This document shows, piece by piece, positions 1-57,266 of a stretch of 57,266 nucleotides of DNA; the stretch's first letter is position 1; each line of letters starts with the position of its first letter. The notes beneath the pieces were generated by a model. That model was not told the DNA's origin. It saw only the letters and a program-made list of their open reading frames with translations, and did not search any database. Source of the DNA: a virus. The position numbers and the translations under genes were made by a program. The stretch is taken from the IMG/VR virus record IMGVR_UViG_3300020469_000055, positions 1 to 57,266 of that record. One strand, written 5' to 3'.

Positions 1-64
1 GCAATGGAAGAACCGCCAAGGTAAAAACCAACGGCGGCAAGAAGAGCAGCGCGAAGCTCAGGTA
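1..64. repeat. Terminal direct repeat, left copy
   Basis: These 64 bases are identical to 57203-57266. They lie inside an open reading frame that continues without interruption across the join, so this is the overlap of a circular assembly rather than a biological terminal repeat. The unique genome is 57,202 bp. Confidence 0.95.
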
Positions 65-395
65 ACACGATGATTCCCTGTAGTCTAGTCCAGCCGCCCG
101 AGAAAATTCCAAGGAGGTCCCAAGGGGCTCGTTCGTTTTCAACCCACGTATCAACTCCGACGAGGGCTCCGATAAACGGGGCGACTGCAAGGACCCAGAG
201 GACGGTAAAGACGAGCACCCGCCTACCAAAATGGGTGCCACGATTAGCAGCCCTATCCGCTGAATCATCTGCTGCTTTTTGTTTTTGTAAAAGCATCTCT
301 GTAGTTTTCTGCTGGTTTTCAACAGACATTGCCATATATCTAAATATAAAACCTGCAAGTCCTCCTCCTAACATTGAAATTAATTCCATACTCAT
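1..395 (-). CDS. Three-TM holin-like membrane protein (5' part; split by contig ends)
   Basis: The frame starts with ATG at 395 and runs off the left end. On the circular molecule it continues through 57202-57190 and stops at TAA, giving 135 residues. Three hydrophobic segments are visible: residues about 4-22, 59-80 and 105-129. A charged, Gln/Lys-rich stretch lies between the first two. The end, with FYLGGSS followed by a short basic tail, resembles the three-TM holins of the GTA/marine-phage type. A holin would permeabilise the inner membrane to time lysis. It is flanked on both sides by one-TM coiled-coil proteins, which fits a lysis cassette, although the lysozyme-like gene is far away at 32.3 kb. 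A plain membrane protein of unknown role is the alternative. Confidence 0.7.
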   Translation of the reverse strand, partial: MSMELISMLGGGLAGFIFRYMAMSVENQQKTTEMLLQKQKAADDSADRAANRGTHFGRRVLVFTVLWVLAVAPFIGALVGVDTWVENERAPWDLLGIFSGGWTRLQGIIVLPELRAALLAAVGFYLGGSSI

Positions 396-407
396 TAGTA
401 TAATCCT

Positions 408-671
408 TTATCTAGGCATTTCTTTTGCAATGGACATCATTCTACTGGTAGCCCACTCCCCTTGTTTATCAACCTTTGATATAATCATATCTATATCACG
501 CCTAAGTTGTTCTGTATCTTTCTGTTGCATGCTCATTAAACTGTCTATTCTTTTTGAGTTTTCTGAAACCTTGTGACTTATCTTCCAGACAAAACCAACT
601 AAACCCAATAAAGAAGATCCAACAAGCATCATCAATAATTCGACAATTTTTTCGTCAGTAATAAGCTCCAT
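408..671 (-). CDS. Small membrane-anchored coiled-coil protein
   Basis: The protein has 87 residues. One hydrophobic segment (about residues 10-29, rich in Leu/Met/Val/Gly) is followed by a long charged helix with heptad-like spacing and no cysteines. The architecture matches small phage lysis accessories such as an i-spanin or antiholin, and it resembles the protein at 56951-57187 on the other side of the holin candidate. No family motif is recognised, so the lysis role rests on position. It is the first gene after the terminator at 719-749. Confidence 0.65.
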   Translation of the reverse strand: MELITDEKIVELLMMLVGSSLLGLVGFVWKISHKVSENSKRIDSLMSMQQKDTEQLRRDIDMIISKVDKQGEWATSRMMSIAKEMPR

Positions 672-718
672 TGTATTCCCCCGTAATGAAAATTAATAAA
701 TGCTTAAACTTTATTAAA

Positions 719-749
719 GGCGCTAGGGGACACAGGGACCCCTAACGCC
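719..749 (-). terminator. Intrinsic terminator ahead of the membrane-protein genes
   Basis: Read on the minus strand, an 11-bp stem (GGCGTTAGGGG paired with CCCCTAGCGCC, one G-U) with a 9-nt loop is followed by TTTAATAAAGTTT. It would end transcripts coming from the tail-protein genes, or from the promoter-like site near 865, before the lysis-type genes. Confidence 0.75.
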
Positions 750-865
750 ACTATGAGAAGTTCCGACGCTGCTTGCCCTGAGGCATGCTGCACTGAAGGG
801 CGTAACTTATGACGTTCGCTCCACAAGCTGCAACAGCAGCAGACGGCCCTAAGGTTTAAAAGATC
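719..865 (-). ncRNA. Candidate structured non-coding RNA
   Basis: This gene-free stretch is much more GC-rich than the AT-rich genes on either side. It starts at a promoter-like TATAG (865) and ends in the hairpin at 719-749. Local stems are visible in the minus-strand RNA: GCTGC-TGTT-GCAGC, TGCC-TCAG-GGCA, and an enclosing AGGGC/GCCCT pair. There is no credible reading frame. Size, boundaries and fold suggest a discrete RNA of about 147 nt. Its function is unknown, and it could simply be a structured leader or trailer. Confidence 0.4.
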
Positions 866-882
866 TATACTTTTTATTTAAG
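860..882 (-). promoter_or_regulatory. Divergent phage promoter-like site
   Basis: The minus strand reads AAAAAGTATAGATC, sharing AAAGTATAGA with the three strong phage promoters of this genome but lacking the TTGACT part. The predicted start is G at 865. It overlaps the last codons of the upstream tail gene. Confidence 0.35.
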
Positions 883-1702
883 AAGTAAAGATTTCAATGA
901 CTACGCCCATATTTGCATCCCACCCAAGATTGTGGCCAAAGCCATTTGTGTTATCGGGAGTGGGAGTTCCACCAGAAAAGTCAGTTTGAAGAAATGACAT
1001 CGAAAGACTTCTTAGGTTACTAGAATTGTTATCTTTCGTAGGATCAGCACCTGTATTTGTACCACCGTACACTGTCTCCAAAACAGACAAAATTCTTGAC
1101 GTTGCTACGTATGTCGAACCATTATTTTGTACTGTCATTCTTATCTTAATATTAGTTCCAAGCTCGGCAATAAAGTTGTCCCTGTCTGTATCGTTTCCAA
1201 ATCTAATATCAATTAGAACAAGATCTTCGCTTCCTACAGTGCTTGGACGGATTCGTGGGTAAGTACCACCTCCTGCCAGAGGATCATAAGTAACAGACTC
1301 TGCTATAGAGTATGACGAGTTTGCATTCCACCATGACTGACTAAGTTGTTTAGCTAAAGGTGTAGCTGAGTCTTCAGCCTTCGTATAAGTAACATATACA
1401 ACCTCTTCAGCATCAATAGTACTTCCTCTACTTGTAATAGAGCTATTCATCCACTGATTAAAGCTAGCTTCGTTTCCATTGTTAGACGTATATAGCCCAA
1501 CTAAAACACCTAAGGCATAAGATCTGTTTTCATAAATACCAACAAGATCTGTTCGATTAATCCTTAATGCCCATCTTGTATCAGAAAATTTACTAATACT
1601 AAAGGATAGGGCTGGATTAAATTTATGCGTAACTGTACCTCCAATAGCTCTAGCTTGGCTATCGTAATTATAACTAGTTCCGCCAATTGTTATACTTGGC
1701 AT
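878..1702 (-). CDS. Tail-associated protein, paralogue of the next gene upstream
   Basis: This 274-residue protein is rich in Ser, Thr, Asn and Gly and has no membrane segment, typical of beta-structured tail-fibre tips or adhesins. It sits last in the tail block. Its middle shares a pattern with the protein at 1720-2436: a Leu/Gly stretch, then N-G-x-E-A, then S/N-x-R-G, an acidic E-V segment and a WWN motif (about residues 127-129). The two therefore look like diverged tandem duplicates. It may bind the fibre or the host surface. No domain is recognised, and the function is inferred from position and composition. Confidence 0.7.
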   Translation of the reverse strand: MPSITIGGTSYNYDSQARAIGGTVTHKFNPALSFSISKFSDTRWALRINRTDLVGIYENRSYALGVLVGLYTSNNGNEASFNQWMNSSITSRGSTIDAEEVVYVTYTKAEDSATPLAKQLSQSWWNANSSYSIAESVTYDPLAGGGTYPRIRPSTVGSEDLVLIDIRFGNDTDRDNFIAELGTNIKIRMTVQNNGSTYVATSRILSVLETVYGGTNTGADPTKDNNSSNLRSLSMSFLQTDFSGGTPTPDNTNGFGHNLGWDANMGVVIEIFTS

Positions 1703-1719
1703 TAATTATTCTCCATAAA

Positions 1720-2436
1720 TTATCCTTTGCCAACTTCAATTTTAATTGAGTCAGCTTGGTCCCATCCAAAAGTTCCACCAGCTTCTATTTGAGCTGTAGT
1801 AAAAGTAGTTGTAGTTCCTTCATCATCTATCCAGTACCACACAGAGTCACCCGCGCCAGCATTAACTCCTCTATATGCTTTAGGAGTTCCTCCAGTAGAT
1901 GGAGTAACTGTAAGCCTTACCCAGGGATTAGAAACTCCACCAATTGTTGCATCAGGATCATCAGCAGAAAACATAATATACTCTCTATGAATCCTGCTAC
2001 CTCGGTCTATTTTAAGGTAGGTTCCTGTATCTGTACTAGTAGAGGTCCATGTTCCGGTGGATAGATTATTCCACCAACCATTACCGGCTCTCCATCGCCA
2101 TAAGTCTGCACCAAGATTAAAAGTATCAAGGATAACCTCAGTGACATCAGACTCAATAACTCCACGATTATTTGAAATCATTTCTTGGATGGCGGCATTT
2201 ACTTGTGCTTCTCCTCCGTTTTTTTGAAGCATAACGCCATGCAATAAAGCTAGGGCATCTGCTTGTGAAGGAAGACCATAGCCTAAAAGAATTCCTTGAT
2301 TAATAGTTGCATACCAACCTTCTGTATAAGATAGTTTCTTAACTTCAAAAGATCCAACTGTTAAGTCCATGAAATTACGGGTAGACATAATACCAGAAGC
2401 ATTAAGTTTTGTTGTATCAATATCACCTAAAGCCAT
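1720..2436 (-). CDS. Tail-associated protein, first of a tandem pair
   Basis: This 238-residue protein lies directly after the S74-domain fibre gene. The N-terminal third is mixed helix-like. The rest is rich in Gly, Thr and Trp, including a WRWRAGNGWW cluster near residue 120, in keeping with a beta-rich receptor-binding or fibre-tip subunit. Motifs shared with the next protein (N-G-G-E-A, N-R-G, WWN) mark the two as paralogues. The ATG at 2436 abuts the stop of the fibre gene. No database family is recognised. Confidence 0.7.
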   Translation of the reverse strand: MALGDIDTTKLNASGIMSTRNFMDLTVGSFEVKKLSYTEGWYATINQGILLGYGLPSQADALALLHGVMLQKNGGEAQVNAAIQEMISNNRGVIESDVTEVILDTFNLGADLWRWRAGNGWWNNLSTGTWTSTSTDTGTYLKIDRGSRIHREYIMFSADDPDATIGGVSNPWVRLTVTPSTGGTPKAYRGVNAGAGDSVWYWIDDEGTTTTFTTAQIEAGGTFGWDQADSIKIEVGKG

Positions 2437-2437
2437 A

Positions 2438-4297
2438 TTATTCTCCCTGTGATTCTAATTCTTCAACACGAGCAGTAAGGTTTTTTACTGCTTCAAGAAG
2501 AACACCACAAAGAGATCCTAAATCTACCTGCTTGTTTCCATTTTCATCATCACGAACAACAACATCTAACCCTACACTTTCTAAATCTTGTGCAGTTGGT
2601 CCATAGTGAACTAACTCTTCTTCATCAGCTAAAAACTTATAATGTCCAAAAGTATTAAGATTTTTAATTAAGTCTTCGGGAGAAGTAAGATTAGTTAAAC
2701 CTAAGTTATAGTCTTTAAGATTAGCATCCGAACTTACATTAAATGCAGTTCCGTTAAAAGAAGAAACAGAAGTACATTTTCCGTTTCCGCGAACACCAAA
2801 TCTTACAGGAGTACCAGCACTAGCATCATAAATTCTAAAAACATCGCTGGTGCTAGAACTAACAAAGTCGGGACGAATGTCAACAAAATCGGTATTATTT
2901 CCATAGATTCTATTAAAGCGATACGTAGATACATCATTATTATCATCTTCGGTAAACTGAAATGAAGTTCTTCCGCCATCACTAGTATAAACTCGTCGCT
3001 GCATAGTTGTAGTAGATAGGTTACTTCGTGCTCTACGAGGATCTATAAACAACCAACTACTATTAGACTGAACACCACCCTTTGTCGCTCCAGTATCACT
3101 TGGATCAATATAGTAAGCATACCCATGAGGATTATGGAGAAAATAGACATTATCTTCTACAGTAGTATTTCCTCTAGTGTCTGTACTAGGAGTATGAACA
3201 TGGTTAGTTTGTCCACTTATTTTTACTCTAAATCTATTATTGTTTGTAGCTTTAATACCATAAACTGGATTAATTTCAGTATCAGACGTAGATCCTGAAC
3301 CAAGATTTAGGTTAGTAGAAACAGTAGAAGAAGTAGTAGATACATCATTAGCAGTTAAAGCACCAGTTGTAAGACTACTAGGTGCGTTTGTAATGTTACC
3401 AGTAAAAGCAAAACCAGTGCTAGCATCGTAAGTTAATGCAGCAGTTTTATTTTGAAGATTGGTAATGTCAGTATCATTAGAAGAAATGTTAGAAATGTTT
3501 GCGTTGATTTTATCATTAACACTATTACTTCCATCATAAGCAACATTAGATCCCTGAATATCAAAGGCTACCCAGCCAAAGGCTCCATTCGCATCTGTAG
3601 CTCCAAGATACTTTCCATTATCACTTGCTCCAGGAATAGGAGTAGTTCCTAATGCTCCAATTTCTACTTTATTTGTAGAAGCATTAAAGGTAAGAGGACC
3701 AGCAGATCCAAAAGCATTAACATCACCTAAGTCTGTAATTGAATAACCTGATAAAGATAATTCATCAGCAGATACTCCCGATCCACCAGATCCTCCAAAA
3801 GCAGTAAGCTCCTGAGAAGCATTAAATAGCTGATCAACAGCTAAGTTAAGAGAGGTTGAGGTTAGTCGGCTACCTGCCTGAAACGAAACAGACTTGTCAT
3901 TTAGAGAGGTAGATCTTCGAATAACAATTGGTTCCGTAGTAGAAACAGACAGAGATGCTGCATAAAAATAGTCAACACCATCAATTTGGCGAGAAGTACC
4001 TTGAAGACTTGAAAGATTAAAAGTAATAGTATTAGCACTAGCATTGACTGTATAAGCAGTCGTAGGAATAACAGTTAAAATCTCAAGAATCCTATCACTA
4101 AGACTGTTAGTTGCCGTTGCAGTTCCTACTCCTTGCGCGCCTCCAACATGAATCGTAGTAGGAACATATCGAAGTTGAATCTGAGCCGCATCCGTAAGAG
4201 ACGCATTTAAAGTAAGGCTACTATATAAATAGCTATTAGTTTCACTGGACGCTGTATGCTTTTGCTCAAACGCCGTAGTATTGTCAATAAAAGGCAT
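2438..4297 (-). CDS. Tail fibre/spike with C-terminal S74 intramolecular chaperone domain
   Basis: This 619-residue protein starts at ATG 4297 behind a strong AAAGGAGG site. The N-terminal portion and a long Ser/Thr/Asn/Gly-rich shaft (about residues 150-510) suit a trimeric fibre. The last ~95 residues contain S-D-A-N-L-K-D-Y, then H-Y-x-F and Y-G-P-T-A-Q-D, and end in an Ala/Val/Leu coiled coil. This is the Peptidase_S74 / intramolecular chaperone signature: the domain trimerises the fibre and then cuts itself off at the Ser of SDxxLK. The protein is probably the main receptor-binding fibre and is followed by two smaller tail proteins. Confidence 0.85.
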   Translation of the reverse strand: MPFIDNTTAFEQKHTASSETNSYLYSSLTLNASLTDAAQIQLRYVPTTIHVGGAQGVGTATATNSLSDRILEILTVIPTTAYTVNASANTITFNLSSLQGTSRQIDGVDYFYAASLSVSTTEPIVIRRSTSLNDKSVSFQAGSRLTSTSLNLAVDQLFNASQELTAFGGSGGSGVSADELSLSGYSITDLGDVNAFGSAGPLTFNASTNKVEIGALGTTPIPGASDNGKYLGATDANGAFGWVAFDIQGSNVAYDGSNSVNDKINANISNISSNDTDITNLQNKTAALTYDASTGFAFTGNITNAPSSLTTGALTANDVSTTSSTVSTNLNLGSGSTSDTEINPVYGIKATNNNRFRVKISGQTNHVHTPSTDTRGNTTVEDNVYFLHNPHGYAYYIDPSDTGATKGGVQSNSSWLFIDPRRARSNLSTTTMQRRVYTSDGGRTSFQFTEDDNNDVSTYRFNRIYGNNTDFVDIRPDFVSSSTSDVFRIYDASAGTPVRFGVRGNGKCTSVSSFNGTAFNVSSDANLKDYNLGLTNLTSPEDLIKNLNTFGHYKFLADEEELVHYGPTAQDLESVGLDVVVRDDENGNKQVDLGSLCGVLLEAVKNLTARVEELESQGE

Positions 4298-4329
4298 AGT
4301 TAGCCTCCTTTATTTTAAAGTATATAATA

Positions 4330-4359
4330 GTCCCCGATCACCTTTCGACAACCGAGGAC
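4330..4359 (-). terminator. Hairpin between tubular protein B and the tail fibre
   Basis: The minus strand forms GTCCTCGGT ... ATCGGGGAC (9 bp with G-U pairs, 12-nt loop), followed by the AT-rich TATTATATACTTT. The downstream tract is not a clean U run, so it may be a weak terminator or an RNA-processing site that sets fibre dose. Confidence 0.45.
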
Positions 4360-4376
4360 AAAAGGAAAGGAGAACA

Positions 4377-7325
4377 TTAAAGTACGGAAGAGTAAGTCTG
4401 TTTAAACTTACCCTTAATTTCAATATTAGTAATATTAAGAGGGGTCATATAGTCAGAAAGGATATAAATTTCTACCTTATCACTATAGCCCATAATTTTA
4501 CTAACAAGCTCTCCTTGGTATTCAATATTACTAATGTCTAAAGATGAGTTATTAAATGTATCTACCTGAGGGGCGGCAAAAGTAGTTGTATAATTAAGCA
4601 AGTCTTTAGAATTTGCTTTATAATCTGTAACAACTGAGCTTGTTGGTCGACCCCTACGTTGCACTACAATATCATAATCTCCAGTATTGTAATGTCGAGT
4701 TACCATAGAAGCTAGATTTAAAATGCCTTCCATTGGATTATTATCTCGACCTCTAACAAACTGAGTACTAAGCTGGGCCATCATGGTAAACTTGCGTCCA
4801 ATATAATAGTTTCCTCCAGCAAGAAGCTGCTGATCGGCCTGGAAATGATCGCCTTTAACCACAATATCAGTATGATTAGTACTTGGAGTAATTGTTTTAA
4901 TTGTATAAATTCCTCCATTAACATCTACAAATTCATATGATTTAGATGCATCCATCTTATAAGGAATTCTAACAGTAGTTTCATTTACATCTGCATTATA
5001 TACACCATTAACTCCATCTCTTGAAGTACCTAAAGTATCGCCAAGAGTAATAGTAAGTTTCTGCTTTTTATCTAAGCGAGGAATATTATTGGGATCATTC
5101 CTCATAAGCTGCCGTTCAATTCGGTACTCATCTCCACTTGTTTTCATAACCATATAAACATAGTTATCCCATGATTGCATAGACATTACAGATACATCTT
5201 CAAAGATATACTTATAAAAAGCATTCTGAGCAATTTGATTGCCTCGATACTTTGTGGTATACAAATACACATCTGTTGGATTGTCAGCATCAACCGCTAA
5301 TAGCGTATCCTGAGCCGCCGCTACCGCAGTTGCTCCGTAGTTTTTAGGAAGATACTTTGCACAATGCGAAGATAATTCCTGAGCGGTTGATAAACTTCCG
5401 CCTCGTCCTAAGTAAAGATATAAACGCTCGGCATCATAAAAGAAAATATTATTGCCTAGCGTTAAAGGATCTACAAGAGGAGCCGTAGAATAAAAAGTCA
5501 TCGGCTGAAGAGAAGCTGTAAATGGAGTAATCTGGTTTTCAGAACCCATAAGTTCATATTGTGTATCTGCGTTTGTATTGACAAACATATAATCACTAAA
5601 AGGAACCATGCTAGTAATCGGCGTAAACTTATTAGCCGATGCTGCAACATCAATAGGATCTGAGTCTACAACAAGACCAGGATCTTCAATCCAAAGATCC
5701 GTAAAATCTCCGTCTCGACTTGAAAAGATTACATCTCCAGAGGACATAAACAACCTATTTCTAAAGTAGGCAATAGTTGCAATCTTAGATTGCTTGCCTT
5801 CTTTGAATGGAGTTGGCCCTGGGTTAAGATTTTTTTCAGTTCCTGAGGTTCTATGTTCCCAGTTAAGAAGTTTAAACTCCCACTGAGAAACACCAGAAGA
5901 ATTAATCCCTGTAAACTCAAAGGTTATGGGCATTCGTTTATTATCAAAAACAGAATACTCATCTGGAGTTCGTACCTTAAGAAAATGCGGAGAAGTTGTG
6001 CTTTTTGCTAAATAATATCCAGGAGCTTGCCCCTGGAATCCAGTTTGAATATAGTAAACTTTACCATCTGCTGAATTAGTTAAAGGTAAATTAGCAGCAG
6101 CATTTTTAGTAAGTCCATATAAAGCAACAAGCATATCCTCTGCGCCGTTGTTACCATCCGTTACATCGATCTGTAAGGGAGGAATAGTTAAGTCATTAAA
6201 GGTGGGAAGAGACTGACCAAGCTGAGGCTTGGAAGAGTCTGCATATTCCCAGTCTTTAACTTCAATCTGCTTTGGAGTTCTGTCTGTATCGAGAGCGGGA
6301 AGAGTAAGGCTACTGGTTGCAGTACCAAAGTTACTAGCATCCGTAGCAATAACAGTCCACTTTGCTTTTTTCGCAATATTTTCATTTGCTTCAATAGAAG
6401 TAACCGCCTGTAGGATATAAGACTTTTGTACTTTACCTACATAGGTGCCTGTATTAATATCATCCTCAGTTGCTTCAATACCATTATCATTAGAAGTACC
6501 AACACTTCCTGTAAGATCAGCAGTGCCGGGAACAACAAGAACCTGAGTTCCTCTTGCATAGCTACTATACTGATCCCAGAGAATAGCAATTGCTCCGGGA
6601 TCTACTTTAATTGCAGTTTTGTATTCTTCTTTTGCACCCTTAAGATCTTGTTTGTAAGTATTGGAAGCATCACTGCCATCACCAATTACTTTTCCATCAA
6701 AACCAATCTGAAGATAATAATCTCCTTCTTGACCAGAGGTAAGAGCTGCTGCTCCTGTACCGCTATCAAGAAAATCACCAACCGCAAGGGTTACTTTTTT
6801 AGAAGTATATCCTGCATGAACATTAGGATTTAAGAACACAACATTCTGACCCTGAGCAACTAACTTAAGAGGATCTCCGCTAGCCTGATAAGTAAGATAG
6901 GCTCTAACATCAGCTGGGATTTCTGAATCAGTTTGAGTTGCAGGGGTGTGATCAATAAAAGTATCGGTAGTTGGGTTATAATAAAAAACATAATAAAGTT
7001 TATTGCCTGATACAGTAGCACTGCGATCAATCACAATAAGATATCTAGCATTTTCCGATAAAGCATGCCAGAAAAATTCAAGGGTAGTATTTGCCGTAGG
7101 TAAGCCAAGATCATCTCCGGTAAATGCCTGAGACCCCGGATTAAAAATAGGCATAAGATCTGTTCCCGATCGTTTTTCTAAAGATCGTTCAACAGTAATC
7201 ATAGCATTTTCAAGTTCCTGAGATTCAGTTGGGAGACGCTTCGACGGGGCCTGACGGCCCACGCCACCAGACAAGGAGTAGATAGGGATATTAGTAGAAA
7301 GGGTCTTGCCTCGTCGTCTATTCAT
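4377..7325 (-). CDS. Tail tubular protein B (T7 gp12-like nozzle)
   Basis: This 982-residue protein lies immediately after tubular protein A, as in all T7-like genomes, and is longer than T7 gp12 (794 residues). The N-terminus carries the typical S-L-S-G-G-V-G-R-Q-A-P-S-K-R motif with downstream E-L-E-N-A (about residues 18-40), known from gp12-type proteins. A central T-x-x-A-Y-F-R-N-R-L-F-M-S-S-G-D segment (near residue 530) is also characteristic. It forms the hexameric tail nozzle through which DNA leaves and to which fibres attach. The ATG at 7325 overlaps the end of the preceding gene. The extra length suggests insertions, possibly extra fibre-docking or surface domains. Confidence 0.9.
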   Translation of the reverse strand: MNRRRGKTLSTNIPIYSLSGGVGRQAPSKRLPTESQELENAMITVERSLEKRSGTDLMPIFNPGSQAFTGDDLGLPTANTTLEFFWHALSENARYLIVIDRSATVSGNKLYYVFYYNPTTDTFIDHTPATQTDSEIPADVRAYLTYQASGDPLKLVAQGQNVVFLNPNVHAGYTSKKVTLAVGDFLDSGTGAAALTSGQEGDYYLQIGFDGKVIGDGSDASNTYKQDLKGAKEEYKTAIKVDPGAIAILWDQYSSYARGTQVLVVPGTADLTGSVGTSNDNGIEATEDDINTGTYVGKVQKSYILQAVTSIEANENIAKKAKWTVIATDASNFGTATSSLTLPALDTDRTPKQIEVKDWEYADSSKPQLGQSLPTFNDLTIPPLQIDVTDGNNGAEDMLVALYGLTKNAAANLPLTNSADGKVYYIQTGFQGQAPGYYLAKSTTSPHFLKVRTPDEYSVFDNKRMPITFEFTGINSSGVSQWEFKLLNWEHRTSGTEKNLNPGPTPFKEGKQSKIATIAYFRNRLFMSSGDVIFSSRDGDFTDLWIEDPGLVVDSDPIDVAASANKFTPITSMVPFSDYMFVNTNADTQYELMGSENQITPFTASLQPMTFYSTAPLVDPLTLGNNIFFYDAERLYLYLGRGGSLSTAQELSSHCAKYLPKNYGATAVAAAQDTLLAVDADNPTDVYLYTTKYRGNQIAQNAFYKYIFEDVSVMSMQSWDNYVYMVMKTSGDEYRIERQLMRNDPNNIPRLDKKQKLTITLGDTLGTSRDGVNGVYNADVNETTVRIPYKMDASKSYEFVDVNGGIYTIKTITPSTNHTDIVVKGDHFQADQQLLAGGNYYIGRKFTMMAQLSTQFVRGRDNNPMEGILNLASMVTRHYNTGDYDIVVQRRGRPTSSVVTDYKANSKDLLNYTTTFAAPQVDTFNNSSLDISNIEYQGELVSKIMGYSDKVEIYILSDYMTPLNITNIEIKGKFKQTYSSVL

Positions 7326-7987
7326 TAGCTAGTCCTTCCTCGCCCGTAGCGAATATTCATTCCTCCGCCATGAGGACGAAAGACAGCTCGTCGCTTTTGA
7401 TAGCTACCAGCATCCCAAATAGTTTTATCTTTACTAAAGATGTCACGGGACTTACCTTTAGTTCCGTAAATAAGTTCATCCTGCTGAAGATACGAATCCA
7501 TATCGCGATCTCCCTGAGTAAGCATCTGGTATCGACGGGCAGCTGAAGCAGTAATACTTCGCTGGCCTGGAGTATCGATATCTTCCCAGTCAAGTTTTAC
7601 AATAATTCTACCTTTTAAAGTTTTACTTGAATAGCTAGACCAGTTAGTAGTCTGATCCGTTACATTAAAAAGAATAAATCCTCCCCCGCTTTTTTTAACG
7701 GATACGCGAACAAGCTCTCCGTCTGAGTTATAGCAAGGAGTAATTATATCAAGACTCATAATATTGCTGGGAAGGCTAATAAGTTTAGTCTCAGAATCAA
7801 CTTTTAAGTCATAAGTATATACATTATTAGCCAAACCCCGAAGCTGAAAATCCTGAGTATATTGATCAAGGAGATATTCAGCAATGCTACTATCCACCCC
7901 GCTTTGATTTTCAAGATCCGAAATAATGGCCTCACCCGCAGCCAGTAGACACTGGTTAACTGCGTCTAATCTAGTCATCTGGCCCAT
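7325..7987 (-). CDS. Tail tubular protein A (T7 gp11-like gatekeeper/adaptor)
   Basis: This 220-residue protein begins with T-R-L-D-A-V-N-Q-C-L-L-A-A-G-E, the conserved opening of gp11-type adaptors, followed by L-R-G-L-A-N-N. T7 gp11 is 196 residues. It forms the ring linking the portal to the tail nozzle. A GGAG site lies upstream of the ATG at 7987, and an in-frame ATG at 7978 (before the conserved TRLDAV) is an alternative start. It is the first gene after the capsid terminator. Confidence 0.92.
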   Translation of the reverse strand: MGQMTRLDAVNQCLLAAGEAIISDLENQSGVDSSIAEYLLDQYTQDFQLRGLANNVYTYDLKVDSETKLISLPSNIMSLDIITPCYNSDGELVRVSVKKSGGGFILFNVTDQTTNWSSYSSKTLKGRIIVKLDWEDIDTPGQRSITASAARRYQMLTQGDRDMDSYLQQDELIYGTKGKSRDIFSKDKTIWDAGSYQKRRAVFRPHGGGMNIRYGRGRTS

Positions 7988-8019
7988 AAGAGGCTCCTAA
8001 TTAGAGTAATAAAATTTAA

Positions 8020-8054
8020 AATAAAACGCCGACCGGGGTTTCCCCCGATCGACG
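8020..8054 (-). terminator. Strong intrinsic terminator after the capsid gene
   Basis: The minus strand forms a 12-bp GC-rich stem (CGTCGATCGGGG / CCCCGGTCGGCG with G-U pairs) closed by a GAAA tetraloop, followed at once by TTTTATTTT. Its position just after the major capsid gene matches the T7 T-phi terminator, which raises capsid transcription relative to tail genes. Confidence 0.9.
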
Positions 8055-8110
8055 CAGATAAAATATATATCAATAGATACAGCTTAACATAGCTTGAATC
8101 ACCACCCTTC

Positions 8111-8183
8111 GTCTTGTCCTCACTATAGAAGTGCCGCACAAAAACGCGGAGTAGAACTAATAACGAAGGAGGATTATCAAATG
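8111..8183 (+). promoter_or_regulatory. Plus-strand promoter-like core plus ribosome binding site, antisense to the capsid 3' end
   Basis: On the plus strand CACTATAGAAG (8121-8131) equals the core of the SP6 promoter and resembles T7-class promoters. About 38 bases later come AAGGAGG (8166-8172), an 8-base gap and ATG (8181). The frame from this ATG stays open for 100 codons, to 8483, opposite the capsid coding sequence. The predicted product is low-complexity, Ser/Arg-rich and probably only a shadow of capsid codon use. The signals themselves lie outside the capsid gene and are not explained by it. Confidence 0.3.
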
Positions 8184-9388
8184 TCGTCATATCCGAAGAA
8201 GGCGTTGTTTTCGGCATCCGTAGGACTTGCATCCGTAGGAAGACGAAGAAGACCACCAACCTTGGTTCGGTTTTCGTTTTCCGCAGCAGTAGTTCGCTTA
8301 CGAACAATAACCTTAGCAAGCTCAGGCTTAAGAATGCCCGTACCGCTCAGCATCGAAGCAACGGTAAAGGTCGTGTTACGTCGGATATCATCCTCAGTAT
8401 CAACAACCAGTCCGGTCTTACGAAGCGAAGCAACACACTCAGGCATCCAAAGAAGAGCTTCAACCTGTGCATCATTGCCATGAACATTATACTTGGCAGC
8501 ACCGATCTTACTAGTATCATAAGCCTGATTGGGAATGTGGTTCGTCTTACAAATAGTAACACCCATGTAGACGAGCTTCTCGTCCATGCCATGCATTCCC
8601 TCGGTAAACGGAGCACCCAGACCACCAGCCTGAGCAACACCACCGAACATCGGCTGCATGTTAATAGCATTAGTAGCAGTAGCACTGGTAGCAACACCAA
8701 GGCGACGAATCTGCTGGAACATCTTCGGAGTCACAGCGCAGTAAGCGTTGGACATGGGAACCGAGTTTTCCTGACAGTCCGTAATAAACTCTTCAATAGT
8801 TCCAAGAACTTCAAGAGCAGCAGCAGCATCGGGAGCAGTAAAGTTCTCAATCTGCTTAACTGCGGGCAAAGTAATGCCCGTTCGAGGATCAGAATCAAGC
8901 TTAGAAACACACCCAGCAGCAGCAATCATAACACCAATCTGCTTATCGCGAGCGTTTGCAAGCGTCTGACCAGCCTGACGAGCAAGCTCCTGACGATATT
9001 CCCACTGGGTAATCATCAGGTCAATGTTGTCAAGCTCGAAGTGAGCAGCCATCGGACGACCGTCGAGACTAACGGAAAAGTTACCGTTCTTCGCGTCTTC
9101 GCCACCATGCAGGTATTCACCAGCATTCCACTCAGCCTTCAGAGTAACGGTTCCCGTAATCGGGAATTCCATAGTTCGACCGCTTTCAAGAGTCTTGGCA
9201 GTAACCATCGGCTCAAAAAGCTTGTAAGAATCATAGGCGTGGAGAACTTCACCACTCCAAATAGGAAGCCAAAGCTTCGAAACAGTACCATCAGCGGGAC
9301 CGCCCTCACTTGCGCCGAAGGCACTACGATATGCCATATCAGCGGCGGCGAGCGAACCGGCATCAGTTTGAACAGGAGAATAACCCAT
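8177..9388 (-). CDS. Major capsid protein (T7 gp10-like)
   Basis: This 403-residue protein sits between scaffold and tail tubular protein A. The start at 9388 follows AAGGA with a 7-base gap, and the next ATG upstream (9406) lacks a good site. Features expected of T7-type HK97-fold capsids are present: an acidic N-arm, a P-I-T-G-T-V strand after about residue 70, a D-R-Q/D-K-Q-like helix near residue 150, and a long C-terminal P-domain-like segment. Many copies assemble around the scaffold and portal. Codon use is more balanced than in neighbouring genes, as expected for a highly expressed gene, which also leaves long shadow frames on the opposite strand. Confidence 0.93.
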   Translation of the reverse strand: MGYSPVQTDAGSLAAADMAYRSAFGASEGGPADGTVSKLWLPIWSGEVLHAYDSYKLFEPMVTAKTLESGRTMEFPITGTVTLKAEWNAGEYLHGGEDAKNGNFSVSLDGRPMAAHFELDNIDLMITQWEYRQELARQAGQTLANARDKQIGVMIAAAGCVSKLDSDPRTGITLPAVKQIENFTAPDAAAALEVLGTIEEFITDCQENSVPMSNAYCAVTPKMFQQIRRLGVATSATATNAINMQPMFGGVAQAGGLGAPFTEGMHGMDEKLVYMGVTICKTNHIPNQAYDTSKIGAAKYNVHGNDAQVEALLWMPECVASLRKTGLVVDTEDDIRRNTTFTVASMLSGTGILKPELAKVIVRKRTTAAENENRTKVGGLLRLPTDASPTDAENNAFFGYDDI

Positions 9389-9515
9389 AAGTATATCCTT
9401 ATACAATAATCAATAAAATAAATATCTAAACAATACGCACATTAGGAAAAAACCAAATACCGCTCAATTGCCCCTAGCTGACAGGGATTGCTTGTATTAG
9501 TTTCAGTTTTTTAGG

Positions 9516-9527
9516 AGAGCTAGCTCT
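9516..9527. repeat. Perfect 12-bp palindrome upstream of the capsid gene
   Basis: AGAGCTAGCTCT lies in the 157-base gap between scaffold and capsid. A dimeric-protein site or a small RNA hairpin is possible. No phage promoter match was found in this gap. Confidence 0.3.
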
Positions 9528-9545
9528 TTCGAGGAGATCACTAAA

Positions 9546-10562
9546 TTACTGAAGTCTTCGCCAATCAGTACGAGCTGCACGCATTTCTACGGCATTCCGA
9601 AACTTATCGTCTCGGGCAAAACGGGGATTACTCATATCCATGCGGTATTCCGCCATAGACTTGTAACCCGGTAACTCCCTAGAGGCACCAGCCTGTTGGG
9701 GAGTAACAGCATTTGTAGGACGAGCCGGTTCCTTATTAGGATTAGCTTGTTCATACGCAGCTGCAAGACCTCGAAGAGTCAGCTCCGAGTTTGAACCAGC
9801 GAGTCCTGACTGCAAGCCAGCAAGCTTGTCTCCGTCAAAATTATTCGCTGCCCAACGCAGGATCTTCGAGAGGTTTTCTCCTCCTCCCACCAAATCTGAT
9901 GCTTCGGCAAAAGCTTGCCGACGCTTAGCTTGATGAGCAGAAAGATAATCATTAACCATACCATCAGTAAAGCCGGTTTTAATCTTTAATTCTTCTCGGC
10001 TTTCCTGGCTTAAGTCACCAGTTGATGCAATTTCAGAGGACCATTTGCTATAATCTGCTTCTGAAACTCGAGCATTAGAATCAATTTCCATTTTCGATTC
10101 TTCTTTTTTAGCATCCGAATCAGGAATTCTAAGCTCATTAAGTAAATCTTCTGAGCTAGCGATTTCTGGGCTATCAGAAACCATTGCTTCAGTAGCAGAA
10201 GTAGGCTTAGTATAATCAGGATTATTAGTATTACCTGACATTTCATACTGCTTTTTTAAATCTGCAATTTCCTGCTGTCCTTTAGTATACTGACCCTGCG
10301 CATTCTTAAGACTATCGAACCATTCTCCGGCACTCTTAAAGTTTTCGGGAATTTTTTCTCCCTGCTCTTGAACATATCGTTCAAACATAGCTCGCTCATG
10401 AGCAAGTTGTCTTTGGATATCAGTAGCCTCGGGATTGGTATTAGCTTCTTGCAAACCAGCCATAGCTTCAGTAGTCATAGAAGCATCGCTACCTGGAGTC
10501 TCAGACTCTACAGTCGTTTCGCTTCGATAGTCAGTATCAGTATTAGTAGTCTCTTCAGACAT
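9546..10562 (-). CDS. Capsid assembly scaffolding protein (T7 gp9-like)
   Basis: This 338-residue, strongly acidic, low-hydrophobicity protein is rich in Glu, Ala, Ser, Thr and Gln. It is predicted mainly helical and lies between portal and capsid, as in T7 (gp9, 307 residues). A basic C-terminal segment (R-A-A-R-T-D-W-R-R near the end) is typical of scaffolds that contact the capsid floor. It guides procapsid assembly and then leaves. AAAGGAG precedes the ATG at 10562. Confidence 0.88.
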   Translation of the reverse strand: MSEETTNTDTDYRSETTVESETPGSDASMTTEAMAGLQEANTNPEATDIQRQLAHERAMFERYVQEQGEKIPENFKSAGEWFDSLKNAQGQYTKGQQEIADLKKQYEMSGNTNNPDYTKPTSATEAMVSDSPEIASSEDLLNELRIPDSDAKKEESKMEIDSNARVSEADYSKWSSEIASTGDLSQESREELKIKTGFTDGMVNDYLSAHQAKRRQAFAEASDLVGGGENLSKILRWAANNFDGDKLAGLQSGLAGSNSELTLRGLAAAYEQANPNKEPARPTNAVTPQQAGASRELPGYKSMAEYRMDMSNPRFARDDKFRNAVEMRAARTDWRRLQ

Positions 10563-10583
10563 TAGTTCTCCTTTCCAAGAGAA

Positions 10584-10775
10584 TCAAAATAACCATTTAA
10601 TACCAGCAATAATTGCGTTAAGACCGCAAACTACGCCAGCATGAACCCAGTTAGCAGCATCAATAACACTATTAACAGCAGCTACTAATGCATACTGAAT
10701 TCTAGTTGAAATTTTTTTAATCATACTACATTCTTTGTTACAACCTGATTCAATACAATCTTTAGAACATTTCAT
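10584..10775 (-). CDS. Small cysteine-rich membrane protein
   Basis: This 63-residue protein starts with an ATG that shares TGATG with the portal stop codon, behind GGAGG, so it is translationally coupled. The first 20 residues contain four cysteines. The C-terminal half is hydrophobic (A-N-W-V-H-A-G-V-V-C-G-L-N-A-I-I-A-G-I-K-W-L-F), probably one membrane helix or an amphipathic hairpin. The function is unknown. A membrane protein between portal and scaffold is unusual. Confidence 0.65.
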   Translation of the reverse strand: MKCSKDCIESGCNKECSMIKKISTRIQYALVAAVNSVIDAANWVHAGVVCGLNAIIAGIKWLF

Positions 10776-12394
10776 CACATTCCTCCTTGTTGCATAAGTT
10801 GCATTGCCGCATTATTGATTCCAGTTTGCGCGACCTGACCCGCTGCCGAGCCAGCTCCTTGGGCAGCACCCATTGCAATTGCTTGCTGCGCCTGCATTTC
10901 CATCATTTGCTGCTGCTGATCCATCATTCGTTGGTCAGTTTCGGTTTCGTTTCGAACCCAATTACGAGGATCAAAGCCAAGAGAAGAAATAAGCGCAATG
11001 CCATATTGATCCCAACGGAAATGCTTGATAGCTTCCGGGGGAAGATTTCTAACCATTTCGCCAAGCTGCATAAGTTTAGTCAGGTCGCTTTCTCGGCTAA
11101 GAGCCTGAAGTCCAGTAACAATGTTAACAGACAGCTGACCTTTTTCCATAAACTCTTCTTCAAGGCGTTCATCGATTTCATTGTTTTTAATCATCAATGC
11201 AATAGTTCGTCGAACAACTGGTTCTAATAAAGACCTAGCAATTGCACTAAAGGCTCCGCCCAGTACGTTTTCAATTTCCATACCAAGCATTCTAACTTCA
11301 GTAGCAGTAACTCGATCAGCCTGACGGATACCTACAGAGCCTAAAAGAAATGCAGCTCCAACTTCCCGACGCATTTGTTCGACCGCCGTTTGAGCAGCAT
11401 TAAGCTGAGGACTAATCGTTTGCGCGGGAGATATAGTAAACACATCTTGGTTTCTGGCTCCGATAAAAGATCCGGTTGGTGAACTAGCAACATCTTCGAG
11501 GTCAGTAATTCCAGCTGGATCAACTGCAACCCAAAACGTAGACGCAGCAGTCATGCCATCAATAAGAGCCTTGGTATATGCTTCAAGAGTTTCAATATCA
11601 CCAAGAACTTCCTCACAATGCGACCTGCCATAGTCTTCGCCAGTTACACCAATCCAACGCAAAGGTAAGAAGGGAGTATTTTTATACTGTCCCTCTTCCA
11701 CTTCATTCCCTTCACTATCTTCAGAATAATAATCCCATCCTTCTTCTTCTGAGTTCCAAACAATTCTATTGAAGTGTGCTTGATAATCAGGAAGAGCATT
11801 GGATGCATTCAGGGAAGACGGAAAGAAATTCATATCATATGCTTCGTACATATTGCTGTTAGGTTCCTTAGGAACCCAGTCAAGATAAATTAACTCAACA
11901 ACTGAGCCATCAATATCACGACGAACAACATATTGATCAAGACGATATACCCTAAAAGAGTAATCATCTTCCATAATAACCATACAATCTCCATTAACAA
12001 TTAGCTGCTGAAGCATAAGAAACAGCGACTCTCGAAGATTTTTTGTGGTAAGTTTGCTATAAATCTGATGAGATAAAGCTTCCATATAAGAAAAGGTATC
12101 AGGGTCTGCTTCATTTCCGCTATTTAGCTCAAACTTAAAGAACGGAAGATCGTTCAAAGGAAGGAGAGCTGAAAGCATTCGGCTTGCCATGTTAGTAACA
12201 CCGCGAGATGCAACCGAGCTATATGGCTTAGGCATTTCGCCATTGCCAGTAATACCATCAATTGGAAGAAGGGATGGAATAGTAAGGCTGCTCATATAAC
12301 GAGCACGCTCAAGCTTAGTTCCTCGAAGGGAATCTAAGTGAGTAAACCTTTCCGATAATCTAGAACCATCAGTTGGCTTCGCAATGTTTGCCAT
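10775..12394 (-). CDS. Head-tail connector (portal) protein, T7 gp8-like
   Basis: This 539-residue protein is close to T7 gp8 (536). The N-terminus R-F-x-x-L-D-S-L-R-x-x-K-L-E-R-A-R-Y-x-S-x-L-T-I-P-S-L-L-P is the classic opening of podoviral portals, and S-S-V-A-S-R-G-V-T-N-M-A-S-R-M-L follows. A Gln-rich C-terminal tail ends in a glycine-rich stretch. Twelve copies form the DNA entry/exit ring, the docking site for terminase and tail. It is upstream of scaffold and capsid in the canonical order. Confidence 0.95.
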   Translation of the reverse strand: MANIAKPTDGSRLSERFTHLDSLRGTKLERARYMSSLTIPSLLPIDGITGNGEMPKPYSSVASRGVTNMASRMLSALLPLNDLPFFKFELNSGNEADPDTFSYMEALSHQIYSKLTTKNLRESLFLMLQQLIVNGDCMVIMEDDYSFRVYRLDQYVVRRDIDGSVVELIYLDWVPKEPNSNMYEAYDMNFFPSSLNASNALPDYQAHFNRIVWNSEEEGWDYYSEDSEGNEVEEGQYKNTPFLPLRWIGVTGEDYGRSHCEEVLGDIETLEAYTKALIDGMTAASTFWVAVDPAGITDLEDVASSPTGSFIGARNQDVFTISPAQTISPQLNAAQTAVEQMRREVGAAFLLGSVGIRQADRVTATEVRMLGMEIENVLGGAFSAIARSLLEPVVRRTIALMIKNNEIDERLEEEFMEKGQLSVNIVTGLQALSRESDLTKLMQLGEMVRNLPPEAIKHFRWDQYGIALISSLGFDPRNWVRNETETDQRMMDQQQQMMEMQAQQAIAMGAAQGAGSAAGQVAQTGINNAAMQLMQQGGM

Positions 12395-12402
12395 AGCTCA
12401 CC

Positions 12403-12759
12403 TCACAATGGCCGAGCGCCGGAAGTACCGCCACCCATGCCCTGTGCGAGTGCTTTCTCTAAAGCAGAGAAGTCAACCTCTAGGTCATCTTTATCGTCTT
12501 CATCCTGAAGAGCATCAATTTCAACAGCAAGAGCACGCTGGGCATCAGCTAGGTCTAGTTCTTGCTGTCGAGATTGCTGTTCAATAAGAGAAGACATTTC
12601 TCTATCACGCTCTGCAAGCTCGTCTCTAAGACGAAGCTGTTCATCCGCAGCTAGTGCGAGCATTCGTTCATTTTCAAGAGCCGATCTTTCAAGCTGAGCC
12701 TGAAGCTCACTTTGAGTTGATCCGCCCATAATAATTGGGGTTCCGCCACCAAATGACAT
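12403..12759 (-). CDS. Small coiled-coil virion/assembly protein before the portal
   Basis: The protein has 118 residues, beginning with a Gly-rich M-S-F-G-G-G-T. A long charged coiled coil (about residues 18-100) is rich in Glu, Leu, Gln and Arg, and the protein ends in a Gly-rich tail. The position just before the portal corresponds to T7 gene 7.3 (tail assembly/host range) or marine-podovirus equivalents, but sequence identity cannot be judged here. A structural role is inferred. Confidence 0.6.
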   Translation of the reverse strand: MSFGGGTPIIMGGSTQSELQAQLERSALENERMLALAADEQLRLRDELAERDREMSSLIEQQSRQQELDLADAQRALAVEIDALQDEDDKDDLEVDFSALEKALAQGMGGGTSGARPL

Positions 12760-12774
12760 TAGTAGCTCCTTTCA

Positions 12775-13974
12775 TTACATAGGTCTAGTATCATCAAAAG
12801 TAATTCCGCTTCCAGCATTTACCGGAGTGTTTCCAAAGGATGACATTGTTGATTGGTATTCTCGTTTCTGCGCTTCAAAAAGTTTTCGAACCCTGGCTTT
12901 TTCAGCTGCCGTTGATTCCGCTAACTTTCTGTTATCTTCTTGCTGTCGATTAAAAGCATCCTGTTGAGAAATTGCTCTTTCTCTTCGACGATTAAACTCA
13001 TTCATAAAGTCTTCTCGTCTAGCCAACTGAGAAATTCCTAAACGATCCGTAGTTTTTTCAATCATATCCGCAAGAATTTTATTTGTATCTTGATTATAAA
13101 AAGCGGATACAGCATCATACTTTACTCCACCTACTGTAAAATCCTCAAAGCCCGCCATATCAGCAAGGGCTTTAGCTTCCGCAAAAGCTTCAGCATCTCT
13201 TTCAATTTTTCTTGCTTGTTCAAACTGATTTAAGTATTGTTGATTATAAGTAGAGTTTGGTTGAATTTTAAAATCTTCACTTTTTCCATAAAGGCTAGCA
13301 GATTCTTCTAAAATATCTTTCATAATTGCATCGCGCCTTGAAGCAAAGTCTTCTCTAATAGCTCTTCTGGAAATATCTGAAGGTACTTCTTGCTCTTCAT
13401 AAACATCTTCAAAACGAGTATCAATATTCATTTTCATTCCTGTAATAGGATTTCGAAAACTAAAATCAATTTCGGGAGCCTGAGGAGCTTTATATGCTTC
13501 AAGTTCTTTTAGATAACGCGCAGTATTCTGCATTCTAGTCTTTGATAACTCTCCATACATACGAGCAGAAGAAGCTGAACTAACGGAAGAAGGCATTCCT
13601 TCTCTAGCTTCAGATAATCTTTCGCTTTGTTCTAGCAATCGAGAGGCAAAATTTTCTTGTGCCCTACTCTGTTCAAGAAGAGCTTCGTTGTAGGCTCTAG
13701 TATCACTGGTATATTTTTCGGCAAGAGTATTTCTTTCTTGCGCTGCATTAAGAGTAATATTTTTAGATGCCCTAAAAGAGGATAGATCTAAAATACCTGG
13801 AATTTCATCTCTAAGGCCGCCTCTTCTATAGTAATTTCTTGGAGCTTTATAAGCCATACCTTTTCTATAAAAAGATTGCCCTAGCGCAGATCCACCTCCT
13901 CCTCCACTTTGATTGAAAATAGGATCAATAAACGTATTATATGCTGTTAAGTTTTTATACTTTTCAGTAGCCAT
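12775..13974 (-). CDS. Predicted virion-associated coiled-coil protein, unknown function
   Basis: The 399-residue protein is helical and charged, with a Gly-rich segment at residues 24-30 (S-G-G-G-G-G-S) and several Glu/Arg/Gln coiled-coil stretches (about 75-160 and 320-375). The end, M-S-S-F-G-N-T-P, echoes the M-S-F-G-G-G-T start of the next protein. It lies between RNR and the portal, where marine T7-like phages place gp7.3-like or tail-associated proteins. No enzymatic motif is seen. Confidence 0.6.
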   Translation of the reverse strand: MATEKYKNLTAYNTFIDPIFNQSGGGGGSALGQSFYRKGMAYKAPRNYYRRGGLRDEIPGILDLSSFRASKNITLNAAQERNTLAEKYTSDTRAYNEALLEQSRAQENFASRLLEQSERLSEAREGMPSSVSSASSARMYGELSKTRMQNTARYLKELEAYKAPQAPEIDFSFRNPITGMKMNIDTRFEDVYEEQEVPSDISRRAIREDFASRRDAIMKDILEESASLYGKSEDFKIQPNSTYNQQYLNQFEQARKIERDAEAFAEAKALADMAGFEDFTVGGVKYDAVSAFYNQDTNKILADMIEKTTDRLGISQLARREDFMNEFNRRRERAISQQDAFNRQQEDNRKLAESTAAEKARVRKLFEAQKREYQSTMSSFGNTPVNAGSGITFDDTRPM

Positions 13975-13979
13975 AGTAA

Positions 13980-14174
13980 TTAAATCCTCCTTTCATATTT
14001 AGAAACAATAGCCTCTAGTTTTTCAAGCGTCCAAAGCTGTCCAGCATAAAAAGCTTGCTCTCTCACAACCTCTTCACTTGGAGTTTGTGGGTTGTACTTT
14101 GGGTGAGGAAGAAGACTTTTTAACTCCTCCACTGCTTCTTGCAGTGAGGGCATTGAGTTTATCTTCGAGTTCAT
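13980..14174 (-). CDS. Small protein, unknown function
   Basis: This helical protein of about 64 residues has a P-S-L-Q-E-A-V-E-E-L-K-S-L-L opening and a basic end (S-K-Y-E-R-R-I). The start at 14174 follows GGGGAAG, and an upstream in-frame ATG at 14198 is less likely. It overlaps the 3' end of the preceding gene by about 100 bases in another frame. The dense overlap suggests coordinated expression with the early virion genes. Confidence 0.5.
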   Translation of the reverse strand: MNSKINSMPSLQEAVEELKSLLPHPKYNPQTPSEEVVREQAFYAGQLWTLEKLEAIVSKYERRI

Positions 14175-14295
14175 TAATCTTCCCCGTATTTTTTTCAATA
14201 AGGTTAAGTAAATCTAAAATACAAAGCTTAAGCTCGCCGAGAGTTACATCTCCACCTAACCCAAGCTTAGTACGAATAATAGTAAGCATATCCAT
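14074..14295 (-). CDS. Small helical protein, unknown function
   Basis: This 73-residue protein has a strong AAGGAG site before the ATG at 14295. An N-terminal basic/hydrophobic helix is followed by a leucine-rich coiled coil (L-G-E-L-K-L-C-I-L-D-L-L-N-L-I) and a Ser/Lys/Pro-rich disordered tail. It lies just downstream of the RNR gene. Confidence 0.6.
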   Translation of the reverse strand: MDMLTIIRTKLGLGGDVTLGELKLCILDLLNLIEKNTGKINELEDKLNALTARSSGGVKKSSSSPKVQPTNSK

Positions 14296-14356
14296 TTTTG
14301 TTCTCCTTGAAAGAGGGGACATGCAAATGCAGAGGTCCCCTGCTTCCCAAGCTAAA

Positions 14357-16237
14357 TTAATCACTACTCTCAATATCTACAATTTCACAGCTATTACCAC
14401 TGCATGCAAAAGTCTGAGAGGATTTTGTATTATCTTCCTTCTCGTACTCGCTAAGACGAGACCAATCAATGTCCGGGAACATCTGACGACGAGCGTCGTA
14501 CTCCGACTTGGTAATCGCTTCATACGGAGCCTGCTTGTACACATGCTCACTACGAGGAAGGAATGACAGTCCCTGAGCAATATCCCAGTACTCGCCATAC
14601 AAGGCAGAACCAATTTCCATAAATTCCTCAGGACGATACTCAATAGTAACGGAGGGATTATGATCGGTCCAATGTTCTTTAATAAAGGCCCAGTCTTTCA
14701 TCATCTCCTTAGCAGAGCCACGAGTTTCTTTTTCTTCATGTCCAATGACAAATTCAAAGACATAGGTGTTGGCTGGATTATTAACACAATCTTCGCCTGG
14801 AACACCAGCGTCTACCATTAAATGAAACAGGGGATCCTTCTTATCACATCGAACTCGACGGATATAGTAAGGAGCATAACGATGGTGGATGCCTGAGGCA
14901 GAGTCAACAAGACAGGATACGGTGCCTGAAGGCTTAACCGTGGTAACTGCCTTTGAGGTTTCGATACCAAGCTTTTTAGCCCAGTATTTGTTGACCCTTT
15001 TGGCTTCCTTGCGAGCTGCTTGAAGCGTCTCTTCATGAAGTACCAGTTCTCGGTTATCTTGAATACCCGTCAGAGAAACACCCAGCAAACGCTCCTCTTG
15101 AGAGTTACGATTCCAAGCCTTTCTCAGATAAGGAAAGTAGGTGCAATTAGACTGGACCGTGCCAATAATCGAAGCAATTTCAACTCGCTTCATAAGATCA
15201 GTAGCGTCCATGCCGGGCCGTACCACGACCTCCGTCAGGTTACAGAACTGCATAGGTCGAAGAGTAATTTCACCACAGGGATTTGTTCCGAAGTTATGAT
15301 CAGCATCGCGATCGATTTCAGACGAGCAAGCCTGAGCGGCTTCACGATTGAAGATGCCACGCTCACCGGAGTAACTTCGGTAGATGCTGAGCCATTCTTC
15401 CATAAACACATCCATCTCGGGCTTGGTCGTGTAGACCGCCGAGTTGTTGGCAAGGGAACGGTAGGAGTGACTTTCCCACCAGTTCCCTGACTTGGCACGA
15501 GCCATCTCATGATCATCAAGATCACTAAGAGAGATCATAGCCGAGCGTCGTACGCCGCCAACGATAACAGAATTAGCAATGACACATGCCATGTCATGCA
15601 CTTCAATAGGGCGTAGGTTGCGGCCACGAGCATTGTAGATTGCGCTTGTAATAAAACGAAGACAATCTTCCAAGGGTCCCGGCCCACTAGCACGTCCTCC
15701 AAAAGTCTTAAGTCGGTCTCCAGCAGGACGAATCCCACTAACATCCCAAGTGGGATGAACCCCACCCATAAGACTAGACAATAATGCTTTAACAGCATCA
15801 GCCCACCCAGCCTTAGAGTCTTTTACCTGAATTACAACCGACTCATCTCGGGTAATATCTTCAGGAATGGGTGACCATTTATCAATAACTCTCCGCTCAA
15901 CAGAGTAGCCAACTCCAGTACCATTCATTAGAACGTACAAAAGCTCGGCCATCGCGATGGGAGAATCAAGCTCTAGATATGAGCAGTTGTAAACACAAGT
16001 ATTGTCCCTATCAGCCGCAGAACCAGCAGTCATAAGAGCACGCATGCTCGGCATAACCTCAAGATTTAGGACAGCATCCCGAATATCAGAACGCTCTTCC
16101 AAAACAGGTGCTTTAGTAAGCATCCAATCCCACCAGCGATTAACGGTTTCGGTCCAGTTTTCTCGTCTACCAAGATCATCCCTCCACCGAGCGTACTTGC
16201 TTTGGTGAATAAATGTTTGAAAAGGTGTCATTTGCAT
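14357..16237 (-). CDS. nrdJ: Class II (adenosylcobalamin-dependent) ribonucleoside-triphosphate reductase
   Basis: This 626-residue protein is of the monomeric RTPR type. Visible motifs are N-T-C-V-Y-N-C (first redox Cys, about residue 92), N-P-C-G-E-I (thiyl-radical Cys and catalytic Glu, about residue 318) with F-C-N-L (second redox Cys) after it, K-P-S-G-T-V in the middle, and a C-terminal C-S-G-N-S-C pair that re-reduces the active site. It converts ribonucleotides to deoxyribonucleotides using coenzyme B12 and needs no oxygen or partner subunit. GGAG precedes the ATG at 16237. It follows dUTPase and the phage promoter near 16.72 kb. The Lactobacillus enzyme is longer (739 residues), so part of the insertion domain may be shorter here. 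The phage depends on host cobalamin. Confidence 0.93.
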   Translation of the reverse strand: MQMTPFQTFIHQSKYARWRDDLGRRENWTETVNRWWDWMLTKAPVLEERSDIRDAVLNLEVMPSMRALMTAGSAADRDNTCVYNCSYLELDSPIAMAELLYVLMNGTGVGYSVERRVIDKWSPIPEDITRDESVVIQVKDSKAGWADAVKALLSSLMGGVHPTWDVSGIRPAGDRLKTFGGRASGPGPLEDCLRFITSAIYNARGRNLRPIEVHDMACVIANSVIVGGVRRSAMISLSDLDDHEMARAKSGNWWESHSYRSLANNSAVYTTKPEMDVFMEEWLSIYRSYSGERGIFNREAAQACSSEIDRDADHNFGTNPCGEITLRPMQFCNLTEVVVRPGMDATDLMKRVEIASIIGTVQSNCTYFPYLRKAWNRNSQEERLLGVSLTGIQDNRELVLHEETLQAARKEAKRVNKYWAKKLGIETSKAVTTVKPSGTVSCLVDSASGIHHRYAPYYIRRVRCDKKDPLFHLMVDAGVPGEDCVNNPANTYVFEFVIGHEEKETRGSAKEMMKDWAFIKEHWTDHNPSVTIEYRPEEFMEIGSALYGEYWDIAQGLSFLPRSEHVYKQAPYEAITKSEYDARRQMFPDIDWSRLSEYEKEDNTKSSQTFACSGNSCEIVDIESSD

Positions 16238-16239
16238 TG

Positions 16240-16653
16240 TCAGTCTCCAGTTGAACCAAATCCGCCATCATCTCGATCGGTTTTATTTAAATCTTCTAAG
16301 CAATCTACTGAAGAGATCTTCGTCATGCAAGGAACAACAATCATCTGGATAATCTTATCTCCATCTTTGATATTTAAGTGTCCCTTTGTTGGGTGATAGT
16401 CTCGAACAATCTTGACTTCACCTCGATAGTCAGAGTCAATTACCCCACAGGTATTTGCTAGCTTCAATCCCTTTACTCCCCACGAAGAACGAGGAAGCAA
16501 AAGACCTACATGATTTTCAGGAATCTGTACATGAACTCCAGTTCCAATATGAATCTTATCATCGGAAACAGAGTTAGCGAACAGGTCGATTCCTCCAGAC
16601 CCATCCGTTGAAACAACCGGGTCGTAGTCGCCCGCAACAAAATACTTAATCAT
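16240..16653 (-). CDS. dut: dUTP diphosphatase
   Basis: This 137-residue protein carries the five motifs of trimeric dUTPases: G-G-I-D-L-F-A, P-R-S-S-W-G, G-V-I-D-S-D-Y-R-G-E (catalytic Asp/Tyr), K-I-I-Q-M-I, and the C-terminal R-D-D-G-G-F-G-S-T-G. It hydrolyses dUTP to dUMP, keeping uracil out of phage DNA and feeding ThyX. It is the first gene behind the promoter at 16715-16741 and is followed three bases later by RNR. Confidence 0.95.
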   Translation of the reverse strand: MIKYFVAGDYDPVVSTDGSGGIDLFANSVSDDKIHIGTGVHVQIPENHVGLLLPRSSWGVKGLKLANTCGVIDSDYRGEVKIVRDYHPTKGHLNIKDGDKIIQMIVVPCMTKISSVDCLEDLNKTDRDDGGFGSTGD

Positions 16654-16714
16654 ATTACTCTCCTTGGGTAAGAGTGGTTAGAATTCTTAGGTATACTTAG
16701 GCATAAATTCTGCC

Positions 16715-16741
16715 TTCTTCTATACTTTAGTCAATATGGAC
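16715..16741 (-). promoter_or_regulatory. T7-class phage promoter, copy 1
   Basis: The minus strand reads GTCCATATTGACTAAAGTAT then AGAAGAAGG. It is nearly identical to the sites at 27.34 and 38.93 kb and similar in layout to T7 and SP6 promoters. The predicted start is G at 16720. It drives dUTPase, RNR and possibly the virion genes. It overlaps the stop codon of the exonuclease gene. Confidence 0.85.
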
Positions 16742-17496
16742 TAAGCCCATTTAGGGCTCCAAAGCCTGATTCCATCATCAGAAGTCCACTCATTATGTCT
16801 TAGGATTCGAGCAACCTGGGCCATCGCTAGGGCATAGTCCCAGTCGTATCCCGCCTGCTCATAAGCTGCCATGCAAACTGAATCCCAGTTTCTGGGGTGC
16901 CACTTGGACAGCAGCTTGTAGGACTTTTTAGGCCCCATATTCTTGATTCCAGGGTAGTTATCGGTCATATCTCCCATCAACCACTGCTGATAAAACATCA
17001 GATCAGCCCTCCACTCGGGCTGGTAAATTAGCTCTGCGGACTTGGTGGTCTTTTCTCCGCCCTTGCCCCTATAGCTATACTCGGGACGATAGTGCCATCC
17101 TGGGGTAGAAAGAAGATCCTTGTCCAGAGTAACCGCAATTGCTTTACCACATGAAGCAGCAATCCCCATGAGATCATCGGCCTCAAGAGTAGGAACAAAT
17201 TTACAATGAAAATCATCTTCTGCAATTAAATCTTTGGCATACTCAAGTCTCTCCTTTTGATCTTCTGCAATCTCTTTCTTATCTCGATGAGCCTTGTAAT
17301 CGCACCACACAGATCGACGAAAGTTATCTGCTCTATCCGCAGACCTGGCCACAAAAACATGATTGGTTTTAGGGGGAGTCCATGATCTAATAATCTGTCG
17401 AATTACCATAGGAACTTCTTCAATATCCTCGGTAATATACGCTGCTCTATGTGCAATCATATCACCATCAAGAATGGCCGTAGTCGGAATCTTCAT
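16741..17496 (-). CDS. 5'-3' exonuclease (FEN/T7 gp6-like)
   Basis: This 251-residue protein starts at ATG 17496 behind GGAGG, inside the tail of the upstream gene. Acidic metal-binding motifs of the FEN family are in order: L-D-G-D-M-I-A near the N-terminus, E-A-D-D-L-M-G-I-A, T-L-D-K-D-L, and G-D-M-T-D-N-Y-P-G-I-K-N-M-G-P-K-K-S with the helix-3-turn-type DNA-binding segment. It removes primers and degrades host DNA to recycle nucleotides. Its place after DNA polymerase and before dUTPase fits replication and dNTP supply. Confidence 0.9.
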   Translation of the reverse strand: MKIPTTAILDGDMIAHRAAYITEDIEEVPMVIRQIIRSWTPPKTNHVFVARSADRADNFRRSVWCDYKAHRDKKEIAEDQKERLEYAKDLIAEDDFHCKFVPTLEADDLMGIAASCGKAIAVTLDKDLLSTPGWHYRPEYSYRGKGGEKTTKSAELIYQPEWRADLMFYQQWLMGDMTDNYPGIKNMGPKKSYKLLSKWHPRNWDSVCMAAYEQAGYDWDYALAMAQVARILRHNEWTSDDGIRLWSPKWA

Positions 17497-18388
17497 TATC
17501 ATCCTCCTCTTCAATTTCAAGACCGTGGTCCTCAAAAGCTTTTTGCCACCAACGAGATCTAAAGAAATCCATTGGAGCTTTGCGTCCAGACTCTAGATCT
17601 TCAATAATATCCTCAAACGCATCTGTAATTTGTTCTTTGAAGTCATCAGGAATATTTTCATCTTTACAAAGTTCTTCAAGAGCTTCTTTGAATTGTTCAA
17701 TTAATTCCTCAGCCTGAACATCACGCATAAAGGCAAGGCATTCGTTGCATTGGCATACTTCTCCGAATCTATTGGGAGTAATCCCCAAGATATAGTGGAG
17801 TCTTTCCTCCAGCTTCTTTTCAAGTTCTTGTGTTCCTTTGTTATTGAACAGGGACCAGTCAAACAAATCCATATAACCATCTTCAAACGCCTCAATTTTT
17901 AGACTCATTTCTTCAGACTCATGCTCTCGCCAAGGAGCATCAATTTCTGGGAGACTACTAACACGATCTCCAGCGTATACAAACATAGTAAAAGCATCCC
18001 ACATTTTCGCTGCTGTTAGTTCATTAGGATAGCGGCAATCGTCTACAAGTATTAGATACTCTTTGAACTCAGGATCATTTTTCTTTAGTTCATACTGCTG
18101 AAGTTGATGGAGCTTTTTATTCCACAGATTTACCCAATAATTTGGATCTTCCTTTCTCTTTGATGCTCCTAAGTTCTGGCATTCAGTTCTATATTTTTCT
18201 GGAAACTCTTCTTTAAACTTTCTCCAGTTAGTACCATAGCCATTAGATTTAGCTACTTCTTCTTTAAGGGGACTAGCGAAGGATATTCGTTTTACTTTGA
18301 AGCCCTCGGCTTCTCCCTCCATTTGAATTGTATCACAAATGTCTGTCTTTCCTACTCTTGCAAGCCCTCCAAGTACTACAACATGCAT
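17468..18388 (-). CDS. P-loop kinase, probable deoxynucleoside monophosphate kinase
   Basis: This 306-residue protein has an N-terminal Walker A motif (G-G-L-A-R-V-G-K-T-D, about residues 7-16), then F-A-S-P-L-K-E and a V-D-D-C-R-Y-P-N-E segment (about 108-117) typical of phage dNMP-kinase-like proteins. The first ~190 residues form the kinase-like core. The rest is strongly acidic, with a C-N-E-C cysteine pair near residue 216, and has no recognised domain. It probably phosphorylates dNMPs from host DNA breakdown. The last 30 bases overlap the exonuclease gene. Confidence 0.7.
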   Translation of the reverse strand: MHVVVLGGLARVGKTDICDTIQMEGEAEGFKVKRISFASPLKEEVAKSNGYGTNWRKFKEEFPEKYRTECQNLGASKRKEDPNYWVNLWNKKLHQLQQYELKKNDPEFKEYLILVDDCRYPNELTAAKMWDAFTMFVYAGDRVSSLPEIDAPWREHESEEMSLKIEAFEDGYMDLFDWSLFNNKGTQELEKKLEERLHYILGITPNRFGEVCQCNECLAFMRDVQAEELIEQFKEALEELCKDENIPDDFKEQITDAFEDIIEDLESGRKAPMDFFRSRWWQKAFEDHGLEIEEEDDNEDSDYGHS

Positions 18389-18840
18389 TGATAAAACTCC
18401 TTAATCAGTTTGTTTGGATAAAACCTTTCCTTTACATTAGCATCAACAACTTGACAGCATCTCCAGACAAGATCAGTACAGGTTTTAGGAACAGGCATTC
18501 CAATATGCTTACCTACGTAGTGATAAAAGTAGGAATGAATAATGCTTGCTTTTCCGTAATTTTCAGTGGTATCAATAACTTTCTCAAACCAACTTTCGTT
18601 TGAACAAGACATCCACGGTGTTTGAATTGTTGGCTTTGAGAAAAGCCTTTCAATATACTTTGCAGGAACAAGAGTGTCTGTATTTTTTATTAGTACATAG
18701 GTCTCATATTCTTTATTACACACACGAATTCTAAATGCAACATGATTAATTTTCGCTGCGGTAACTCTGCTTATTTCTTGATTAACCCAATGGCCTTGTA
18801 TTGCATATCCAACAAGACAGAATGATGGTATTAGTGACAT
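18376..18840 (-). CDS. Conserved-context protein of unknown function
   Basis: This 154-residue, cysteine-containing, mixed alpha/beta protein starts with ATG at 18840, overlapping the DNA polymerase 3' end, and its own end overlaps the kinase start. A hydrophobic N-terminus is not long enough for a confident membrane helix. No motif is recognised. Coupling to both neighbours suggests a replication or nucleotide role. Confidence 0.7.
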   Translation of the reverse strand: MSLIPSFCLVGYAIQGHWVNQEISRVTAAKINHVAFRIRVCNKEYETYVLIKNTDTLVPAKYIERLFSKPTIQTPWMSCSNESWFEKVIDTTENYGKASIIHSYFYHYVGKHIGMPVPKTCTDLVWRCCQVVDANVKERFYPNKLIKEFYQCML

Positions 18841-20522
18841 TCGGACCAGTCCTTTCCAACTTGAAACTCTGCATCGACTGGCATGGCAAACTCAAGTCGA
18901 GTACCTGCATCTTGAGCGGCCTTGACTAGAAGATTGCCAACCTCTTCCGCACGATCGGCTGGACAAGACACTTGAAGTTCATCATGTACCCAAGCCATTA
19001 GCTCGTGTGGAATATCCTTGAGATACTGCTTGGCAAGTAAGATCCATGCCTTGCTGATTACGGCACCAGCACCCTGAAGAAGGGTGTTCAATGCCTTGTG
19101 ATCGGATCGAATAAGAACAGATCGCCCATCGAGAAGCTTGAGCTGCCCTGACTTGCGGGCCTTGAACTGAGCAGCCTCCATCAACTTGTGAAGAGCGGGA
19201 ATATGCTCGAAGAATCTCTTCTTGATTTCCTTGCCCTGCTTTGATTTGCCTCCAATAATACTACCAATTTTAGCATCTCCTGCTCCATAGATAAGAGCAT
19301 AGATAAAGGTCTTAGCATCATTTCTAGTAGGCAATCCTGCTGCATTCTGATTAGCTGTATGGATATCCCCCTCAAGAATCTCATTAGAATACGATCCATT
19401 GTCATAGGGATGCATGTAGTGTGCCAAGCATCGTAGCTCAATACCACTAAGATCACATCCCACTTGAACCCAATCCTTACAAGCCGGACCAAACAAGGCT
19501 CTGCAAGCATGATCGGAAGGGACCTGTGCAAGATTGGGCTGACTGTGTGAGGCCCTGCCCGTTGCTGTTCCCTGAGAGTTGGTTCGGCCATGAACACGAC
19601 CATCACGACATCGCTTGATCCAGTCCGTAACCATGCCAATCTTCTTGTTGATATCTCGATACTCGAGACCGAGAACTGCTTCGGGATAGGACAAAGACTT
19701 TAGCGTCTCTTCATCAACGATTGGATTTCCAGACTCAGTAGTATCTGGAATCCATTGATACTTTTCTCCAAGACGCTCAGCCCATTGCTTTGACGAACCT
19801 GGATTAAAGATTGTAACCTTATCCTTCAAACGCTTTCCAGTCTTGTTGCTGTATCTCTCTTCAATAACAGTAGGGAAAACTTCCCGAAGATTGTCTTCAA
19901 TCTCAGCCTTCCGGCTAGACAAATCATACTCTAGTTTTTCAGCAGACTCGATATCAAAACCAAAGCCGGTCTCTGCCATCTCCTGACAGATTTCAGCAAC
20001 CTTCTGTTCAAAATTAATTAGAGGCCAGTTGGTATATATCCACTCAAGTTGTGCCTTAAAGATACTCACATTTGCAGCAACATCTTGAACACAGTACGTA
20101 AGCATGTCTTCACTGAACAGCTCCCAACCGCCATCATAGTCCATCTTAAAGTCGCCAACATGCTGAGCCCACTGAGATAGTGAGTGACCCTTCAGTGTAG
20201 AAGGAAGATTGGTTCTATCAGGATGCATAAGTCTGCCCACAATAAGAGTATCAACAATCTTACACTTGACTTCGTGATTAGCCAATCTTTTCATAATTAC
20301 ATTATCATAGGCAATGATATTGTGACCAATCACAACACTAGCCTTTGACAGAAGATCGGCTGCTTCATGATGCTGACCAGGACGAAATCTCCAGACCTCA
20401 TCGGTATCAACATCCTGAACAACAATACAATGAATACGATCAGCGATTGCTTTCATGTTTCCTTTGTTGTCCATCTCATAATTTACCAAACCATTTGCTT
20501 CAATATCATAACATAGCCTCAT
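18831..20522 (-). CDS. DNA polymerase, family A with 3'-5' exonuclease domain
   Basis: This 563-residue protein (T7 gp5 has 704) has a DnaQ-like exonuclease domain over about residues 1-170: Y-D-I-E-A-N-G-L motif I and a G-H-N-I-I-A-Y-D motif II. The polymerase domain has motif A (D-L-S-G-I-E-L-R-C-L-A-H), motif B (N-D-A-K-T-F-I-Y-A-L-I-Y-G) and motif C (W-V-H-D-E-L-Q-V). The shorter length suggests a small or absent thioredoxin-binding loop, so processivity may be achieved differently from T7. It replicates the genome with the primase-helicase and SSB encoded next to it. AAAGG precedes the ATG. Confidence 0.95.
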   Translation of the reverse strand: MRLCYDIEANGLVNYEMDNKGNMKAIADRIHCIVVQDVDTDEVWRFRPGQHHEAADLLSKASVVIGHNIIAYDNVIMKRLANHEVKCKIVDTLIVGRLMHPDRTNLPSTLKGHSLSQWAQHVGDFKMDYDGGWELFSEDMLTYCVQDVAANVSIFKAQLEWIYTNWPLINFEQKVAEICQEMAETGFGFDIESAEKLEYDLSSRKAEIEDNLREVFPTVIEERYSNKTGKRLKDKVTIFNPGSSKQWAERLGEKYQWIPDTTESGNPIVDEETLKSLSYPEAVLGLEYRDINKKIGMVTDWIKRCRDGRVHGRTNSQGTATGRASHSQPNLAQVPSDHACRALFGPACKDWVQVGCDLSGIELRCLAHYMHPYDNGSYSNEILEGDIHTANQNAAGLPTRNDAKTFIYALIYGAGDAKIGSIIGGKSKQGKEIKKRFFEHIPALHKLMEAAQFKARKSGQLKLLDGRSVLIRSDHKALNTLLQGAGAVISKAWILLAKQYLKDIPHELMAWVHDELQVSCPADRAEEVGNLLVKAAQDAGTRLEFAMPVDAEFQVGKDWSECH

Positions 20523-20550
20523 CAGTTACCTTTCAATAGGGATTGATGGA

Positions 20551-22296
20551 TTAAAAGTTGCCCTCCTGTTCGGGCTTGAATCCAATAGTGCCATCGTCTC
20601 CGACAACAAACTCAGTCTCTTCCATTCGTCCGCTATCATGACTGAAGTAGATAGCAGATGCTACACCTGCACGACCATCCAAACGATTCTTGAGAACTCG
20701 AACAGTAGTAGTGTTTGCTGTACGAGTATCTGATGCCTGTCGATCTCGCTCAAGAGCAACAACGGTATTAGGAACAGAGGCAAGGGCTCCAGATCCACGA
20801 AGATCCTGCATGGTAATCCTTGATCCTTCCTCGAACGCCTTGTCAGTCTTCTTCAACTGACTGACAACATCAACATGAACACCCGTTCGAATCGCTAAAG
20901 ATCGCATATCTCGCATCATCGCATCAATAATCAAACGCTCAGATGCACCGCCATCAATATCTTTACCGGAAGTATTCATTAGGCCAGCAGCCGCAGCAGT
21001 AATATGATCAAGCATAATAACATCAACACCAAGGCTAACAGCCATATACTCCATCCTAGCCATAAGATTTGCCATAGCATTGTTACCAAGATGATCGTAG
21101 ATATAGAGTCCGGTCTCTCCAAGATCTCTCTTTGCTTTGGCATACTCTTCGTCGGACAAATCGTCGACAATATCCATATCAATCGTAGGCTCACCCATCT
21201 CATCTAAAAGCTGATTCATCATACGAGTCGAACGAATCTTTCGAACAGGCTTGTTAAGAATAAGCGAGATCATGTCATCCATAGTTTCCTCGGGGCTTTC
21301 CTCAAGCATAATCAAGCCAACACTACGACCCTGCTTAAGGTGGTGATGACTAAGCTCTCGAAGGAAAGTAGACTTGCCGCTTCCAGTTCCTGAAGCATAC
21401 AAGGTAATCTCACCTGAACGCTGACCCGTAAGAAACTTGGTAAGTCCCTTGAATGGGAAAGGCCAGACCTTAATATTCTTTCTCTCCACCTCTCTATCGG
21501 TGATGCTGCTTACATGAAGAATCTCATCCGGGGAGTACACTCTGGCCTGCCAAATCGCATCAATGATGGCTCGGCTACTACCCTGCATTAGACACTCATT
21601 AGCATCCTTGTAAGGCAGCGAGGCGATCTTCGCCTTGCCTGGAGGAAGGATATCAGCAACAGCCTTTGCCGCGTTTTGTCCGGGATCATCCATGTCAAAC
21701 ATCAGGATAACTTCATCAAACGAACTTACAAACTCAAGATTGTTTTTGATATCCCGAACAGCACCGGCTGCACCATTCGGTAGAGACACAGATGGCCACT
21801 TGCAATCCTGCATTTGAGCAACGGACAAGCAGTCGATCTCACCCTCGGTAATCACAAGCTTCTTACCACCGCTGCCCCAAAGATGCTGACCGAATAGCTC
21901 GCATCCTCGAGGACTTCCAACCCAATGAAAGGTCTTTTCTGGCCCCCTCATATGCTGAGCGACGAGCTGACCATCCTTGAAGTAGTTTGCAATCTCAATA
22001 TCTTTACCCTTGATCTCGGCGGTTTGATAGCCATAGACACGAGCGGGCTTGGTATCAATGCGGCGATGATCTAGAGACTTAATCTTACCACGATAGGTCT
22101 TAAAGCCAGCAGTCTTGGCGGGCTGCTCCGACACCGAACCATCACCACGCTCATAATATTCACAAGCGAAGCAGTAAGCCCCGCCATTGCTATACCGTGC
22201 TAGGTTGTCTCCAGAGTTGTCGTTGCCATTGGCTCGACACTTAGGACAAGCCTCACGACCTACAACCACGCTTTCTGCTTCAGTAATATCACTCAT
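20551..22296 (-). CDS. Bifunctional DNA primase-helicase (T7 gp4-like)
   Basis: The 581-residue protein starts at ATG 22296 behind GGAGG. Domains in order: a zinc finger C-P-K-C ... C-F-A-C (about residues 17-45) for template recognition, a TOPRIM primase core with I-T-E-G-E-I-D-C and M-F-D-M-D-D-P-G, and a RecA-like DnaB-family helicase with Walker A G-T-G-S-G-K-S-T, Walker B V-I-M-L-D-H, and a D-L-R-G-S-G sensor. The acidic tail ends in phenylalanine, as in T7 gp4, where it contacts the polymerase. T7 gp4 is 566 residues. Confidence 0.95.
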   Translation of the reverse strand: MSDITEAESVVVGREACPKCRANGNDNSGDNLARYSNGGAYCFACEYYERGDGSVSEQPAKTAGFKTYRGKIKSLDHRRIDTKPARVYGYQTAEIKGKDIEIANYFKDGQLVAQHMRGPEKTFHWVGSPRGCELFGQHLWGSGGKKLVITEGEIDCLSVAQMQDCKWPSVSLPNGAAGAVRDIKNNLEFVSSFDEVILMFDMDDPGQNAAKAVADILPPGKAKIASLPYKDANECLMQGSSRAIIDAIWQARVYSPDEILHVSSITDREVERKNIKVWPFPFKGLTKFLTGQRSGEITLYASGTGSGKSTFLRELSHHHLKQGRSVGLIMLEESPEETMDDMISLILNKPVRKIRSTRMMNQLLDEMGEPTIDMDIVDDLSDEEYAKAKRDLGETGLYIYDHLGNNAMANLMARMEYMAVSLGVDVIMLDHITAAAAGLMNTSGKDIDGGASERLIIDAMMRDMRSLAIRTGVHVDVVSQLKKTDKAFEEGSRITMQDLRGSGALASVPNTVVALERDRQASDTRTANTTTVRVLKNRLDGRAGVASAIYFSHDSGRMEETEFVVGDDGTIGFKPEQEGNF

Positions 22297-22517
22297 GCGT
22301 TCCTCCATGCTTTAAGTGTTTCATTATACTCATCAGTATCTTTCTTATCTGCATCGGCAAGTTGAATAAGACGCATACCGAGCCTGAACTTTTCCGAGTT
22401 CTCGGTTCGACGATTGTCTCCCTTGCCGTACTGACCACTCATTCTACGACGAGCAGCCTTTTGCCGGGAGGACGTTGACGACTCCCAACTAGAACCATTG
22501 CAATCATATTCAGCCAT
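22293..22517 (-). CDS. Small polar protein, unknown function
   Basis: This 74-residue, Ser/Arg/Lys/Glu-rich protein starts inside the RusA stop region and ends inside the primase start, so it is coupled on both sides. A basic S-R-Q-K-A-A-R-R-R patch could bind nucleic acid. No family is recognised. Confidence 0.6.
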   Translation of the reverse strand: MAEYDCNGSSWESSTSSRQKAARRRMSGQYGKGDNRRTENSEKFRLGMRLIQLADADKKDTDEYNETLKAWRNA

Positions 22518-22968
22518 TGGCTAGCTCCCATTGTATTCGTCGTTCATTGAAAATAGTAAACTGATCGTGATCCATTGGCATAACTTTCCATTTAACCTTA
22601 AAGTATCCATTCTCCTTAGACTTGGCCCATTCTTTGTGAATATGCTCGTCAGTTACCTGCCAGTCATCGATCCACAAAATCTCAGTACAAGCATCAAGAA
22701 TACTTTTACTAAAGTTATCTACGTCTCCCTGAGGAAAGGGAAATTTAGATTTCTTTGGTCTCTTAGGTCTGATATCCAACCAAACCTCAATAGGCTCCCA
22801 TAGTATATCGGTATCTCCAACAGCTTTCTTAAGGGGGTTTCCAATTTCCTTAAGAAACTTTTGGTATGTTTTACTTCCCCAGTGACCGCCGTACCTGCCA
22901 ACCGATTTCCAAACAGGTTTGGTTATAGGCTGGACAGGTACGACGATCTCACCTTGAGGACGATACAT
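22510..22968 (-). CDS. RusA-like Holliday junction resolvase
   Basis: This 152-residue protein has the RusA signature G-D-V-D-N-F-S-K-S-I-L-D-A-C, then I-L-W-I-D-D-W-Q-V and a conserved Lys further on. The metal-binding Asp residues lie near 86-88 and 105-106. The basic R-P-K-R-P-K-K-S-K loop suits DNA contact. It cuts branched replication and recombination intermediates before packaging, the job of endonuclease I in T7. Its start overlaps the SSB stop (TGATG). Confidence 0.85.
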   Translation of the reverse strand: MYRPQGEIVVPVQPITKPVWKSVGRYGGHWGSKTYQKFLKEIGNPLKKAVGDTDILWEPIEVWLDIRPKRPKKSKFPFPQGDVDNFSKSILDACTEILWIDDWQVTDEHIHKEWAKSKENGYFKVKWKVMPMDHDQFTIFNERRIQWELANG

Positions 22969-23516
22969 CAGAACGGGAGGTCATCGTCGCCGTCCTCATC
23001 GGCAACAACATCATTTTGATTTTCCTCGGTCGCATTGTTTTCGGGCTCAAACTTGCTTCCTTCCTCCTGAACAAATCCTCCCTCGACTTCATCAAAGCCG
23101 AGGTTGCCAGTGCCATACATACTGTTCTTCTCAATAATCTGAACACCATCAAGATATACAGACAACGAGTTATCACGCTTGATCAGCGAGGGACTCAAGA
23201 GAAGACGAACAACGTCACCACCAGAAGCAGTAACCGTAGTAGGATTATTCTTGGAATCAACACAAGGGAAAGAGCGAACTCCATCACGGACAAGAATCCT
23301 GTTCTTGAACTTGATAAACTTTTCTCCATCCTTTTCGTACACACCATTTACCTTCTTTGCACCAGTCTTTGAAACCGAAGACTTGATCTGATCAGACAGC
23401 TTCGATTCAAGAGGGACGGTAATATTAAAGTTAGCGGCATCAGCTCCGAACTTGTCGTCGGGCTTGTTAAGATACGCAAAGGAAACGGTCATCTTTTCGG
23501 TAACAAACTTGCTCAT
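22968..23516 (-). CDS. Single-stranded DNA-binding protein (T7 gp2.5-like)
   Basis: The 182-residue protein starts at ATG 23516 behind AAAGGA. An OB-fold-like beta-rich core (about residues 1-140) is followed by an acidic tail ending D-G-D-D-D-L-P-F. That acidic tail with a terminal aromatic residue is the hallmark of gp2.5, which uses it to recruit polymerase and primase-helicase. It sits directly upstream of the resolvase and replisome genes. Confidence 0.85.
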   Translation of the reverse strand: MSKFVTEKMTVSFAYLNKPDDKFGADAANFNITVPLESKLSDQIKSSVSKTGAKKVNGVYEKDGEKFIKFKNRILVRDGVRSFPCVDSKNNPTTVTASGGDVVRLLLSPSLIKRDNSLSVYLDGVQIIEKNSMYGTGNLGFDEVEGGFVQEEGSKFEPENNATEENQNDVVADEDGDDDLPF

Positions 23517-23553
23517 AAGAGTTCCTTTCAATAGATAAGTCAACTGACTTTAT

Positions 23554-24246
23554 TTAGCGATACGATTCAAGCGGCAGGGGTTCGAAGGTAGCGTACTCTC
23601 CGTCGAGAACAATACCACATCCAAGAATAGGACGCTTCGAATATGTCTTGTTGTACTCCATGTAAAGAGATCTTGGATCGGTGCCGCAACCAACCTGCAA
23701 TCCAAAGAAACGAGTAAGGTGATTAGCACCATAAACAACACCAGCTTGGGCATGATAATGCCCCTGAACAACAGAACGAAACTCATTCTGTGCATTAAGA
23801 TACGCAGCATTTTGTTGGTTGCTACGTCCCTTGTCTCCATGCCTATAGATTACATCATCAATTATCAGATCATGATGTCTAGGATGAATATTCCATCCAT
23901 CAGGAAGATCCATCATTTGACTCAATGACTTAAGCATGCTAGGAGGCAGTCCCACATCCTGTGCTTGTCGACTTGGCAATGCCGAATGATTTCCAATTAA
24001 ATAGTCTACATTTGGAAATCTATCCGTTAAGACTGCAACCTGTGAACGAGCATCATCCATTTCTTTTTCAATTGACTCTAATCCAAACTGCTTTTGATGA
24101 TACGAAATTGCATGGAAGTCAACAAGATCTCCGATATGAACTACTCGATCACAGCTCCACTGATCATACATTTCTTCTAAAAATATAGGATATCTATTCA
24201 GCATTGCAGGACAGTGAGTGTCCCCGATCACAAGTACTCGACTCAT
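23554..24246 (-). CDS. Calcineurin-like metallophosphoesterase
   Basis: This 230-residue protein starts at ATG 24246 behind AAAGGA. Classic motifs are V-I-G-D-T-H (residues 6-11), H-I-G-D-L-V-D-F, L-I-G-N-H, R-H-G-D-K-G and Q-G-H-Y-H. These are the Asp/His/Asn ligands of a two-metal phosphoesterase. The substrate cannot be read from sequence. Related phage enzymes are thought to act on nucleotides or nucleic acid ends. It lies between RNA polymerase and SSB. Confidence 0.88.
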   Translation of the reverse strand: MSRVLVIGDTHCPAMLNRYPIFLEEMYDQWSCDRVVHIGDLVDFHAISYHQKQFGLESIEKEMDDARSQVAVLTDRFPNVDYLIGNHSALPSRQAQDVGLPPSMLKSLSQMMDLPDGWNIHPRHHDLIIDDVIYRHGDKGRSNQQNAAYLNAQNEFRSVVQGHYHAQAGVVYGANHLTRFFGLQVGCGTDPRSLYMEYNKTYSKRPILGCGIVLDGEYATFEPLPLESYR

Positions 24247-24445
24247 TTTTAATCCTTTCATTTTCTTGGGCAAGTTCTTGCCAGGATCTAAGCTCTTTTT
24301 CCAGTCGACTAGTATGATTTTTAATCACCTGTTGAAGCTCAAGAGATCCTAATTCAAATGGTACATATTGATGTTTAATATACGCCTTTCCTGAAGAGAT
24401 AGTAAAGGGTCCGTAAGGATTGAACTGGTCTTTAATATTAGTCAT
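24194..24445 (-). CDS. Small coiled-coil protein, unknown function
   Basis: This 83-residue protein has a GAGGAGG site before ATG 24445. The N-half begins N-P-Y-G-P-F, and the C-half is a charged coiled coil (about residues 35-67). Its 3' end overlaps the phosphoesterase start by 53 bases in another frame. Confidence 0.6.
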   Translation of the reverse strand: MTNIKDQFNPYGPFTISSGKAYIKHQYVPFELGSLELQQVIKNHTSRLEKELRSWQELAQENERIKNESSTCDRGHSLSCNAE

Positions 24446-24557
24446 CTAGGATTTCCTCCTCAATAATGTAAAAGGGAAGATCGTATTCGTCAGAAATACC
24501 CTGATTAATTTGAACAAGTGTTTCATTCCACATTTCCATAAAGTTTTTACCAATCAT
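24438..24557 (-). CDS. Micro-ORF, 39 residues, unknown
   Basis: It begins with ATG overlapping the upstream stop (ATGA) and ends within the next start. The product is acidic, with a hydrophobic D-L-P-F-Y-I-I segment. Tight coupling on both sides is the main support. Confidence 0.5.
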   Translation of the reverse strand: MIGKNFMEMWNETLVQINQGISDEYDLPFYIIEEEILDD

Positions 24558-24787
24558 AAGTTCGTTCTTTCTAAAATCATTACTTTAGGAATTTTGTGAA
24601 TACTAGAACACTCTTCTTCACCAATTGTATCGGTAAGGACCATGTACGAATCAGTTTCATAAATTACAAAACCAACTGTTGACATAACAGGAGGAGATTC
24701 AAGAGAGAAGTTTTCCGCCTCTTCATGGCTAACCCACCCTGGTCCACCATGAGACGATGCATCTATCCACTTAATATGCTCAGGCAA
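24554..24787 (-). CDS. Small protein coupled to RNA polymerase, probable TTG start
   Basis: The frame is open from within the RNA polymerase gene. The best start is TTG at 24787, overlapping the polymerase stop (TTTGCCTGA), giving 77 residues. The N-part contains W-I-D-A-S-S-H-G-G-P-G-W and the centre V-G-F-V-I-Y-E-T-D-S-Y, with the feel of a small beta-rich conserved phage protein. No Shine-Dalgarno site is obvious, so translation likely depends on the polymerase message. Confidence 0.55.
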   Translation of the reverse strand: MPEHIKWIDASSHGGPGWVSHEEAENFSLESPPVMSTVGFVIYETDSYMVLTDTIGEEECSSIHKIPKVMILERTNL

Positions 24788-27284
24788 AGAGGTATTCTGC
24801 TTCGAGAACAGCTTCGATTCGAAGAGTTCCTCGCTGCTCGTGGAGCCTTGCCGGGTGTTTGTCTGGGAGACGCTCTCCCACGAGGTTTTCGGCACGCTTG
24901 CGGATGAGATCAAGTTGGTTGACCGAGTGAATTTCATAGAACTTTTCCTTCGTGGTTTCTTTAAGAATAGAAATACTATTTGCAAGAGTACCGAATGAAT
25001 CGTGAATCATACTAAAGAACTCGATACCCTGCTGAATTAAACAATACATAACAAGTGTCATGTGAGCAGCGTCAAGAGAATGCACAAAATTAGGAGGCAT
25101 TGCTGTTAAGGCTTTATCACAATCATACTCATCAGTGTAATATCCAAACTGAAGCTGAAACTTCTTATCAAACAAACGAACTTGAGAAGGCTTGGGTTTT
25201 CTTGGGTTATACTCATTGATAACAAGAAAACCAGAAGGAGTAATCCAGCTCATAGGCTTATCTATTTCTCCTCCAACCCAACCACATAGAAGCTGAACAT
25301 ACTGCTTTCCGTGATTGCAATGTTTCATAACTTGTGCTTTAGAATCACAAATCAGGGAGCCCATTTCATTTGCTGCCTGATGCATGTTTAGCCCCATCGA
25401 CTCACACCAGTCTAAATGCTTTTCTTGTAACTGATACTGTCTAACTGAGTGATCAGTAATCCCATAAGGATCACACATCACCGAACGCTTTACAACCTTA
25501 CGAGGAATAACTCCTTCCCAATGACTGAGAAAGTGATGTCTCCAATCGCTTGGATTCTTAATGCACATCGACGTACAACCATCGGCTACTAGTTGATATA
25601 CATCAGCGGGTTTATCCTGAGGGGTAAGATTTACTTCAGGTCCTACTGTTTCATCTCTAGTCATCGCAGCCCAGTGTTGAATACCATTACAGGAACCATC
25701 AATCTGAACAGGAACTTGAGTAATCCCATGATTGATTGCATCCATAAGATCAAAGATAGCTGCTAGTCTTTGAAAGCTAGCATTTTTCTTTGGGGCATCA
25801 TCTTCCCAAATACTTGTGGTTCCATGAGGATCAGCACAAACACTAATCCAATCCTCCATATGATCATCAACATATTTAACTCGATCGTTGAATGAAACCT
25901 TATCAACACCCATAAGATTAGCTAGATTAACCTTAATCCAATACAATCCATTTGCGGTTACCTGTTCTGGTTCTGCCGCCATGAGCAAAGCTTTATCTAG
26001 GTCTGCTCCCTGAGGATGCAAGAGGTAGGAGTCGGAATAATATCTACCGCGAAAGTCGCAAAAGTAAGCATGCCAAACAACAAAGGGTTTAATCTTGTAT
26101 GCCTCATGCATACGAAGCTGCATCTGCAAACGAGATGCTTCCGACTTTGCCCACTTGGCCCACCGCCTTGACTTCTCATCAAGCCACTCATGCTTCTCGG
26201 TCTTGCTTCCTTTCTCAGGATACTCTGACATATTTTCTACGGTTGTTTGATCATATGAAGGAATAGTTCCTGTCTCACGACCAGACTTCCATAGGTCATT
26301 TACAACATCTAAGACCTTATTATTAATTCGCCACTCGGTTTTCTGCAAAGTGTTGATTACAGTCCTAGTCATATGAGACATGCAAGAAGGGTCAACCTCT
26401 CTAGCAATATCATTGTCCCCTAAACTATTAGGACTATTCTTAGTATAGGCTACCTTTCTAAGACGACGTATTGACCAGTCCATTAATCCACCAGTTTCAT
26501 CTTCGGTGTGATCAACAGGACGACAAATCATAGGCATTCGATTTGGCATAAGGCGATCTCTAAACTCGTCAATCCTCGTCATCATATATTGTATGAGTTC
26601 ACCTGGTAATGTGATGTATACCTTTTCGGATACCTTAGTCTTCTTGGCCGAGATTTTCTTTTCATATATATTTTTCTTAATGAGAAGACCAGAATCAATT
26701 GCAAGCCGAATCATGGCATGGCCAAAGTTATCCTTCTGTCTAGTAGTAGCCCTGGGAAGAGCGTTAATCTTCTTTGAAAAAGCACGTCGTCTCTTAGGGT
26801 TCCAGTTCTTAAAGTACTTAGATTGATATCGATAGAAAAAAGGATCTGCCTTTCTTGCCTCCAACCAAGAAGCAACTTCCCATGCTTTTGTAGCAATATC
26901 ACGAGAAAGTATTTGGGCCGTAGGCAATGACCATGTATTCAAAGAAGGATTGTCTTCGGCTGCAACGGCTGAGTTATAAATACTTTCCATTGCTGCTCGA
27001 ACTACAAGATATGCTAATCTATCAGGCCCAAGATTCCAGACTTGAAATAACCATTCAGGAAACCGAGCATTTTCTGTATTAGCAACCTGCTCTAAATACT
27101 TAGACATTCCTTCTGCAAACCAAACAGCATGTTCATCAACCACATCATTGAAGGGATCATTATATTCAATAGGCTTTTGGTTGAATCGAACTAGGATATC
27201 TTCCTTCCACTGATCTTCTCGTGCGATCTGAAGATTTCTAAGTTTTTCTTGTTGTTCTTTTGTATATTTATCCCATTGATACAT
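24780..27284 (-). CDS. Single-subunit DNA-directed RNA polymerase (T7 gp1-like)
   Basis: This 834-residue protein (T7: 883) has all catalytic motifs: motif A D-G-S-C-N-G-I-Q-H-W (about residue 528, metal Asp), motif B K-R-S-V-M-C-D-P-Y-G-I-T (about 600, with the conserved Lys and Tyr), and motif C M-I-H-D-S-F-G-T (about 760, second Asp). The C-terminus ends Y-L-F-A, like the FAFA foot of T7. It would transcribe middle and late genes from the TTGACTAAAGTATAG promoters, one of which lies in front of this gene and could give positive autoregulation. Confidence 0.97.
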   Translation of the reverse strand: MYQWDKYTKEQQEKLRNLQIAREDQWKEDILVRFNQKPIEYNDPFNDVVDEHAVWFAEGMSKYLEQVANTENARFPEWLFQVWNLGPDRLAYLVVRAAMESIYNSAVAAEDNPSLNTWSLPTAQILSRDIATKAWEVASWLEARKADPFFYRYQSKYFKNWNPKRRRAFSKKINALPRATTRQKDNFGHAMIRLAIDSGLLIKKNIYEKKISAKKTKVSEKVYITLPGELIQYMMTRIDEFRDRLMPNRMPMICRPVDHTEDETGGLMDWSIRRLRKVAYTKNSPNSLGDNDIAREVDPSCMSHMTRTVINTLQKTEWRINNKVLDVVNDLWKSGRETGTIPSYDQTTVENMSEYPEKGSKTEKHEWLDEKSRRWAKWAKSEASRLQMQLRMHEAYKIKPFVVWHAYFCDFRGRYYSDSYLLHPQGADLDKALLMAAEPEQVTANGLYWIKVNLANLMGVDKVSFNDRVKYVDDHMEDWISVCADPHGTTSIWEDDAPKKNASFQRLAAIFDLMDAINHGITQVPVQIDGSCNGIQHWAAMTRDETVGPEVNLTPQDKPADVYQLVADGCTSMCIKNPSDWRHHFLSHWEGVIPRKVVKRSVMCDPYGITDHSVRQYQLQEKHLDWCESMGLNMHQAANEMGSLICDSKAQVMKHCNHGKQYVQLLCGWVGGEIDKPMSWITPSGFLVINEYNPRKPKPSQVRLFDKKFQLQFGYYTDEYDCDKALTAMPPNFVHSLDAAHMTLVMYCLIQQGIEFFSMIHDSFGTLANSISILKETTKEKFYEIHSVNQLDLIRKRAENLVGERLPDKHPARLHEQRGTLRIEAVLEAEYLFA

Positions 27285-27323
27285 GATTTTCCTTTCAGGT
27301 TCATGAGAATGGTAATTGGAGAA

Positions 27324-27350
27324 TGCTTCTATACTTTAGTCAACCTGGAC
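27324..27350 (-). promoter_or_regulatory. T7-class phage promoter, copy 2
   Basis: The minus strand reads GTCCAGGTTGACTAAAGTAT then AGAAGC. It matches copies 1 and 3 across the core, with two changes in the upstream part. The start is predicted at G 27329, 45 bases before the RNA polymerase ATG. Confidence 0.85.
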
Positions 27351-27371
27351 TGCATTCATCCAATATCCAAA

Positions 27372-27638
27372 TCATGGATGAAGAAAGGTGGTTAAGGTAT
27401 TGTCGCTCCACTTAAGAGGATTCACTTTTGAATCTGGAGTTTCAGAGAGTCCAACAAAACGATTAACAACCTGTAGTGCATCTCCTGTTCGATCAGCCTC
27501 TCTTCCCCTCTTAAGCCTTAGCTTTACATTAACACCCAAGCCCTTGTCTCTAAACTTCAGTGCTTGCTTAGCCTTTCTTTCAAGATCATTAGAAGCAATG
27601 TTAACCGTAAGATTAATTTCCTTAGTTGTCTTAGCCAT
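27372..27638 (-). CDS. Translation initiation factor IF3 C-terminal-domain-like protein
   Basis: This 88-residue protein has a GGAG site before ATG 27638. It aligns end to end, almost without gaps, with the C-terminal domain of bacterial IF3. It has K-E-I near the start, then N-D-L/K-x-x-x-A and K-F-x-x-K-G, V-x-V-x-L-R-L-K-R-G-R-E-A (IF3: T-x-R-F-R-G-R-E-M), a helix ending V-V-N-R, and a final strand F-L-H-P (IF3: V-L-A-P). The IF3 N-domain and linker are absent. In bacteria the isolated C-domain binds the 30S platform and carries most IF3 activities. A phage copy may therefore alter start-site choice or ribosome recycling, by replacing or competing with host IF3. It is the last gene before the RNA polymerase promoter. 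The fold call is by eye. Confidence 0.8.
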   Translation of the reverse strand: MAKTTKEINLTVNIASNDLERKAKQALKFRDKGLGVNVKLRLKRGREADRTGDALQVVNRFVGLSETPDSKVNPLKWSDNTLTTFLHP

Positions 27639-27888
27639 TCATATTCTCCGGATCACTAAAACCATCATCAAAACACCCATCAGAATCATCTACATCAATC
27701 ACAACATCCATCCAATCTTCATTAAAATCATGAACTACTCGAAGAAGTTCTGTCAAAAAGTTTACTTCCTCGGTAAAAAGCATCTTATCTTTCTCGAGAA
27801 AGCACATTCTAATTAAAATATCATACAAATCTTCGTAAATATCTGCGGTGTAAATGCCCTCTACATGATCGGACTCAGGTTCGTGCAT
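27631..27888 (-). CDS. Acidic small protein, unknown
   Basis: The likely start is ATG 27888 behind GGAGG, giving 85 residues, very rich in Asp/Glu with a D-V-V-I-D-V-D-D-S-D tail. The stop overlaps the IF3-like start (ATGAATGGCTAA). Acidic early phage proteins often mimic DNA or bind basic host proteins, but nothing specific is visible. Confidence 0.6.
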   Translation of the reverse strand: MHEPESDHVEGIYTADIYEDLYDILIRMCFLEKDKMLFTEEVNFLTELLRVVHDFNEDWMDVVIDVDDSDGCFDDGFSDPENMNG

Positions 27889-28237
27889 CAAATGCGGCCT
27901 CCAGGGGATAAAGAAAGTTTCGATTTGCAGACTCAATCATATCATCTGTTCCAATGCGGTCAGTAACTTTAATTGTACCACGAAAGAACTTTTTGTCAAG
28001 CAAAGAATGAGCAATTAGCTTTTTATTAGACCAAAGAGTAACAATAAGTGAGTCAATATTTCTAAGATACTCAGCATTAGCATCATAGATATCTTGAATC
28101 TTAGAAGGAATTCTTTTGTAATAAACTTTTATATTTAGAATCGCTCCTTGAATCTTTGCTTCCTCAATCTTAGTTTCAAGATACTTTTCATATGACATTG
28201 CTTTATCAAGTTTAGGATGTCGATATTTATTTCGCAT
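27875..28237 (-). CDS. Unknown protein, 120 residues
   Basis: GGAGG precedes ATG 28237. A basic N-terminus is followed by a coiled Y-L-E-T-K-I-E-E-A-K segment and a mixed alpha/beta remainder. It overlaps its neighbours at both ends. No motif is recognised. Confidence 0.65.
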   Translation of the reverse strand: MRNKYRHPKLDKAMSYEKYLETKIEEAKIQGAILNIKVYYKRIPSKIQDIYDANAEYLRNIDSLIVTLWSNKKLIAHSLLDKKFFRGTIKVTDRIGTDDMIESANRNFLYPLEAAFDART

Positions 28238-28742
28238 AGAATGAACCTCCAGTTGAAAGCCACCAAGGACGGCACCTACCTTTTTTATAACAAAACCATT
28301 CTTTTGTTGATTTGTCTAGTGTATAGTAGTTACGATAAGCCTTAACCGTCATGGAATGCTTGTACGGATCAGGCATACATTGAGGAGGTGCCTCGAACTT
28401 TGTATGCAAAATTGAAGGGGGAGCATAGTCCAGCACGTCACTAAATTTTCTCCACGTCAAATGCTCCTTGCCATATCGATATCTGTACTCATCACACAAT
28501 GCACAGAAGTGATCATACAACCAGTCATAGTTCGGCTTAGACGAGCGAGCCCACACCGCTGAAGGGTGATTCTTATGCGTGCTCTTGTAAAGTCCTACCT
28601 CGTCGCCCCAGTCGTCTCCATCAAGTTCACGATGAGCGGTTGATAGTAACTGAGCAGACTCAAGAATCATCTTGACTACATGCTTGTCACATTGCCATTG
28701 AGCAGACATCTTAGGATCTTCGTCGAGATAAAAAATATTCAT
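28227..28742 (-). CDS. Conserved phage protein with CDKHVVKM motif
   Basis: This 171-residue protein begins M-N-I-F-Y-L-D-E-D-P, followed by C-D-K-H-V-V-K-M-I-L-E-S-A-Q-L-L-S-T-A-H-R, a pattern I recognise from many marine phage genomes without an assigned function. Conserved Cys, His and Trp residues throughout (for example H-K-N-H-P and W-x-R-S-S-x-x-N) suggest an enzyme or metal-binding protein. The C-terminus has a W-F-C-Y-K-K-G-R-C cysteine pair. Confidence 0.75.
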   Translation of the reverse strand: MNIFYLDEDPKMSAQWQCDKHVVKMILESAQLLSTAHRELDGDDWGDEVGLYKSTHKNHPSAVWARSSKPNYDWLYDHFCALCDEYRYRYGKEHLTWRKFSDVLDYAPPSILHTKFEAPPQCMPDPYKHSMTVKAYRNYYTLDKSTKEWFCYKKGRCRPWWLSTGGSFYAK

Positions 28743-28757
28743 TATGCTAGATTTTCC

Positions 28758-29108
28758 TCAGAGAAAAATATTTTCCTCAAGATCATTCATATAGGTTTCC
28801 ATGATGAGGTTTAGTTCCTTATCACCCCTCATGTCGGCTGGAGCCCAGTCGGATACAATGTCCATTTCGTTTTCTGGGATCATCAGGAAGCCGGTGTTCT
28901 TGCTAATATCATCAGACTCCTTGCTTACAATCATCTGGGAGTAATCCATAGACCAAAGGATTTCATTGGTCATTTCCAAGTCGTTATCTAGGCTGTAGTA
29001 GTAGTCATCCTCATCGTCATATAATGACACAACATAGTCATTATCTCGAAGCTCACGAACTAGTTCGGTAGTACGCTCAGTTAGATAGTTCTTTACAATA
29101 GGTCGCAT
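28758..29108 (-). CDS. Acidic protein, unknown
   Basis: This 116-residue protein is rich in Asp, Glu and Tyr (D-D-E-D-D-Y-Y-Y-S). Its ATG at 29108 overlaps the stop of the upstream gene behind GGAG. No family is recognised. Confidence 0.65.
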   Translation of the reverse strand: MRPIVKNYLTERTTELVRELRDNDYVVSLYDDEDDYYYSLDNDLEMTNEILWSMDYSQMIVSKESDDISKNTGFLMIPENEMDIVSDWAPADMRGDKELNLIMETYMNDLEENIFL

Positions 29109-29446
29109 CAGATGTCTCCAGGTCGAGGAATTTCGTAGAATCGTCTAATGTTGTGATGCTTAGCAAGAGCCCGTTCCCAACAGGCTCCTTTACTATGCTG
29201 CCATCCTTCCATCAAATAAATAGCATCGCACTTAAGAAGTGCTTCAACATCCCTTAAAGCACAGGCAGTATAATCATATATATCTAAGCGTCGTTCTGAA
29301 TCAACACCCGCTTCACGATCAAGTTCAGCCGGGTTAATAACATTCCATCCTTCAAGTTTAAGATGATCTGAAATACTATCAAAACGAGGCCAGTTAAGAT
29401 TTTTGTGTCCAGACATAGGACCAGCGACATAAATAGTTTTGATCAT
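29108..29446 (-). CDS. DUF4406 protein, nucleoside 2-deoxyribosyltransferase-like
   Basis: This 112-residue protein opens with I-Y-V-A-G-P-M-S-G, followed by N-P-A-E-L and a D-A-I-Y-L-M-E-G-W-x-x-S-x-G-A-x-x-E-R segment. These are the hallmarks of DUF4406, a branch of the nucleoside deoxyribosyltransferase-like fold. It may act on nucleosides, nucleotides or NAD-like ligands, and the true substrate is unknown. It fits the nucleotide-metabolism content of this phage. Confidence 0.8.
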   Translation of the reverse strand: MIKTIYVAGPMSGHKNLNWPRFDSISDHLKLEGWNVINPAELDREAGVDSERRLDIYDYTACALRDVEALLKCDAIYLMEGWQHSKGACWERALAKHHNIRRFYEIPRPGDI

Positions 29447-29580
29447 TGAATTACCTCATGATGCTCATAATAATAAAACGGCTCCAACTTTCCTTCACAC
29501 CAACTAGCCGCCCTCTCTTCATTCATATATACACCTACCAAAAGATTGCTTTCTACTCGATGAACTGTCCATACACTCAT
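29443..29580 (-). CDS. Micro-ORF, 45 residues, unknown
   Basis: ATG at 29580 overlaps the upstream stop, and the TGA at 29445-29443 overlaps the DUF4406 start (ATGA). A Tyr-rich E-P-F-Y-Y-Y-E-H-H end is present. Coupling on both sides supports it. Confidence 0.55.
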   Translation of the reverse strand: MSVWTVHRVESNLLVGVYMNEERAASWCEGKLEPFYYYEHHEVIQ

Positions 29581-29747
29581 TTTTCTTTCTCCTGTTTGTG
29601 ACCTTTCCAAGCACTAACATCTTCATCCCCAGGATCATGGCCTTCCATCCAAACAATATCCTCCCCAAAATGAGTTGGTTCAATATTGTTTTCTAGATAT
29701 TCAAGTAACTTTTTATAATGAAAATTAATAGATCTATTACCTGTCAT
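29577..29747 (-). CDS. Small acidic protein, 56 residues
   Basis: ATG at 29747 and TGA at 29577. It has an N-terminal basic helix, then P-T-H-F-G-E-D-I-V-W-M-E-G-H-D-P-G-D-E-D. It forms part of a chain of overlapping small genes. The function is unknown. Confidence 0.55.
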   Translation of the reverse strand: MTGNRSINFHYKKLLEYLENNIEPTHFGEDIVWMEGHDPGDEDVSAWKGHKQEKEK

Positions 29748-29952
29748 TATAACTTTCCTTTTCTGCGTCTATATAAAAGTCGTCTCTAGTATAGTTTCCA
29801 TTAGTATCAGCATTTCTGTATTTAGTGTAATATTTATTTCCTCCTCGTTCTTCCGTTTGAGACTTTGTAATTTTTTCAATTGCTTGCTCAATATCTTTAA
29901 CGGTTTTTCGAGCATTTGCTAAAGCCTGATAGAGATCTGTTAATGCTTTCAT
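29737..29952 (-). CDS. Small coiled-coil protein, 71 residues
   Basis: ATG at 29952 overlaps the ThyX stop (ATGA). The N-half is a coiled coil (residues about 3-33), and the C-half is polar and Tyr/Asn-rich. The function is unknown. Confidence 0.6.
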   Translation of the reverse strand: MKALTDLYQALANARKTVKDIEQAIEKITKSQTEERGGNKYYTKYRNADTNGNYTRDDFYIDAEKESYNDR

Positions 29953-30644
29953 TTCGAATCTTCCTTTGAATTGAATCCAAAAAGTGCTGCACTAGCCATT
30001 GGAAAGTGATGATTAAGAATGGACTGAACCGCATTTGCATACTCCCAGCACTCTGCTTGAGCATGGTCATCACCACGAAGATCGACAAAGCGATACCAAG
30101 CCTGAAGAGAACCAGTCCAAATCCATTCAGTCATAGTAGCCTGAGGAAGGAATGCTCGTGCTTGCTCGGGGCAGATACCCCTTTTAATAAGTTCTTGATA
30201 TCCAAGAGAAGCATCAATATATTTTTCTCTAATATTATCAAGAACTATTCCCTCAACAGGGATTGCTCCTTCATGAACAGATCCTTGCTTCATATTGCCA
30301 GGACGCTTTCTAAAAGACTCCGGAAGCCAAAAAGATGGTTTCTCATCAACATATCGTCTGCTTACTTCATTCCAAGCAAACCCAACAACATGCTTCTGAA
30401 ACTGCCTAGCAATAAACATAGGAGCCGTAAAGTGCAGGGTCATTCCAACATGAGCAAAGGGTGACCAGTGATTATGATTAGCAAGATAACGAAGAAGCCT
30501 AGAATTCTGATCTTCACTAAACTGACTTGCCTCCTTGTGAAAAGAGACTCGAGCAGCATCACAGATATCCATATCAGTTCCATTGTTACGCTTGTGAGTA
30601 ACTGGTCTAATAATTTTATGTACCCATCCATCAGTAATTTTCAT
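29949..30644 (-). CDS. thyX: Flavin-dependent thymidylate synthase
   Basis: This 231-residue protein starts at ATG 30644 behind AAAGGA. The ThyX signature appears as Q-K-H-V-V-G-F-A-W-N-E-V-S-R-R-Y. It is the phage-type variant of the RHRxxSxNExSxRY motif, with K-H replacing R-H and one extra residue. H-W-S-P-F-A-H (FAD/folate region) and the C-terminal R-x-x-L-P-Q-A-T-M-T and L-R-G-D-D-H-A-Q segments are also typical. It makes dTMP from dUMP using FAD and methylene-tetrahydrofolate, using dUMP supplied by the phage dUTPase. Confidence 0.93.
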   Translation of the reverse strand: MKITDGWVHKIIRPVTHKRNNGTDMDICDAARVSFHKEASQFSEDQNSRLLRYLANHNHWSPFAHVGMTLHFTAPMFIARQFQKHVVGFAWNEVSRRYVDEKPSFWLPESFRKRPGNMKQGSVHEGAIPVEGIVLDNIREKYIDASLGYQELIKRGICPEQARAFLPQATMTEWIWTGSLQAWYRFVDLRGDDHAQAECWEYANAVQSILNHHFPMASAALFGFNSKEDSK

Positions 30645-30666
30645 AGTAGATCCTTTCAAAAGTGAA

Positions 30667-30750
30667 TAGCCTCGGAGGGACTCGAACCCTCAAGACCCTA
30701 AGGTCGTCAGATTTTAAGTCTGATGCGTATGCCAATTCCGCCACAAGGCC
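30667..30750 (-). tRNA. tRNA-Leu, anticodon UAA
   Basis: The 84-base class II tRNA has acceptor GGCCTTG pairing with CGAGGCT (G-U pairs), anticodon loop CTTAAAA (anticodon TAA), a long variable arm and T-arm GAGGG-TTCGAGT-CCCTC. The discriminator is A and no CCA is encoded. Confidence 0.95.
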
Positions 30751-30758
30751 AGTGTTAA

Positions 30759-30992
30759 TTAGTTATCCGTTAGATATGAGTCGTCGGTGAAGTCTCCGTA
30801 TCGTTGGCAGCAATCAGGAGAGTCAATGCTGTCGCAATCAGGACACTCCTCCTCCTCAAAATACTTAAAGTACTTATTGCAAAGATACTCCAAGCCATCC
30901 TCACTAGGAAGACCATCCTTTCCTCCGCAAGCATGGTAAAAACACGACGCTACTTCAAACCAATCAATATCTTGGACATCACCAGTCATCAT
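30759..30992 (-). CDS. Acidic cysteine-containing protein
   Basis: About 77 residues from ATG 30992 behind GGAG. A C-P-D-C ... D-C-C pattern near the C-terminus could bind metal, and N-terminal E-V-A-S-C-F-Y-H-A-C-G-G adds two more Cys and a His. It overlaps the upstream gene by 14 bases. The function is unknown. Confidence 0.6.
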   Translation of the reverse strand: MMTGDVQDIDWFEVASCFYHACGGKDGLPSEDGLEYLCNKYFKYFEEEECPDCDSIDSPDCCQRYGDFTDDSYLTDN

Positions 30993-31290
30993 TATTCTCC
31001 TCATCATCATCATAATGATCTTCAATAAAAGAAATTGTAACAGACTTTACCCTACCAGAAAAAGTATCAACCTCTACTTCTACAGGATACCGTCCGTCTC
31101 CATATCCTGAATCAATACACAAACCAACTCCCTTACCAAGCGGCTGATTAACATTCTTATCGTAGTCCAACTTTTCACAAAAGTCGTCTACCCAATCGTT
31201 GACACGGCTTGAGGCATCATTGCCCAGTACATAACAAGGATCTCCAATCCAGATACATCCTGCATCTACATTAACGTAATGCTGTTCCAT
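30979..31290 (-). CDS. Conserved phage protein, W-I-G-D-P-C-Y family
   Basis: This 103-residue protein starts at ATG 31290 behind GGAG. The pattern I-W-I-G-D-P-C-Y-V-L followed by G-Y-G-D-G-R-Y-P-V and G-R-V-K-S-V-T-I-S-F is recurrent in phage and bacterial proteins of unknown function and is beta-rich. It ends in an acidic D-D-D-E-E-N tail. Confidence 0.65.
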   Translation of the reverse strand: MEQHYVNVDAGCIWIGDPCYVLGNDASSRVNDWVDDFCEKLDYDKNVNQPLGKGVGLCIDSGYGDGRYPVEVEVDTFSGRVKSVTISFIEDHYDDDEENNDDW

Positions 31291-31310
31291 TGTATTCTCC
31301 AAGGTTGCGT

Positions 31311-31448
31311 TTATCGAATCCTCTTTCCATTACCCGAACGAGAAGTTCGTGCAGGCTGATTACCCTTACCCTTCTTACTTCGACGAGGCTTACCGGGCTT
31401 AAGTCCCCTCATCATATTATTATTTCCAATACTGGTACGCTTTGCCAT
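31311..31448 (-). CDS. Small basic protein, 45 residues
   Basis: ATG 31448 to TAA 31311. It is rich in Arg, Lys, Gly, Asn and Ser (K-P-R-R-S-K-K-G-K-G), as expected for a nucleic-acid binder. It lies between an unknown gene and tRNA-Lys. A SD-like AGGAG lies upstream. Confidence 0.55.
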   Translation of the reverse strand: MAKRTSIGNNNMMRGLKPGKPRRSKKGKGNQPARTSRSGNGKRIR

Positions 31449-31479
31449 ATGATTCTCCTAAAGTAAATGTGAATTGAAA

Positions 31480-31552
31480 TGCCCTCAGCAGGACTCGAAC
31501 CTGCGACCATCGGCTTAAAAGGCCGCTGCTCTACCAACTGAGCTATGAGGGC
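31480..31552 (-). tRNA. tRNA-Lys, anticodon UUU
   Basis: The 73-base tRNA has acceptor GCCCTCA/TGAGGGC, D-arm AGCTCAGTTGGTAGAGC, anticodon loop CCTTTTAAG (anticodon TTT) and T-arm GCAGG-TTCGAGT-CCTGC. The discriminator is A and no CCA is encoded. Confidence 0.97.
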
Positions 31553-31564
31553 AGTATTAAATTG

Positions 31565-31684
31565 TCAAGGCAGAGGACGTTTTCGATTCCAATCATCATA
31601 CCGTGAAAATAAATCAGTAATATAACTAGAGTTCTTGTTTGTTCTTTTTATCCAAAGCCTACATCTAGAAGGGCATCTCTTCAT
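31565..31684 (-). CDS. Possible micro-ORF, 39 residues
   Basis: ATG at 31684 follows AAAAGG inside the previous gene. The product is basic with an early C-P-S-R-C pair and D-D-W-N-R-K-R end. Position and ribosome site support it, but the out-of-frame overlap and small size leave doubt. Confidence 0.4.
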   Translation of the reverse strand: MKRCPSRCRLWIKRTNKNSSYITDLFSRYDDWNRKRPLP

Positions 31685-31826
31685 TGTCCTTTTCAACCTG
31701 ATCACACCACTCACAAAAATCAGACCATGCTTCTTCTTCATACTCATCTTTATCTTCTCCAGGATAGTTACCGTCCCAGTCTTCTTCCTCAAACAAATCA
31801 AAATCAGGATTGTCTTTGTGATACAT
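31665..31826 (-). CDS. Small acidic protein, 53 residues
   Basis: ATG 31826 overlaps the upstream TAA (TAATG). The product is dominated by Asp, Glu and Trp (F-E-E-E-D-W-D-G, E-E-E-A-W-S-D-F-C-E-W-C). The function is unknown. Confidence 0.6.
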   Translation of the reverse strand: MYHKDNPDFDLFEEEDWDGNYPGEDKDEYEEEAWSDFCEWCDQVEKDNEEMPF

Positions 31827-32266
31827 TAGTCTGCTCCTTCTCTGAACAATTTGTTATTAGCATCTGCTTCATACTTTAGTTCAAGACGACGCTTCATTTC
31901 TTCATAACTTACAGGATCATATTGAAATCCCATTTTGATCCCACAAATATCCATAAGAATATTTGGACTAAGAACCTCTCCAACAATCATACAAGCCTGA
32001 GCCGCTCGGTATACATCATTTCTGCTCCACCATCCATACTTATCTCCAATATCATACCACCAAAGAATGTAAGCAATCCAATATTCGATGTCTTTCTTGG
32101 TACACTTTGAGGCATAAATATAGTCTAGTTGATCTTCGTTGTCAAGAGGAATAGTAGAAACATCCAACTCGATGGAAGATCCATCGGAAATAATCTGAAG
32201 GATAACATTACTCTCAATTTTGTACTTGTAAGTTGCTTCCTCGAGATAATAAAAAGATACTGTCAT
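31826..32266 (-). CDS. Unknown protein, 146 residues
   Basis: A mixed alpha/beta protein with an aromatic A-Y-I-L-W-W-Y-D centre. Its start overlaps the end of the lysozyme-like gene. It is soluble in appearance, and no motif is recognised. Confidence 0.65.
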   Translation of the reverse strand: MTVSFYYLEEATYKYKIESNVILQIISDGSSIELDVSTIPLDNEDQLDYIYASKCTKKDIEYWIAYILWWYDIGDKYGWWSRNDVYRAAQACMIVGEVLSPNILMDICGIKMGFQYDPVSYEEMKRRLELKYEADANNKLFREGAD

Positions 32267-32661
32267 TAATTCATTTCCTTTCGAACCTTAGTCCAGTAGG
32301 CAACCGTTGCCTTTTTCTTGTAACCGTTCGGCCCACCATTCCAGATGCGAGCCATGTCTTCGTTAGTAGGTATTCGTCCGAGACGCTTTTTAGTTGCATA
32401 CCTTTTCATATAAGCATAAAATACACGTTTGGAATATTCAAGATCAGCACATTGAGAATAGTTTCCACCAATGTTAGCATCTTCCCAACAACCTCGATGT
32501 ATTTGAAGAGGACCAAGAGCAAGATCATTATCACCACGAATAGGACCAATTCTTCCTCCTGTTTCCACGGCATGAATTGCATCAACAAGATCCTTTCCAC
32601 TTACATTAGTTACGATAACTAAGAGAAGTAGAAGTGCTACTATCGTTCTTGGACATTTCAC
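32266..32661 (-). CDS. Secreted lysozyme/transglycosylase-like protein
   Basis: The best start is GTG at 32661, seven bases after AAGGA, giving 131 residues. The upstream in-frame ATG at 32691 has no proper site. A signal peptide is clear (basic M-K-C-P-R, then A-L-L-L-L-L-V-I-V). The mature part begins with A-I-H-A-V-E-T-G-G, the catalytic-Glu helix of SLT/lysozyme-like folds, followed by L-A-L-G-P-L-Q-I-H and later W-N-G-G-P-N-G-Y. It would cleave peptidoglycan in the periplasm, either as a Sec-exported or SAR-type endolysin. It overlaps the lipoprotein gene by 56 bases and is far from the holin candidate. Confidence 0.8.
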   Translation of the reverse strand: MKCPRTIVALLLLLVIVTNVSGKDLVDAIHAVETGGRIGPIRGDNDLALGPLQIHRGCWEDANIGGNYSQCADLEYSKRVFYAYMKRYATKKRLGRIPTNEDMARIWNGGPNGYKKKATVAYWTKVRKEMN

Positions 32662-32788
32662 TTTGAATTCCTTCCGTAACAGAATAAACATCCTGTGCCA
32701 GTCCCTTCATTGTATTACAACCAGCAAAAACAAAGGCACATATAAACGCTCCTCCAATAATAATAATCCACTTGCAGATAAAGTCCAT
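32606..32788 (-). CDS. Small lipoprotein, entericidin-like
   Basis: This 60-residue protein starts at ATG 32788 behind AAGGA. A hydrophobic N-terminal segment ends in the lipobox F-A-G-C (lipidated Cys at residue 24), followed by N-T-M-K-G-L-A-Q-D-V. The C-N-T-x-x-G-x-x-x-D-V pattern is typical of entericidin-type bacteriolytic lipoproteins. Overlap with the lysozyme-like gene also suits an o-spanin. Either way it would act at the envelope. The short polar tail is Ser/Thr-rich. Confidence 0.65.
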   Translation of the reverse strand: MDFICKWIIIIGGAFICAFVFAGCNTMKGLAQDVYSVTEGIQSEMSKNDSSTSTSLSYRN

Positions 32789-32816
32789 CCTATTATCCTT
32801 ACTCTTGTTTTTCATA

Positions 32817-33143
32817 TCAGTGACCCAACCCTTCTTCCTGCTTCATCTCTTGACGAGAAGAAACGGTTACAGTTTCAGGACGAGACACATCACTAGGCCA
32901 TCGTCCAGTCTTGATAAACGATTCCGGAGCACGCCATCGGAAATCATCCGACTTTGAACCCTCCGACCTCATCATATTCTTAACCCTTCGGCTCATGTCG
33001 TCCTTCCACTGCTGAGCAACGGAAGGAAGAACAAACGAAGGGACATTCATTTCAACAGAATATTCATCGTCAAAGTATTCCTTACCTGAGTGGACATCCA
33101 TCTTGTAGGCCCACTCCGGAACAATGTTTTCAAACTCCTGCAT
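32817..33143 (-). CDS. Unknown protein, 108 residues
   Basis: A soluble, polar protein with no signal peptide and a W-R-A-P-E-S-F-I-K-T-G-R-W-P segment. It begins in an overlap with the upstream gene. The function is unknown. Confidence 0.6.
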   Translation of the reverse strand: MQEFENIVPEWAYKMDVHSGKEYFDDEYSVEMNVPSFVLPSVAQQWKDDMSRRVKNMMRSEGSKSDDFRWRAPESFIKTGRWPSDVSRPETVTVSSRQEMKQEEGLGH

Positions 33144-33387
33144 TAGTTTTTCCTTTCATAAAAATTCTAAGATCTCTAGCAGTCTTTTCAAGCCGTTCAA
33201 CATACTTGATTATAGAAGGATACATACTTTCTTGCATTTCCTGACTAAGATTACAGCCATAATGCCAAGAATCTCCATATGCTTGACCACTTTCAAGTCC
33301 AGGAACATTATAAATTTCAGAGTCTTCATCTTCAACATACAATGTAGTACGAATAAGATAGCCATCAACAATATCAAACTGATCCAT
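33130..33387 (-). CDS. Unknown protein, 85 residues
   Basis: The start at ATG 33387 lies in the tail of the upstream gene (GTGATGGATCAG). The protein is acidic at the N-terminus (V-E-D-E-D-S-E) with a helical, basic C-terminus. The function is unknown. Confidence 0.55.
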   Translation of the reverse strand: MDQFDIVDGYLIRTTLYVEDEDSEIYNVPGLESGQAYGDSWHYGCNLSQEMQESMYPSIIKYVERLEKTARDLRIFMKGKTNAGV

Positions 33388-33664
33388 CACTCTCAAGTTC
33401 CTTTCCGTTAGGGTCAAATGCAACAACATCCTCAAGGTAAGTTGCAATAAGTTCAGAGTCTTGGGTTTCCCAATCAAACCAATCATTCTCAAGATCCCAG
33501 ACATCGACCTCATTCTTTCTAATCTTCTCGGAAAACTCCTCCATATTCTTACAGTTATTCCTGCTTAGATCATCTTCAGTAATATCAAAACTAACAAAAG
33601 ACCAACTAATTTCTTTGATAGGAACTTCAATACTTCCGATACTTTGATTATCTCGAACACTCAT
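33374..33664 (-). CDS. Acidic protein, 96 residues
   Basis: Rich in Asp, Glu and Trp, with D-V-W-D-L-E-N-D-W-F-D-W-E in the centre. The start overlaps the end region of the preceding gene. The function is unknown. Confidence 0.6.
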   Translation of the reverse strand: MSVRDNQSIGSIEVPIKEISWSFVSFDITEDDLSRNNCKNMEEFSEKIRKNEVDVWDLENDWFDWETQDSELIATYLEDVVAFDPNGKELESDGSV

Positions 33665-33666
33665 AG

Positions 33667-34257
33667 TCAGTCAACCTTTCTGGTAATAGTAAAACGGGGA
33701 ACCCAAGACCAAACACGACTTGGAATAGAACGAACATACTTTGAAGCCCTACGAATACGCTGGGTAATACTACGTTCAATACTCTTAATGTACCTTTCAT
33801 TGATGATAATTAGTTCAGACTCCATACGAATCATGTCCTTCTTCATTTGTTGGATGGTTTGCTCTAACTCAGTAACATCAGAAACCTGATCAGAAGTAAT
33901 ATAATCATAACTGTCAAGGTAGTCACGGATAAAATCCGAAACATTAGACTCCTCAATAAATTCATGATTGTATTGAATGCAATCACTAACGCTATCACTA
34001 ACATCCCAGTCTACCAAAGCATCGTTAATAATACTTTCGATCTCGTCTAGACCAACATGATTCTCAGTATTAGCATTATCAGTGTCAAGTTTATTCTTAA
34101 TATCAGTACGAAGATCATCGACATGAGAATCGATCTCATCCTGCATCCACTCGTAAAACTTGGGCTCATACTCACCGTGAGCACGTTCCACCGCATCCTT
34201 AACCGCACCAGCGAGATCGTGAATCGTGACCTTGAGTCCGTAGTCGCTATTAGACAT
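33667..34257 (-). CDS. Acidic coiled-coil protein
   Basis: The start is ATG 34257 behind GGAG, giving 196 residues. The N-terminal two thirds are very acidic (many D-S-D-x-D steps). A coiled coil follows (about residues 130-170), then a basic R-I-R-R-A-S-K-Y end. The charge split suggests a scaffold-like or nucleic-acid-mimic role, but no family is recognised. Confidence 0.65.
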   Translation of the reverse strand: MSNSDYGLKVTIHDLAGAVKDAVERAHGEYEPKFYEWMQDEIDSHVDDLRTDIKNKLDTDNANTENHVGLDEIESIINDALVDWDVSDSVSDCIQYNHEFIEESNVSDFIRDYLDSYDYITSDQVSDVTELEQTIQQMKKDMIRMESELIIINERYIKSIERSITQRIRRASKYVRSIPSRVWSWVPRFTITRKVD

Positions 34258-34672
34258 TGCTATTCTCCAGATAAGACTTAATATTAGTGGGATTAATATC
34301 CCCGCAAGTAACATCAAACATACAAAGACGACCGCAGTTTACAGCGTCACTCATATCCATTGCATCCTTCACAAGATCATACACAATACCCTCAGAACAA
34401 TCACTAACACGAGGATATCCCCTCTCCAACAGGATCTGAATCCACCCAATCACTTCATCGGTATTAATATCACGGAGGATAAGAACACAGAAGTCGGCAA
34501 TATAACATGCGGTTTGTAGATGCTGAATACACTTCCACACGCCAGGATCTCTATGAGGATCAACATCAGCATACACAGCAGTTTCATCATACTGATCAAC
34601 AATACTGAATGCTGCCTGCTCACTATGCTCAAGCAGCCAAAACCAAAATAGGGGTGTGATTGTATCAGCCAT
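34250..34672 (-). CDS. Unknown protein, 140 residues
   Basis: ATG 34672 follows AAGGA. It is cysteine-containing, acidic and has a Trp-rich N-terminus (L-F-W-F-W-L-L). It overlaps both neighbours. The function is unknown. Confidence 0.6.
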   Translation of the reverse strand: MADTITPLFWFWLLEHSEQAAFSIVDQYDETAVYADVDPHRDPGVWKCIQHLQTACYIADFCVLILRDINTDEVIGWIQILLERGYPRVSDCSEGIVYDLVKDAMDMSDAVNCGRLCMFDVTCGDINPTNIKSYLENSNV

Positions 34673-34832
34673 CAAGATTTTCCTTTTCATAGTTATTGAT
34701 TCGCCTCAGGATACGATCACGCTCCGTAGCCCACTTTTTAATCATAAGAGTATCCTTATCGGCAATAGCCCTAGTATACTCTCGATTCACAGTCTTCAAT
34801 GCTCCGAACAATGTTTCCTTAGTCAATGCCAT
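34665..34832 (-). CDS. Small helical protein, 55 residues
   Basis: ATG 34832, TGA at 34665 inside the next start region. It is basic and helical (W-A-T-E-R-D-R-I-L-R-R-I). The function is unknown. Confidence 0.55.
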   Translation of the reverse strand: MALTKETLFGALKTVNREYTRAIADKDTLMIKKWATERDRILRRINNYEKENLDG

Positions 34833-35323
34833 CAGTCAATCCTCCAAGTGTAAAGGCCATCACCTCTGTAATACTTATCATCGATAAGAATAATAGTGTA
34901 GAGTTGTTCGACTACTCCATCCCATCCAGAGATACCCGCGTCGATATCTCCATTAATATCAAGATCACGAACGAATGCGTCCTCGTCAAACTTCAGATAC
35001 GGTGCAACATATGAACCGCAGTTGACAAGGGAACTATCGATATCATCCTGGGCCATCTCTACCATTGACTCAATCGAGGCATTTCTATACTGAAGATAGA
35101 CATCTTCATCGCAAATTATATGCGTTTCACCTTCATGAGTAAAGGTAAACTGATCACAATTAATATTCTCTGTTTCAAAGTCATCCCGCATGGCACGGAT
35201 AATCTTTGCACGATCACCACCGAAACGATACTCCCATACTTGCGAGGCAATATGAATAAGATCATTTCGAGTAATTCCCTCGAACCCATCATCGGGAAGT
35301 TTAGGATATTCTACGTCAGCCAC
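34832..35323 (-). CDS. Acidic protein with probable GTG start
   Basis: GGAGG lies six bases before GTG at 35323, which overlaps the upstream stop, giving 163 residues. ATG codons further upstream lack a site. The protein is acidic, with D-I-N-G-D-I-D-A-G-I and a W-R-I-D end. The function is unknown. Confidence 0.6.
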   Translation of the reverse strand: MADVEYPKLPDDGFEGITRNDLIHIASQVWEYRFGGDRAKIIRAMRDDFETENINCDQFTFTHEGETHIICDEDVYLQYRNASIESMVEMAQDDIDSSLVNCGSYVAPYLKFDEDAFVRDLDINGDIDAGISGWDGVVEQLYTIILIDDKYYRGDGLYTWRID

Positions 35324-35660
35324 GGAAATCCTCCAATCGGTTGAAACAAAAGTCATCAGTTGGTCCATACCAACATACATTCCAGCATTCAGTACCATTG
35401 TTACCAATGAGAACAGAGTAGATCGCTTCGTTATCTTCCGGATCACGGTCCGGAGGAAAGATCCATACACGAGCAGACTTCTTGGAAACGATATGTTTAT
35501 GGCAGTTACTAATTGTTATTTCATTATCTCCTTCATAATCTTCCCACTCAAGATTCATTTCAACCCGAAGCATGTATCCTCCACACAAAAGAGAACATAC
35601 CAGTGTATGCAATGCATCAAGACGATCAGAAGTCTTATCAAATTCATCTGCTGCGTGCAT
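35316..35660 (-). CDS. Unknown protein, 114 residues
   Basis: Begins M-H-A-A-D-E-F and has a V-W-I-F-P-P-D-R-D-P-E-D-N-E segment and several Cys/Trp residues. Coupled to both neighbours. The function is unknown. Confidence 0.6.
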   Translation of the reverse strand: MHAADEFDKTSDRLDALHTLVCSLLCGGYMLRVEMNLEWEDYEGDNEITISNCHKHIVSKKSARVWIFPPDRDPEDNEAIYSVLIGNNGTECWNVCWYGPTDDFCFNRLEDFRG

Positions 35661-35836
35661 TAAAAGCCTCCCATAATTTTAAGTCTACTCTTAACCTGTG
35701 CGATAGTCGCACCCTTGACCAATCGAGACGATCGTTTTCTCCCCTCTATCCAAAATCTCACACCCTCCGGGGTATTCTTCAAGATCACACGTTGGGTATG
35801 ACCGTCACAATCCCTCGTAATAATCACATCAGTCAT
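35660..35836 (-). CDS. Small basic protein, 58 residues
   Basis: ATG 35836 shares TGATG with the upstream stop and follows GGAG. It is beta-rich at the N-terminus with a basic E-G-R-K-R-S-S-R-L centre. The function is unknown. Confidence 0.6.
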   Translation of the reverse strand: MTDVIITRDCDGHTQRVILKNTPEGVRFWIEGRKRSSRLVKGATIAQVKSRLKIMGGF

Positions 35837-35997
35837 CAGCACAACTCCGAAAGTTCGTCGTTCATAAGAGCCTCATACTCTTCCTTCGTGAACATCACAC
35901 CACCCTTTGCTAGTGCGAACCGCAAAGCACTATCTCTACAGGCGAATGCCGTATCAATCTCCATCGTACCCAAAGTCCATCGAATGAAGTACCACAT
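35836..35997 (-). CDS. Small protein, 53 residues
   Basis: ATG 35997 behind AAAGG. It has the layout W-Y-F-I-R-W ... A-C-R-D-S-A-L-R-F-A. Similar short x-W-F/Y-x ... A-W/A-F-A patterns occur in the micro-ORF at 36655-36813. The function is unknown. Confidence 0.55.
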   Translation of the reverse strand: MWYFIRWTLGTMEIDTAFACRDSALRFALAKGGVMFTKEEYEALMNDELSELC

Positions 35998-36001
35998 ATG
36001 A

Positions 36002-36502
36002 TCAATCCTTTCGGTTGTTGACTTCTCGGATATGGACATCAGTCTCATACCCGTCCACTCCATCACTCACCTTAGCCATCGTACTAAGGCACCACGCCGC
36101 ATCAGCAGCCTGTTCATAGGTAGCGTACCTATAAACTTCATGCCCGAACACTTCCGGGCCGCCCTGACACGCCCCATCGGGAGCATATGCCGCCACCCAA
36201 CTCTCACGGGTCTCATGTACATGATACTCGTTTTCCAGTCGAACATCATCGAACAGGCGGTGAGCGATCACACATCGGTAATACGCACCTCGATTATATG
36301 ACTCCCATACCCTATCAAGGACATTGTTCCAGTTTGTATGTAGAAGACGTGTGATCCATCGGGGAGTAGGATCCCCGGTCGTCATCCTAGCACCCTCTCT
36401 CCGAAAAATCATTCTCTCCTCTTCACAAGCATCCTTGATCTCATAGATTCGTCTAACCCGTGCGATATCTCGATCGTTCCTACGCTTTTCGTCAGCGTTC
36501 AT
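36002..36502 (-). CDS. Unknown protein, 166 residues
   Basis: GGAGG precedes ATG 36502. The N-third is rich in Arg/Glu and helical. The remainder has aromatic and His residues (Y-H-V-H-E-T-R-E-S-W-V-A-A-Y). It marks the left edge of the GC-rich early block. No family is recognised. Confidence 0.6.
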   Translation of the reverse strand: MNADEKRRNDRDIARVRRIYEIKDACEEERMIFRREGARMTTGDPTPRWITRLLHTNWNNVLDRVWESYNRGAYYRCVIAHRLFDDVRLENEYHVHETRESWVAAYAPDGACQGGPEVFGHEVYRYATYEQAADAAWCLSTMAKVSDGVDGYETDVHIREVNNRKD

Positions 36503-36517
36503 ACTTGTGACCTCCAG

Positions 36518-36658
36518 TCAGAGCCATCGCACCAGCACGGACGACTCCCCGTGCATCAGGGTGCAGATCCGACGCCACCTTCGGGCGTCCTCGTTCATAC
36601 CGGGGAACACCCGGACACTCACACTACCGTCCCCCTTCACACACTCGATCTCGATCAT
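36518..36658 (-). CDS. Micro-ORF, 46 residues
   Basis: ATG overlaps the upstream stop (ATGATC within AAATGATCG). The N-half is beta-like, followed by a basic R-R-W-R-R-I-C. Part of a coupled chain of micro-ORFs. Confidence 0.5.
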   Translation of the reverse strand: MIEIECVKGDGSVSVRVFPGMNEDARRWRRICTLMHGESSVLVRWL

Positions 36659-36813
36659 TTCGTTCCTTTCCTCCAGCAAGCAGGAATAGTATGCTTAGAC
36701 ACATACCCATCACCTCTGGCTTGAACATATGCCCACGCCGCATCCTCAGTATCGAACCACGCGGACAACCCCGTTGAATCGATCACACCTATCCATATCG
36801 TTACTTCACACAT
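36655..36813 (-). CDS. Micro-ORF, 52 residues
   Basis: ATG 36813 lies in the tail of the upstream gene, and TGA overlaps the next start. The product has the layout V-T-I-W-I-G-V-I-D ... S-A-W-F-D-T-E-D-A-A-W-A-Y-V, a small single-domain pattern common in phage early proteins. Confidence 0.5.
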   Translation of the reverse strand: MCEVTIWIGVIDSTGLSAWFDTEDAAWAYVQARGDGYVSKHTIPACWRKGTK

Positions 36814-36976
36814 TATCACACCTCCGAATCACGGTCAGTCCGCCACCCGACTTCACACGTCGAGTGATACGTCGGATGCGAGCCTTGTCGGCATCCGTAT
36901 TATCTTTGCTCCACCCTCTCACTTCCTTTTCCGAACGCTTCTCGAGGATAATCCGTGTGAGACTCTTTTTGTTCAT
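36806..36976 (-). CDS. Basic micro-ORF, 56 residues
   Basis: ATG 36976, TGA 36806, overlapping both neighbours. It is strongly Arg/Lys-rich (I-R-R-I-T-R-R-V-K-S), probably nucleic-acid binding. Confidence 0.5.
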   Translation of the reverse strand: MNKKSLTRIILEKRSEKEVRGWSKDNTDADKARIRRITRRVKSGGGLTVIRRCDNV

Positions 36977-37242
36977 ACGTCTGACTCCATTCTCGCACCC
37001 TTCCTACGGTTCTCTTCCATAGGTATGATGCGAAGGTTCGTGGGATGATGCGGCCCGCCACATGCGAGCGGCACGATATGATCCACCTCCCACCCCTCCG
37101 GGCAGGCCCGATAGATCGCGATGATCGCCGCGTACAATCGTGGCCGATCCGGACCTACGATACTACGCTTCGCAAGACCGTATGATCTCGCACGATCACG
37201 GGCCTTCCACTCATTCTTGCGAGCCGCTTCGCGAGTCTTCAT
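36973..37242 (-). CDS. HNH endonuclease
   Basis: This 89-residue protein has the HNH core V-D-H-I-V-P-L-A-C-G-G-P-H-H-P-T-N-L-R (about residues 53-72), with the catalytic His after Asp and the distal His/Asn. A basic N-terminus could contact DNA. Small free-standing HNH enzymes in phages are usually homing-type nickases or take part in packaging; nothing here distinguishes them. GC content is much higher than in the core genes, consistent with recent acquisition. Confidence 0.85.
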   Translation of the reverse strand: MKTREAARKNEWKARDRARSYGLAKRSIVGPDRPRLYAAIIAIYRACPEGWEVDHIVPLACGGPHHPTNLRIIPMEENRRKGARMESDV

Positions 37243-37276
37243 AGGTATGATACTCCGGGTGGCAGGATCATCAGGC

Positions 37277-37315
37277 CGGGAATGCCAATCCCGACTTCCC
37301 CCGTATGCCCGGGGG
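37277..37315 (-). terminator. Two tandem GC hairpins after the DNA-binding-like gene
   Basis: CCCCCG-6 nt-CGGGGG (37298-37315) and CGGGA-7 nt-TCCCG (37277-37293) lie just past the stop at 37336. There is no U run, so termination would be weak or factor-assisted, or they may stabilise RNA ends. Confidence 0.4.
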
Positions 37316-37335
37316 ATTCACCGTAGGTATGAGAG

Positions 37336-37821
37336 TCACTTGCCGATGAAGGACAGGTCGGGCTTGACACCCTTCCGGTGCTTCGAGATCGCATTCGCGA
37401 CCGATCCGACAGTCACACCCGCAGCCGCCGCGATGCGACGACGCTGCCGCTTGCCGATGATCGACTCCATGCGATCATACGCCTCCCACCGGGAGCCGTT
37501 GGACTTCTCGATACACTTCTCCCACACGGCAACATCATCCGTGTGAGTCTCCGGCTCGGGAGCCGGGGCGGGAGCCGGAGCCCCCGTGTGAGCCGCGAGA
37601 GCGGCAGCGACCGCCCGTGCGATCATACCGGCGATGTCCGGTTCGGTGGCCGGAGCCGGAGCCGGAGCGGGAGCCGGAGCCCCGTACGCACCGATCAGAG
37701 TCTTCCCCTTGCGGGCTCGAGACTCATTCCGGGCATGCCCCTCCGCAATCGCGACCGGATCGCCAGCCTTGATCAGGGAGACGAGATCCTTACGGGACAG
37801 CGAGATCATGGAACGCTTCAT
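37336..37821 (-). CDS. Putative DNA-binding protein with Ala-Pro linkers and C-terminal HTH
   Basis: The likely start is ATG 37821, eight bases after AAAGG, giving 161 residues. An N-terminal helical domain (about 1-45) is joined by an A-P-A-P-A-P linker to an Ala-rich helix (about 60-77), a second A-P-A-P linker, then a C-terminal basic region R-Q-R-R-R-I-A-A-A-A-G-V-T-V-G-S-V (about 125-141) that reads as a helix-turn-helix. Codon composition reaches about 75-80% GC locally. It is the first gene after the promoter at 38.93 kb, so it could be an early regulator. No specific family is recognised. Confidence 0.6.
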   Translation of the reverse strand: MKRSMISLSRKDLVSLIKAGDPVAIAEGHARNESRARKGKTLIGAYGAPAPAPAPAPATEPDIAGMIARAVAAALAAHTGAPAPAPAPEPETHTDDVAVWEKCIEKSNGSRWEAYDRMESIIGKRQRRRIAAAAGVTVGSVANAISKHRKGVKPDLSFIGK

Positions 37822-37872
37822 ATGCATTACCTTTCGAACGAGGAAAGAAACAGGAATTGACACAAATCGGGC

Positions 37873-37892
37873 GGGGGTGGTCTCCCACCCCC
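37873..37892. repeat. Perfect hairpin GGGGGTGG / CCACCCCC
   Basis: An 8-bp GC stem with a 4-nt loop (GAGA on the minus strand, a GNRA-type loop) lies upstream of the DNA-binding-like gene in its likely leader. Confidence 0.5.
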
Positions 37893-37900
37893 AACCCAGG

Positions 37901-37954
37901 GTCCGCATTAGAGTCGCGGTAGACTATGTCCGCATTAGAGTCGCGGTAGACTTG
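37901..37954. repeat. 27-bp tandem repeat, two copies
   Basis: Units 37901-37927 and 37928-37954 share their first 25 bases (beginning GTCCGCATTAGAGTCGCGGT). The pair lies 80 bases upstream of the DNA-binding-like gene start and could be an operator or iteron. Confidence 0.75.
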
Positions 37955-38419
37955 TGATGCCCCATCCGACCCGAGCATCATAGGTCCGGGATTCCAACCC
38001 CGTCGTTAAACGTATGAGACTCGATCCTCATCCGGTCTTCGGCTACTGCGATCCCCGATGATCGAGGCGAGAGTAGCATACTAGGCGGATGGACGGTAGT
38101 CGCATCATCATACGCTAGAATCATAGTTCGCCGATCATGCGTGGGGGCATAGGCCCTATCTCCTGTCCGCTCGCAACCACACCCCCAACATTCCCGATGG
38201 CACCATTCCGTGCCGAATCGGTTCCGCATACCTCGACGGCTCCGGAGGGTATGGGCGTACCATGATCCCGCCGATGGGCGTCGAGCGAAGTGTAGTATTG
38301 AGCGACCATTCATGGAGTGATACCGTGCCGGTCCCACTACCTGATCGAATTGAAGAATCCACCAACCCGCACCCATCGGTATACTACATCCGGTTCTGGT
38401 AAGGAAACGCTATCTGGTC

Positions 38420-38445
38420 GGTATCGGGAGTACCCTCCCGATACC
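38420..38445. repeat. Perfect 11-bp inverted repeat
   Basis: GGTATCGGGAG and CTCCCGATACC flank a 4-base loop. With no U tract on either side, it is more likely a protein site or RNA/DNA structure than a terminator. Confidence 0.6.
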
Positions 38446-38917
38446 TACAGCATAGGTATGATTCGAATCCTAGTCCGCCCGGTCGCATGATGCGAAAGGA
38501 AGCAGAGTCGAGTCTTCAACTGATTCGTGCGGGACTTTCTTCAGTGGCTCGGATCCCCTTCGACGGATCCCTTTGTAACCAATCCCGTGCCCCATTGCAC
38601 GAATTCGCTTGGATGTCGGACGAAGAGAAGGTACCAGATCCGGATTCGTAGGCTTGCTGCTGAAAAAAAGAGAAGAAATGTTGGCCCATCATCCCGGCAA
38701 GTATATCGGACCATCATACCGAAGCGGACCGAGGGGGGCCATGGGGGGTAGATCGTTGTTTGTTTTGTTTTGTGACCCCTTGTAAATTCTCGACCCCCTA
38801 GTCGATTTGGTATTCGTTAGATATGTACACGATTGACACGCCTGGGGGTCCCACCCCTGTTCCGTGGGTACTGTAACCACACGCTTTAGATATCCTAGGG
38901 GTCTATATAGCTTTCCT

Positions 38918-38944
38918 GCTTTCTATACTTTAGTCAATATGGAC
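38918..38944 (-). promoter_or_regulatory. T7-class phage promoter, copy 3 (early-region side)
   Basis: The minus strand reads GTCCATATTGACTAAAGTAT then AGAAAGC, identical to copy 1 through position +3. The start is predicted at G 38923. It would read the gene-poor region and the GC-rich early block, implying that these are also transcribed by the phage polymerase. Confidence 0.85.
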
Positions 38945-39096
38945 ACATACCATCCATTCATCGGATATATGGATATAGTACAGCCCCGTAGGGCTAGTAA
39001 GTTATAATCTGTAAATCCATTCTAAGGGCCTGAAGTCCTGCCTTCTTGAGCTTGATAAGTGGTTACTCATCTTTCAGCTGAAGGCGTGTCTTAAGG

Positions 39097-39127
39097 CCCT
39101 GAGAGAGAATCCTATGGCCTCTCAGGG
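39097..39127. repeat. Hairpin CCCTGAGAG / CTCTCAGGG
   Basis: A 9-bp perfect stem with a 13-nt loop lies downstream of the giant gene. It lacks a U run on the minus strand. It could be a processing site or a second transcription stop. Confidence 0.5.
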
Positions 39128-39173
39128 GTTATTGTGATATGGGCCTGTACCTGATATTCTCCTTCCCCAAGGC

Positions 39174-39189
39174 CCCCTCCGAAGAGGGG
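39174..39189 (-). terminator. TTCG-tetraloop hairpin after the giant virion gene
   Basis: The minus strand reads CCCCTC-TTCG-GAGGGG, starting 19 bases past the stop codon. UUCG loops are very stable. The following GCCTTGGGG is not U-rich, so this may end transcription with help or protect the mRNA end. Confidence 0.55.
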
Positions 39190-39208
39190 ACCCCAGGGAC
39201 CAAGGAGA

Positions 39209-42200
39209 TTAGTTAAGTCGATCAGCCAAGCCCTCACTGGGAGAGCGTGGGGCTGACGGCTCAGGGCGTTGAAGAAGAGGAGGAGCTTTAGACTCCTGCT
39301 TCTTTTCGACTGGTTCTTCTTCCACGGGAGGCGGATTAGGAATTAATCGATCATCTGGGTAGTCAACTTCACTCCAGCCATGAGGCTGCTGAGCTGATCC
39401 CATCCACTTAATGTAACCTAAATCTTCCAGAGTAGGATGGCTTAGATAAGGAATATTACGACCTGATCCTGCTGTCATTGCAACAGAAGTAGCCTTCATT
39501 CCTTCTCTAAACGGAGCCTTTGAAAGCTGGAACGGTAAAGCATTAAATGGTAAAATTTCTCCAACAGTTTCAGCAACATCTGAAAAGGCAGAGCCTAAGC
39601 GTTTTTCTGCACCCGGACCACCGCCAACATATGATCCAATATTTCCAGCAAATCTAGAAAGACGACCATAAGTTTTCTGTACCATTGCAACAGCAGGGCT
39701 GCTAAATGGCCTAACCGGGAAATTACGCTCAGAGCTTTGCATAGCTCGGAGTACTGTATTGCCTACAATATCTCGCATATAAGGACCTACGCTTCCGAAT
39801 AAAGGACTGGAAAATCCGTAGGTTGCAAGAACTTCAATAACCTTATTCATGTCTGGCATGGTTGTAAGGTTTTCCATTGCTTGCTTTCTACGATCTTCGT
39901 CTTCTTTAAATAGAACCGCCTGAGCATTTCTATTAATATATTCAAAAGCAGTAAGGCTAGTTAAAATACCAGCCGTCATCATGGGTCCGCGAGCACGGAC
40001 ACCATTGCCAACCAGGGCTTGATAAGCCGCCATCGGATAAGACAGCATCTGGAAAAGCATGTCAACCAGAGGGTTCATTCCCTGGAATCGCATGGTGCCA
40101 CGAAGTTCAGGAGACATTTCCTGAGTTACAAACATAATATACTGATTAAGGGAGGGAAGAATAGAATCTTGAACTTTCATTCTATTTCTAGCAATATCAG
40201 AAAATTCTAGAGAAACTACTCCAGAATTAGCATCACTAGATCTCCCAGCAAGAGATTCTCCTAGCTCATTAAGATCAAGCTCTCGTCCAGCGGATCGAGT
40301 GTTTAATCCCGATGCAGACATAAGCTCTTCCATAATTCCAGGTCGAAGTAGTCCTGACTCAGCAGCATACGTCACTAAAGTTTGAGGAATACCCAACTCT
40401 CGAGCAATTCCCTGAATTTGTTTAAGGGTAAGCTCACGACCAGAAATTTCTTTAGAAAGAACAATTAGCTTATCTGAATGCTTAAGCAAAGTAGCTTTTG
40501 CCTGATTAGCCGCAACAGTACGAACAGCATTAGTAACCGGAAGCATGCCAGAAGCAAGACCAGTTAAATCTGCCGTAGCGCCTGTGAATGCTTCTACGCC
40601 ATCAGCCAACCTTTTAAGCCAACTAGGATCAGAATGTCCTTCTTGGGCTAATCCAGATCGAACATTATTTACATGAGTCTTCAACCTTTCGGCGACAGAT
40701 GTCATAAGCTCACCATCTTCCATAGCATCACCACCCGCACCAAACTTAGCCATAGAGCTAGATCTAAGGTTTTGTGTGGAGTATGCTAAGTCCTCAATTG
40801 TTTCTTTCATAATTCGTTTATCTAAGCCAAGAGAAGACATAAACTTTTGAACAGGCTTATACTTAACAGCTTCACCTCTAGCAGCATCTAATAGCGAGCC
40901 AGTAATGATTCCGGTATTTCGGATTAGCTTAAATGGATTTAATCCAGAAGTACGAAGAATAGTCATAGGAACTTCAACAAACAGAACCGACATTGCAAAC
41001 TTTGCTCCAAGAATAGAATAAGCAATGTTTTGAGTAATGCGGCTTGCCTGTGAAAACTCACGAGTACGCTGCGGATTAAATCCACGAGCACGTAAGTAAA
41101 GCTCGCGAAGGCTTTCCATATACTGGCTAACCTCACGATCATAATCCCTTTCAGTAATAGTTCGTTTCTTTCCTGTAGTATCGGTCTTAAGATTTAAGGT
41201 AAGAGAATTTTCAATCTCGTCAAACATATCGCTCATTGTTGCTCCCTTAAATCCAAAAAGATCATTAATAGCTTTTTGAATTCGAGTAGATGCAAGATGA
41301 GTATCAGCATACCGAATAATATGTTCCATTGAATTTCCTGCCTCAGCAAACAGGCTTGCTAATTCTTCTCCGCCCTCTCGAATAGAACCATCAGGATTAT
41401 CAAAATCACTAATGTTAAAAGTTCTATGGGGCATTCGAATATCATCAAGAGTTTTAATCTTAATATTTAAGTCACTGGGATTAGCCATATGACTATGCTT
41501 AAAGTTACCACCAGCATGATCAAGATAATCATATGCAGCAACTCTAAGAGGAGCCATAACTTTTCGTCCAACTTGCTCTAATCCTTTCATCCACTGTTCA
41601 GAGAAGATGTCCATATTATCGCCTTTAACGGCACTGGCATATAACTCAGCCAGCGTTCCTTTACCTGCAAGTCGATGGGCCTTATTAAAAGAACCGGCTT
41701 CAACCTGAGCTTCATTCTTTCTAGCAAAGTACTCATCAAGAGCATCAATAATATCAGACGGCTTTTTAGGATCGGGATCATCACCTGCACCGGCAGGAGA
41801 TTTTGGCGGCTTAGAAGGAGGAGCACCATCACCAGCATCAAGAGGCTTACGTGAACGGAAAGTAATTTCACTATTAATTTCATTATAAAGCGTACGCTCT
41901 TTAGAAGAAAGACTTCCTTCTTTACTAAGTTTTGCTTCCAAGCTAGAACCAATTTCAATTAACTCATCATCACTAAGTTCAGCAGGTTTTCTAGGAGCTG
42001 GTCCTTCCATGCTTTTAAATAATGCTTCGTTCGAAATATCATCTCGTTCTAACCTAGCCTGTGCTTCCTCTTCATACCTAGCTCTAAGATCTTTATCGCT
42101 AGGTCTGCGGAAATCTTGATTGTCACCATCAGCTAAACGCTGAGGACCAGTACGTCTGGTTTCAGCAATCTCTTCAGCCCGAAGACGAGCCTGTGCTTCC

Positions 42201-45200
42201 TCTTCATACCTAGCTCTAAGCTCTTTATCACTAGGCCTACGGAAGTCTTGGTCGTCACCATCAGCTAAACGCTGAGGACCAGTACGTCTGGTTTTAGCTG
42301 GGGCTTCGTCCGCAGCCTGCTCAGGAATATCTCCTGAATCCATAGACTTAGTAAGCTCTTGTTCCTGCTGACGAGCTACAAAGTAATCTTTGGCTTCTCG
42401 GGCAAACGAAACACCCTCACCTGGATTAGGCATATCCCAATCTCTAATGTTTTTCATAAACATCATGAGATCATCATAACTATCTACAATTTCATCAAAC
42501 TCTTCTTGGGTCATTCGAGTATAACCAGGAACACCTAAGAATTTAGTATCGGCAGCATTGTCATATTTATTGACAGTAGACTTAAGGGTAGCTTTAGTAT
42601 TACCAGCCGAAGTCTCAGCAATGTCATCAGCTACAGCAGGATGAGTAGTAACAATTTCATCTAGCTCTGCTTCTTCTCGCTGAGCTTTAAGTTTTGCTAA
42701 CTCATTTCTACCAAAAATCTTATCTTTTTCTGAAACTTCATCAACAACAACATTAGTTAATTTTCTAATATTTTTTAAATCAAAAACACCCTCGCTATGA
42801 TTATGGGTTCTAACCTGAGGTTCAGTTAATCCGGTTTCTTCCGCAATAGACGTAACTTGATTGTCTGTTAACTTATAACCACCTCGACCACCTGGCTCAA
42901 GTGTTCCTTCTCTAGATCTAAGAGCATCCATAAACTTTCGAGCATTTATTAATTTAACAGCCGCTTTTTGTGCCTCCGGAGAGGTAGAGTGCAATCCTGA
43001 ATCAATTAATACTGAAAGTTCTTCATCTGCTTCAGATAGATTTCTTAATACAACTTCATCAGATTTTGCAGAGCTTAAACTAATTTCAGCACTTTCGCCT
43101 CTTTCAACAAGCTTAGATCTTCCTGTAATCTGATTAAGCTCTTTTTCCTCAGCATTGGTTAAAGCTTTTCCAGACTTTTTCTTTTCAGATAAAATATCTT
43201 TCCTAGCTTTTTCTTCTTTAGTAATTCTGCTTTTAACTCGAAGTCCTTGTTCATCACCACTAGGACCACGTTTTGCAATAGTAAGAGTTTGATTTTTAAC
43301 TCCATTATTAGCAGCTAAGAAGATTTCATCTTGACTCATACGCCTTCCATTAATAGTAGGCCAAGCTTCGTCCTTAAACAGCTTTGCAAAAAGAACTTCA
43401 GTAAAAGCTTCAAGCTGTTTACTTAGAGTTCCATTTAACTTTCTACCATTAATAAATCTTTCGGTAACAGCATCAAGAGTTTCTTTAAGAAAAACTGGAT
43501 CACTAGCCTGCTCTTCAGTAGGCTCAGCTTGTTTACCGGACTTAGAAAACATTCCCTTAAACTTGCCTTTTTTCGGATCAGCAGGAGTTAAAGTTTTGTC
43601 TTCTTCCGTTACAATAGTTTCGCCCTTTGCTTTGACGGAATCTTCAATATCTGATCGCTTTCCCGAAACAACACGAGAAGGCTGAACCTTTCCGTCTTTA
43701 TCGGTTGTTCGAATCTTTAGAGTAACCTCAGGTTCTTCCTTAGGCTTAACAACCGTAACTTTTTTAGTCGTTGTTGCCGAAGAAGAAGTAGAAGTAGATG
43801 CATTGCTAACATCTCGAGCTTCAGTCGGACGCCAAGCCCGGCGATCAACATCATAATAAATCCTATTATTATCAATAAGATCTTGAATATGCTTTTCCAT
43901 TTCCGCTCGATTAGTTGCAACTAAACCACCGCCCCGCTGAGCGGTAATCATTCTTTCTGTAGAAGAGTCGATATTTGCAGCCCTAGCTTCAGGACCAGTA
44001 ATGGTTTCAAAGTTTCGAATAAACCAACCATTTTCATCTCCTACTCCAGAAGTATTTCGTTCAATTTCTAAAGGACGACCATTTACAGTAGTAACCTGAT
44101 AGGGATCACCATACTCATCTTTCTTTCGTTTAAAGTTAAAAGAAATTTTTTTAGGAGCCGCAGCTTCAGTTGGATCAGCCTCAGCAACCTTAGCCGCAGG
44201 CTTTTCTTCAACTGCCTTAGAAATAGGAGCATCTCTTACTCCAGGATCAACCTTAGTCTCAAGCCTTTGAAGAGTTTCATTGATCGAATCAATCTCTTGT
44301 TCAAGCTTAGTTAGCTGATCTTGAAGATCCACTTCTTTTCCTGCCACTTGAACTTTATTTCTCTTTTCGCTTAACTCCATTAGCTTACTAATTTGACTTT
44401 CATCCATATCATCTGGAGAAAGGTTTTGTAACTTAACAAAAGAATCATATTCTGACTCATTAAGACCACCCCGTCTTGCTAGTTCAAGAGCAAGATTAAG
44501 CTGTTCTTTTTTAGTAATCAATGATTTCTTATCCACAAGATAAGCAGCATCTCCATATTCATCAATCTTTTCTGCTTCAGTAATTCCAAAGGTTCGTTGA
44601 AGACGATCAGCAGGAGCGTCATCGGCAGAAAGATCATACCAGCTTTTAACTCCTGCTTTAATTGCCTTAAACTTTTCTTCTCCTAAAATCTCATAGCCAA
44701 TACTATCAGATTCTTTTTTAAGAATTGAAATATCTCCAATTAGTTTTTTAAAGAACTGACTAAACTTATGAAGAAATTCTTTAAGAGGTCCATTTTTCAT
44801 AGCAAGCTGATTACGTACAAGAGAAATTTCAGCTAAAGCAGCCGCAAACTCATGAACATTTGATAAGGCATATTCTACATTTCCAATACCAGCCCGTTCA
44901 AACAACCGACGAATTTCGTTTTCGCCATTTTTAGTTTGAACAAACAAAGCCTGAATAGTTGCCTGCATTTTTGCTGGAGCAGATAAAAAGCTTAGGTGAG
45001 CAGTTTCATGCACAAGAATTGATGCAACATTAAGAGCATCGCCATATTCAGTTTTTTCAAGCTCACGCAAAAGACTTAATCCAATTGTTCCTCCTTCAAC
45101 AGGACGACCATTGAAATCTTTTGTGCTCCTAGCAATTCCTAAAGTTCCTCCGTCTACAACAGAATCAAGATAAGTAAAAGTCATCCCCATCATTTTATGA

Positions 45201-48200
45201 GGATCAACATCAACAAAAGCCAGCATTACAACTCTAGCGGCATCTTCATCAAGAAAACCTTCTGCAATCAAATTGTCTAGTTTATTCAACAGGGATTCAT
45301 GTCCCTTTGATAATCCAGCATAAGACTCTCGACTAGAAACATACTTTAGCTTTTGATTCTGAGACATAGGCTTGCGCCGAAGTTTTACTTCTCCCGAAAT
45401 CATTTGCTCTCTAACTTCACTAACAATAGCATATCCTCGAACAGCCATTGCATTATCTAAATCTATTAACATATCCTTAATAGTAAATTCAGGATTTTCA
45501 AGATCATACAAAGCTCGTTCTTCAGCAGACATGCCATTTAACTGGTTATATGCTCGACGCATTTGGTTCATAAAAGAATCGGTATCAGCAACAGCATGTG
45601 CTACTCCAGTTGCAGTAGCAGCATCTACTGGATTTCTTCCTAAAGGTAAACCAAAATGATTTCCTCGCATTTCAAAATAATTATCTTGGAGTTTAGTAAT
45701 ATTTCCAGGATCTCGACGAATCCGTTCAATAACACCAAGCGATCTAGCAACCGCAGATCCAGTACCAGCTTCTCCGGTATCTAATCTTTTAAGACCCTCG
45801 TAACCTTCCTTAATTACGCTTTCAGCATACTTAATACTATCCTCTAAGTTTCCAATCCAAAAGGGAGAATCCTCAGGAACAATAAAGGGTTTATTTAAAA
45901 CAGGTTTACCCCCTGCTTCAACAACATCATTCTTTACGATTTTAATAAACCCAAGTGAATTAAGAACGTCTTTATCTAGAGTATTATTACCAGATAAAAG
46001 TTGATTCGTTCGGATTTGAACAAAGCCATCAACAAATTGTTTGGCTCGATCTGCACTTAATCCACCTCGAATCATGTTTGGAATATAACGAGCCGCATTC
46101 GTATTTGCAATAGGAGCACCAGCTTCGGCCATTTCATCCAAAGCTTTCTGCATGAAATTGGTATAAAGCTTTTGTACATTTTTAAGCTCAGTCTTTAGAG
46201 CATTAACATCACCACCAAAAACACGAATCATTTCTTCCGGCAATACGTCTTCATCAATATCCCCGATAAGCTTACCAAGCTGACGAAGCTTAAGAAAAAG
46301 GAAATCAAATTCTTTAAATGAGGGGCCGCCTAAACGAACTTTTAATCCATTGATATAGTTTACATAAGGCAAGGCTTCTCGGGAAGCTCCCTCAACAATT
46401 GCTTCGATTGACATAAAGTCAGTAGAGTTACTGTACACGCGGTTATTAATATGCTGTCCGGTAATAAAGTTTGAAAACCCACGAACAATACGGTTTCGAG
46501 ATCGGAATAATCTAGCCTGTTTAATAGGCCAGTTAACAGCGGCGCTTATGTTTCTTTCAATAAAATCACCAATAGAAGTTCCTTTAAAGATCGTACCAAG
46601 CCACCAACGATCCGTAGATCTTTCTCCAACCTTTAAAGCATCAGGCGACTGACTAAGAATAATTTTATCAACAGCATCCCTCAGCGCATTAGCCTTAAGA
46701 GCACTATTACGAGCCTTAAATGGAATATCATTTAAAACCTGAGCTGATAATCTTTCAAATGCTTCATCAACATCGATATTGATTCCAAGCTTCTTAGCCA
46801 GATCACGATAAATTCCTTTTCGTCGAGTAATTTCCTGGCTAATCTTTTTAGTAAAAGAAGACTCGTCTAATTTTGCGCCAGAAATTTTATTAAACTTTCG
46901 CCTAAGATTAGAACGAAACTTAGTAAAGTTACGGACATTTTGAACAACACCTGCTTCGTTTAAAAACTTACTGACATTAAAGGAGGACTTTACCGCATCA
47001 TATGCTTCAAGACCTTTACCCTCAGCAATTTGTTTAATAGCCTTCTTAATATCAGGATACCTTGCATTTAGTTTTGCAATTTCTTCTGCATTACCTACAA
47101 GCCCCTTATACTCTCGAGTATACTTCATAATCTGTTTGGCAGAAACACCAAGATCTAAAGCAACTCGAATTGCTCTTTCGTTTCGTAAAAGAGAAAAAGC
47201 ATTTTCAACTTTAAGCAAGTCCTGAAGAAAAGAATCTTTTCGAGCTTCAGTTCCTCGAGAAACAATATCATCAAGTCGCTTATTAAAAGCAAGTGTATCT
47301 GCTTCGCTTAGTCGCTTAGAGTTGTTTAGAATTTTTTGAGCACCCCTTAAACTTTTTTCATCGTTGATTCGAGGAATAAGTTTAAGTAGTTGATTTATTT
47401 CAGCTCTAGTTGCAGCAGGTTGACCAGGAATTCCAGAGTCTTTAAGTTTATTTAAAAGAGCTTTAAGAGTTACAGCTTCTTTGTCAGATAAAGCTTGTCG
47501 CCCAGATCCTCCTACAAATCTTTTAGCCGTATCAATTCCCTTAGACTTAAGAGTTCGATCTAGCATATCTAATCTTTGCTGAGCAGTTTCAGCTCCATCA
47601 GAAGCTAAATCCTTAGCTTCTCGGAAAACAGCTTGGATAATAGTATCAAACTCTTCCGTTCCAATTTGCGCACCAGCACCAAGCTTTTTTTGAATTCCAA
47701 AAACTAAGTCAACTGCATCAGCAGAAGAAAGACCATACTTCGCTAAAGTCTCAGAAGAAAATAAATCTTCAATAGTTTCGCTAAGATCTTCGCCTTCTTT
47801 TCGAATAACTAATAAAGGAATCGTTTCAGCTAAAACATCCTTAGCTTCTACTTCTCCTCTATTTAGTCGAATAGCAAGTCCTTGATTTTCAATATTAGAG
47901 AAAATCTGAGCGCCCTCAATTTCAGGAACTGTTGCTTCTCGTTCTGCTAAACGATTGAGGCCACGAACTTTAGCTGCTTCACCTAATGCTCCGGTATCAG
48001 CAACGTAGTCTGTCATGCGAGTAGCAACACGACTAGTACCACGAAAGGCAGGACCAATTCGATTAATCCCACCAGCAATACCAGCACCGCCAATAGCACC
48101 CATACCTCCATAAAGAGCCATGTTAGTATAAACACCTGTAAAGTCTAGCTCGGTTCTAGCACCTTCCATAATCAATGAAGTTTGTCCACCAATAGAAGCT

Positions 48201-49678
48201 GCATATCCTTCAGCCGCTCCTGCAACAAAACCATCGATGGCCGTGTATGCCATAATTTTTCCTACATTAGTAGCTCCTGCGGCAGTACCTGCGGAAAGTG
48301 CAGTACCAGCAAAAACACCTACTGGAACCGCACCTGTAAGAAAATACATGGCATAAGGATCATTAGCAATGTCTGCTTTAATCGTATCGCTTAAACGACG
48401 AGTCCAATTAAACCATCCATCATGATAATCTTTTTCAAACATCATTTCACGCAGATCCATAGCAGCTTGCTTTTGAGCCGACATATTTGCAGTCATCATA
48501 TAACTAAAAGGATTTGTTGTATTATCTGCTAGCATTTCATGAGTAATGCCAGCTTTCATAAGCAGTTCTTTTTCTGTATCTTCTAAGGTATCGTAAATTG
48601 TTTCTTTCCAGGAGTCATCAGTAACAACAACCCTAGATAACGCTTCTTCAAGAAAATCTGGTCCAACAGTCTCAGAAAGATTTTGAATTTGGATTGCTAA
48701 AAGTGCGGGATCTCCTGCTTTTTCATTATCTCCATTTAAAAGAAAATGAAGTTTTCTAATCGTTTGACGTTGTGCTTGTTCATAAACAAACTGCTTTGCA
48801 GATAGTCCACTTAGTCCTCGTTCATCTCTAGCCTGATAATCAAGCATTTGCCAAAGAGTGCTATCAAATCGATCTAAATCATCATCTGCTAGTAATACAT
48901 CATTTATTCCAGATTGATATAAACGACTTACTAATTCTTTACGCTCTTCTTCAGTTCCAGCAGTTGCTGCATTAAACTCTGGCTCTGAAAGTCTATCAAG
49001 CTGATAAGCTGCTTCAATATAACTTTCTTGGTAGGAATTAGATCCTCTATTTCTACTTCTTCTATAGGAAGAATCAACCATACTTTCATCACCGCCTCTT
49101 GCTAAAAACTTTTGTTTATACAGCTCATAAGCTTTAGCATTTAAAAGTCCAGCCCAATTTCGCTCATTGTTTCCTGCAATAGCAATAGTACTTCGATCTT
49201 CGCCAGCTCGACCATCTTGATATAAGCTAACGCTAGGACGAATTCCAATAGATCCGCCTAAGTCTATGACTTCCCTAATTGCATTGTCTTTTGAAAAAGC
49301 ATTGTTTGCTAAAGAAGAAGCAAGAGATTCTCCGAAGTAAGAAGTAAAAAATTTCTGCGTAACATTTCTACGAGCTAAACGAGCGCTGTTATTATTATCC
49401 ATAGAAATGTTTGCGCCACTAATTCCTGCACTACTAGAATCCATATCTGGAGTAATAGCATGATACAGTTCAGATAAAGCACCCGTATTAAACTGATCTG
49501 GATATTGGGTTTTAAGGCTCAAGAAGTCTACATCATCACCATACATAAACCCACCCTTACCATCGGGCATAATTCTTTTTTCTCCTAGCTCAAAACGAGG
49601 AGGAGTAATTGGATCAGTAATGTAGTCGCCTAAAATATTAACTCTATCTTGAGTCATTCGATTGGCATAAATAGACAT
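39209..49678 (-). CDS. Giant internal virion (ejection) protein with zincin-type metallopeptidase motif
   Basis: This single 3489-residue frame starts at ATG 49678 behind AAAGGA. It follows the gp14- and gp15-like genes, so it stands where T7 has gp16 (1318 residues), a protein ejected into the cell envelope. Regions: a helical N-part; a Gly/Ala-rich hydrophobic stretch at about 440-540 (several membrane-capable segments); long charged helical arms; a metallopeptidase site L-V-H-E-T-A-H-L at about 1553, followed some 60 residues later by N-V-H-E-F-A-A-A (likely third ligand); a low-complexity charged part (about 1800-2250) with a 44-residue duplicated segment near 2460-2540; and a more conserved-looking C-terminal part (about 2900-3400). 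It fits the large polyvalent ejected proteins of marine phages. No transglycosylase motif was recognised. Confidence 0.85.
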   Translation of the reverse strand: MSIYANRMTQDRVNILGDYITDPITPPRFELGEKRIMPDGKGGFMYGDDVDFLSLKTQYPDQFNTGALSELYHAITPDMDSSSAGISGANISMDNNNSARLARRNVTQKFFTSYFGESLASSLANNAFSKDNAIREVIDLGGSIGIRPSVSLYQDGRAGEDRSTIAIAGNNERNWAGLLNAKAYELYKQKFLARGGDESMVDSSYRRSRNRGSNSYQESYIEAAYQLDRLSEPEFNAATAGTEEERKELVSRLYQSGINDVLLADDDLDRFDSTLWQMLDYQARDERGLSGLSAKQFVYEQAQRQTIRKLHFLLNGDNEKAGDPALLAIQIQNLSETVGPDFLEEALSRVVVTDDSWKETIYDTLEDTEKELLMKAGITHEMLADNTTNPFSYMMTANMSAQKQAAMDLREMMFEKDYHDGWFNWTRRLSDTIKADIANDPYAMYFLTGAVPVGVFAGTALSAGTAAGATNVGKIMAYTAIDGFVAGAAEGYAASIGGQTSLIMEGARTELDFTGVYTNMALYGGMGAIGGAGIAGGINRIGPAFRGTSRVATRMTDYVADTGALGEAAKVRGLNRLAEREATVPEIEGAQIFSNIENQGLAIRLNRGEVEAKDVLAETIPLLVIRKEGEDLSETIEDLFSSETLAKYGLSSADAVDLVFGIQKKLGAGAQIGTEEFDTIIQAVFREAKDLASDGAETAQQRLDMLDRTLKSKGIDTAKRFVGGSGRQALSDKEAVTLKALLNKLKDSGIPGQPAATRAEINQLLKLIPRINDEKSLRGAQKILNNSKRLSEADTLAFNKRLDDIVSRGTEARKDSFLQDLLKVENAFSLLRNERAIRVALDLGVSAKQIMKYTREYKGLVGNAEEIAKLNARYPDIKKAIKQIAEGKGLEAYDAVKSSFNVSKFLNEAGVVQNVRNFTKFRSNLRRKFNKISGAKLDESSFTKKISQEITRRKGIYRDLAKKLGINIDVDEAFERLSAQVLNDIPFKARNSALKANALRDAVDKIILSQSPDALKVGERSTDRWWLGTIFKGTSIGDFIERNISAAVNWPIKQARLFRSRNRIVRGFSNFITGQHINNRVYSNSTDFMSIEAIVEGASREALPYVNYINGLKVRLGGPSFKEFDFLFLKLRQLGKLIGDIDEDVLPEEMIRVFGGDVNALKTELKNVQKLYTNFMQKALDEMAEAGAPIANTNAARYIPNMIRGGLSADRAKQFVDGFVQIRTNQLLSGNNTLDKDVLNSLGFIKIVKNDVVEAGGKPVLNKPFIVPEDSPFWIGNLEDSIKYAESVIKEGYEGLKRLDTGEAGTGSAVARSLGVIERIRRDPGNITKLQDNYFEMRGNHFGLPLGRNPVDAATATGVAHAVADTDSFMNQMRRAYNQLNGMSAEERALYDLENPEFTIKDMLIDLDNAMAVRGYAIVSEVREQMISGEVKLRRKPMSQNQKLKYVSSRESYAGLSKGHESLLNKLDNLIAEGFLDEDAARVVMLAFVDVDPHKMMGMTFTYLDSVVDGGTLGIARSTKDFNGRPVEGGTIGLSLLRELEKTEYGDALNVASILVHETAHLSFLSAPAKMQATIQALFVQTKNGENEIRRLFERAGIGNVEYALSNVHEFAAALAEISLVRNQLAMKNGPLKEFLHKFSQFFKKLIGDISILKKESDSIGYEILGEEKFKAIKAGVKSWYDLSADDAPADRLQRTFGITEAEKIDEYGDAAYLVDKKSLITKKEQLNLALELARRGGLNESEYDSFVKLQNLSPDDMDESQISKLMELSEKRNKVQVAGKEVDLQDQLTKLEQEIDSINETLQRLETKVDPGVRDAPISKAVEEKPAAKVAEADPTEAAAPKKISFNFKRKKDEYGDPYQVTTVNGRPLEIERNTSGVGDENGWFIRNFETITGPEARAANIDSSTERMITAQRGGGLVATNRAEMEKHIQDLIDNNRIYYDVDRRAWRPTEARDVSNASTSTSSSATTTKKVTVVKPKEEPEVTLKIRTTDKDGKVQPSRVVSGKRSDIEDSVKAKGETIVTEEDKTLTPADPKKGKFKGMFSKSGKQAEPTEEQASDPVFLKETLDAVTERFINGRKLNGTLSKQLEAFTEVLFAKLFKDEAWPTINGRRMSQDEIFLAANNGVKNQTLTIAKRGPSGDEQGLRVKSRITKEEKARKDILSEKKKSGKALTNAEEKELNQITGRSKLVERGESAEISLSSAKSDEVVLRNLSEADEELSVLIDSGLHSTSPEAQKAAVKLINARKFMDALRSREGTLEPGGRGGYKLTDNQVTSIAEETGLTEPQVRTHNHSEGVFDLKNIRKLTNVVVDEVSEKDKIFGRNELAKLKAQREEAELDEIVTTHPAVADDIAETSAGNTKATLKSTVNKYDNAADTKFLGVPGYTRMTQEEFDEIVDSYDDLMMFMKNIRDWDMPNPGEGVSFAREAKDYFVARQQEQELTKSMDSGDIPEQAADEAPAKTRRTGPQRLADGDDQDFRRPSDKELRARYEEEAQARLRAEEIAETRRTGPQRLADGDNQDFRRPSDKDLRARYEEEAQARLERDDISNEALFKSMEGPAPRKPAELSDDELIEIGSSLEAKLSKEGSLSSKERTLYNEINSEITFRSRKPLDAGDGAPPSKPPKSPAGAGDDPDPKKPSDIIDALDEYFARKNEAQVEAGSFNKAHRLAGKGTLAELYASAVKGDNMDIFSEQWMKGLEQVGRKVMAPLRVAAYDYLDHAGGNFKHSHMANPSDLNIKIKTLDDIRMPHRTFNISDFDNPDGSIREGGEELASLFAEAGNSMEHIIRYADTHLASTRIQKAINDLFGFKGATMSDMFDEIENSLTLNLKTDTTGKKRTITERDYDREVSQYMESLRELYLRARGFNPQRTREFSQASRITQNIAYSILGAKFAMSVLFVEVPMTILRTSGLNPFKLIRNTGIITGSLLDAARGEAVKYKPVQKFMSSLGLDKRIMKETIEDLAYSTQNLRSSSMAKFGAGGDAMEDGELMTSVAERLKTHVNNVRSGLAQEGHSDPSWLKRLADGVEAFTGATADLTGLASGMLPVTNAVRTVAANQAKATLLKHSDKLIVLSKEISGRELTLKQIQGIARELGIPQTLVTYAAESGLLRPGIMEELMSASGLNTRSAGRELDLNELGESLAGRSSDANSGVVSLEFSDIARNRMKVQDSILPSLNQYIMFVTQEMSPELRGTMRFQGMNPLVDMLFQMLSYPMAAYQALVGNGVRARGPMMTAGILTSLTAFEYINRNAQAVLFKEDEDRRKQAMENLTTMPDMNKVIEVLATYGFSSPLFGSVGPYMRDIVGNTVLRAMQSSERNFPVRPFSSPAVAMVQKTYGRLSRFAGNIGSYVGGGPGAEKRLGSAFSDVAETVGEILPFNALPFQLSKAPFREGMKATSVAMTAGSGRNIPYLSHPTLEDLGYIKWMGSAQQPHGWSEVDYPDDRLIPNPPPVEEEPVEKKQESKAPPLLQRPEPSAPRSPSEGLADRLN
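42056..42297 (-). repeat. In-frame direct repeat inside the giant gene
   Basis: Two copies of about 110 bp start 132 bp apart (42056 and 42188). The 44-residue unit contains R-R-T-G-P-Q-R-L-A-D-G-D and L-R-A-R-Y-E-E-E-A-Q-A-R. It is near-identical at the DNA level, suggesting a recent duplication in a linker region. Confidence 0.85.
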
Positions 49679-49732
49679 ATAGTTCCTTTCAGCTGGGGTT
49701 CTTTTCAGAAGCCATACTAAAGTAAGTAAAGT

Positions 49733-52729
49733 TTAGTTTGGTGGACCAAAGTCAGGATCAAAAATAAAATCAGGAGGAGAACGAGGAGGAGGGTTATCAT
49801 TAGGTAAAAGCTGAGTACCAGAACGGCGTTTTTCAAAATCAGAAGATCTAGTTCGATAAAACCTACGAGTAATAGTAAGCCTTCGATCATTTAACTCTCG
49901 AATTTCTTTTTGGAAAGTCTCGTCTTCCAAATTAATATTACTCATATCTAAACGATATTCATATTCTTCATATAATCCAAATTTATCTCTACCACTAACA
50001 ACACTAGATCTTGGAACAGGAATATATTTAATGCTTGCAAAAAGAGTAGTAAGTTTTTCCATAGCTTCAGGATTTTCTTTTAATCGATCTACAGTATTAA
50101 TTCCGTCTTGTATGCCCACAGCTTTAAATAAGCCTTGAATTCTATCGCCTCTGTTTTTAGTAAACCAATCTAAAAAGACTAATCCACCCTGAGTTTCAGC
50201 CGTAGAATTTTGTTCAGGCCCATAAAGATCGTTTGCATTTCTTGGAGTATGACTAACAGGAATATTTCCATCGCTAATTAAACTTCCAACATCTATAATG
50301 CTATCAATTGATCCTTCTCTAAGTAAGTTAGAAAGACTGGGAGCTTTTCTAAGATACTCTCTTACAAACTCCTGAGCTGATAAACGAACAGTATCATTAT
50401 CTGAAACTAAGTCAATAAAAATACTTTCCTGATCGACATAATGGTTAGAATAATTACGATCAAGTCCTCTTAGTAGATTTCTTTCTTTATTTTGTTTATC
50501 TGATAAAGGATCTGTAGATTGTGATAAGTCAGCCATATCTACAATATCGGCCGTATCTTCTCCGTCTTCTAGAATTAACTGGCCAGTTAAAGTTTCAGCA
50601 GCTGAGGCATATTCGGTAATTCTAGGGTCTGACATTGCCCTAGCCGTTTCTAAAGCCCAGGTAGACCAGTCAGTAGTACCCTCTGGAGCTAATCCAGAGT
50701 AGCGATATAAAGCCTCAATCTCTGGATTATCTTGGCCCATAATCGAAACAAATTCAGTATTACTGGCAGCAACAACATTTAAAAGCTGCCTTTGCTTCTG
50801 ACTCATTTGTGAAATACTTTCAGGAGATACTGCTTGTTTAAGAATTTCTGATACTTCTTCATTAGAGGTATCAAGAAGTCTATAAGGACTTTTAGTTGAA
50901 GCTAAAACTCCTATAGCAGCAAAAGGATCTACTTTAACGATTTTATTAAAACCTATTCTTTGCTGGTTTTGAGTTAGAGTAGCAAGATTTGTTCCATTTA
51001 GAAGTGATTCCGAAAAGAAAATCTCTTCAGTACTTCTTTTAATTTTATCTAGTTGATCTCTAAGACCGATAGATATTTTATCTGATCCTGATCCAGTAAA
51101 TATAAAACCAGAACTAGAATCTCGATTAATAGTTAAAAATGGAACATCTGAAGAAAGTGTAGGGTCTACAATTTCTACACCAGCTAATATAGAGCTAGAA
51201 GGAAGATTTCTAACTTCTTCTAAAGTTAAAGATCTGTAATCATCTTTTCCATCGATTACATGAAATATTGCTTTTCTTCCTGTTTGAGAAAGAGCCGAGC
51301 CAAGTTCAATTGCTGTTTCTCTAGAAATCTGCCTAAGCTGTTGTTCATTAAGGGCAATATCAACACCCTGTTTATAACGAAGCATTGAGGAATCTATCAT
51401 TTTAAAAATAAGATCTTCTCGTTTTTTCTCAAGCACTAAACGAGTACCTTCAATTTGTTTTAAATAAACATCAAAATCTTTATCATATCCTAAACGATCA
51501 AGTAAAGGTCTATTACCTTCACCATCAGTCAAAGAAGCTTCATCAGTTATAGTATCCAAAAGGAGAGTAATTTGACGAAGTTGTTCCTGGGGATTAAAAA
51601 CTGTTGGATCAGCCTCATTTGCCCTTAAAACATAATTTACAAGCTTATCCAAGTCATTAGTTGGCGACCCATCAGATGTGGCAGGTAAATTTCCTATTTG
51701 CCTTCTTAAATCTGCCGCCTTATTTTTTACCACAGCATCGCGAGCATCAGCATAAATTATAGATGGATCTATAGGACTATCTGGCCCTGTGCTACTTCTA
51801 GTAATACTTGCGGGTAATCTAGATGCTTTCATTGCAGCACCTACATAATCAGCTCCTAACTCAGATGCCTTGTCACCAATTCTAGCAGTTAGACTATCTA
51901 AAAAATTCTCTTCTTGAAGAAGATCATTAGGAGTGTACGTCTTATTATCAGAAAGATCTACGATTACACCACTATTAATAGTAACTAAACCAAGAGATGA
52001 AGCAGTTAAAATCTTTTCCATTGCAGGACCACTTAAATCATCATACCCAATTGTATGCAAGTATTCTATAATTCGATAGTTATCTAAATAAAAATCTTCT
52101 TCTGCTAAACCAATATTTGTTTTTCGAGCATCAGCAGCTACTTTTCCTTGAAGCCCAATAATTGTTTTTTCTATTTCTTTGTAAACATAATCGCTAGGAT
52201 CATATCTATCAAGAGTATCATTATAATATTCTAAAGCTTGCTGAGAAGTCATTTCAGATGTTTTACGAAGATGAGAGAGCCACTGATCTTCTTGCTCATC
52301 TTCATAAGCCTTGCCATTAATATCTGCTTTTAGACTATTGTATCGCCTAGCAGTAATTCGATTTGGTTTATAAGTTTGGCTCTCCATCCATCCTTTAAGC
52401 TTAGAAGGATCATTTTTAACTCGTTCGCTTTCTTGAACATATTGAGTTTCAAATTCAGCATAATCTTTTTCTGACTGAAGGCGATACATTTTTTCGTAGT
52501 TTTCAATGCCCTGTTGAATTCCTCTGCTTACTCCAGAAATAGCTTCATACAAAGCTGTTCCAGAATCTGCAATCTGAGCCTGAACTCCAATACGAACATC
52601 AGGTCCAGGCGAAACCGCTCCTCCTGTTATAGGAGAAATATTTGCAGAAGCCTGTCCACGAGGAGCAACTTGTTGCTGTGACCCTCGAGTAACAGCTCCT
52701 TGTTCTCGTCGATTATCTGGTTGTGGCAT
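49733..52729 (-). CDS. Internal virion protein (T7 gp15-like position)
   Basis: This 998-residue protein (T7 gp15: 747) has GGAG before ATG 52729. It has a disordered Gln/Gly/Arg-rich N-terminus, a long helical Glu/Asp/Leu/Ser-rich body, no membrane helix, and a Pro-rich tail (N-P-P-P-R-S-P-P). Context between gp14-like and the giant gp16-like gene makes it a core/ejection protein that likely forms part of the periplasmic channel. Sequence similarity to gp15 is not evident by eye. Confidence 0.78.
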   Translation of the reverse strand: MPQPDNRREQGAVTRGSQQQVAPRGQASANISPITGGAVSPGPDVRIGVQAQIADSGTALYEAISGVSRGIQQGIENYEKMYRLQSEKDYAEFETQYVQESERVKNDPSKLKGWMESQTYKPNRITARRYNSLKADINGKAYEDEQEDQWLSHLRKTSEMTSQQALEYYNDTLDRYDPSDYVYKEIEKTIIGLQGKVAADARKTNIGLAEEDFYLDNYRIIEYLHTIGYDDLSGPAMEKILTASSLGLVTINSGVIVDLSDNKTYTPNDLLQEENFLDSLTARIGDKASELGADYVGAAMKASRLPASITRSSTGPDSPIDPSIIYADARDAVVKNKAADLRRQIGNLPATSDGSPTNDLDKLVNYVLRANEADPTVFNPQEQLRQITLLLDTITDEASLTDGEGNRPLLDRLGYDKDFDVYLKQIEGTRLVLEKKREDLIFKMIDSSMLRYKQGVDIALNEQQLRQISRETAIELGSALSQTGRKAIFHVIDGKDDYRSLTLEEVRNLPSSSILAGVEIVDPTLSSDVPFLTINRDSSSGFIFTGSGSDKISIGLRDQLDKIKRSTEEIFFSESLLNGTNLATLTQNQQRIGFNKIVKVDPFAAIGVLASTKSPYRLLDTSNEEVSEILKQAVSPESISQMSQKQRQLLNVVAASNTEFVSIMGQDNPEIEALYRYSGLAPEGTTDWSTWALETARAMSDPRITEYASAAETLTGQLILEDGEDTADIVDMADLSQSTDPLSDKQNKERNLLRGLDRNYSNHYVDQESIFIDLVSDNDTVRLSAQEFVREYLRKAPSLSNLLREGSIDSIIDVGSLISDGNIPVSHTPRNANDLYGPEQNSTAETQGGLVFLDWFTKNRGDRIQGLFKAVGIQDGINTVDRLKENPEAMEKLTTLFASIKYIPVPRSSVVSGRDKFGLYEEYEYRLDMSNINLEDETFQKEIRELNDRRLTITRRFYRTRSSDFEKRRSGTQLLPNDNPPPRSPPDFIFDPDFGPPN

Positions 52730-52741
52730 AATTATTCTCCT

Positions 52742-53383
52742 TTATTTTTGTTCTGCTGCCTTAACACCTGCAAGTCCACCAAGTCCTTGAGCAACAGACC
52801 CTAAAAGCGCACCTGCTATTAGTCCACTAGTATTTGGGGGTTGAATGGGAGTTGCTGGAATATAAGTGGGAGGTTGATTAGTAGGGCGAAGATTTCTTTT
52901 TCTAAGAACTTCATTTCGTTGATTTTCAAAAGCAGCTAACTGATATTCATCATTAACACGAATACGAGCAAGATCATTTAATAGATCATTGTCAGCTTGT
53001 TGCTTAATTGCATCAGAGCTTCCACCACGAGAAAAACCTCGACTACCCAAAGATCCTCTTTGTTTAGCCTGAGCCTGACGAGATGACCTAATAAGCTGTT
53101 GGGTATTATATCGAGACTGCTCACGATAAGCACGCTGACCCAAAACTTTTTGCTTAAGGGATTCTTCCTCAAGAATTGCATTTCCAAAAAGCCTATCAAA
53201 TTCTTGAAGCCCCATTGCCCCACGCTGATTGGATATAGATAATTGTTTTTCAAACTCAGACCATTGCTGGTTAATTCTTTGCTGCTCATACTGAGCCCTT
53301 GCTCCGGTTGCTTGACCCTGAGCGCCTGCTACAGATCCTATTCCTCCTATAAGAAGGCTGCCAAGGCTAAGTGCTACTGCCAT
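52742..53383 (-). CDS. Internal virion protein (T7 gp14-like)
   Basis: This 213-residue protein (T7 gp14: 196) has a Gly/Ala-rich hydrophobic N-terminus (L-L-I-G-G-I-G-S-V-A-G-A), a Gln/Arg/Glu-rich helical core with the pattern R-G-S-L-G-S-R-G-F-S, and a second Gly/Ala/Leu hydrophobic C-terminal segment. These features are typical of gp14, which makes the outer-membrane part of the ejection channel. ATG 53383 overlaps the previous stop (TAATG). Confidence 0.82.
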   Translation of the reverse strand: MAVALSLGSLLIGGIGSVAGAQGQATGARAQYEQQRINQQWSEFEKQLSISNQRGAMGLQEFDRLFGNAILEEESLKQKVLGQRAYREQSRYNTQQLIRSSRQAQAKQRGSLGSRGFSRGGSSDAIKQQADNDLLNDLARIRVNDEYQLAAFENQRNEVLRKRNLRPTNQPPTYIPATPIQPPNTSGLIAGALLGSVAQGLGGLAGVKAAEQK

Positions 53384-53868
53384 TATAAGATCTCCTTAAT
53401 ATAAGAAATTACAGACTCAGGATCTTTTTTTAGCGTTTCCATATTAACCCTAAGTTGGGTGGTTTCACTAAAACTAGAACTAAGTCCTTGCTGTTGATTT
53501 TTAAAGATTTGTGAAATTTGTTTAGGCGAAGGTTCTATTTGACCTTCAGCAATAGCACAAGATCTAATAGATTGTACTTGATCATAAAAATTTTTTCTAG
53601 TCATAACAATAACTAAATTTACATCATCACTGTTAATTCTACTAAACTGAGGATGCCATAATTTAATTACAGAATCTTCTTCTGTAGGAATAGGATCATC
53701 AGTAAATAAAGCTTCTTTTTTAATGTCCCAAAACCCTTCTGGATTTTTTTCGGGGGCTGCATAAGAAGGAAACTTTTCGCTATAACTATGAGGTTTGTAT
53801 TCCTTAAGAAGCTCTCTCATCATTGCAGAAGTTCCGCATCGAGGAGCCGTTCCTGTAACAACAATCAT
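53383..53868 (-). CDS. Sulfotransferase-like P-loop protein
   Basis: The 161-residue protein opens V-V-T-G-T-A-P-R-C-G-T-S-A-M-M, matching the 5'-phosphosulfate loop of sulfotransferases (G-x-x-R-x-G-T-S). Later L-V-I-V-M-T-R-K-N-F-Y-D-Q-V-Q-S matches the 3'-phosphate-binding strand-helix (R ... S). It is shorter than usual sulfotransferases (about 250 or more), so it may be a minimal or degenerate version. It sits between terminase and ejection proteins, coupled on both sides (ATGA; TAATG). A PAPS-dependent modification of surface glycans or virion proteins is possible. An ordinary P-loop kinase is the alternative. Confidence 0.65.
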   Translation of the reverse strand: MIVVTGTAPRCGTSAMMRELLKEYKPHSYSEKFPSYAAPEKNPEGFWDIKKEALFTDDPIPTEEDSVIKLWHPQFSRINSDDVNLVIVMTRKNFYDQVQSIRSCAIAEGQIEPSPKQISQIFKNQQQGLSSSFSETTQLRVNMETLKKDPESVISYIKEIL

Positions 53869-55583
53869 CTACCTCTCCTTAAAAAATTAGGGCGAGTTCC
53901 GGTTAAATCACTGCCACCAAAAATTGTAGTAATTCTTGATGTGCCGCTATTTCCTCGAGCCTCACGAATTAAGTCACCTCTTCTTGTATCATCAACCCAC
54001 ATATTAACATAGTCTTCTTCTGCTTTTATTGCATTCTTTGCAGATAAAGCTTCAATATCAACTTGAAGCCAATCCCTCCAAAAATCACAGGCAGCTGAAA
54101 GAACATCTACTCGGTCATCATGCTTAAGAGATCCCTTAGCATCAGTGAGTCGAGTAAGTTGTTTTTGGGTTGTTTCTTCTCGAATTGATTTAGAGTTAAA
54201 TACAAGACGGTGGCTTGCCATTACTGGCTCAATATTACTAATCATTCTAGCTTCTTTAGCTCCATGTACTCGATAATCAGCAATAGAAATTTGTCCGCAA
54301 ATGCGGGCTGCAATCGGGCGCATAAGCGCAGCAACAGTACCATCACCAAAGTTTGATTCGATACGAATCTCTGAGGCATTATACTGTAATGCTTTCTTTG
54401 CAATTTTTTCAAGCGTCTTATCATCATAGCCCCCGTCAAGCCCAAACAGTTCATGAATAACAACATATCCATTTACCGTAGATGCAACGCATACAGCTGT
54501 TTCATCTGAGCCTCTACCTGAGGGATCTACAAACACAATTGTTTGAGTATAGGGAATAAAGCTTGGAGAAATATACATAGGTTTATATAGTTTATCTCCA
54601 GACATACCAAAGCTAGGCAAATGCTTATAAGGCTCTGCACTAGCCCACACAACTCTTTCAGGAAAAACTTCTGGGTCTACATCAAACACCACAAGATCTG
54701 AAAGCCTTAGTGGATACTTATCTACATCCGCTAAGGAGCAGTCAAGCCTATAATGCAAATCAAATTTAGTAGGTCCAATCTTAGCTTTACGCTCTTCTAG
54801 TAATTCCTGAGAAAATCGTTCCGGCTGAGTAGAAGTACCTGAGTCCCCAGGAAGGGCCATAACCCAATCAGCAACATTTTCACACTGAGAGGGAATATTT
54901 TTATCAGGAATAAGAGCCGGGAATTTAATTTGAGGATAGCTTTCTGCTAGTTTATTATAAATAGAATCTCTAGTCTGAGGAGTTCCTAACATAATAACTC
55001 GTCCACCAGGATTTCTAATTTGCTCTAGCTCATGAAGCCTGCTAAGTAATCGTTCTCTTTGCGTTTCCGTATCAGAGTTTCCTTCAATTTCAATATCATC
55101 ACTAATAACAATATCAGCATGACTACCTGTAATTTGACTGGTAATACCCCGAGCAAATACAGAAGCATCCTGTCCGATCTTTTCTCGTGAGCCACAGTTA
55201 AATGCAAAAGCATTATCAATCATTCCCTCGGAAGGGCTAAGGTGGCTGCAATATGGAACAAGATCTAAGATTTTTCTTGTCATACTAATAAACTCAATAG
55301 CTTTTTGTGCCGTTGCAGACAGAACAATAATAGTAATATCTGGATTACGGAGCAAAAACCATGATGCTAGGATTGAAGTAAGAACTGATTTGCCTGCACC
55401 TCGTCCAGCTTGAAGTTGTAGATCCTTGCCATACTCCTGAAGAGCTTCAGCCATTGCATACTGAATATCTGTAGGAGCAACCCCAAACAAATATTTCATT
55501 GTAGCATAAAGATGATTTCTAAAATCCTCAACCATTTCATCTGGCACGCTGTCTGGAATCAGATCTCGATTAAGAGGGTTCAT
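53865..55583 (-). CDS. terL: Terminase large subunit (T7 gp19-like)
   Basis: This 572-residue protein (T7: 586) has a Walker A-type loop A-G-R-G-A-G-K-S (about residues 59-66), Walker B I-V-I-S-D-D-I-E (about 155-162), a coupling motif with M-L-G-T-P-Q-T, and the RNase H-like nuclease domain starting V-F-V-D-P-S-G-R-G-S-D-E-T (about 350), with a later acidic cluster K-H-D-D-R-V-D. It pumps DNA into the procapsid through the portal and cuts concatemers. AAGGAG precedes the ATG, and a terminator hairpin lies just upstream. Confidence 0.96.
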   Translation of the reverse strand: MNPLNRDLIPDSVPDEMVEDFRNHLYATMKYLFGVAPTDIQYAMAEALQEYGKDLQLQAGRGAGKSVLTSILASWFLLRNPDITIIVLSATAQKAIEFISMTRKILDLVPYCSHLSPSEGMIDNAFAFNCGSREKIGQDASVFARGITSQITGSHADIVISDDIEIEGNSDTETQRERLLSRLHELEQIRNPGGRVIMLGTPQTRDSIYNKLAESYPQIKFPALIPDKNIPSQCENVADWVMALPGDSGTSTQPERFSQELLEERKAKIGPTKFDLHYRLDCSLADVDKYPLRLSDLVVFDVDPEVFPERVVWASAEPYKHLPSFGMSGDKLYKPMYISPSFIPYTQTIVFVDPSGRGSDETAVCVASTVNGYVVIHELFGLDGGYDDKTLEKIAKKALQYNASEIRIESNFGDGTVAALMRPIAARICGQISIADYRVHGAKEARMISNIEPVMASHRLVFNSKSIREETTQKQLTRLTDAKGSLKHDDRVDVLSAACDFWRDWLQVDIEALSAKNAIKAEEDYVNMWVDDTRRGDLIREARGNSGTSRITTIFGGSDLTGTRPNFLRRGR

Positions 55584-55596
55584 GTTGTTCTCCTTG

Positions 55597-55630
55597 AAAA
55601 AACTGGCAAGAGGTTTCCCTCTTAACCAGT
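55597..55630 (-). terminator. Intrinsic terminator overlapping the small-subunit stop codon, ahead of terL
   Basis: The minus strand has AAGAGG-GAAA-CCTCTT, extended by ACTGG/CCAGT, then TTTTTT. The stop codon TAA of the upstream gene lies in the stem. The T run ends 14 bases before the terL ATG, so readthrough or partial termination would set terminase large-subunit levels. Confidence 0.8.
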
Positions 55631-55837
55631 CTTGTTAATTTTAAACGGAGCAGAATCTTTTAGAATCTGTTTAATTTCTTCTCCCTGAAGACCAGGCAAA
55701 TCATTGGCATTATGTCGATAGTCTGAAAGAAGACCACGAGCAACCTGAGCCCAGCCAGCAGTTGGCTCCGTTTTTAGTTCTTGAATAACTGCATTAAACA
55801 GAACAGATTCAAGTTCAGTAACTTGTTTGTTTTCCAT
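55622..55837 (-). CDS. Terminase small subunit candidate
   Basis: This 71-residue protein is just upstream of terL, as gp18 is in T7 (89 residues). AAGGA precedes ATG 55837. The helical pattern with T-E-P-T-A-G-W-A-Q-V-A-R-G-L-L-S-D-Y suits an HTH-like DNA-recognition subunit. The call relies on position and size. Confidence 0.6.
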   Translation of the reverse strand: MENKQVTELESVLFNAVIQELKTEPTAGWAQVARGLLSDYRHNANDLPGLQGEEIKQILKDSAPFKINKTG

Positions 55838-55846
55838 AATATGTCC

Positions 55847-56134
55847 TTACCATTTAACCTTATCGGCCCAATAGGCAGCAGACATTTTACCTTTTCTAAT
55901 GTTTTTTCGATGACGAGCTTTAAAAGATGCTCGCTTCTTTTTCATTCGGTCAGACTCACCAGCCTTTGGCTTGCCTGCTGTCTTTGCTCCCTGTTCGCCA
56001 AATCGAATGGTTTTAATTTTGTCGCCTTCCTTGGCAACAACAACGTGAGATTTTTTAGGATGGCTAGGAGTTCGCTTAGGTTTATTATAGCCAGAGACTC
56101 CTGCTCTTTCTAGTCTGGGATCTCGTTTAGGCAT
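55847..56134 (-). CDS. Lysine-rich small protein, 95 residues
   Basis: Last member of the micro-ORF cassette; ATG overlaps the upstream TAA (TAATG). It is Lys/Arg-rich, with S-H-P-K-K-S-H-V-V-V-A and a conserved-looking S-F-K-A-R-H-R-K-N-I end that recurs in small basic marine phage proteins. It probably binds nucleic acid. No function is assigned. Confidence 0.65.
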   Translation of the reverse strand: MPKRDPRLERAGVSGYNKPKRTPSHPKKSHVVVAKEGDKIKTIRFGEQGAKTAGKPKAGESDRMKKKRASFKARHRKNIRKGKMSAAYWADKVKW

Positions 56135-56397
56135 TACTTTTTCCCTTTCTTTTTCTTAGCTTTCCCCTGCCAAGAAATACGCTTAGGTCCTTTTTTCTTT
56201 TTTGCGGCAGAAGTGCATTGAGACATTGTAGGCCGACAAGCAGGATATCCTCGTTTGCTTTTTCCCTTAGCGGACTTGCGTCCACAAGGCTTACCTGTTT
56301 TGCAGTCTACCCATCCCTTGCCCTTGTTACGAGAAAACCAACCATGTAAACCTTTTTTCTTTTCTAGGGAAAAATTAGACTTCTTTTTTCGAGCCAT
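56134..56397 (-). CDS. Lysine-rich small protein with CGR/CRP motif, 87 residues
   Basis: ATG overlaps the upstream stop (TAATG). The centre reads W-V-D-C-K-T-G-K-P-C-G-R-K ... Y-P-A-C-R-P, with four cysteines that could bind a metal, surrounded by poly-Lys stretches. Similar C-G-R ... Y-P-x-C-R-P patterns occur in small proteins of large viruses and phages. The function is unknown. Confidence 0.65.
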   Translation of the reverse strand: MARKKKSNFSLEKKKGLHGWFSRNKGKGWVDCKTGKPCGRKSAKGKSKRGYPACRPTMSQCTSAAKKKKGPKRISWQGKAKKKKGKK

Positions 56398-56546
56398 TAC
56401 TTTTTCCTTTTAGTTGCCGGTTTCTTATGTCCGTATCCTTTACCCTTAAGCTCAAGATGTTTCTTAAAAGTATTGGCCTTTACTCCCTTACCATCTTTAG
56501 AGTACATCATATGAGGAGTAAATTTTTCTTTTTTCTTTTTAACCAT
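56397..56546 (-). CDS. Lysine-rich micro-ORF, 49 residues
   Basis: ATG 56546 overlaps the upstream TAA, and its own TAA (56399-56397) overlaps the next ATG. The product begins V-K-K-K-K-E-K-F-T-P-H-M-M and ends in a basic tail. Confidence 0.6.
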   Translation of the reverse strand: MVKKKKEKFTPHMMYSKDGKGVKANTFKKHLELKGKGYGHKKPATKRKK

Positions 56547-56719
56547 TACTTCTTCCTTTTCTTTTTAGTAAACGCAGCGACTCCTCCAGCTTTGCGGCAT
56601 TGAACTGCATGGCCGCTAGCATAGGCAGAGGGCCATTTTTTATAACGACGCTTAGCAAGTTTTGCACAGTCATCCAAAGGCTTTTTCTTTTTGCCGCTTT
56701 TAGCCTTGCGGCGAGCCAT
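56546..56719 (-). CDS. Lysine/arginine-rich micro-ORF, 57 residues
   Basis: ATG 56719 overlaps the upstream TGA (TGATG). It contains K-K-W-P-S-A-Y-A-S-G-H-A-V-Q-C-R, a W-P-S-A-Y-A-S pattern I recognise from small phage proteins, plus C-A-K-L-A-K-R-R. It is basic at both ends. The function is unknown. Confidence 0.65.
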   Translation of the reverse strand: MARRKAKSGKKKKPLDDCAKLAKRRYKKWPSAYASGHAVQCRKAGGVAAFTKKKRKK

Positions 56720-56841
56720 CAGTATCCACTCCGACGAGAAGCAGGCATTTTCTTATACGTAGACTTTGGCTTACTTGAAGTCTTAGTCTTTTTCTTTTTG
56801 GCCATCGGCTTCATAACCATTTTCTTTTTGTTCTTGTACAT
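56719..56841 (-). CDS. Lysine-rich micro-ORF, 40 residues
   Basis: First of five coupled micro-ORFs: ATG 56841 follows AAGGA, and TGA overlaps the next ATG. The product is about one third Lys. It may serve mainly to load ribosomes for the cassette, or be a tiny DNA-binding peptide. Confidence 0.55.
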   Translation of the reverse strand: MYKNKKKMVMKPMAKKKKTKTSSKPKSTYKKMPASRRSGY

Positions 56842-56950
56842 AACTATATATCCTTAGTAAAGTGTGGTTTATTTATTTTCTGTTTTAAAAGAATATCTTT
56901 TTCTTTTTTCTAGTTTAATAGAAGCTAATCTTAGTCTTGGTAGTTGATTT

Positions 56951-57187
56951 TCACGGGGTGGTTTCTTGCTTTGTTTCCTCAAGAATTGTAATCCTTGTAT
57001 CATGTTGATGCAGAGTATTTCGAATATCATGAATATGTTCACGAGCTTTCATTTGCTCTTTATCCATTACTTCAATTTTTTGCTGCATGGCTGGAATTGC
57101 CCAGACACGATATAAAACAGCTCCCACCATAGCGGCAACAATACCAATAGCTAAGAGAAGTAAATCAAACATTTGACTTTCGTTCAT
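56951..57187 (-). CDS. Small membrane-anchored coiled-coil protein
   Basis: The 78-residue protein has one hydrophobic helix (about residues 8-30, rich in Leu/Ile/Val/Ala/Gly) followed by a charged coiled coil with many His and Thr. It resembles the protein at 408-671 in layout. Start ATG 57187 follows the holin candidate by two bases, suggesting a lysis accessory such as an i-spanin or antiholin. Confidence 0.65.
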   Translation of the reverse strand: MNESQMFDLLLLAIGIVAAMVGAVLYRVWAIPAMQQKIEVMDKEQMKAREHIHDIRNTLHQHDTRITILEETKQETTP

Positions 57188-57189
57188 TT

Positions 57190-57266
57190 TTATTTACCTC
57201 TCGCAATGGAAGAACCGCCAAGGTAAAAACCAACGGCGGCAAGAAGAGCAGCGCGAAGCTCAGGTA
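57190..57266 (-). CDS. 3' end of the split three-TM holin-like gene
   Basis: The portion 57190-57202 supplies the last codons and the TAA for the frame that begins at 395. The rest repeats the left-end sequence. Read through the join, the frame is uninterrupted. Confidence 0.75.
   Translation of the reverse strand, partial: PELRAALLAAVGFYLGGSSIARGK
57203..57266. repeat. Terminal direct repeat, right copy
   Basis: Identical to 1-64, the sign of a closed circular assembly. Confidence 0.95.

Follow-up and report, generated by a model that had tools for sequence, protein, structure and literature searches.

The IF3-C gene and its surroundings

The window, by which we mean the whole 57,266-nucleotide stretch of DNA analyzed here, comes from a T7-like phage. 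On its minus strand, at 27372–27638, it carries a gene for an 88-aa protein (MAKTTKEINLTVNIASNDLERKAKQALKFRDKGLGVNVKLRLKRGREADRTGDALQVVNRFVGLSETPDSKVNPLKWSDNTLTTFLHP) that was identified as a stand-alone IF3 C-terminal-domain protein (IF3-C) on the basis of Pfam, AlphaFold with Foldseek, and a PDB profile search. The earlier note that drew attention to this ORF had given no strand for it. The gene begins with ATG, preceded by a GGAG Shine-Dalgarno (SD) sequence, and its first 8 nt also belong to the preceding ORF. An 87-nt gap separates it from the next gene downstream (24780–27284, minus strand), which encodes an 834-aa T7-like single-subunit RNA polymerase (RNAP; Pfam RNA_pol, E = 2.4e-79; PHROG 414 RNA polymerase, 1.5e-147).

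Two further minus-strand ORFs adjoin the gene upstream. The overlapping one (27631–27936), taken from the ORF list, is small and acidic, with an uncertain TTG start (27891 or 27936), and searches of Pfam and PHROG returned no match to it. In one related contig (L002), an 83-aa ORF with an acidic C terminus precedes IF3-C and is a possible counterpart; none is present before IF3-C in two others (L003 and L005). The second ORF (27875–28237) encodes a basic protein of 120 aa with no assigned function that is co-conserved with IF3-C in all of the relatives; homologues with 27 to 38% identity lie just upstream of it in L002, L003, and L005. Its predicted model has a pLDDT of 72. Its Foldseek matches were all insignificant; some were to dsRNA-binding domains, a weak resemblance (E ≥ 0.07, TM about 0.3) that amounts to no evidence.

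Beyond RNAP, the same strand encodes a metallophosphoesterase, a Gp2.5-like single-stranded DNA-binding protein, a RusA-like resolvase, a T7-type primase-helicase, DNA polymerase A, a dNMP kinase, an exonuclease, and head genes; it also holds a match to B12-dependent (class II) ribonucleotide reductase that is weak yet significant (14357–16237, minus strand). The RNAP shares only about 27% identity with those of named phages, and the terminase is about 38% identical to those of Limnohabitans and cyanophage podoviruses. An ORF of 3489 aa (39209–49678, minus strand), unusually long given the size of the phage and with no Pfam match, is probably a virion or internal protein.

The minus strand upstream of IF3-C holds several other recognizable features. 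Close to IF3-C lies a match to pyrimidine dimer DNA glycosylase (28227–28742; Pfam, 1.1e-7), and L005 and L006 have a similar protein at the corresponding position. A thymidylate synthase (phrog_85) is encoded at 29949–30659. tRNA-Leu (UAA) at 30666–30751 and tRNA-Lys (UUU) at 31479–31553 sit among the small genes, and a Destabilase (lysozyme-like) domain match in the small-gene region (32266–32691; 7.9e-8) marks a possible lysis protein.

Domain identity of the 88-aa protein

The 88-aa protein is an IF3 C-domain. Its sole Pfam match was IF3_C (PF00707), with an E value of 2.6e-10 and a score of 40.5 bits, above the curated gathering cutoff of 34.8 bits. Residues 5 to 88 aligned with model positions 3 to 85 of 86, which bears out the whole-length alignment claimed in the earlier note. 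Three distinct relatives also scored above the cutoff (42 to 63 bits). When a profile of the four-member family was searched against PDB sequences, only IF3s were recovered at E ≤ 0.01, with 2m71 as the top match over the full length (9.6e-10). The AlphaFold model of the protein (pLDDT 83.4, pTM 0.70) had the predicted secondary structure E5-10, H16-31, E35-41, H47-64, E76-78, and E81-86. All 18 Foldseek matches at E ≤ 0.001 were bacterial or mitochondrial IF3s or mitochondrial small-subunit entries, including the IF3-C structure 1tig (E = 6.9e-7, TM 0.81). The profile search and structure prediction that had been set as checks on the proposed identity thus yielded a significant match and an IF3-C fold, rather than a missing match or some other fold. 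The motifs named in support of that identity (K-E-I, K-F-x-x-K-G, L-R-L-K-R-G-R-E, and V-V-N-R) are all present, although the relatives do not conserve V-V-N-R.

A chance match to IF3_C was ruled out by the E values, the synteny in four relatives, and the fold. Likewise, the gene is not a degraded host infC or an artifact of assembly or of a prophage edge, since phage genes flank it on both sides and it is found in four other contigs.

The N-domain is missing, as had been claimed from the sequence: neither the window nor the relatives gave a match to IF3_N (PF05198) even at E ≤ 10, which also excludes an N-domain hidden in another frame of the window. Membership of the NCBIfam infC equivalog (TIGR00168) takes an N-domain, a linker, and a score over the cutoff of 60 bits; the 88-aa protein scored 31.7 bits and matched model positions 85 to 167 only, the C half, and falls outside it. 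PHROG 9787, a profile of 168 positions, was matched only at positions 83 to 140 (E = 1.5e-5), leaving the N-domain part unmatched. By comparison, 195 of 200 Pseudomonadota genomes gave one IF3_C match each, and all of the matches listed lay in open frames of at least 173 aa. Because it missed the equivalog cutoff and matched only the C halves of PHROG 9787 and infC, the 88-aa protein is a member of the IF3_C domain family but not IF-3 proper.

Relatives and distribution

A C-domain-only gene of 82 to 98 aa lies directly upstream of a T7-like RNAP in each of the four related IMG/VR contigs whose sequence spans the site (L002, L003, L005, and L006), so that the reported placement of IF3-C just before the polymerase extends beyond the window. 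In these contigs, the RNAP that follows is 46 to 57% identical to that of the window; a fifth relative (L004) begins inside RNAP and does not cover the site. As the proteins of L005 and L006 are identical in this region, the family numbers four distinct members, including that of the window, to which the others are 38 to 53% identical. Identity is about 30% to cellular IF3-C and 16 to 35% to jumbo-phage IF3-C. The phage proteins formed one clade in a tree (support 0.98), in which the alignment is too short to place the origin of the family. The phage is a small one, and its single-domain IF3-C is conserved in the lineage.

The gene was not found in Palo, HTVC309P, or S2B, phages with an RNAP of this type, and IF3_C was absent from a more distant contig with a similar RNAP (G213; 264 bits). 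G213 is the only informative member of a set of 14 additional contigs, related through their terminase or DNA polymerase, in all of which IF3_C was absent, because 12 have no RNAP and one has only its end. A tblastn search of 50,697 phage records gave, among the matches inspected, only jumbo-phage or bacterial-type IF3s. No member was found when the family profile was run against GTDB genomes, a search limited by the short exact patterns of the profile.

Two Vibrio anguillarum prophage records (L026 and L027; MK672802 and MK672805) each have an annotated "translation initiation factor" at the prophage edge. This IF3 was rejected as a phage gene, as it belongs to the host thrS-infC-rpmI-rplT operon.

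Residues retained and lost

The phage family was compared with 93 distinct Pseudomonadota IF3-C sequences, using E. coli numbering. K94, D106, K110, F117, G132, and R133 are identical throughout the family, and a basic residue is retained at positions 116 (K/K/R/K) and 131 (R/R/K/R). The basic helix is kept, as is the codon-facing R/K-G-R loop (E. coli 131 to 133), which reads RGR, RGR, and KGR, with RG(W)R in L005; the window protein has a one-residue insertion (K) just before it. In a cryo-EM series of the Thermus thermophilus 30S subunit, R123, G124, and R125 contact or lie near mRNA at the start codon, and R159 sits by the start codon and anticodon stem (PMC5037330). By our own numbering, these residues correspond to E. 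coli 131 to 133 and R168, respectively.

The hairpin residue R168, which is R in 93 of 93 cellular sequences, is N/S/P/N in the phage family. Also not retained across the family are R99, Y107, H137, and R147, which Pseudomonadota IF3s conserve. Loss of R99 and Y107 carries little information, because both vary in the IF3s of Geobacillus stearothermophilus and Campylobacter jejuni, where R168 is retained. The last hairpin, in which R168 sits in cellular IF3, has an invariant K-W specific to the phage family. Furthermore, the family exceeds E. coli IF3-C in net positive charge (+7 to +10 versus +4).

Translation starts of the phage

The earlier note had also supposed that many of the phage's messages have weak SD sequences and GTG or TTG starts. 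This did not hold: when the start with the best SD was taken for each gene, 54 of 55 had an SD match of at least 4 bases and 46 of 55 were ATG. Since picking starts by SD alone biases toward the presence of an SD, the leftmost start was considered as well, and 42 of the 55 genes already had an SD there (against a background of 22% of internal ATGs). Coupled starts are indeed common, with 23 of 54 lying within −20 to +5 nt of an upstream stop.

Discussion

The phage IF3-C probably helps in the takeover of host ribosomes. In the explanation that we favor, and regard as evenly poised between right and wrong, an early IF3-C protein would occupy the IF3-C site of the host 30S subunit, block 50S joining, and, with its start checking impaired, shift initiation toward phage messages. 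Production early in infection is plausible from gene order. The protein would then bind the host 30S at the IF3-C site (the top of h44, h24, and h45), where it would block premature 50S joining and compete with host IF3. It would be expected to be weak at inspecting the initiator tRNA and start codon, because it has no N-domain, no linker, and no hairpin arginine (E. coli R168, T. thermophilus R159). On balance, more 30S subunits may be free, and these would initiate readily on phage messages that are abundant and carry good SD sequences.

Several published findings speak for this proposal. The premise that an isolated IF3-C is functional holds in vitro, where the IF3-CTD on its own performs every function of IF3, though with about 100-fold lower 30S affinity (PMC4611024), and a 30S-bound IF3-CTD clashes with H69 of the 50S subunit and blocks 50S joining (PMC11903750). 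A highly expressed phage IF3-C could therefore plausibly occupy 30S subunits and keep 50S off. Phage action on IF3 also has precedents, as the T7 gp0.7 kinase phosphorylates IF1, IF2, and IF3 (PMC6375957) and phiYS40 lowers host IF3 (PMC3594737). The affinity of the phage protein for the 30S may be low, because R99, Y107, H137, and R147 are not retained and the N-domain is missing too. In addition, as the phage's own starts are canonical, it has no obvious need for relaxed start selection, which counts against the explanation that we favor.

A broader version of this explanation is that a T7-like lineage evolved a single-domain factor that no longer senses initiator tRNA and that, during infection, takes the place of host IF3 on 30S subunits or competes with it there and reprograms starts, as a module with RNAP and the basic partner. 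We put this forward tentatively, as somewhat unlikely.

Alternatively, the protein could be an ordinary supplementary IF3, reduced yet fully competent, that adds anti-association activity and fidelity when the phage raises the demand for initiation. The in vitro activities of the isolated IF3-CTD (PMC4611024) would allow this, the predicted fold and the codon-facing R-G-R loop are retained, and jumbo phages carry full-length IF3 genes. We nevertheless think it unlikely, given that R168, invariant in the 93 cellular sequences, is missing from all four members and that the N-domain is absent.

Host shutoff is a further candidate role, in which a dominant-negative IF3-C would block host initiation or keep 30S from 50S. 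The position of the IF3-C gene, among small genes just before RNAP, resembles the early takeover region of T7-like phages; the loss of the codon- and tRNA-sensing parts and the higher net charge relative to E. coli IF3-C would also suit an inhibitor. Because phage messages use the same 30S subunits and SD-led starts, a global block would harm the phage unless levels were low, and this role seems to us distinctly unlikely. Least probable of all, and in our estimate very unlikely, is a repurposed RNA-binding domain acting with the phage RNAP or on phage transcripts and not on the ribosome: the adjacency to RNAP and to the conserved basic neighbor is invariant, as is the family-specific K-W of the last hairpin, and IF3 binds free RNA (e.g., MS2 RNA, with micromolar affinity, in competition with phage replicase; PMC8956599), but the 30S- and mRNA-facing residues are among the better conserved ones, and the gene is absent from the other examined phages with such an RNAP (Palo, HTVC309P, S2B, and G213).

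Whichever role it serves, the phage protein differs from known systems in several respects. The bacterial IF3 C-domain (PF00707; 1TIG, 2M71, and E. coli IF3 residues 84 to 180) is part of a factor whose N-domain and linker the phage protein lacks. The phage family also has an invariant K-W in the last hairpin and does not retain R168, R99, Y107, and H137. Furthermore, bacterial infC belongs to the thrS-infC-rpmI-rplT operon, whereas the phage gene, with about 30% identity, adjoins a phage RNAP.

In the literature searched, phage IF3 genes had been reported from jumbo phages only; examples are those of Vibrio phage 2.275.O, Klebsiella phages KP13-7 and RaK2, Agrobacterium phage Atu_ph07, and Sinorhizobium phage Phosso (PMC7824862, PMC7162821). 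These proteins (PHROG 9787) are likewise phage-encoded IF3 homologues, but they are 167 to 173 aa long, come from genomes of 346 to 490 kb, do not lie beside a single-subunit RNAP, and are 16 to 35% identical to the window family. The three that were scanned (Vibrio 2.275.O, KP13-7, and Hallingskeid; 168 to 173 aa) have both IF3_N and IF3_C, and those of Atu_ph07 and Phosso are of similar length. Since three of the five jumbo-phage IF3s examined are also without R168, with D or K instead (Vibrio 2.275.O, KP13-7, and Hallingskeid; L016, L017, and L019), loss of this arginine may recur in phage IF3s.

The T7 gp0.7 protein kinase is likewise made early by a T7-like phage and has initiation factors, IF3 among them, as its targets (PMC6375957). 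It modifies host IF3 as a kinase and is no IF3 homologue, so the analogy is one of function only. A natural C-domain-only IF3 that retains the loop facing the 30S and mRNA, without the N-domain and the hairpin arginine, offers a ready-made test of which parts of the factor serve subunit dissociation and which serve fidelity. It would also make a compact and readily studied example of a phage that targets translation initiation through homology, which T7 does through phosphorylation.
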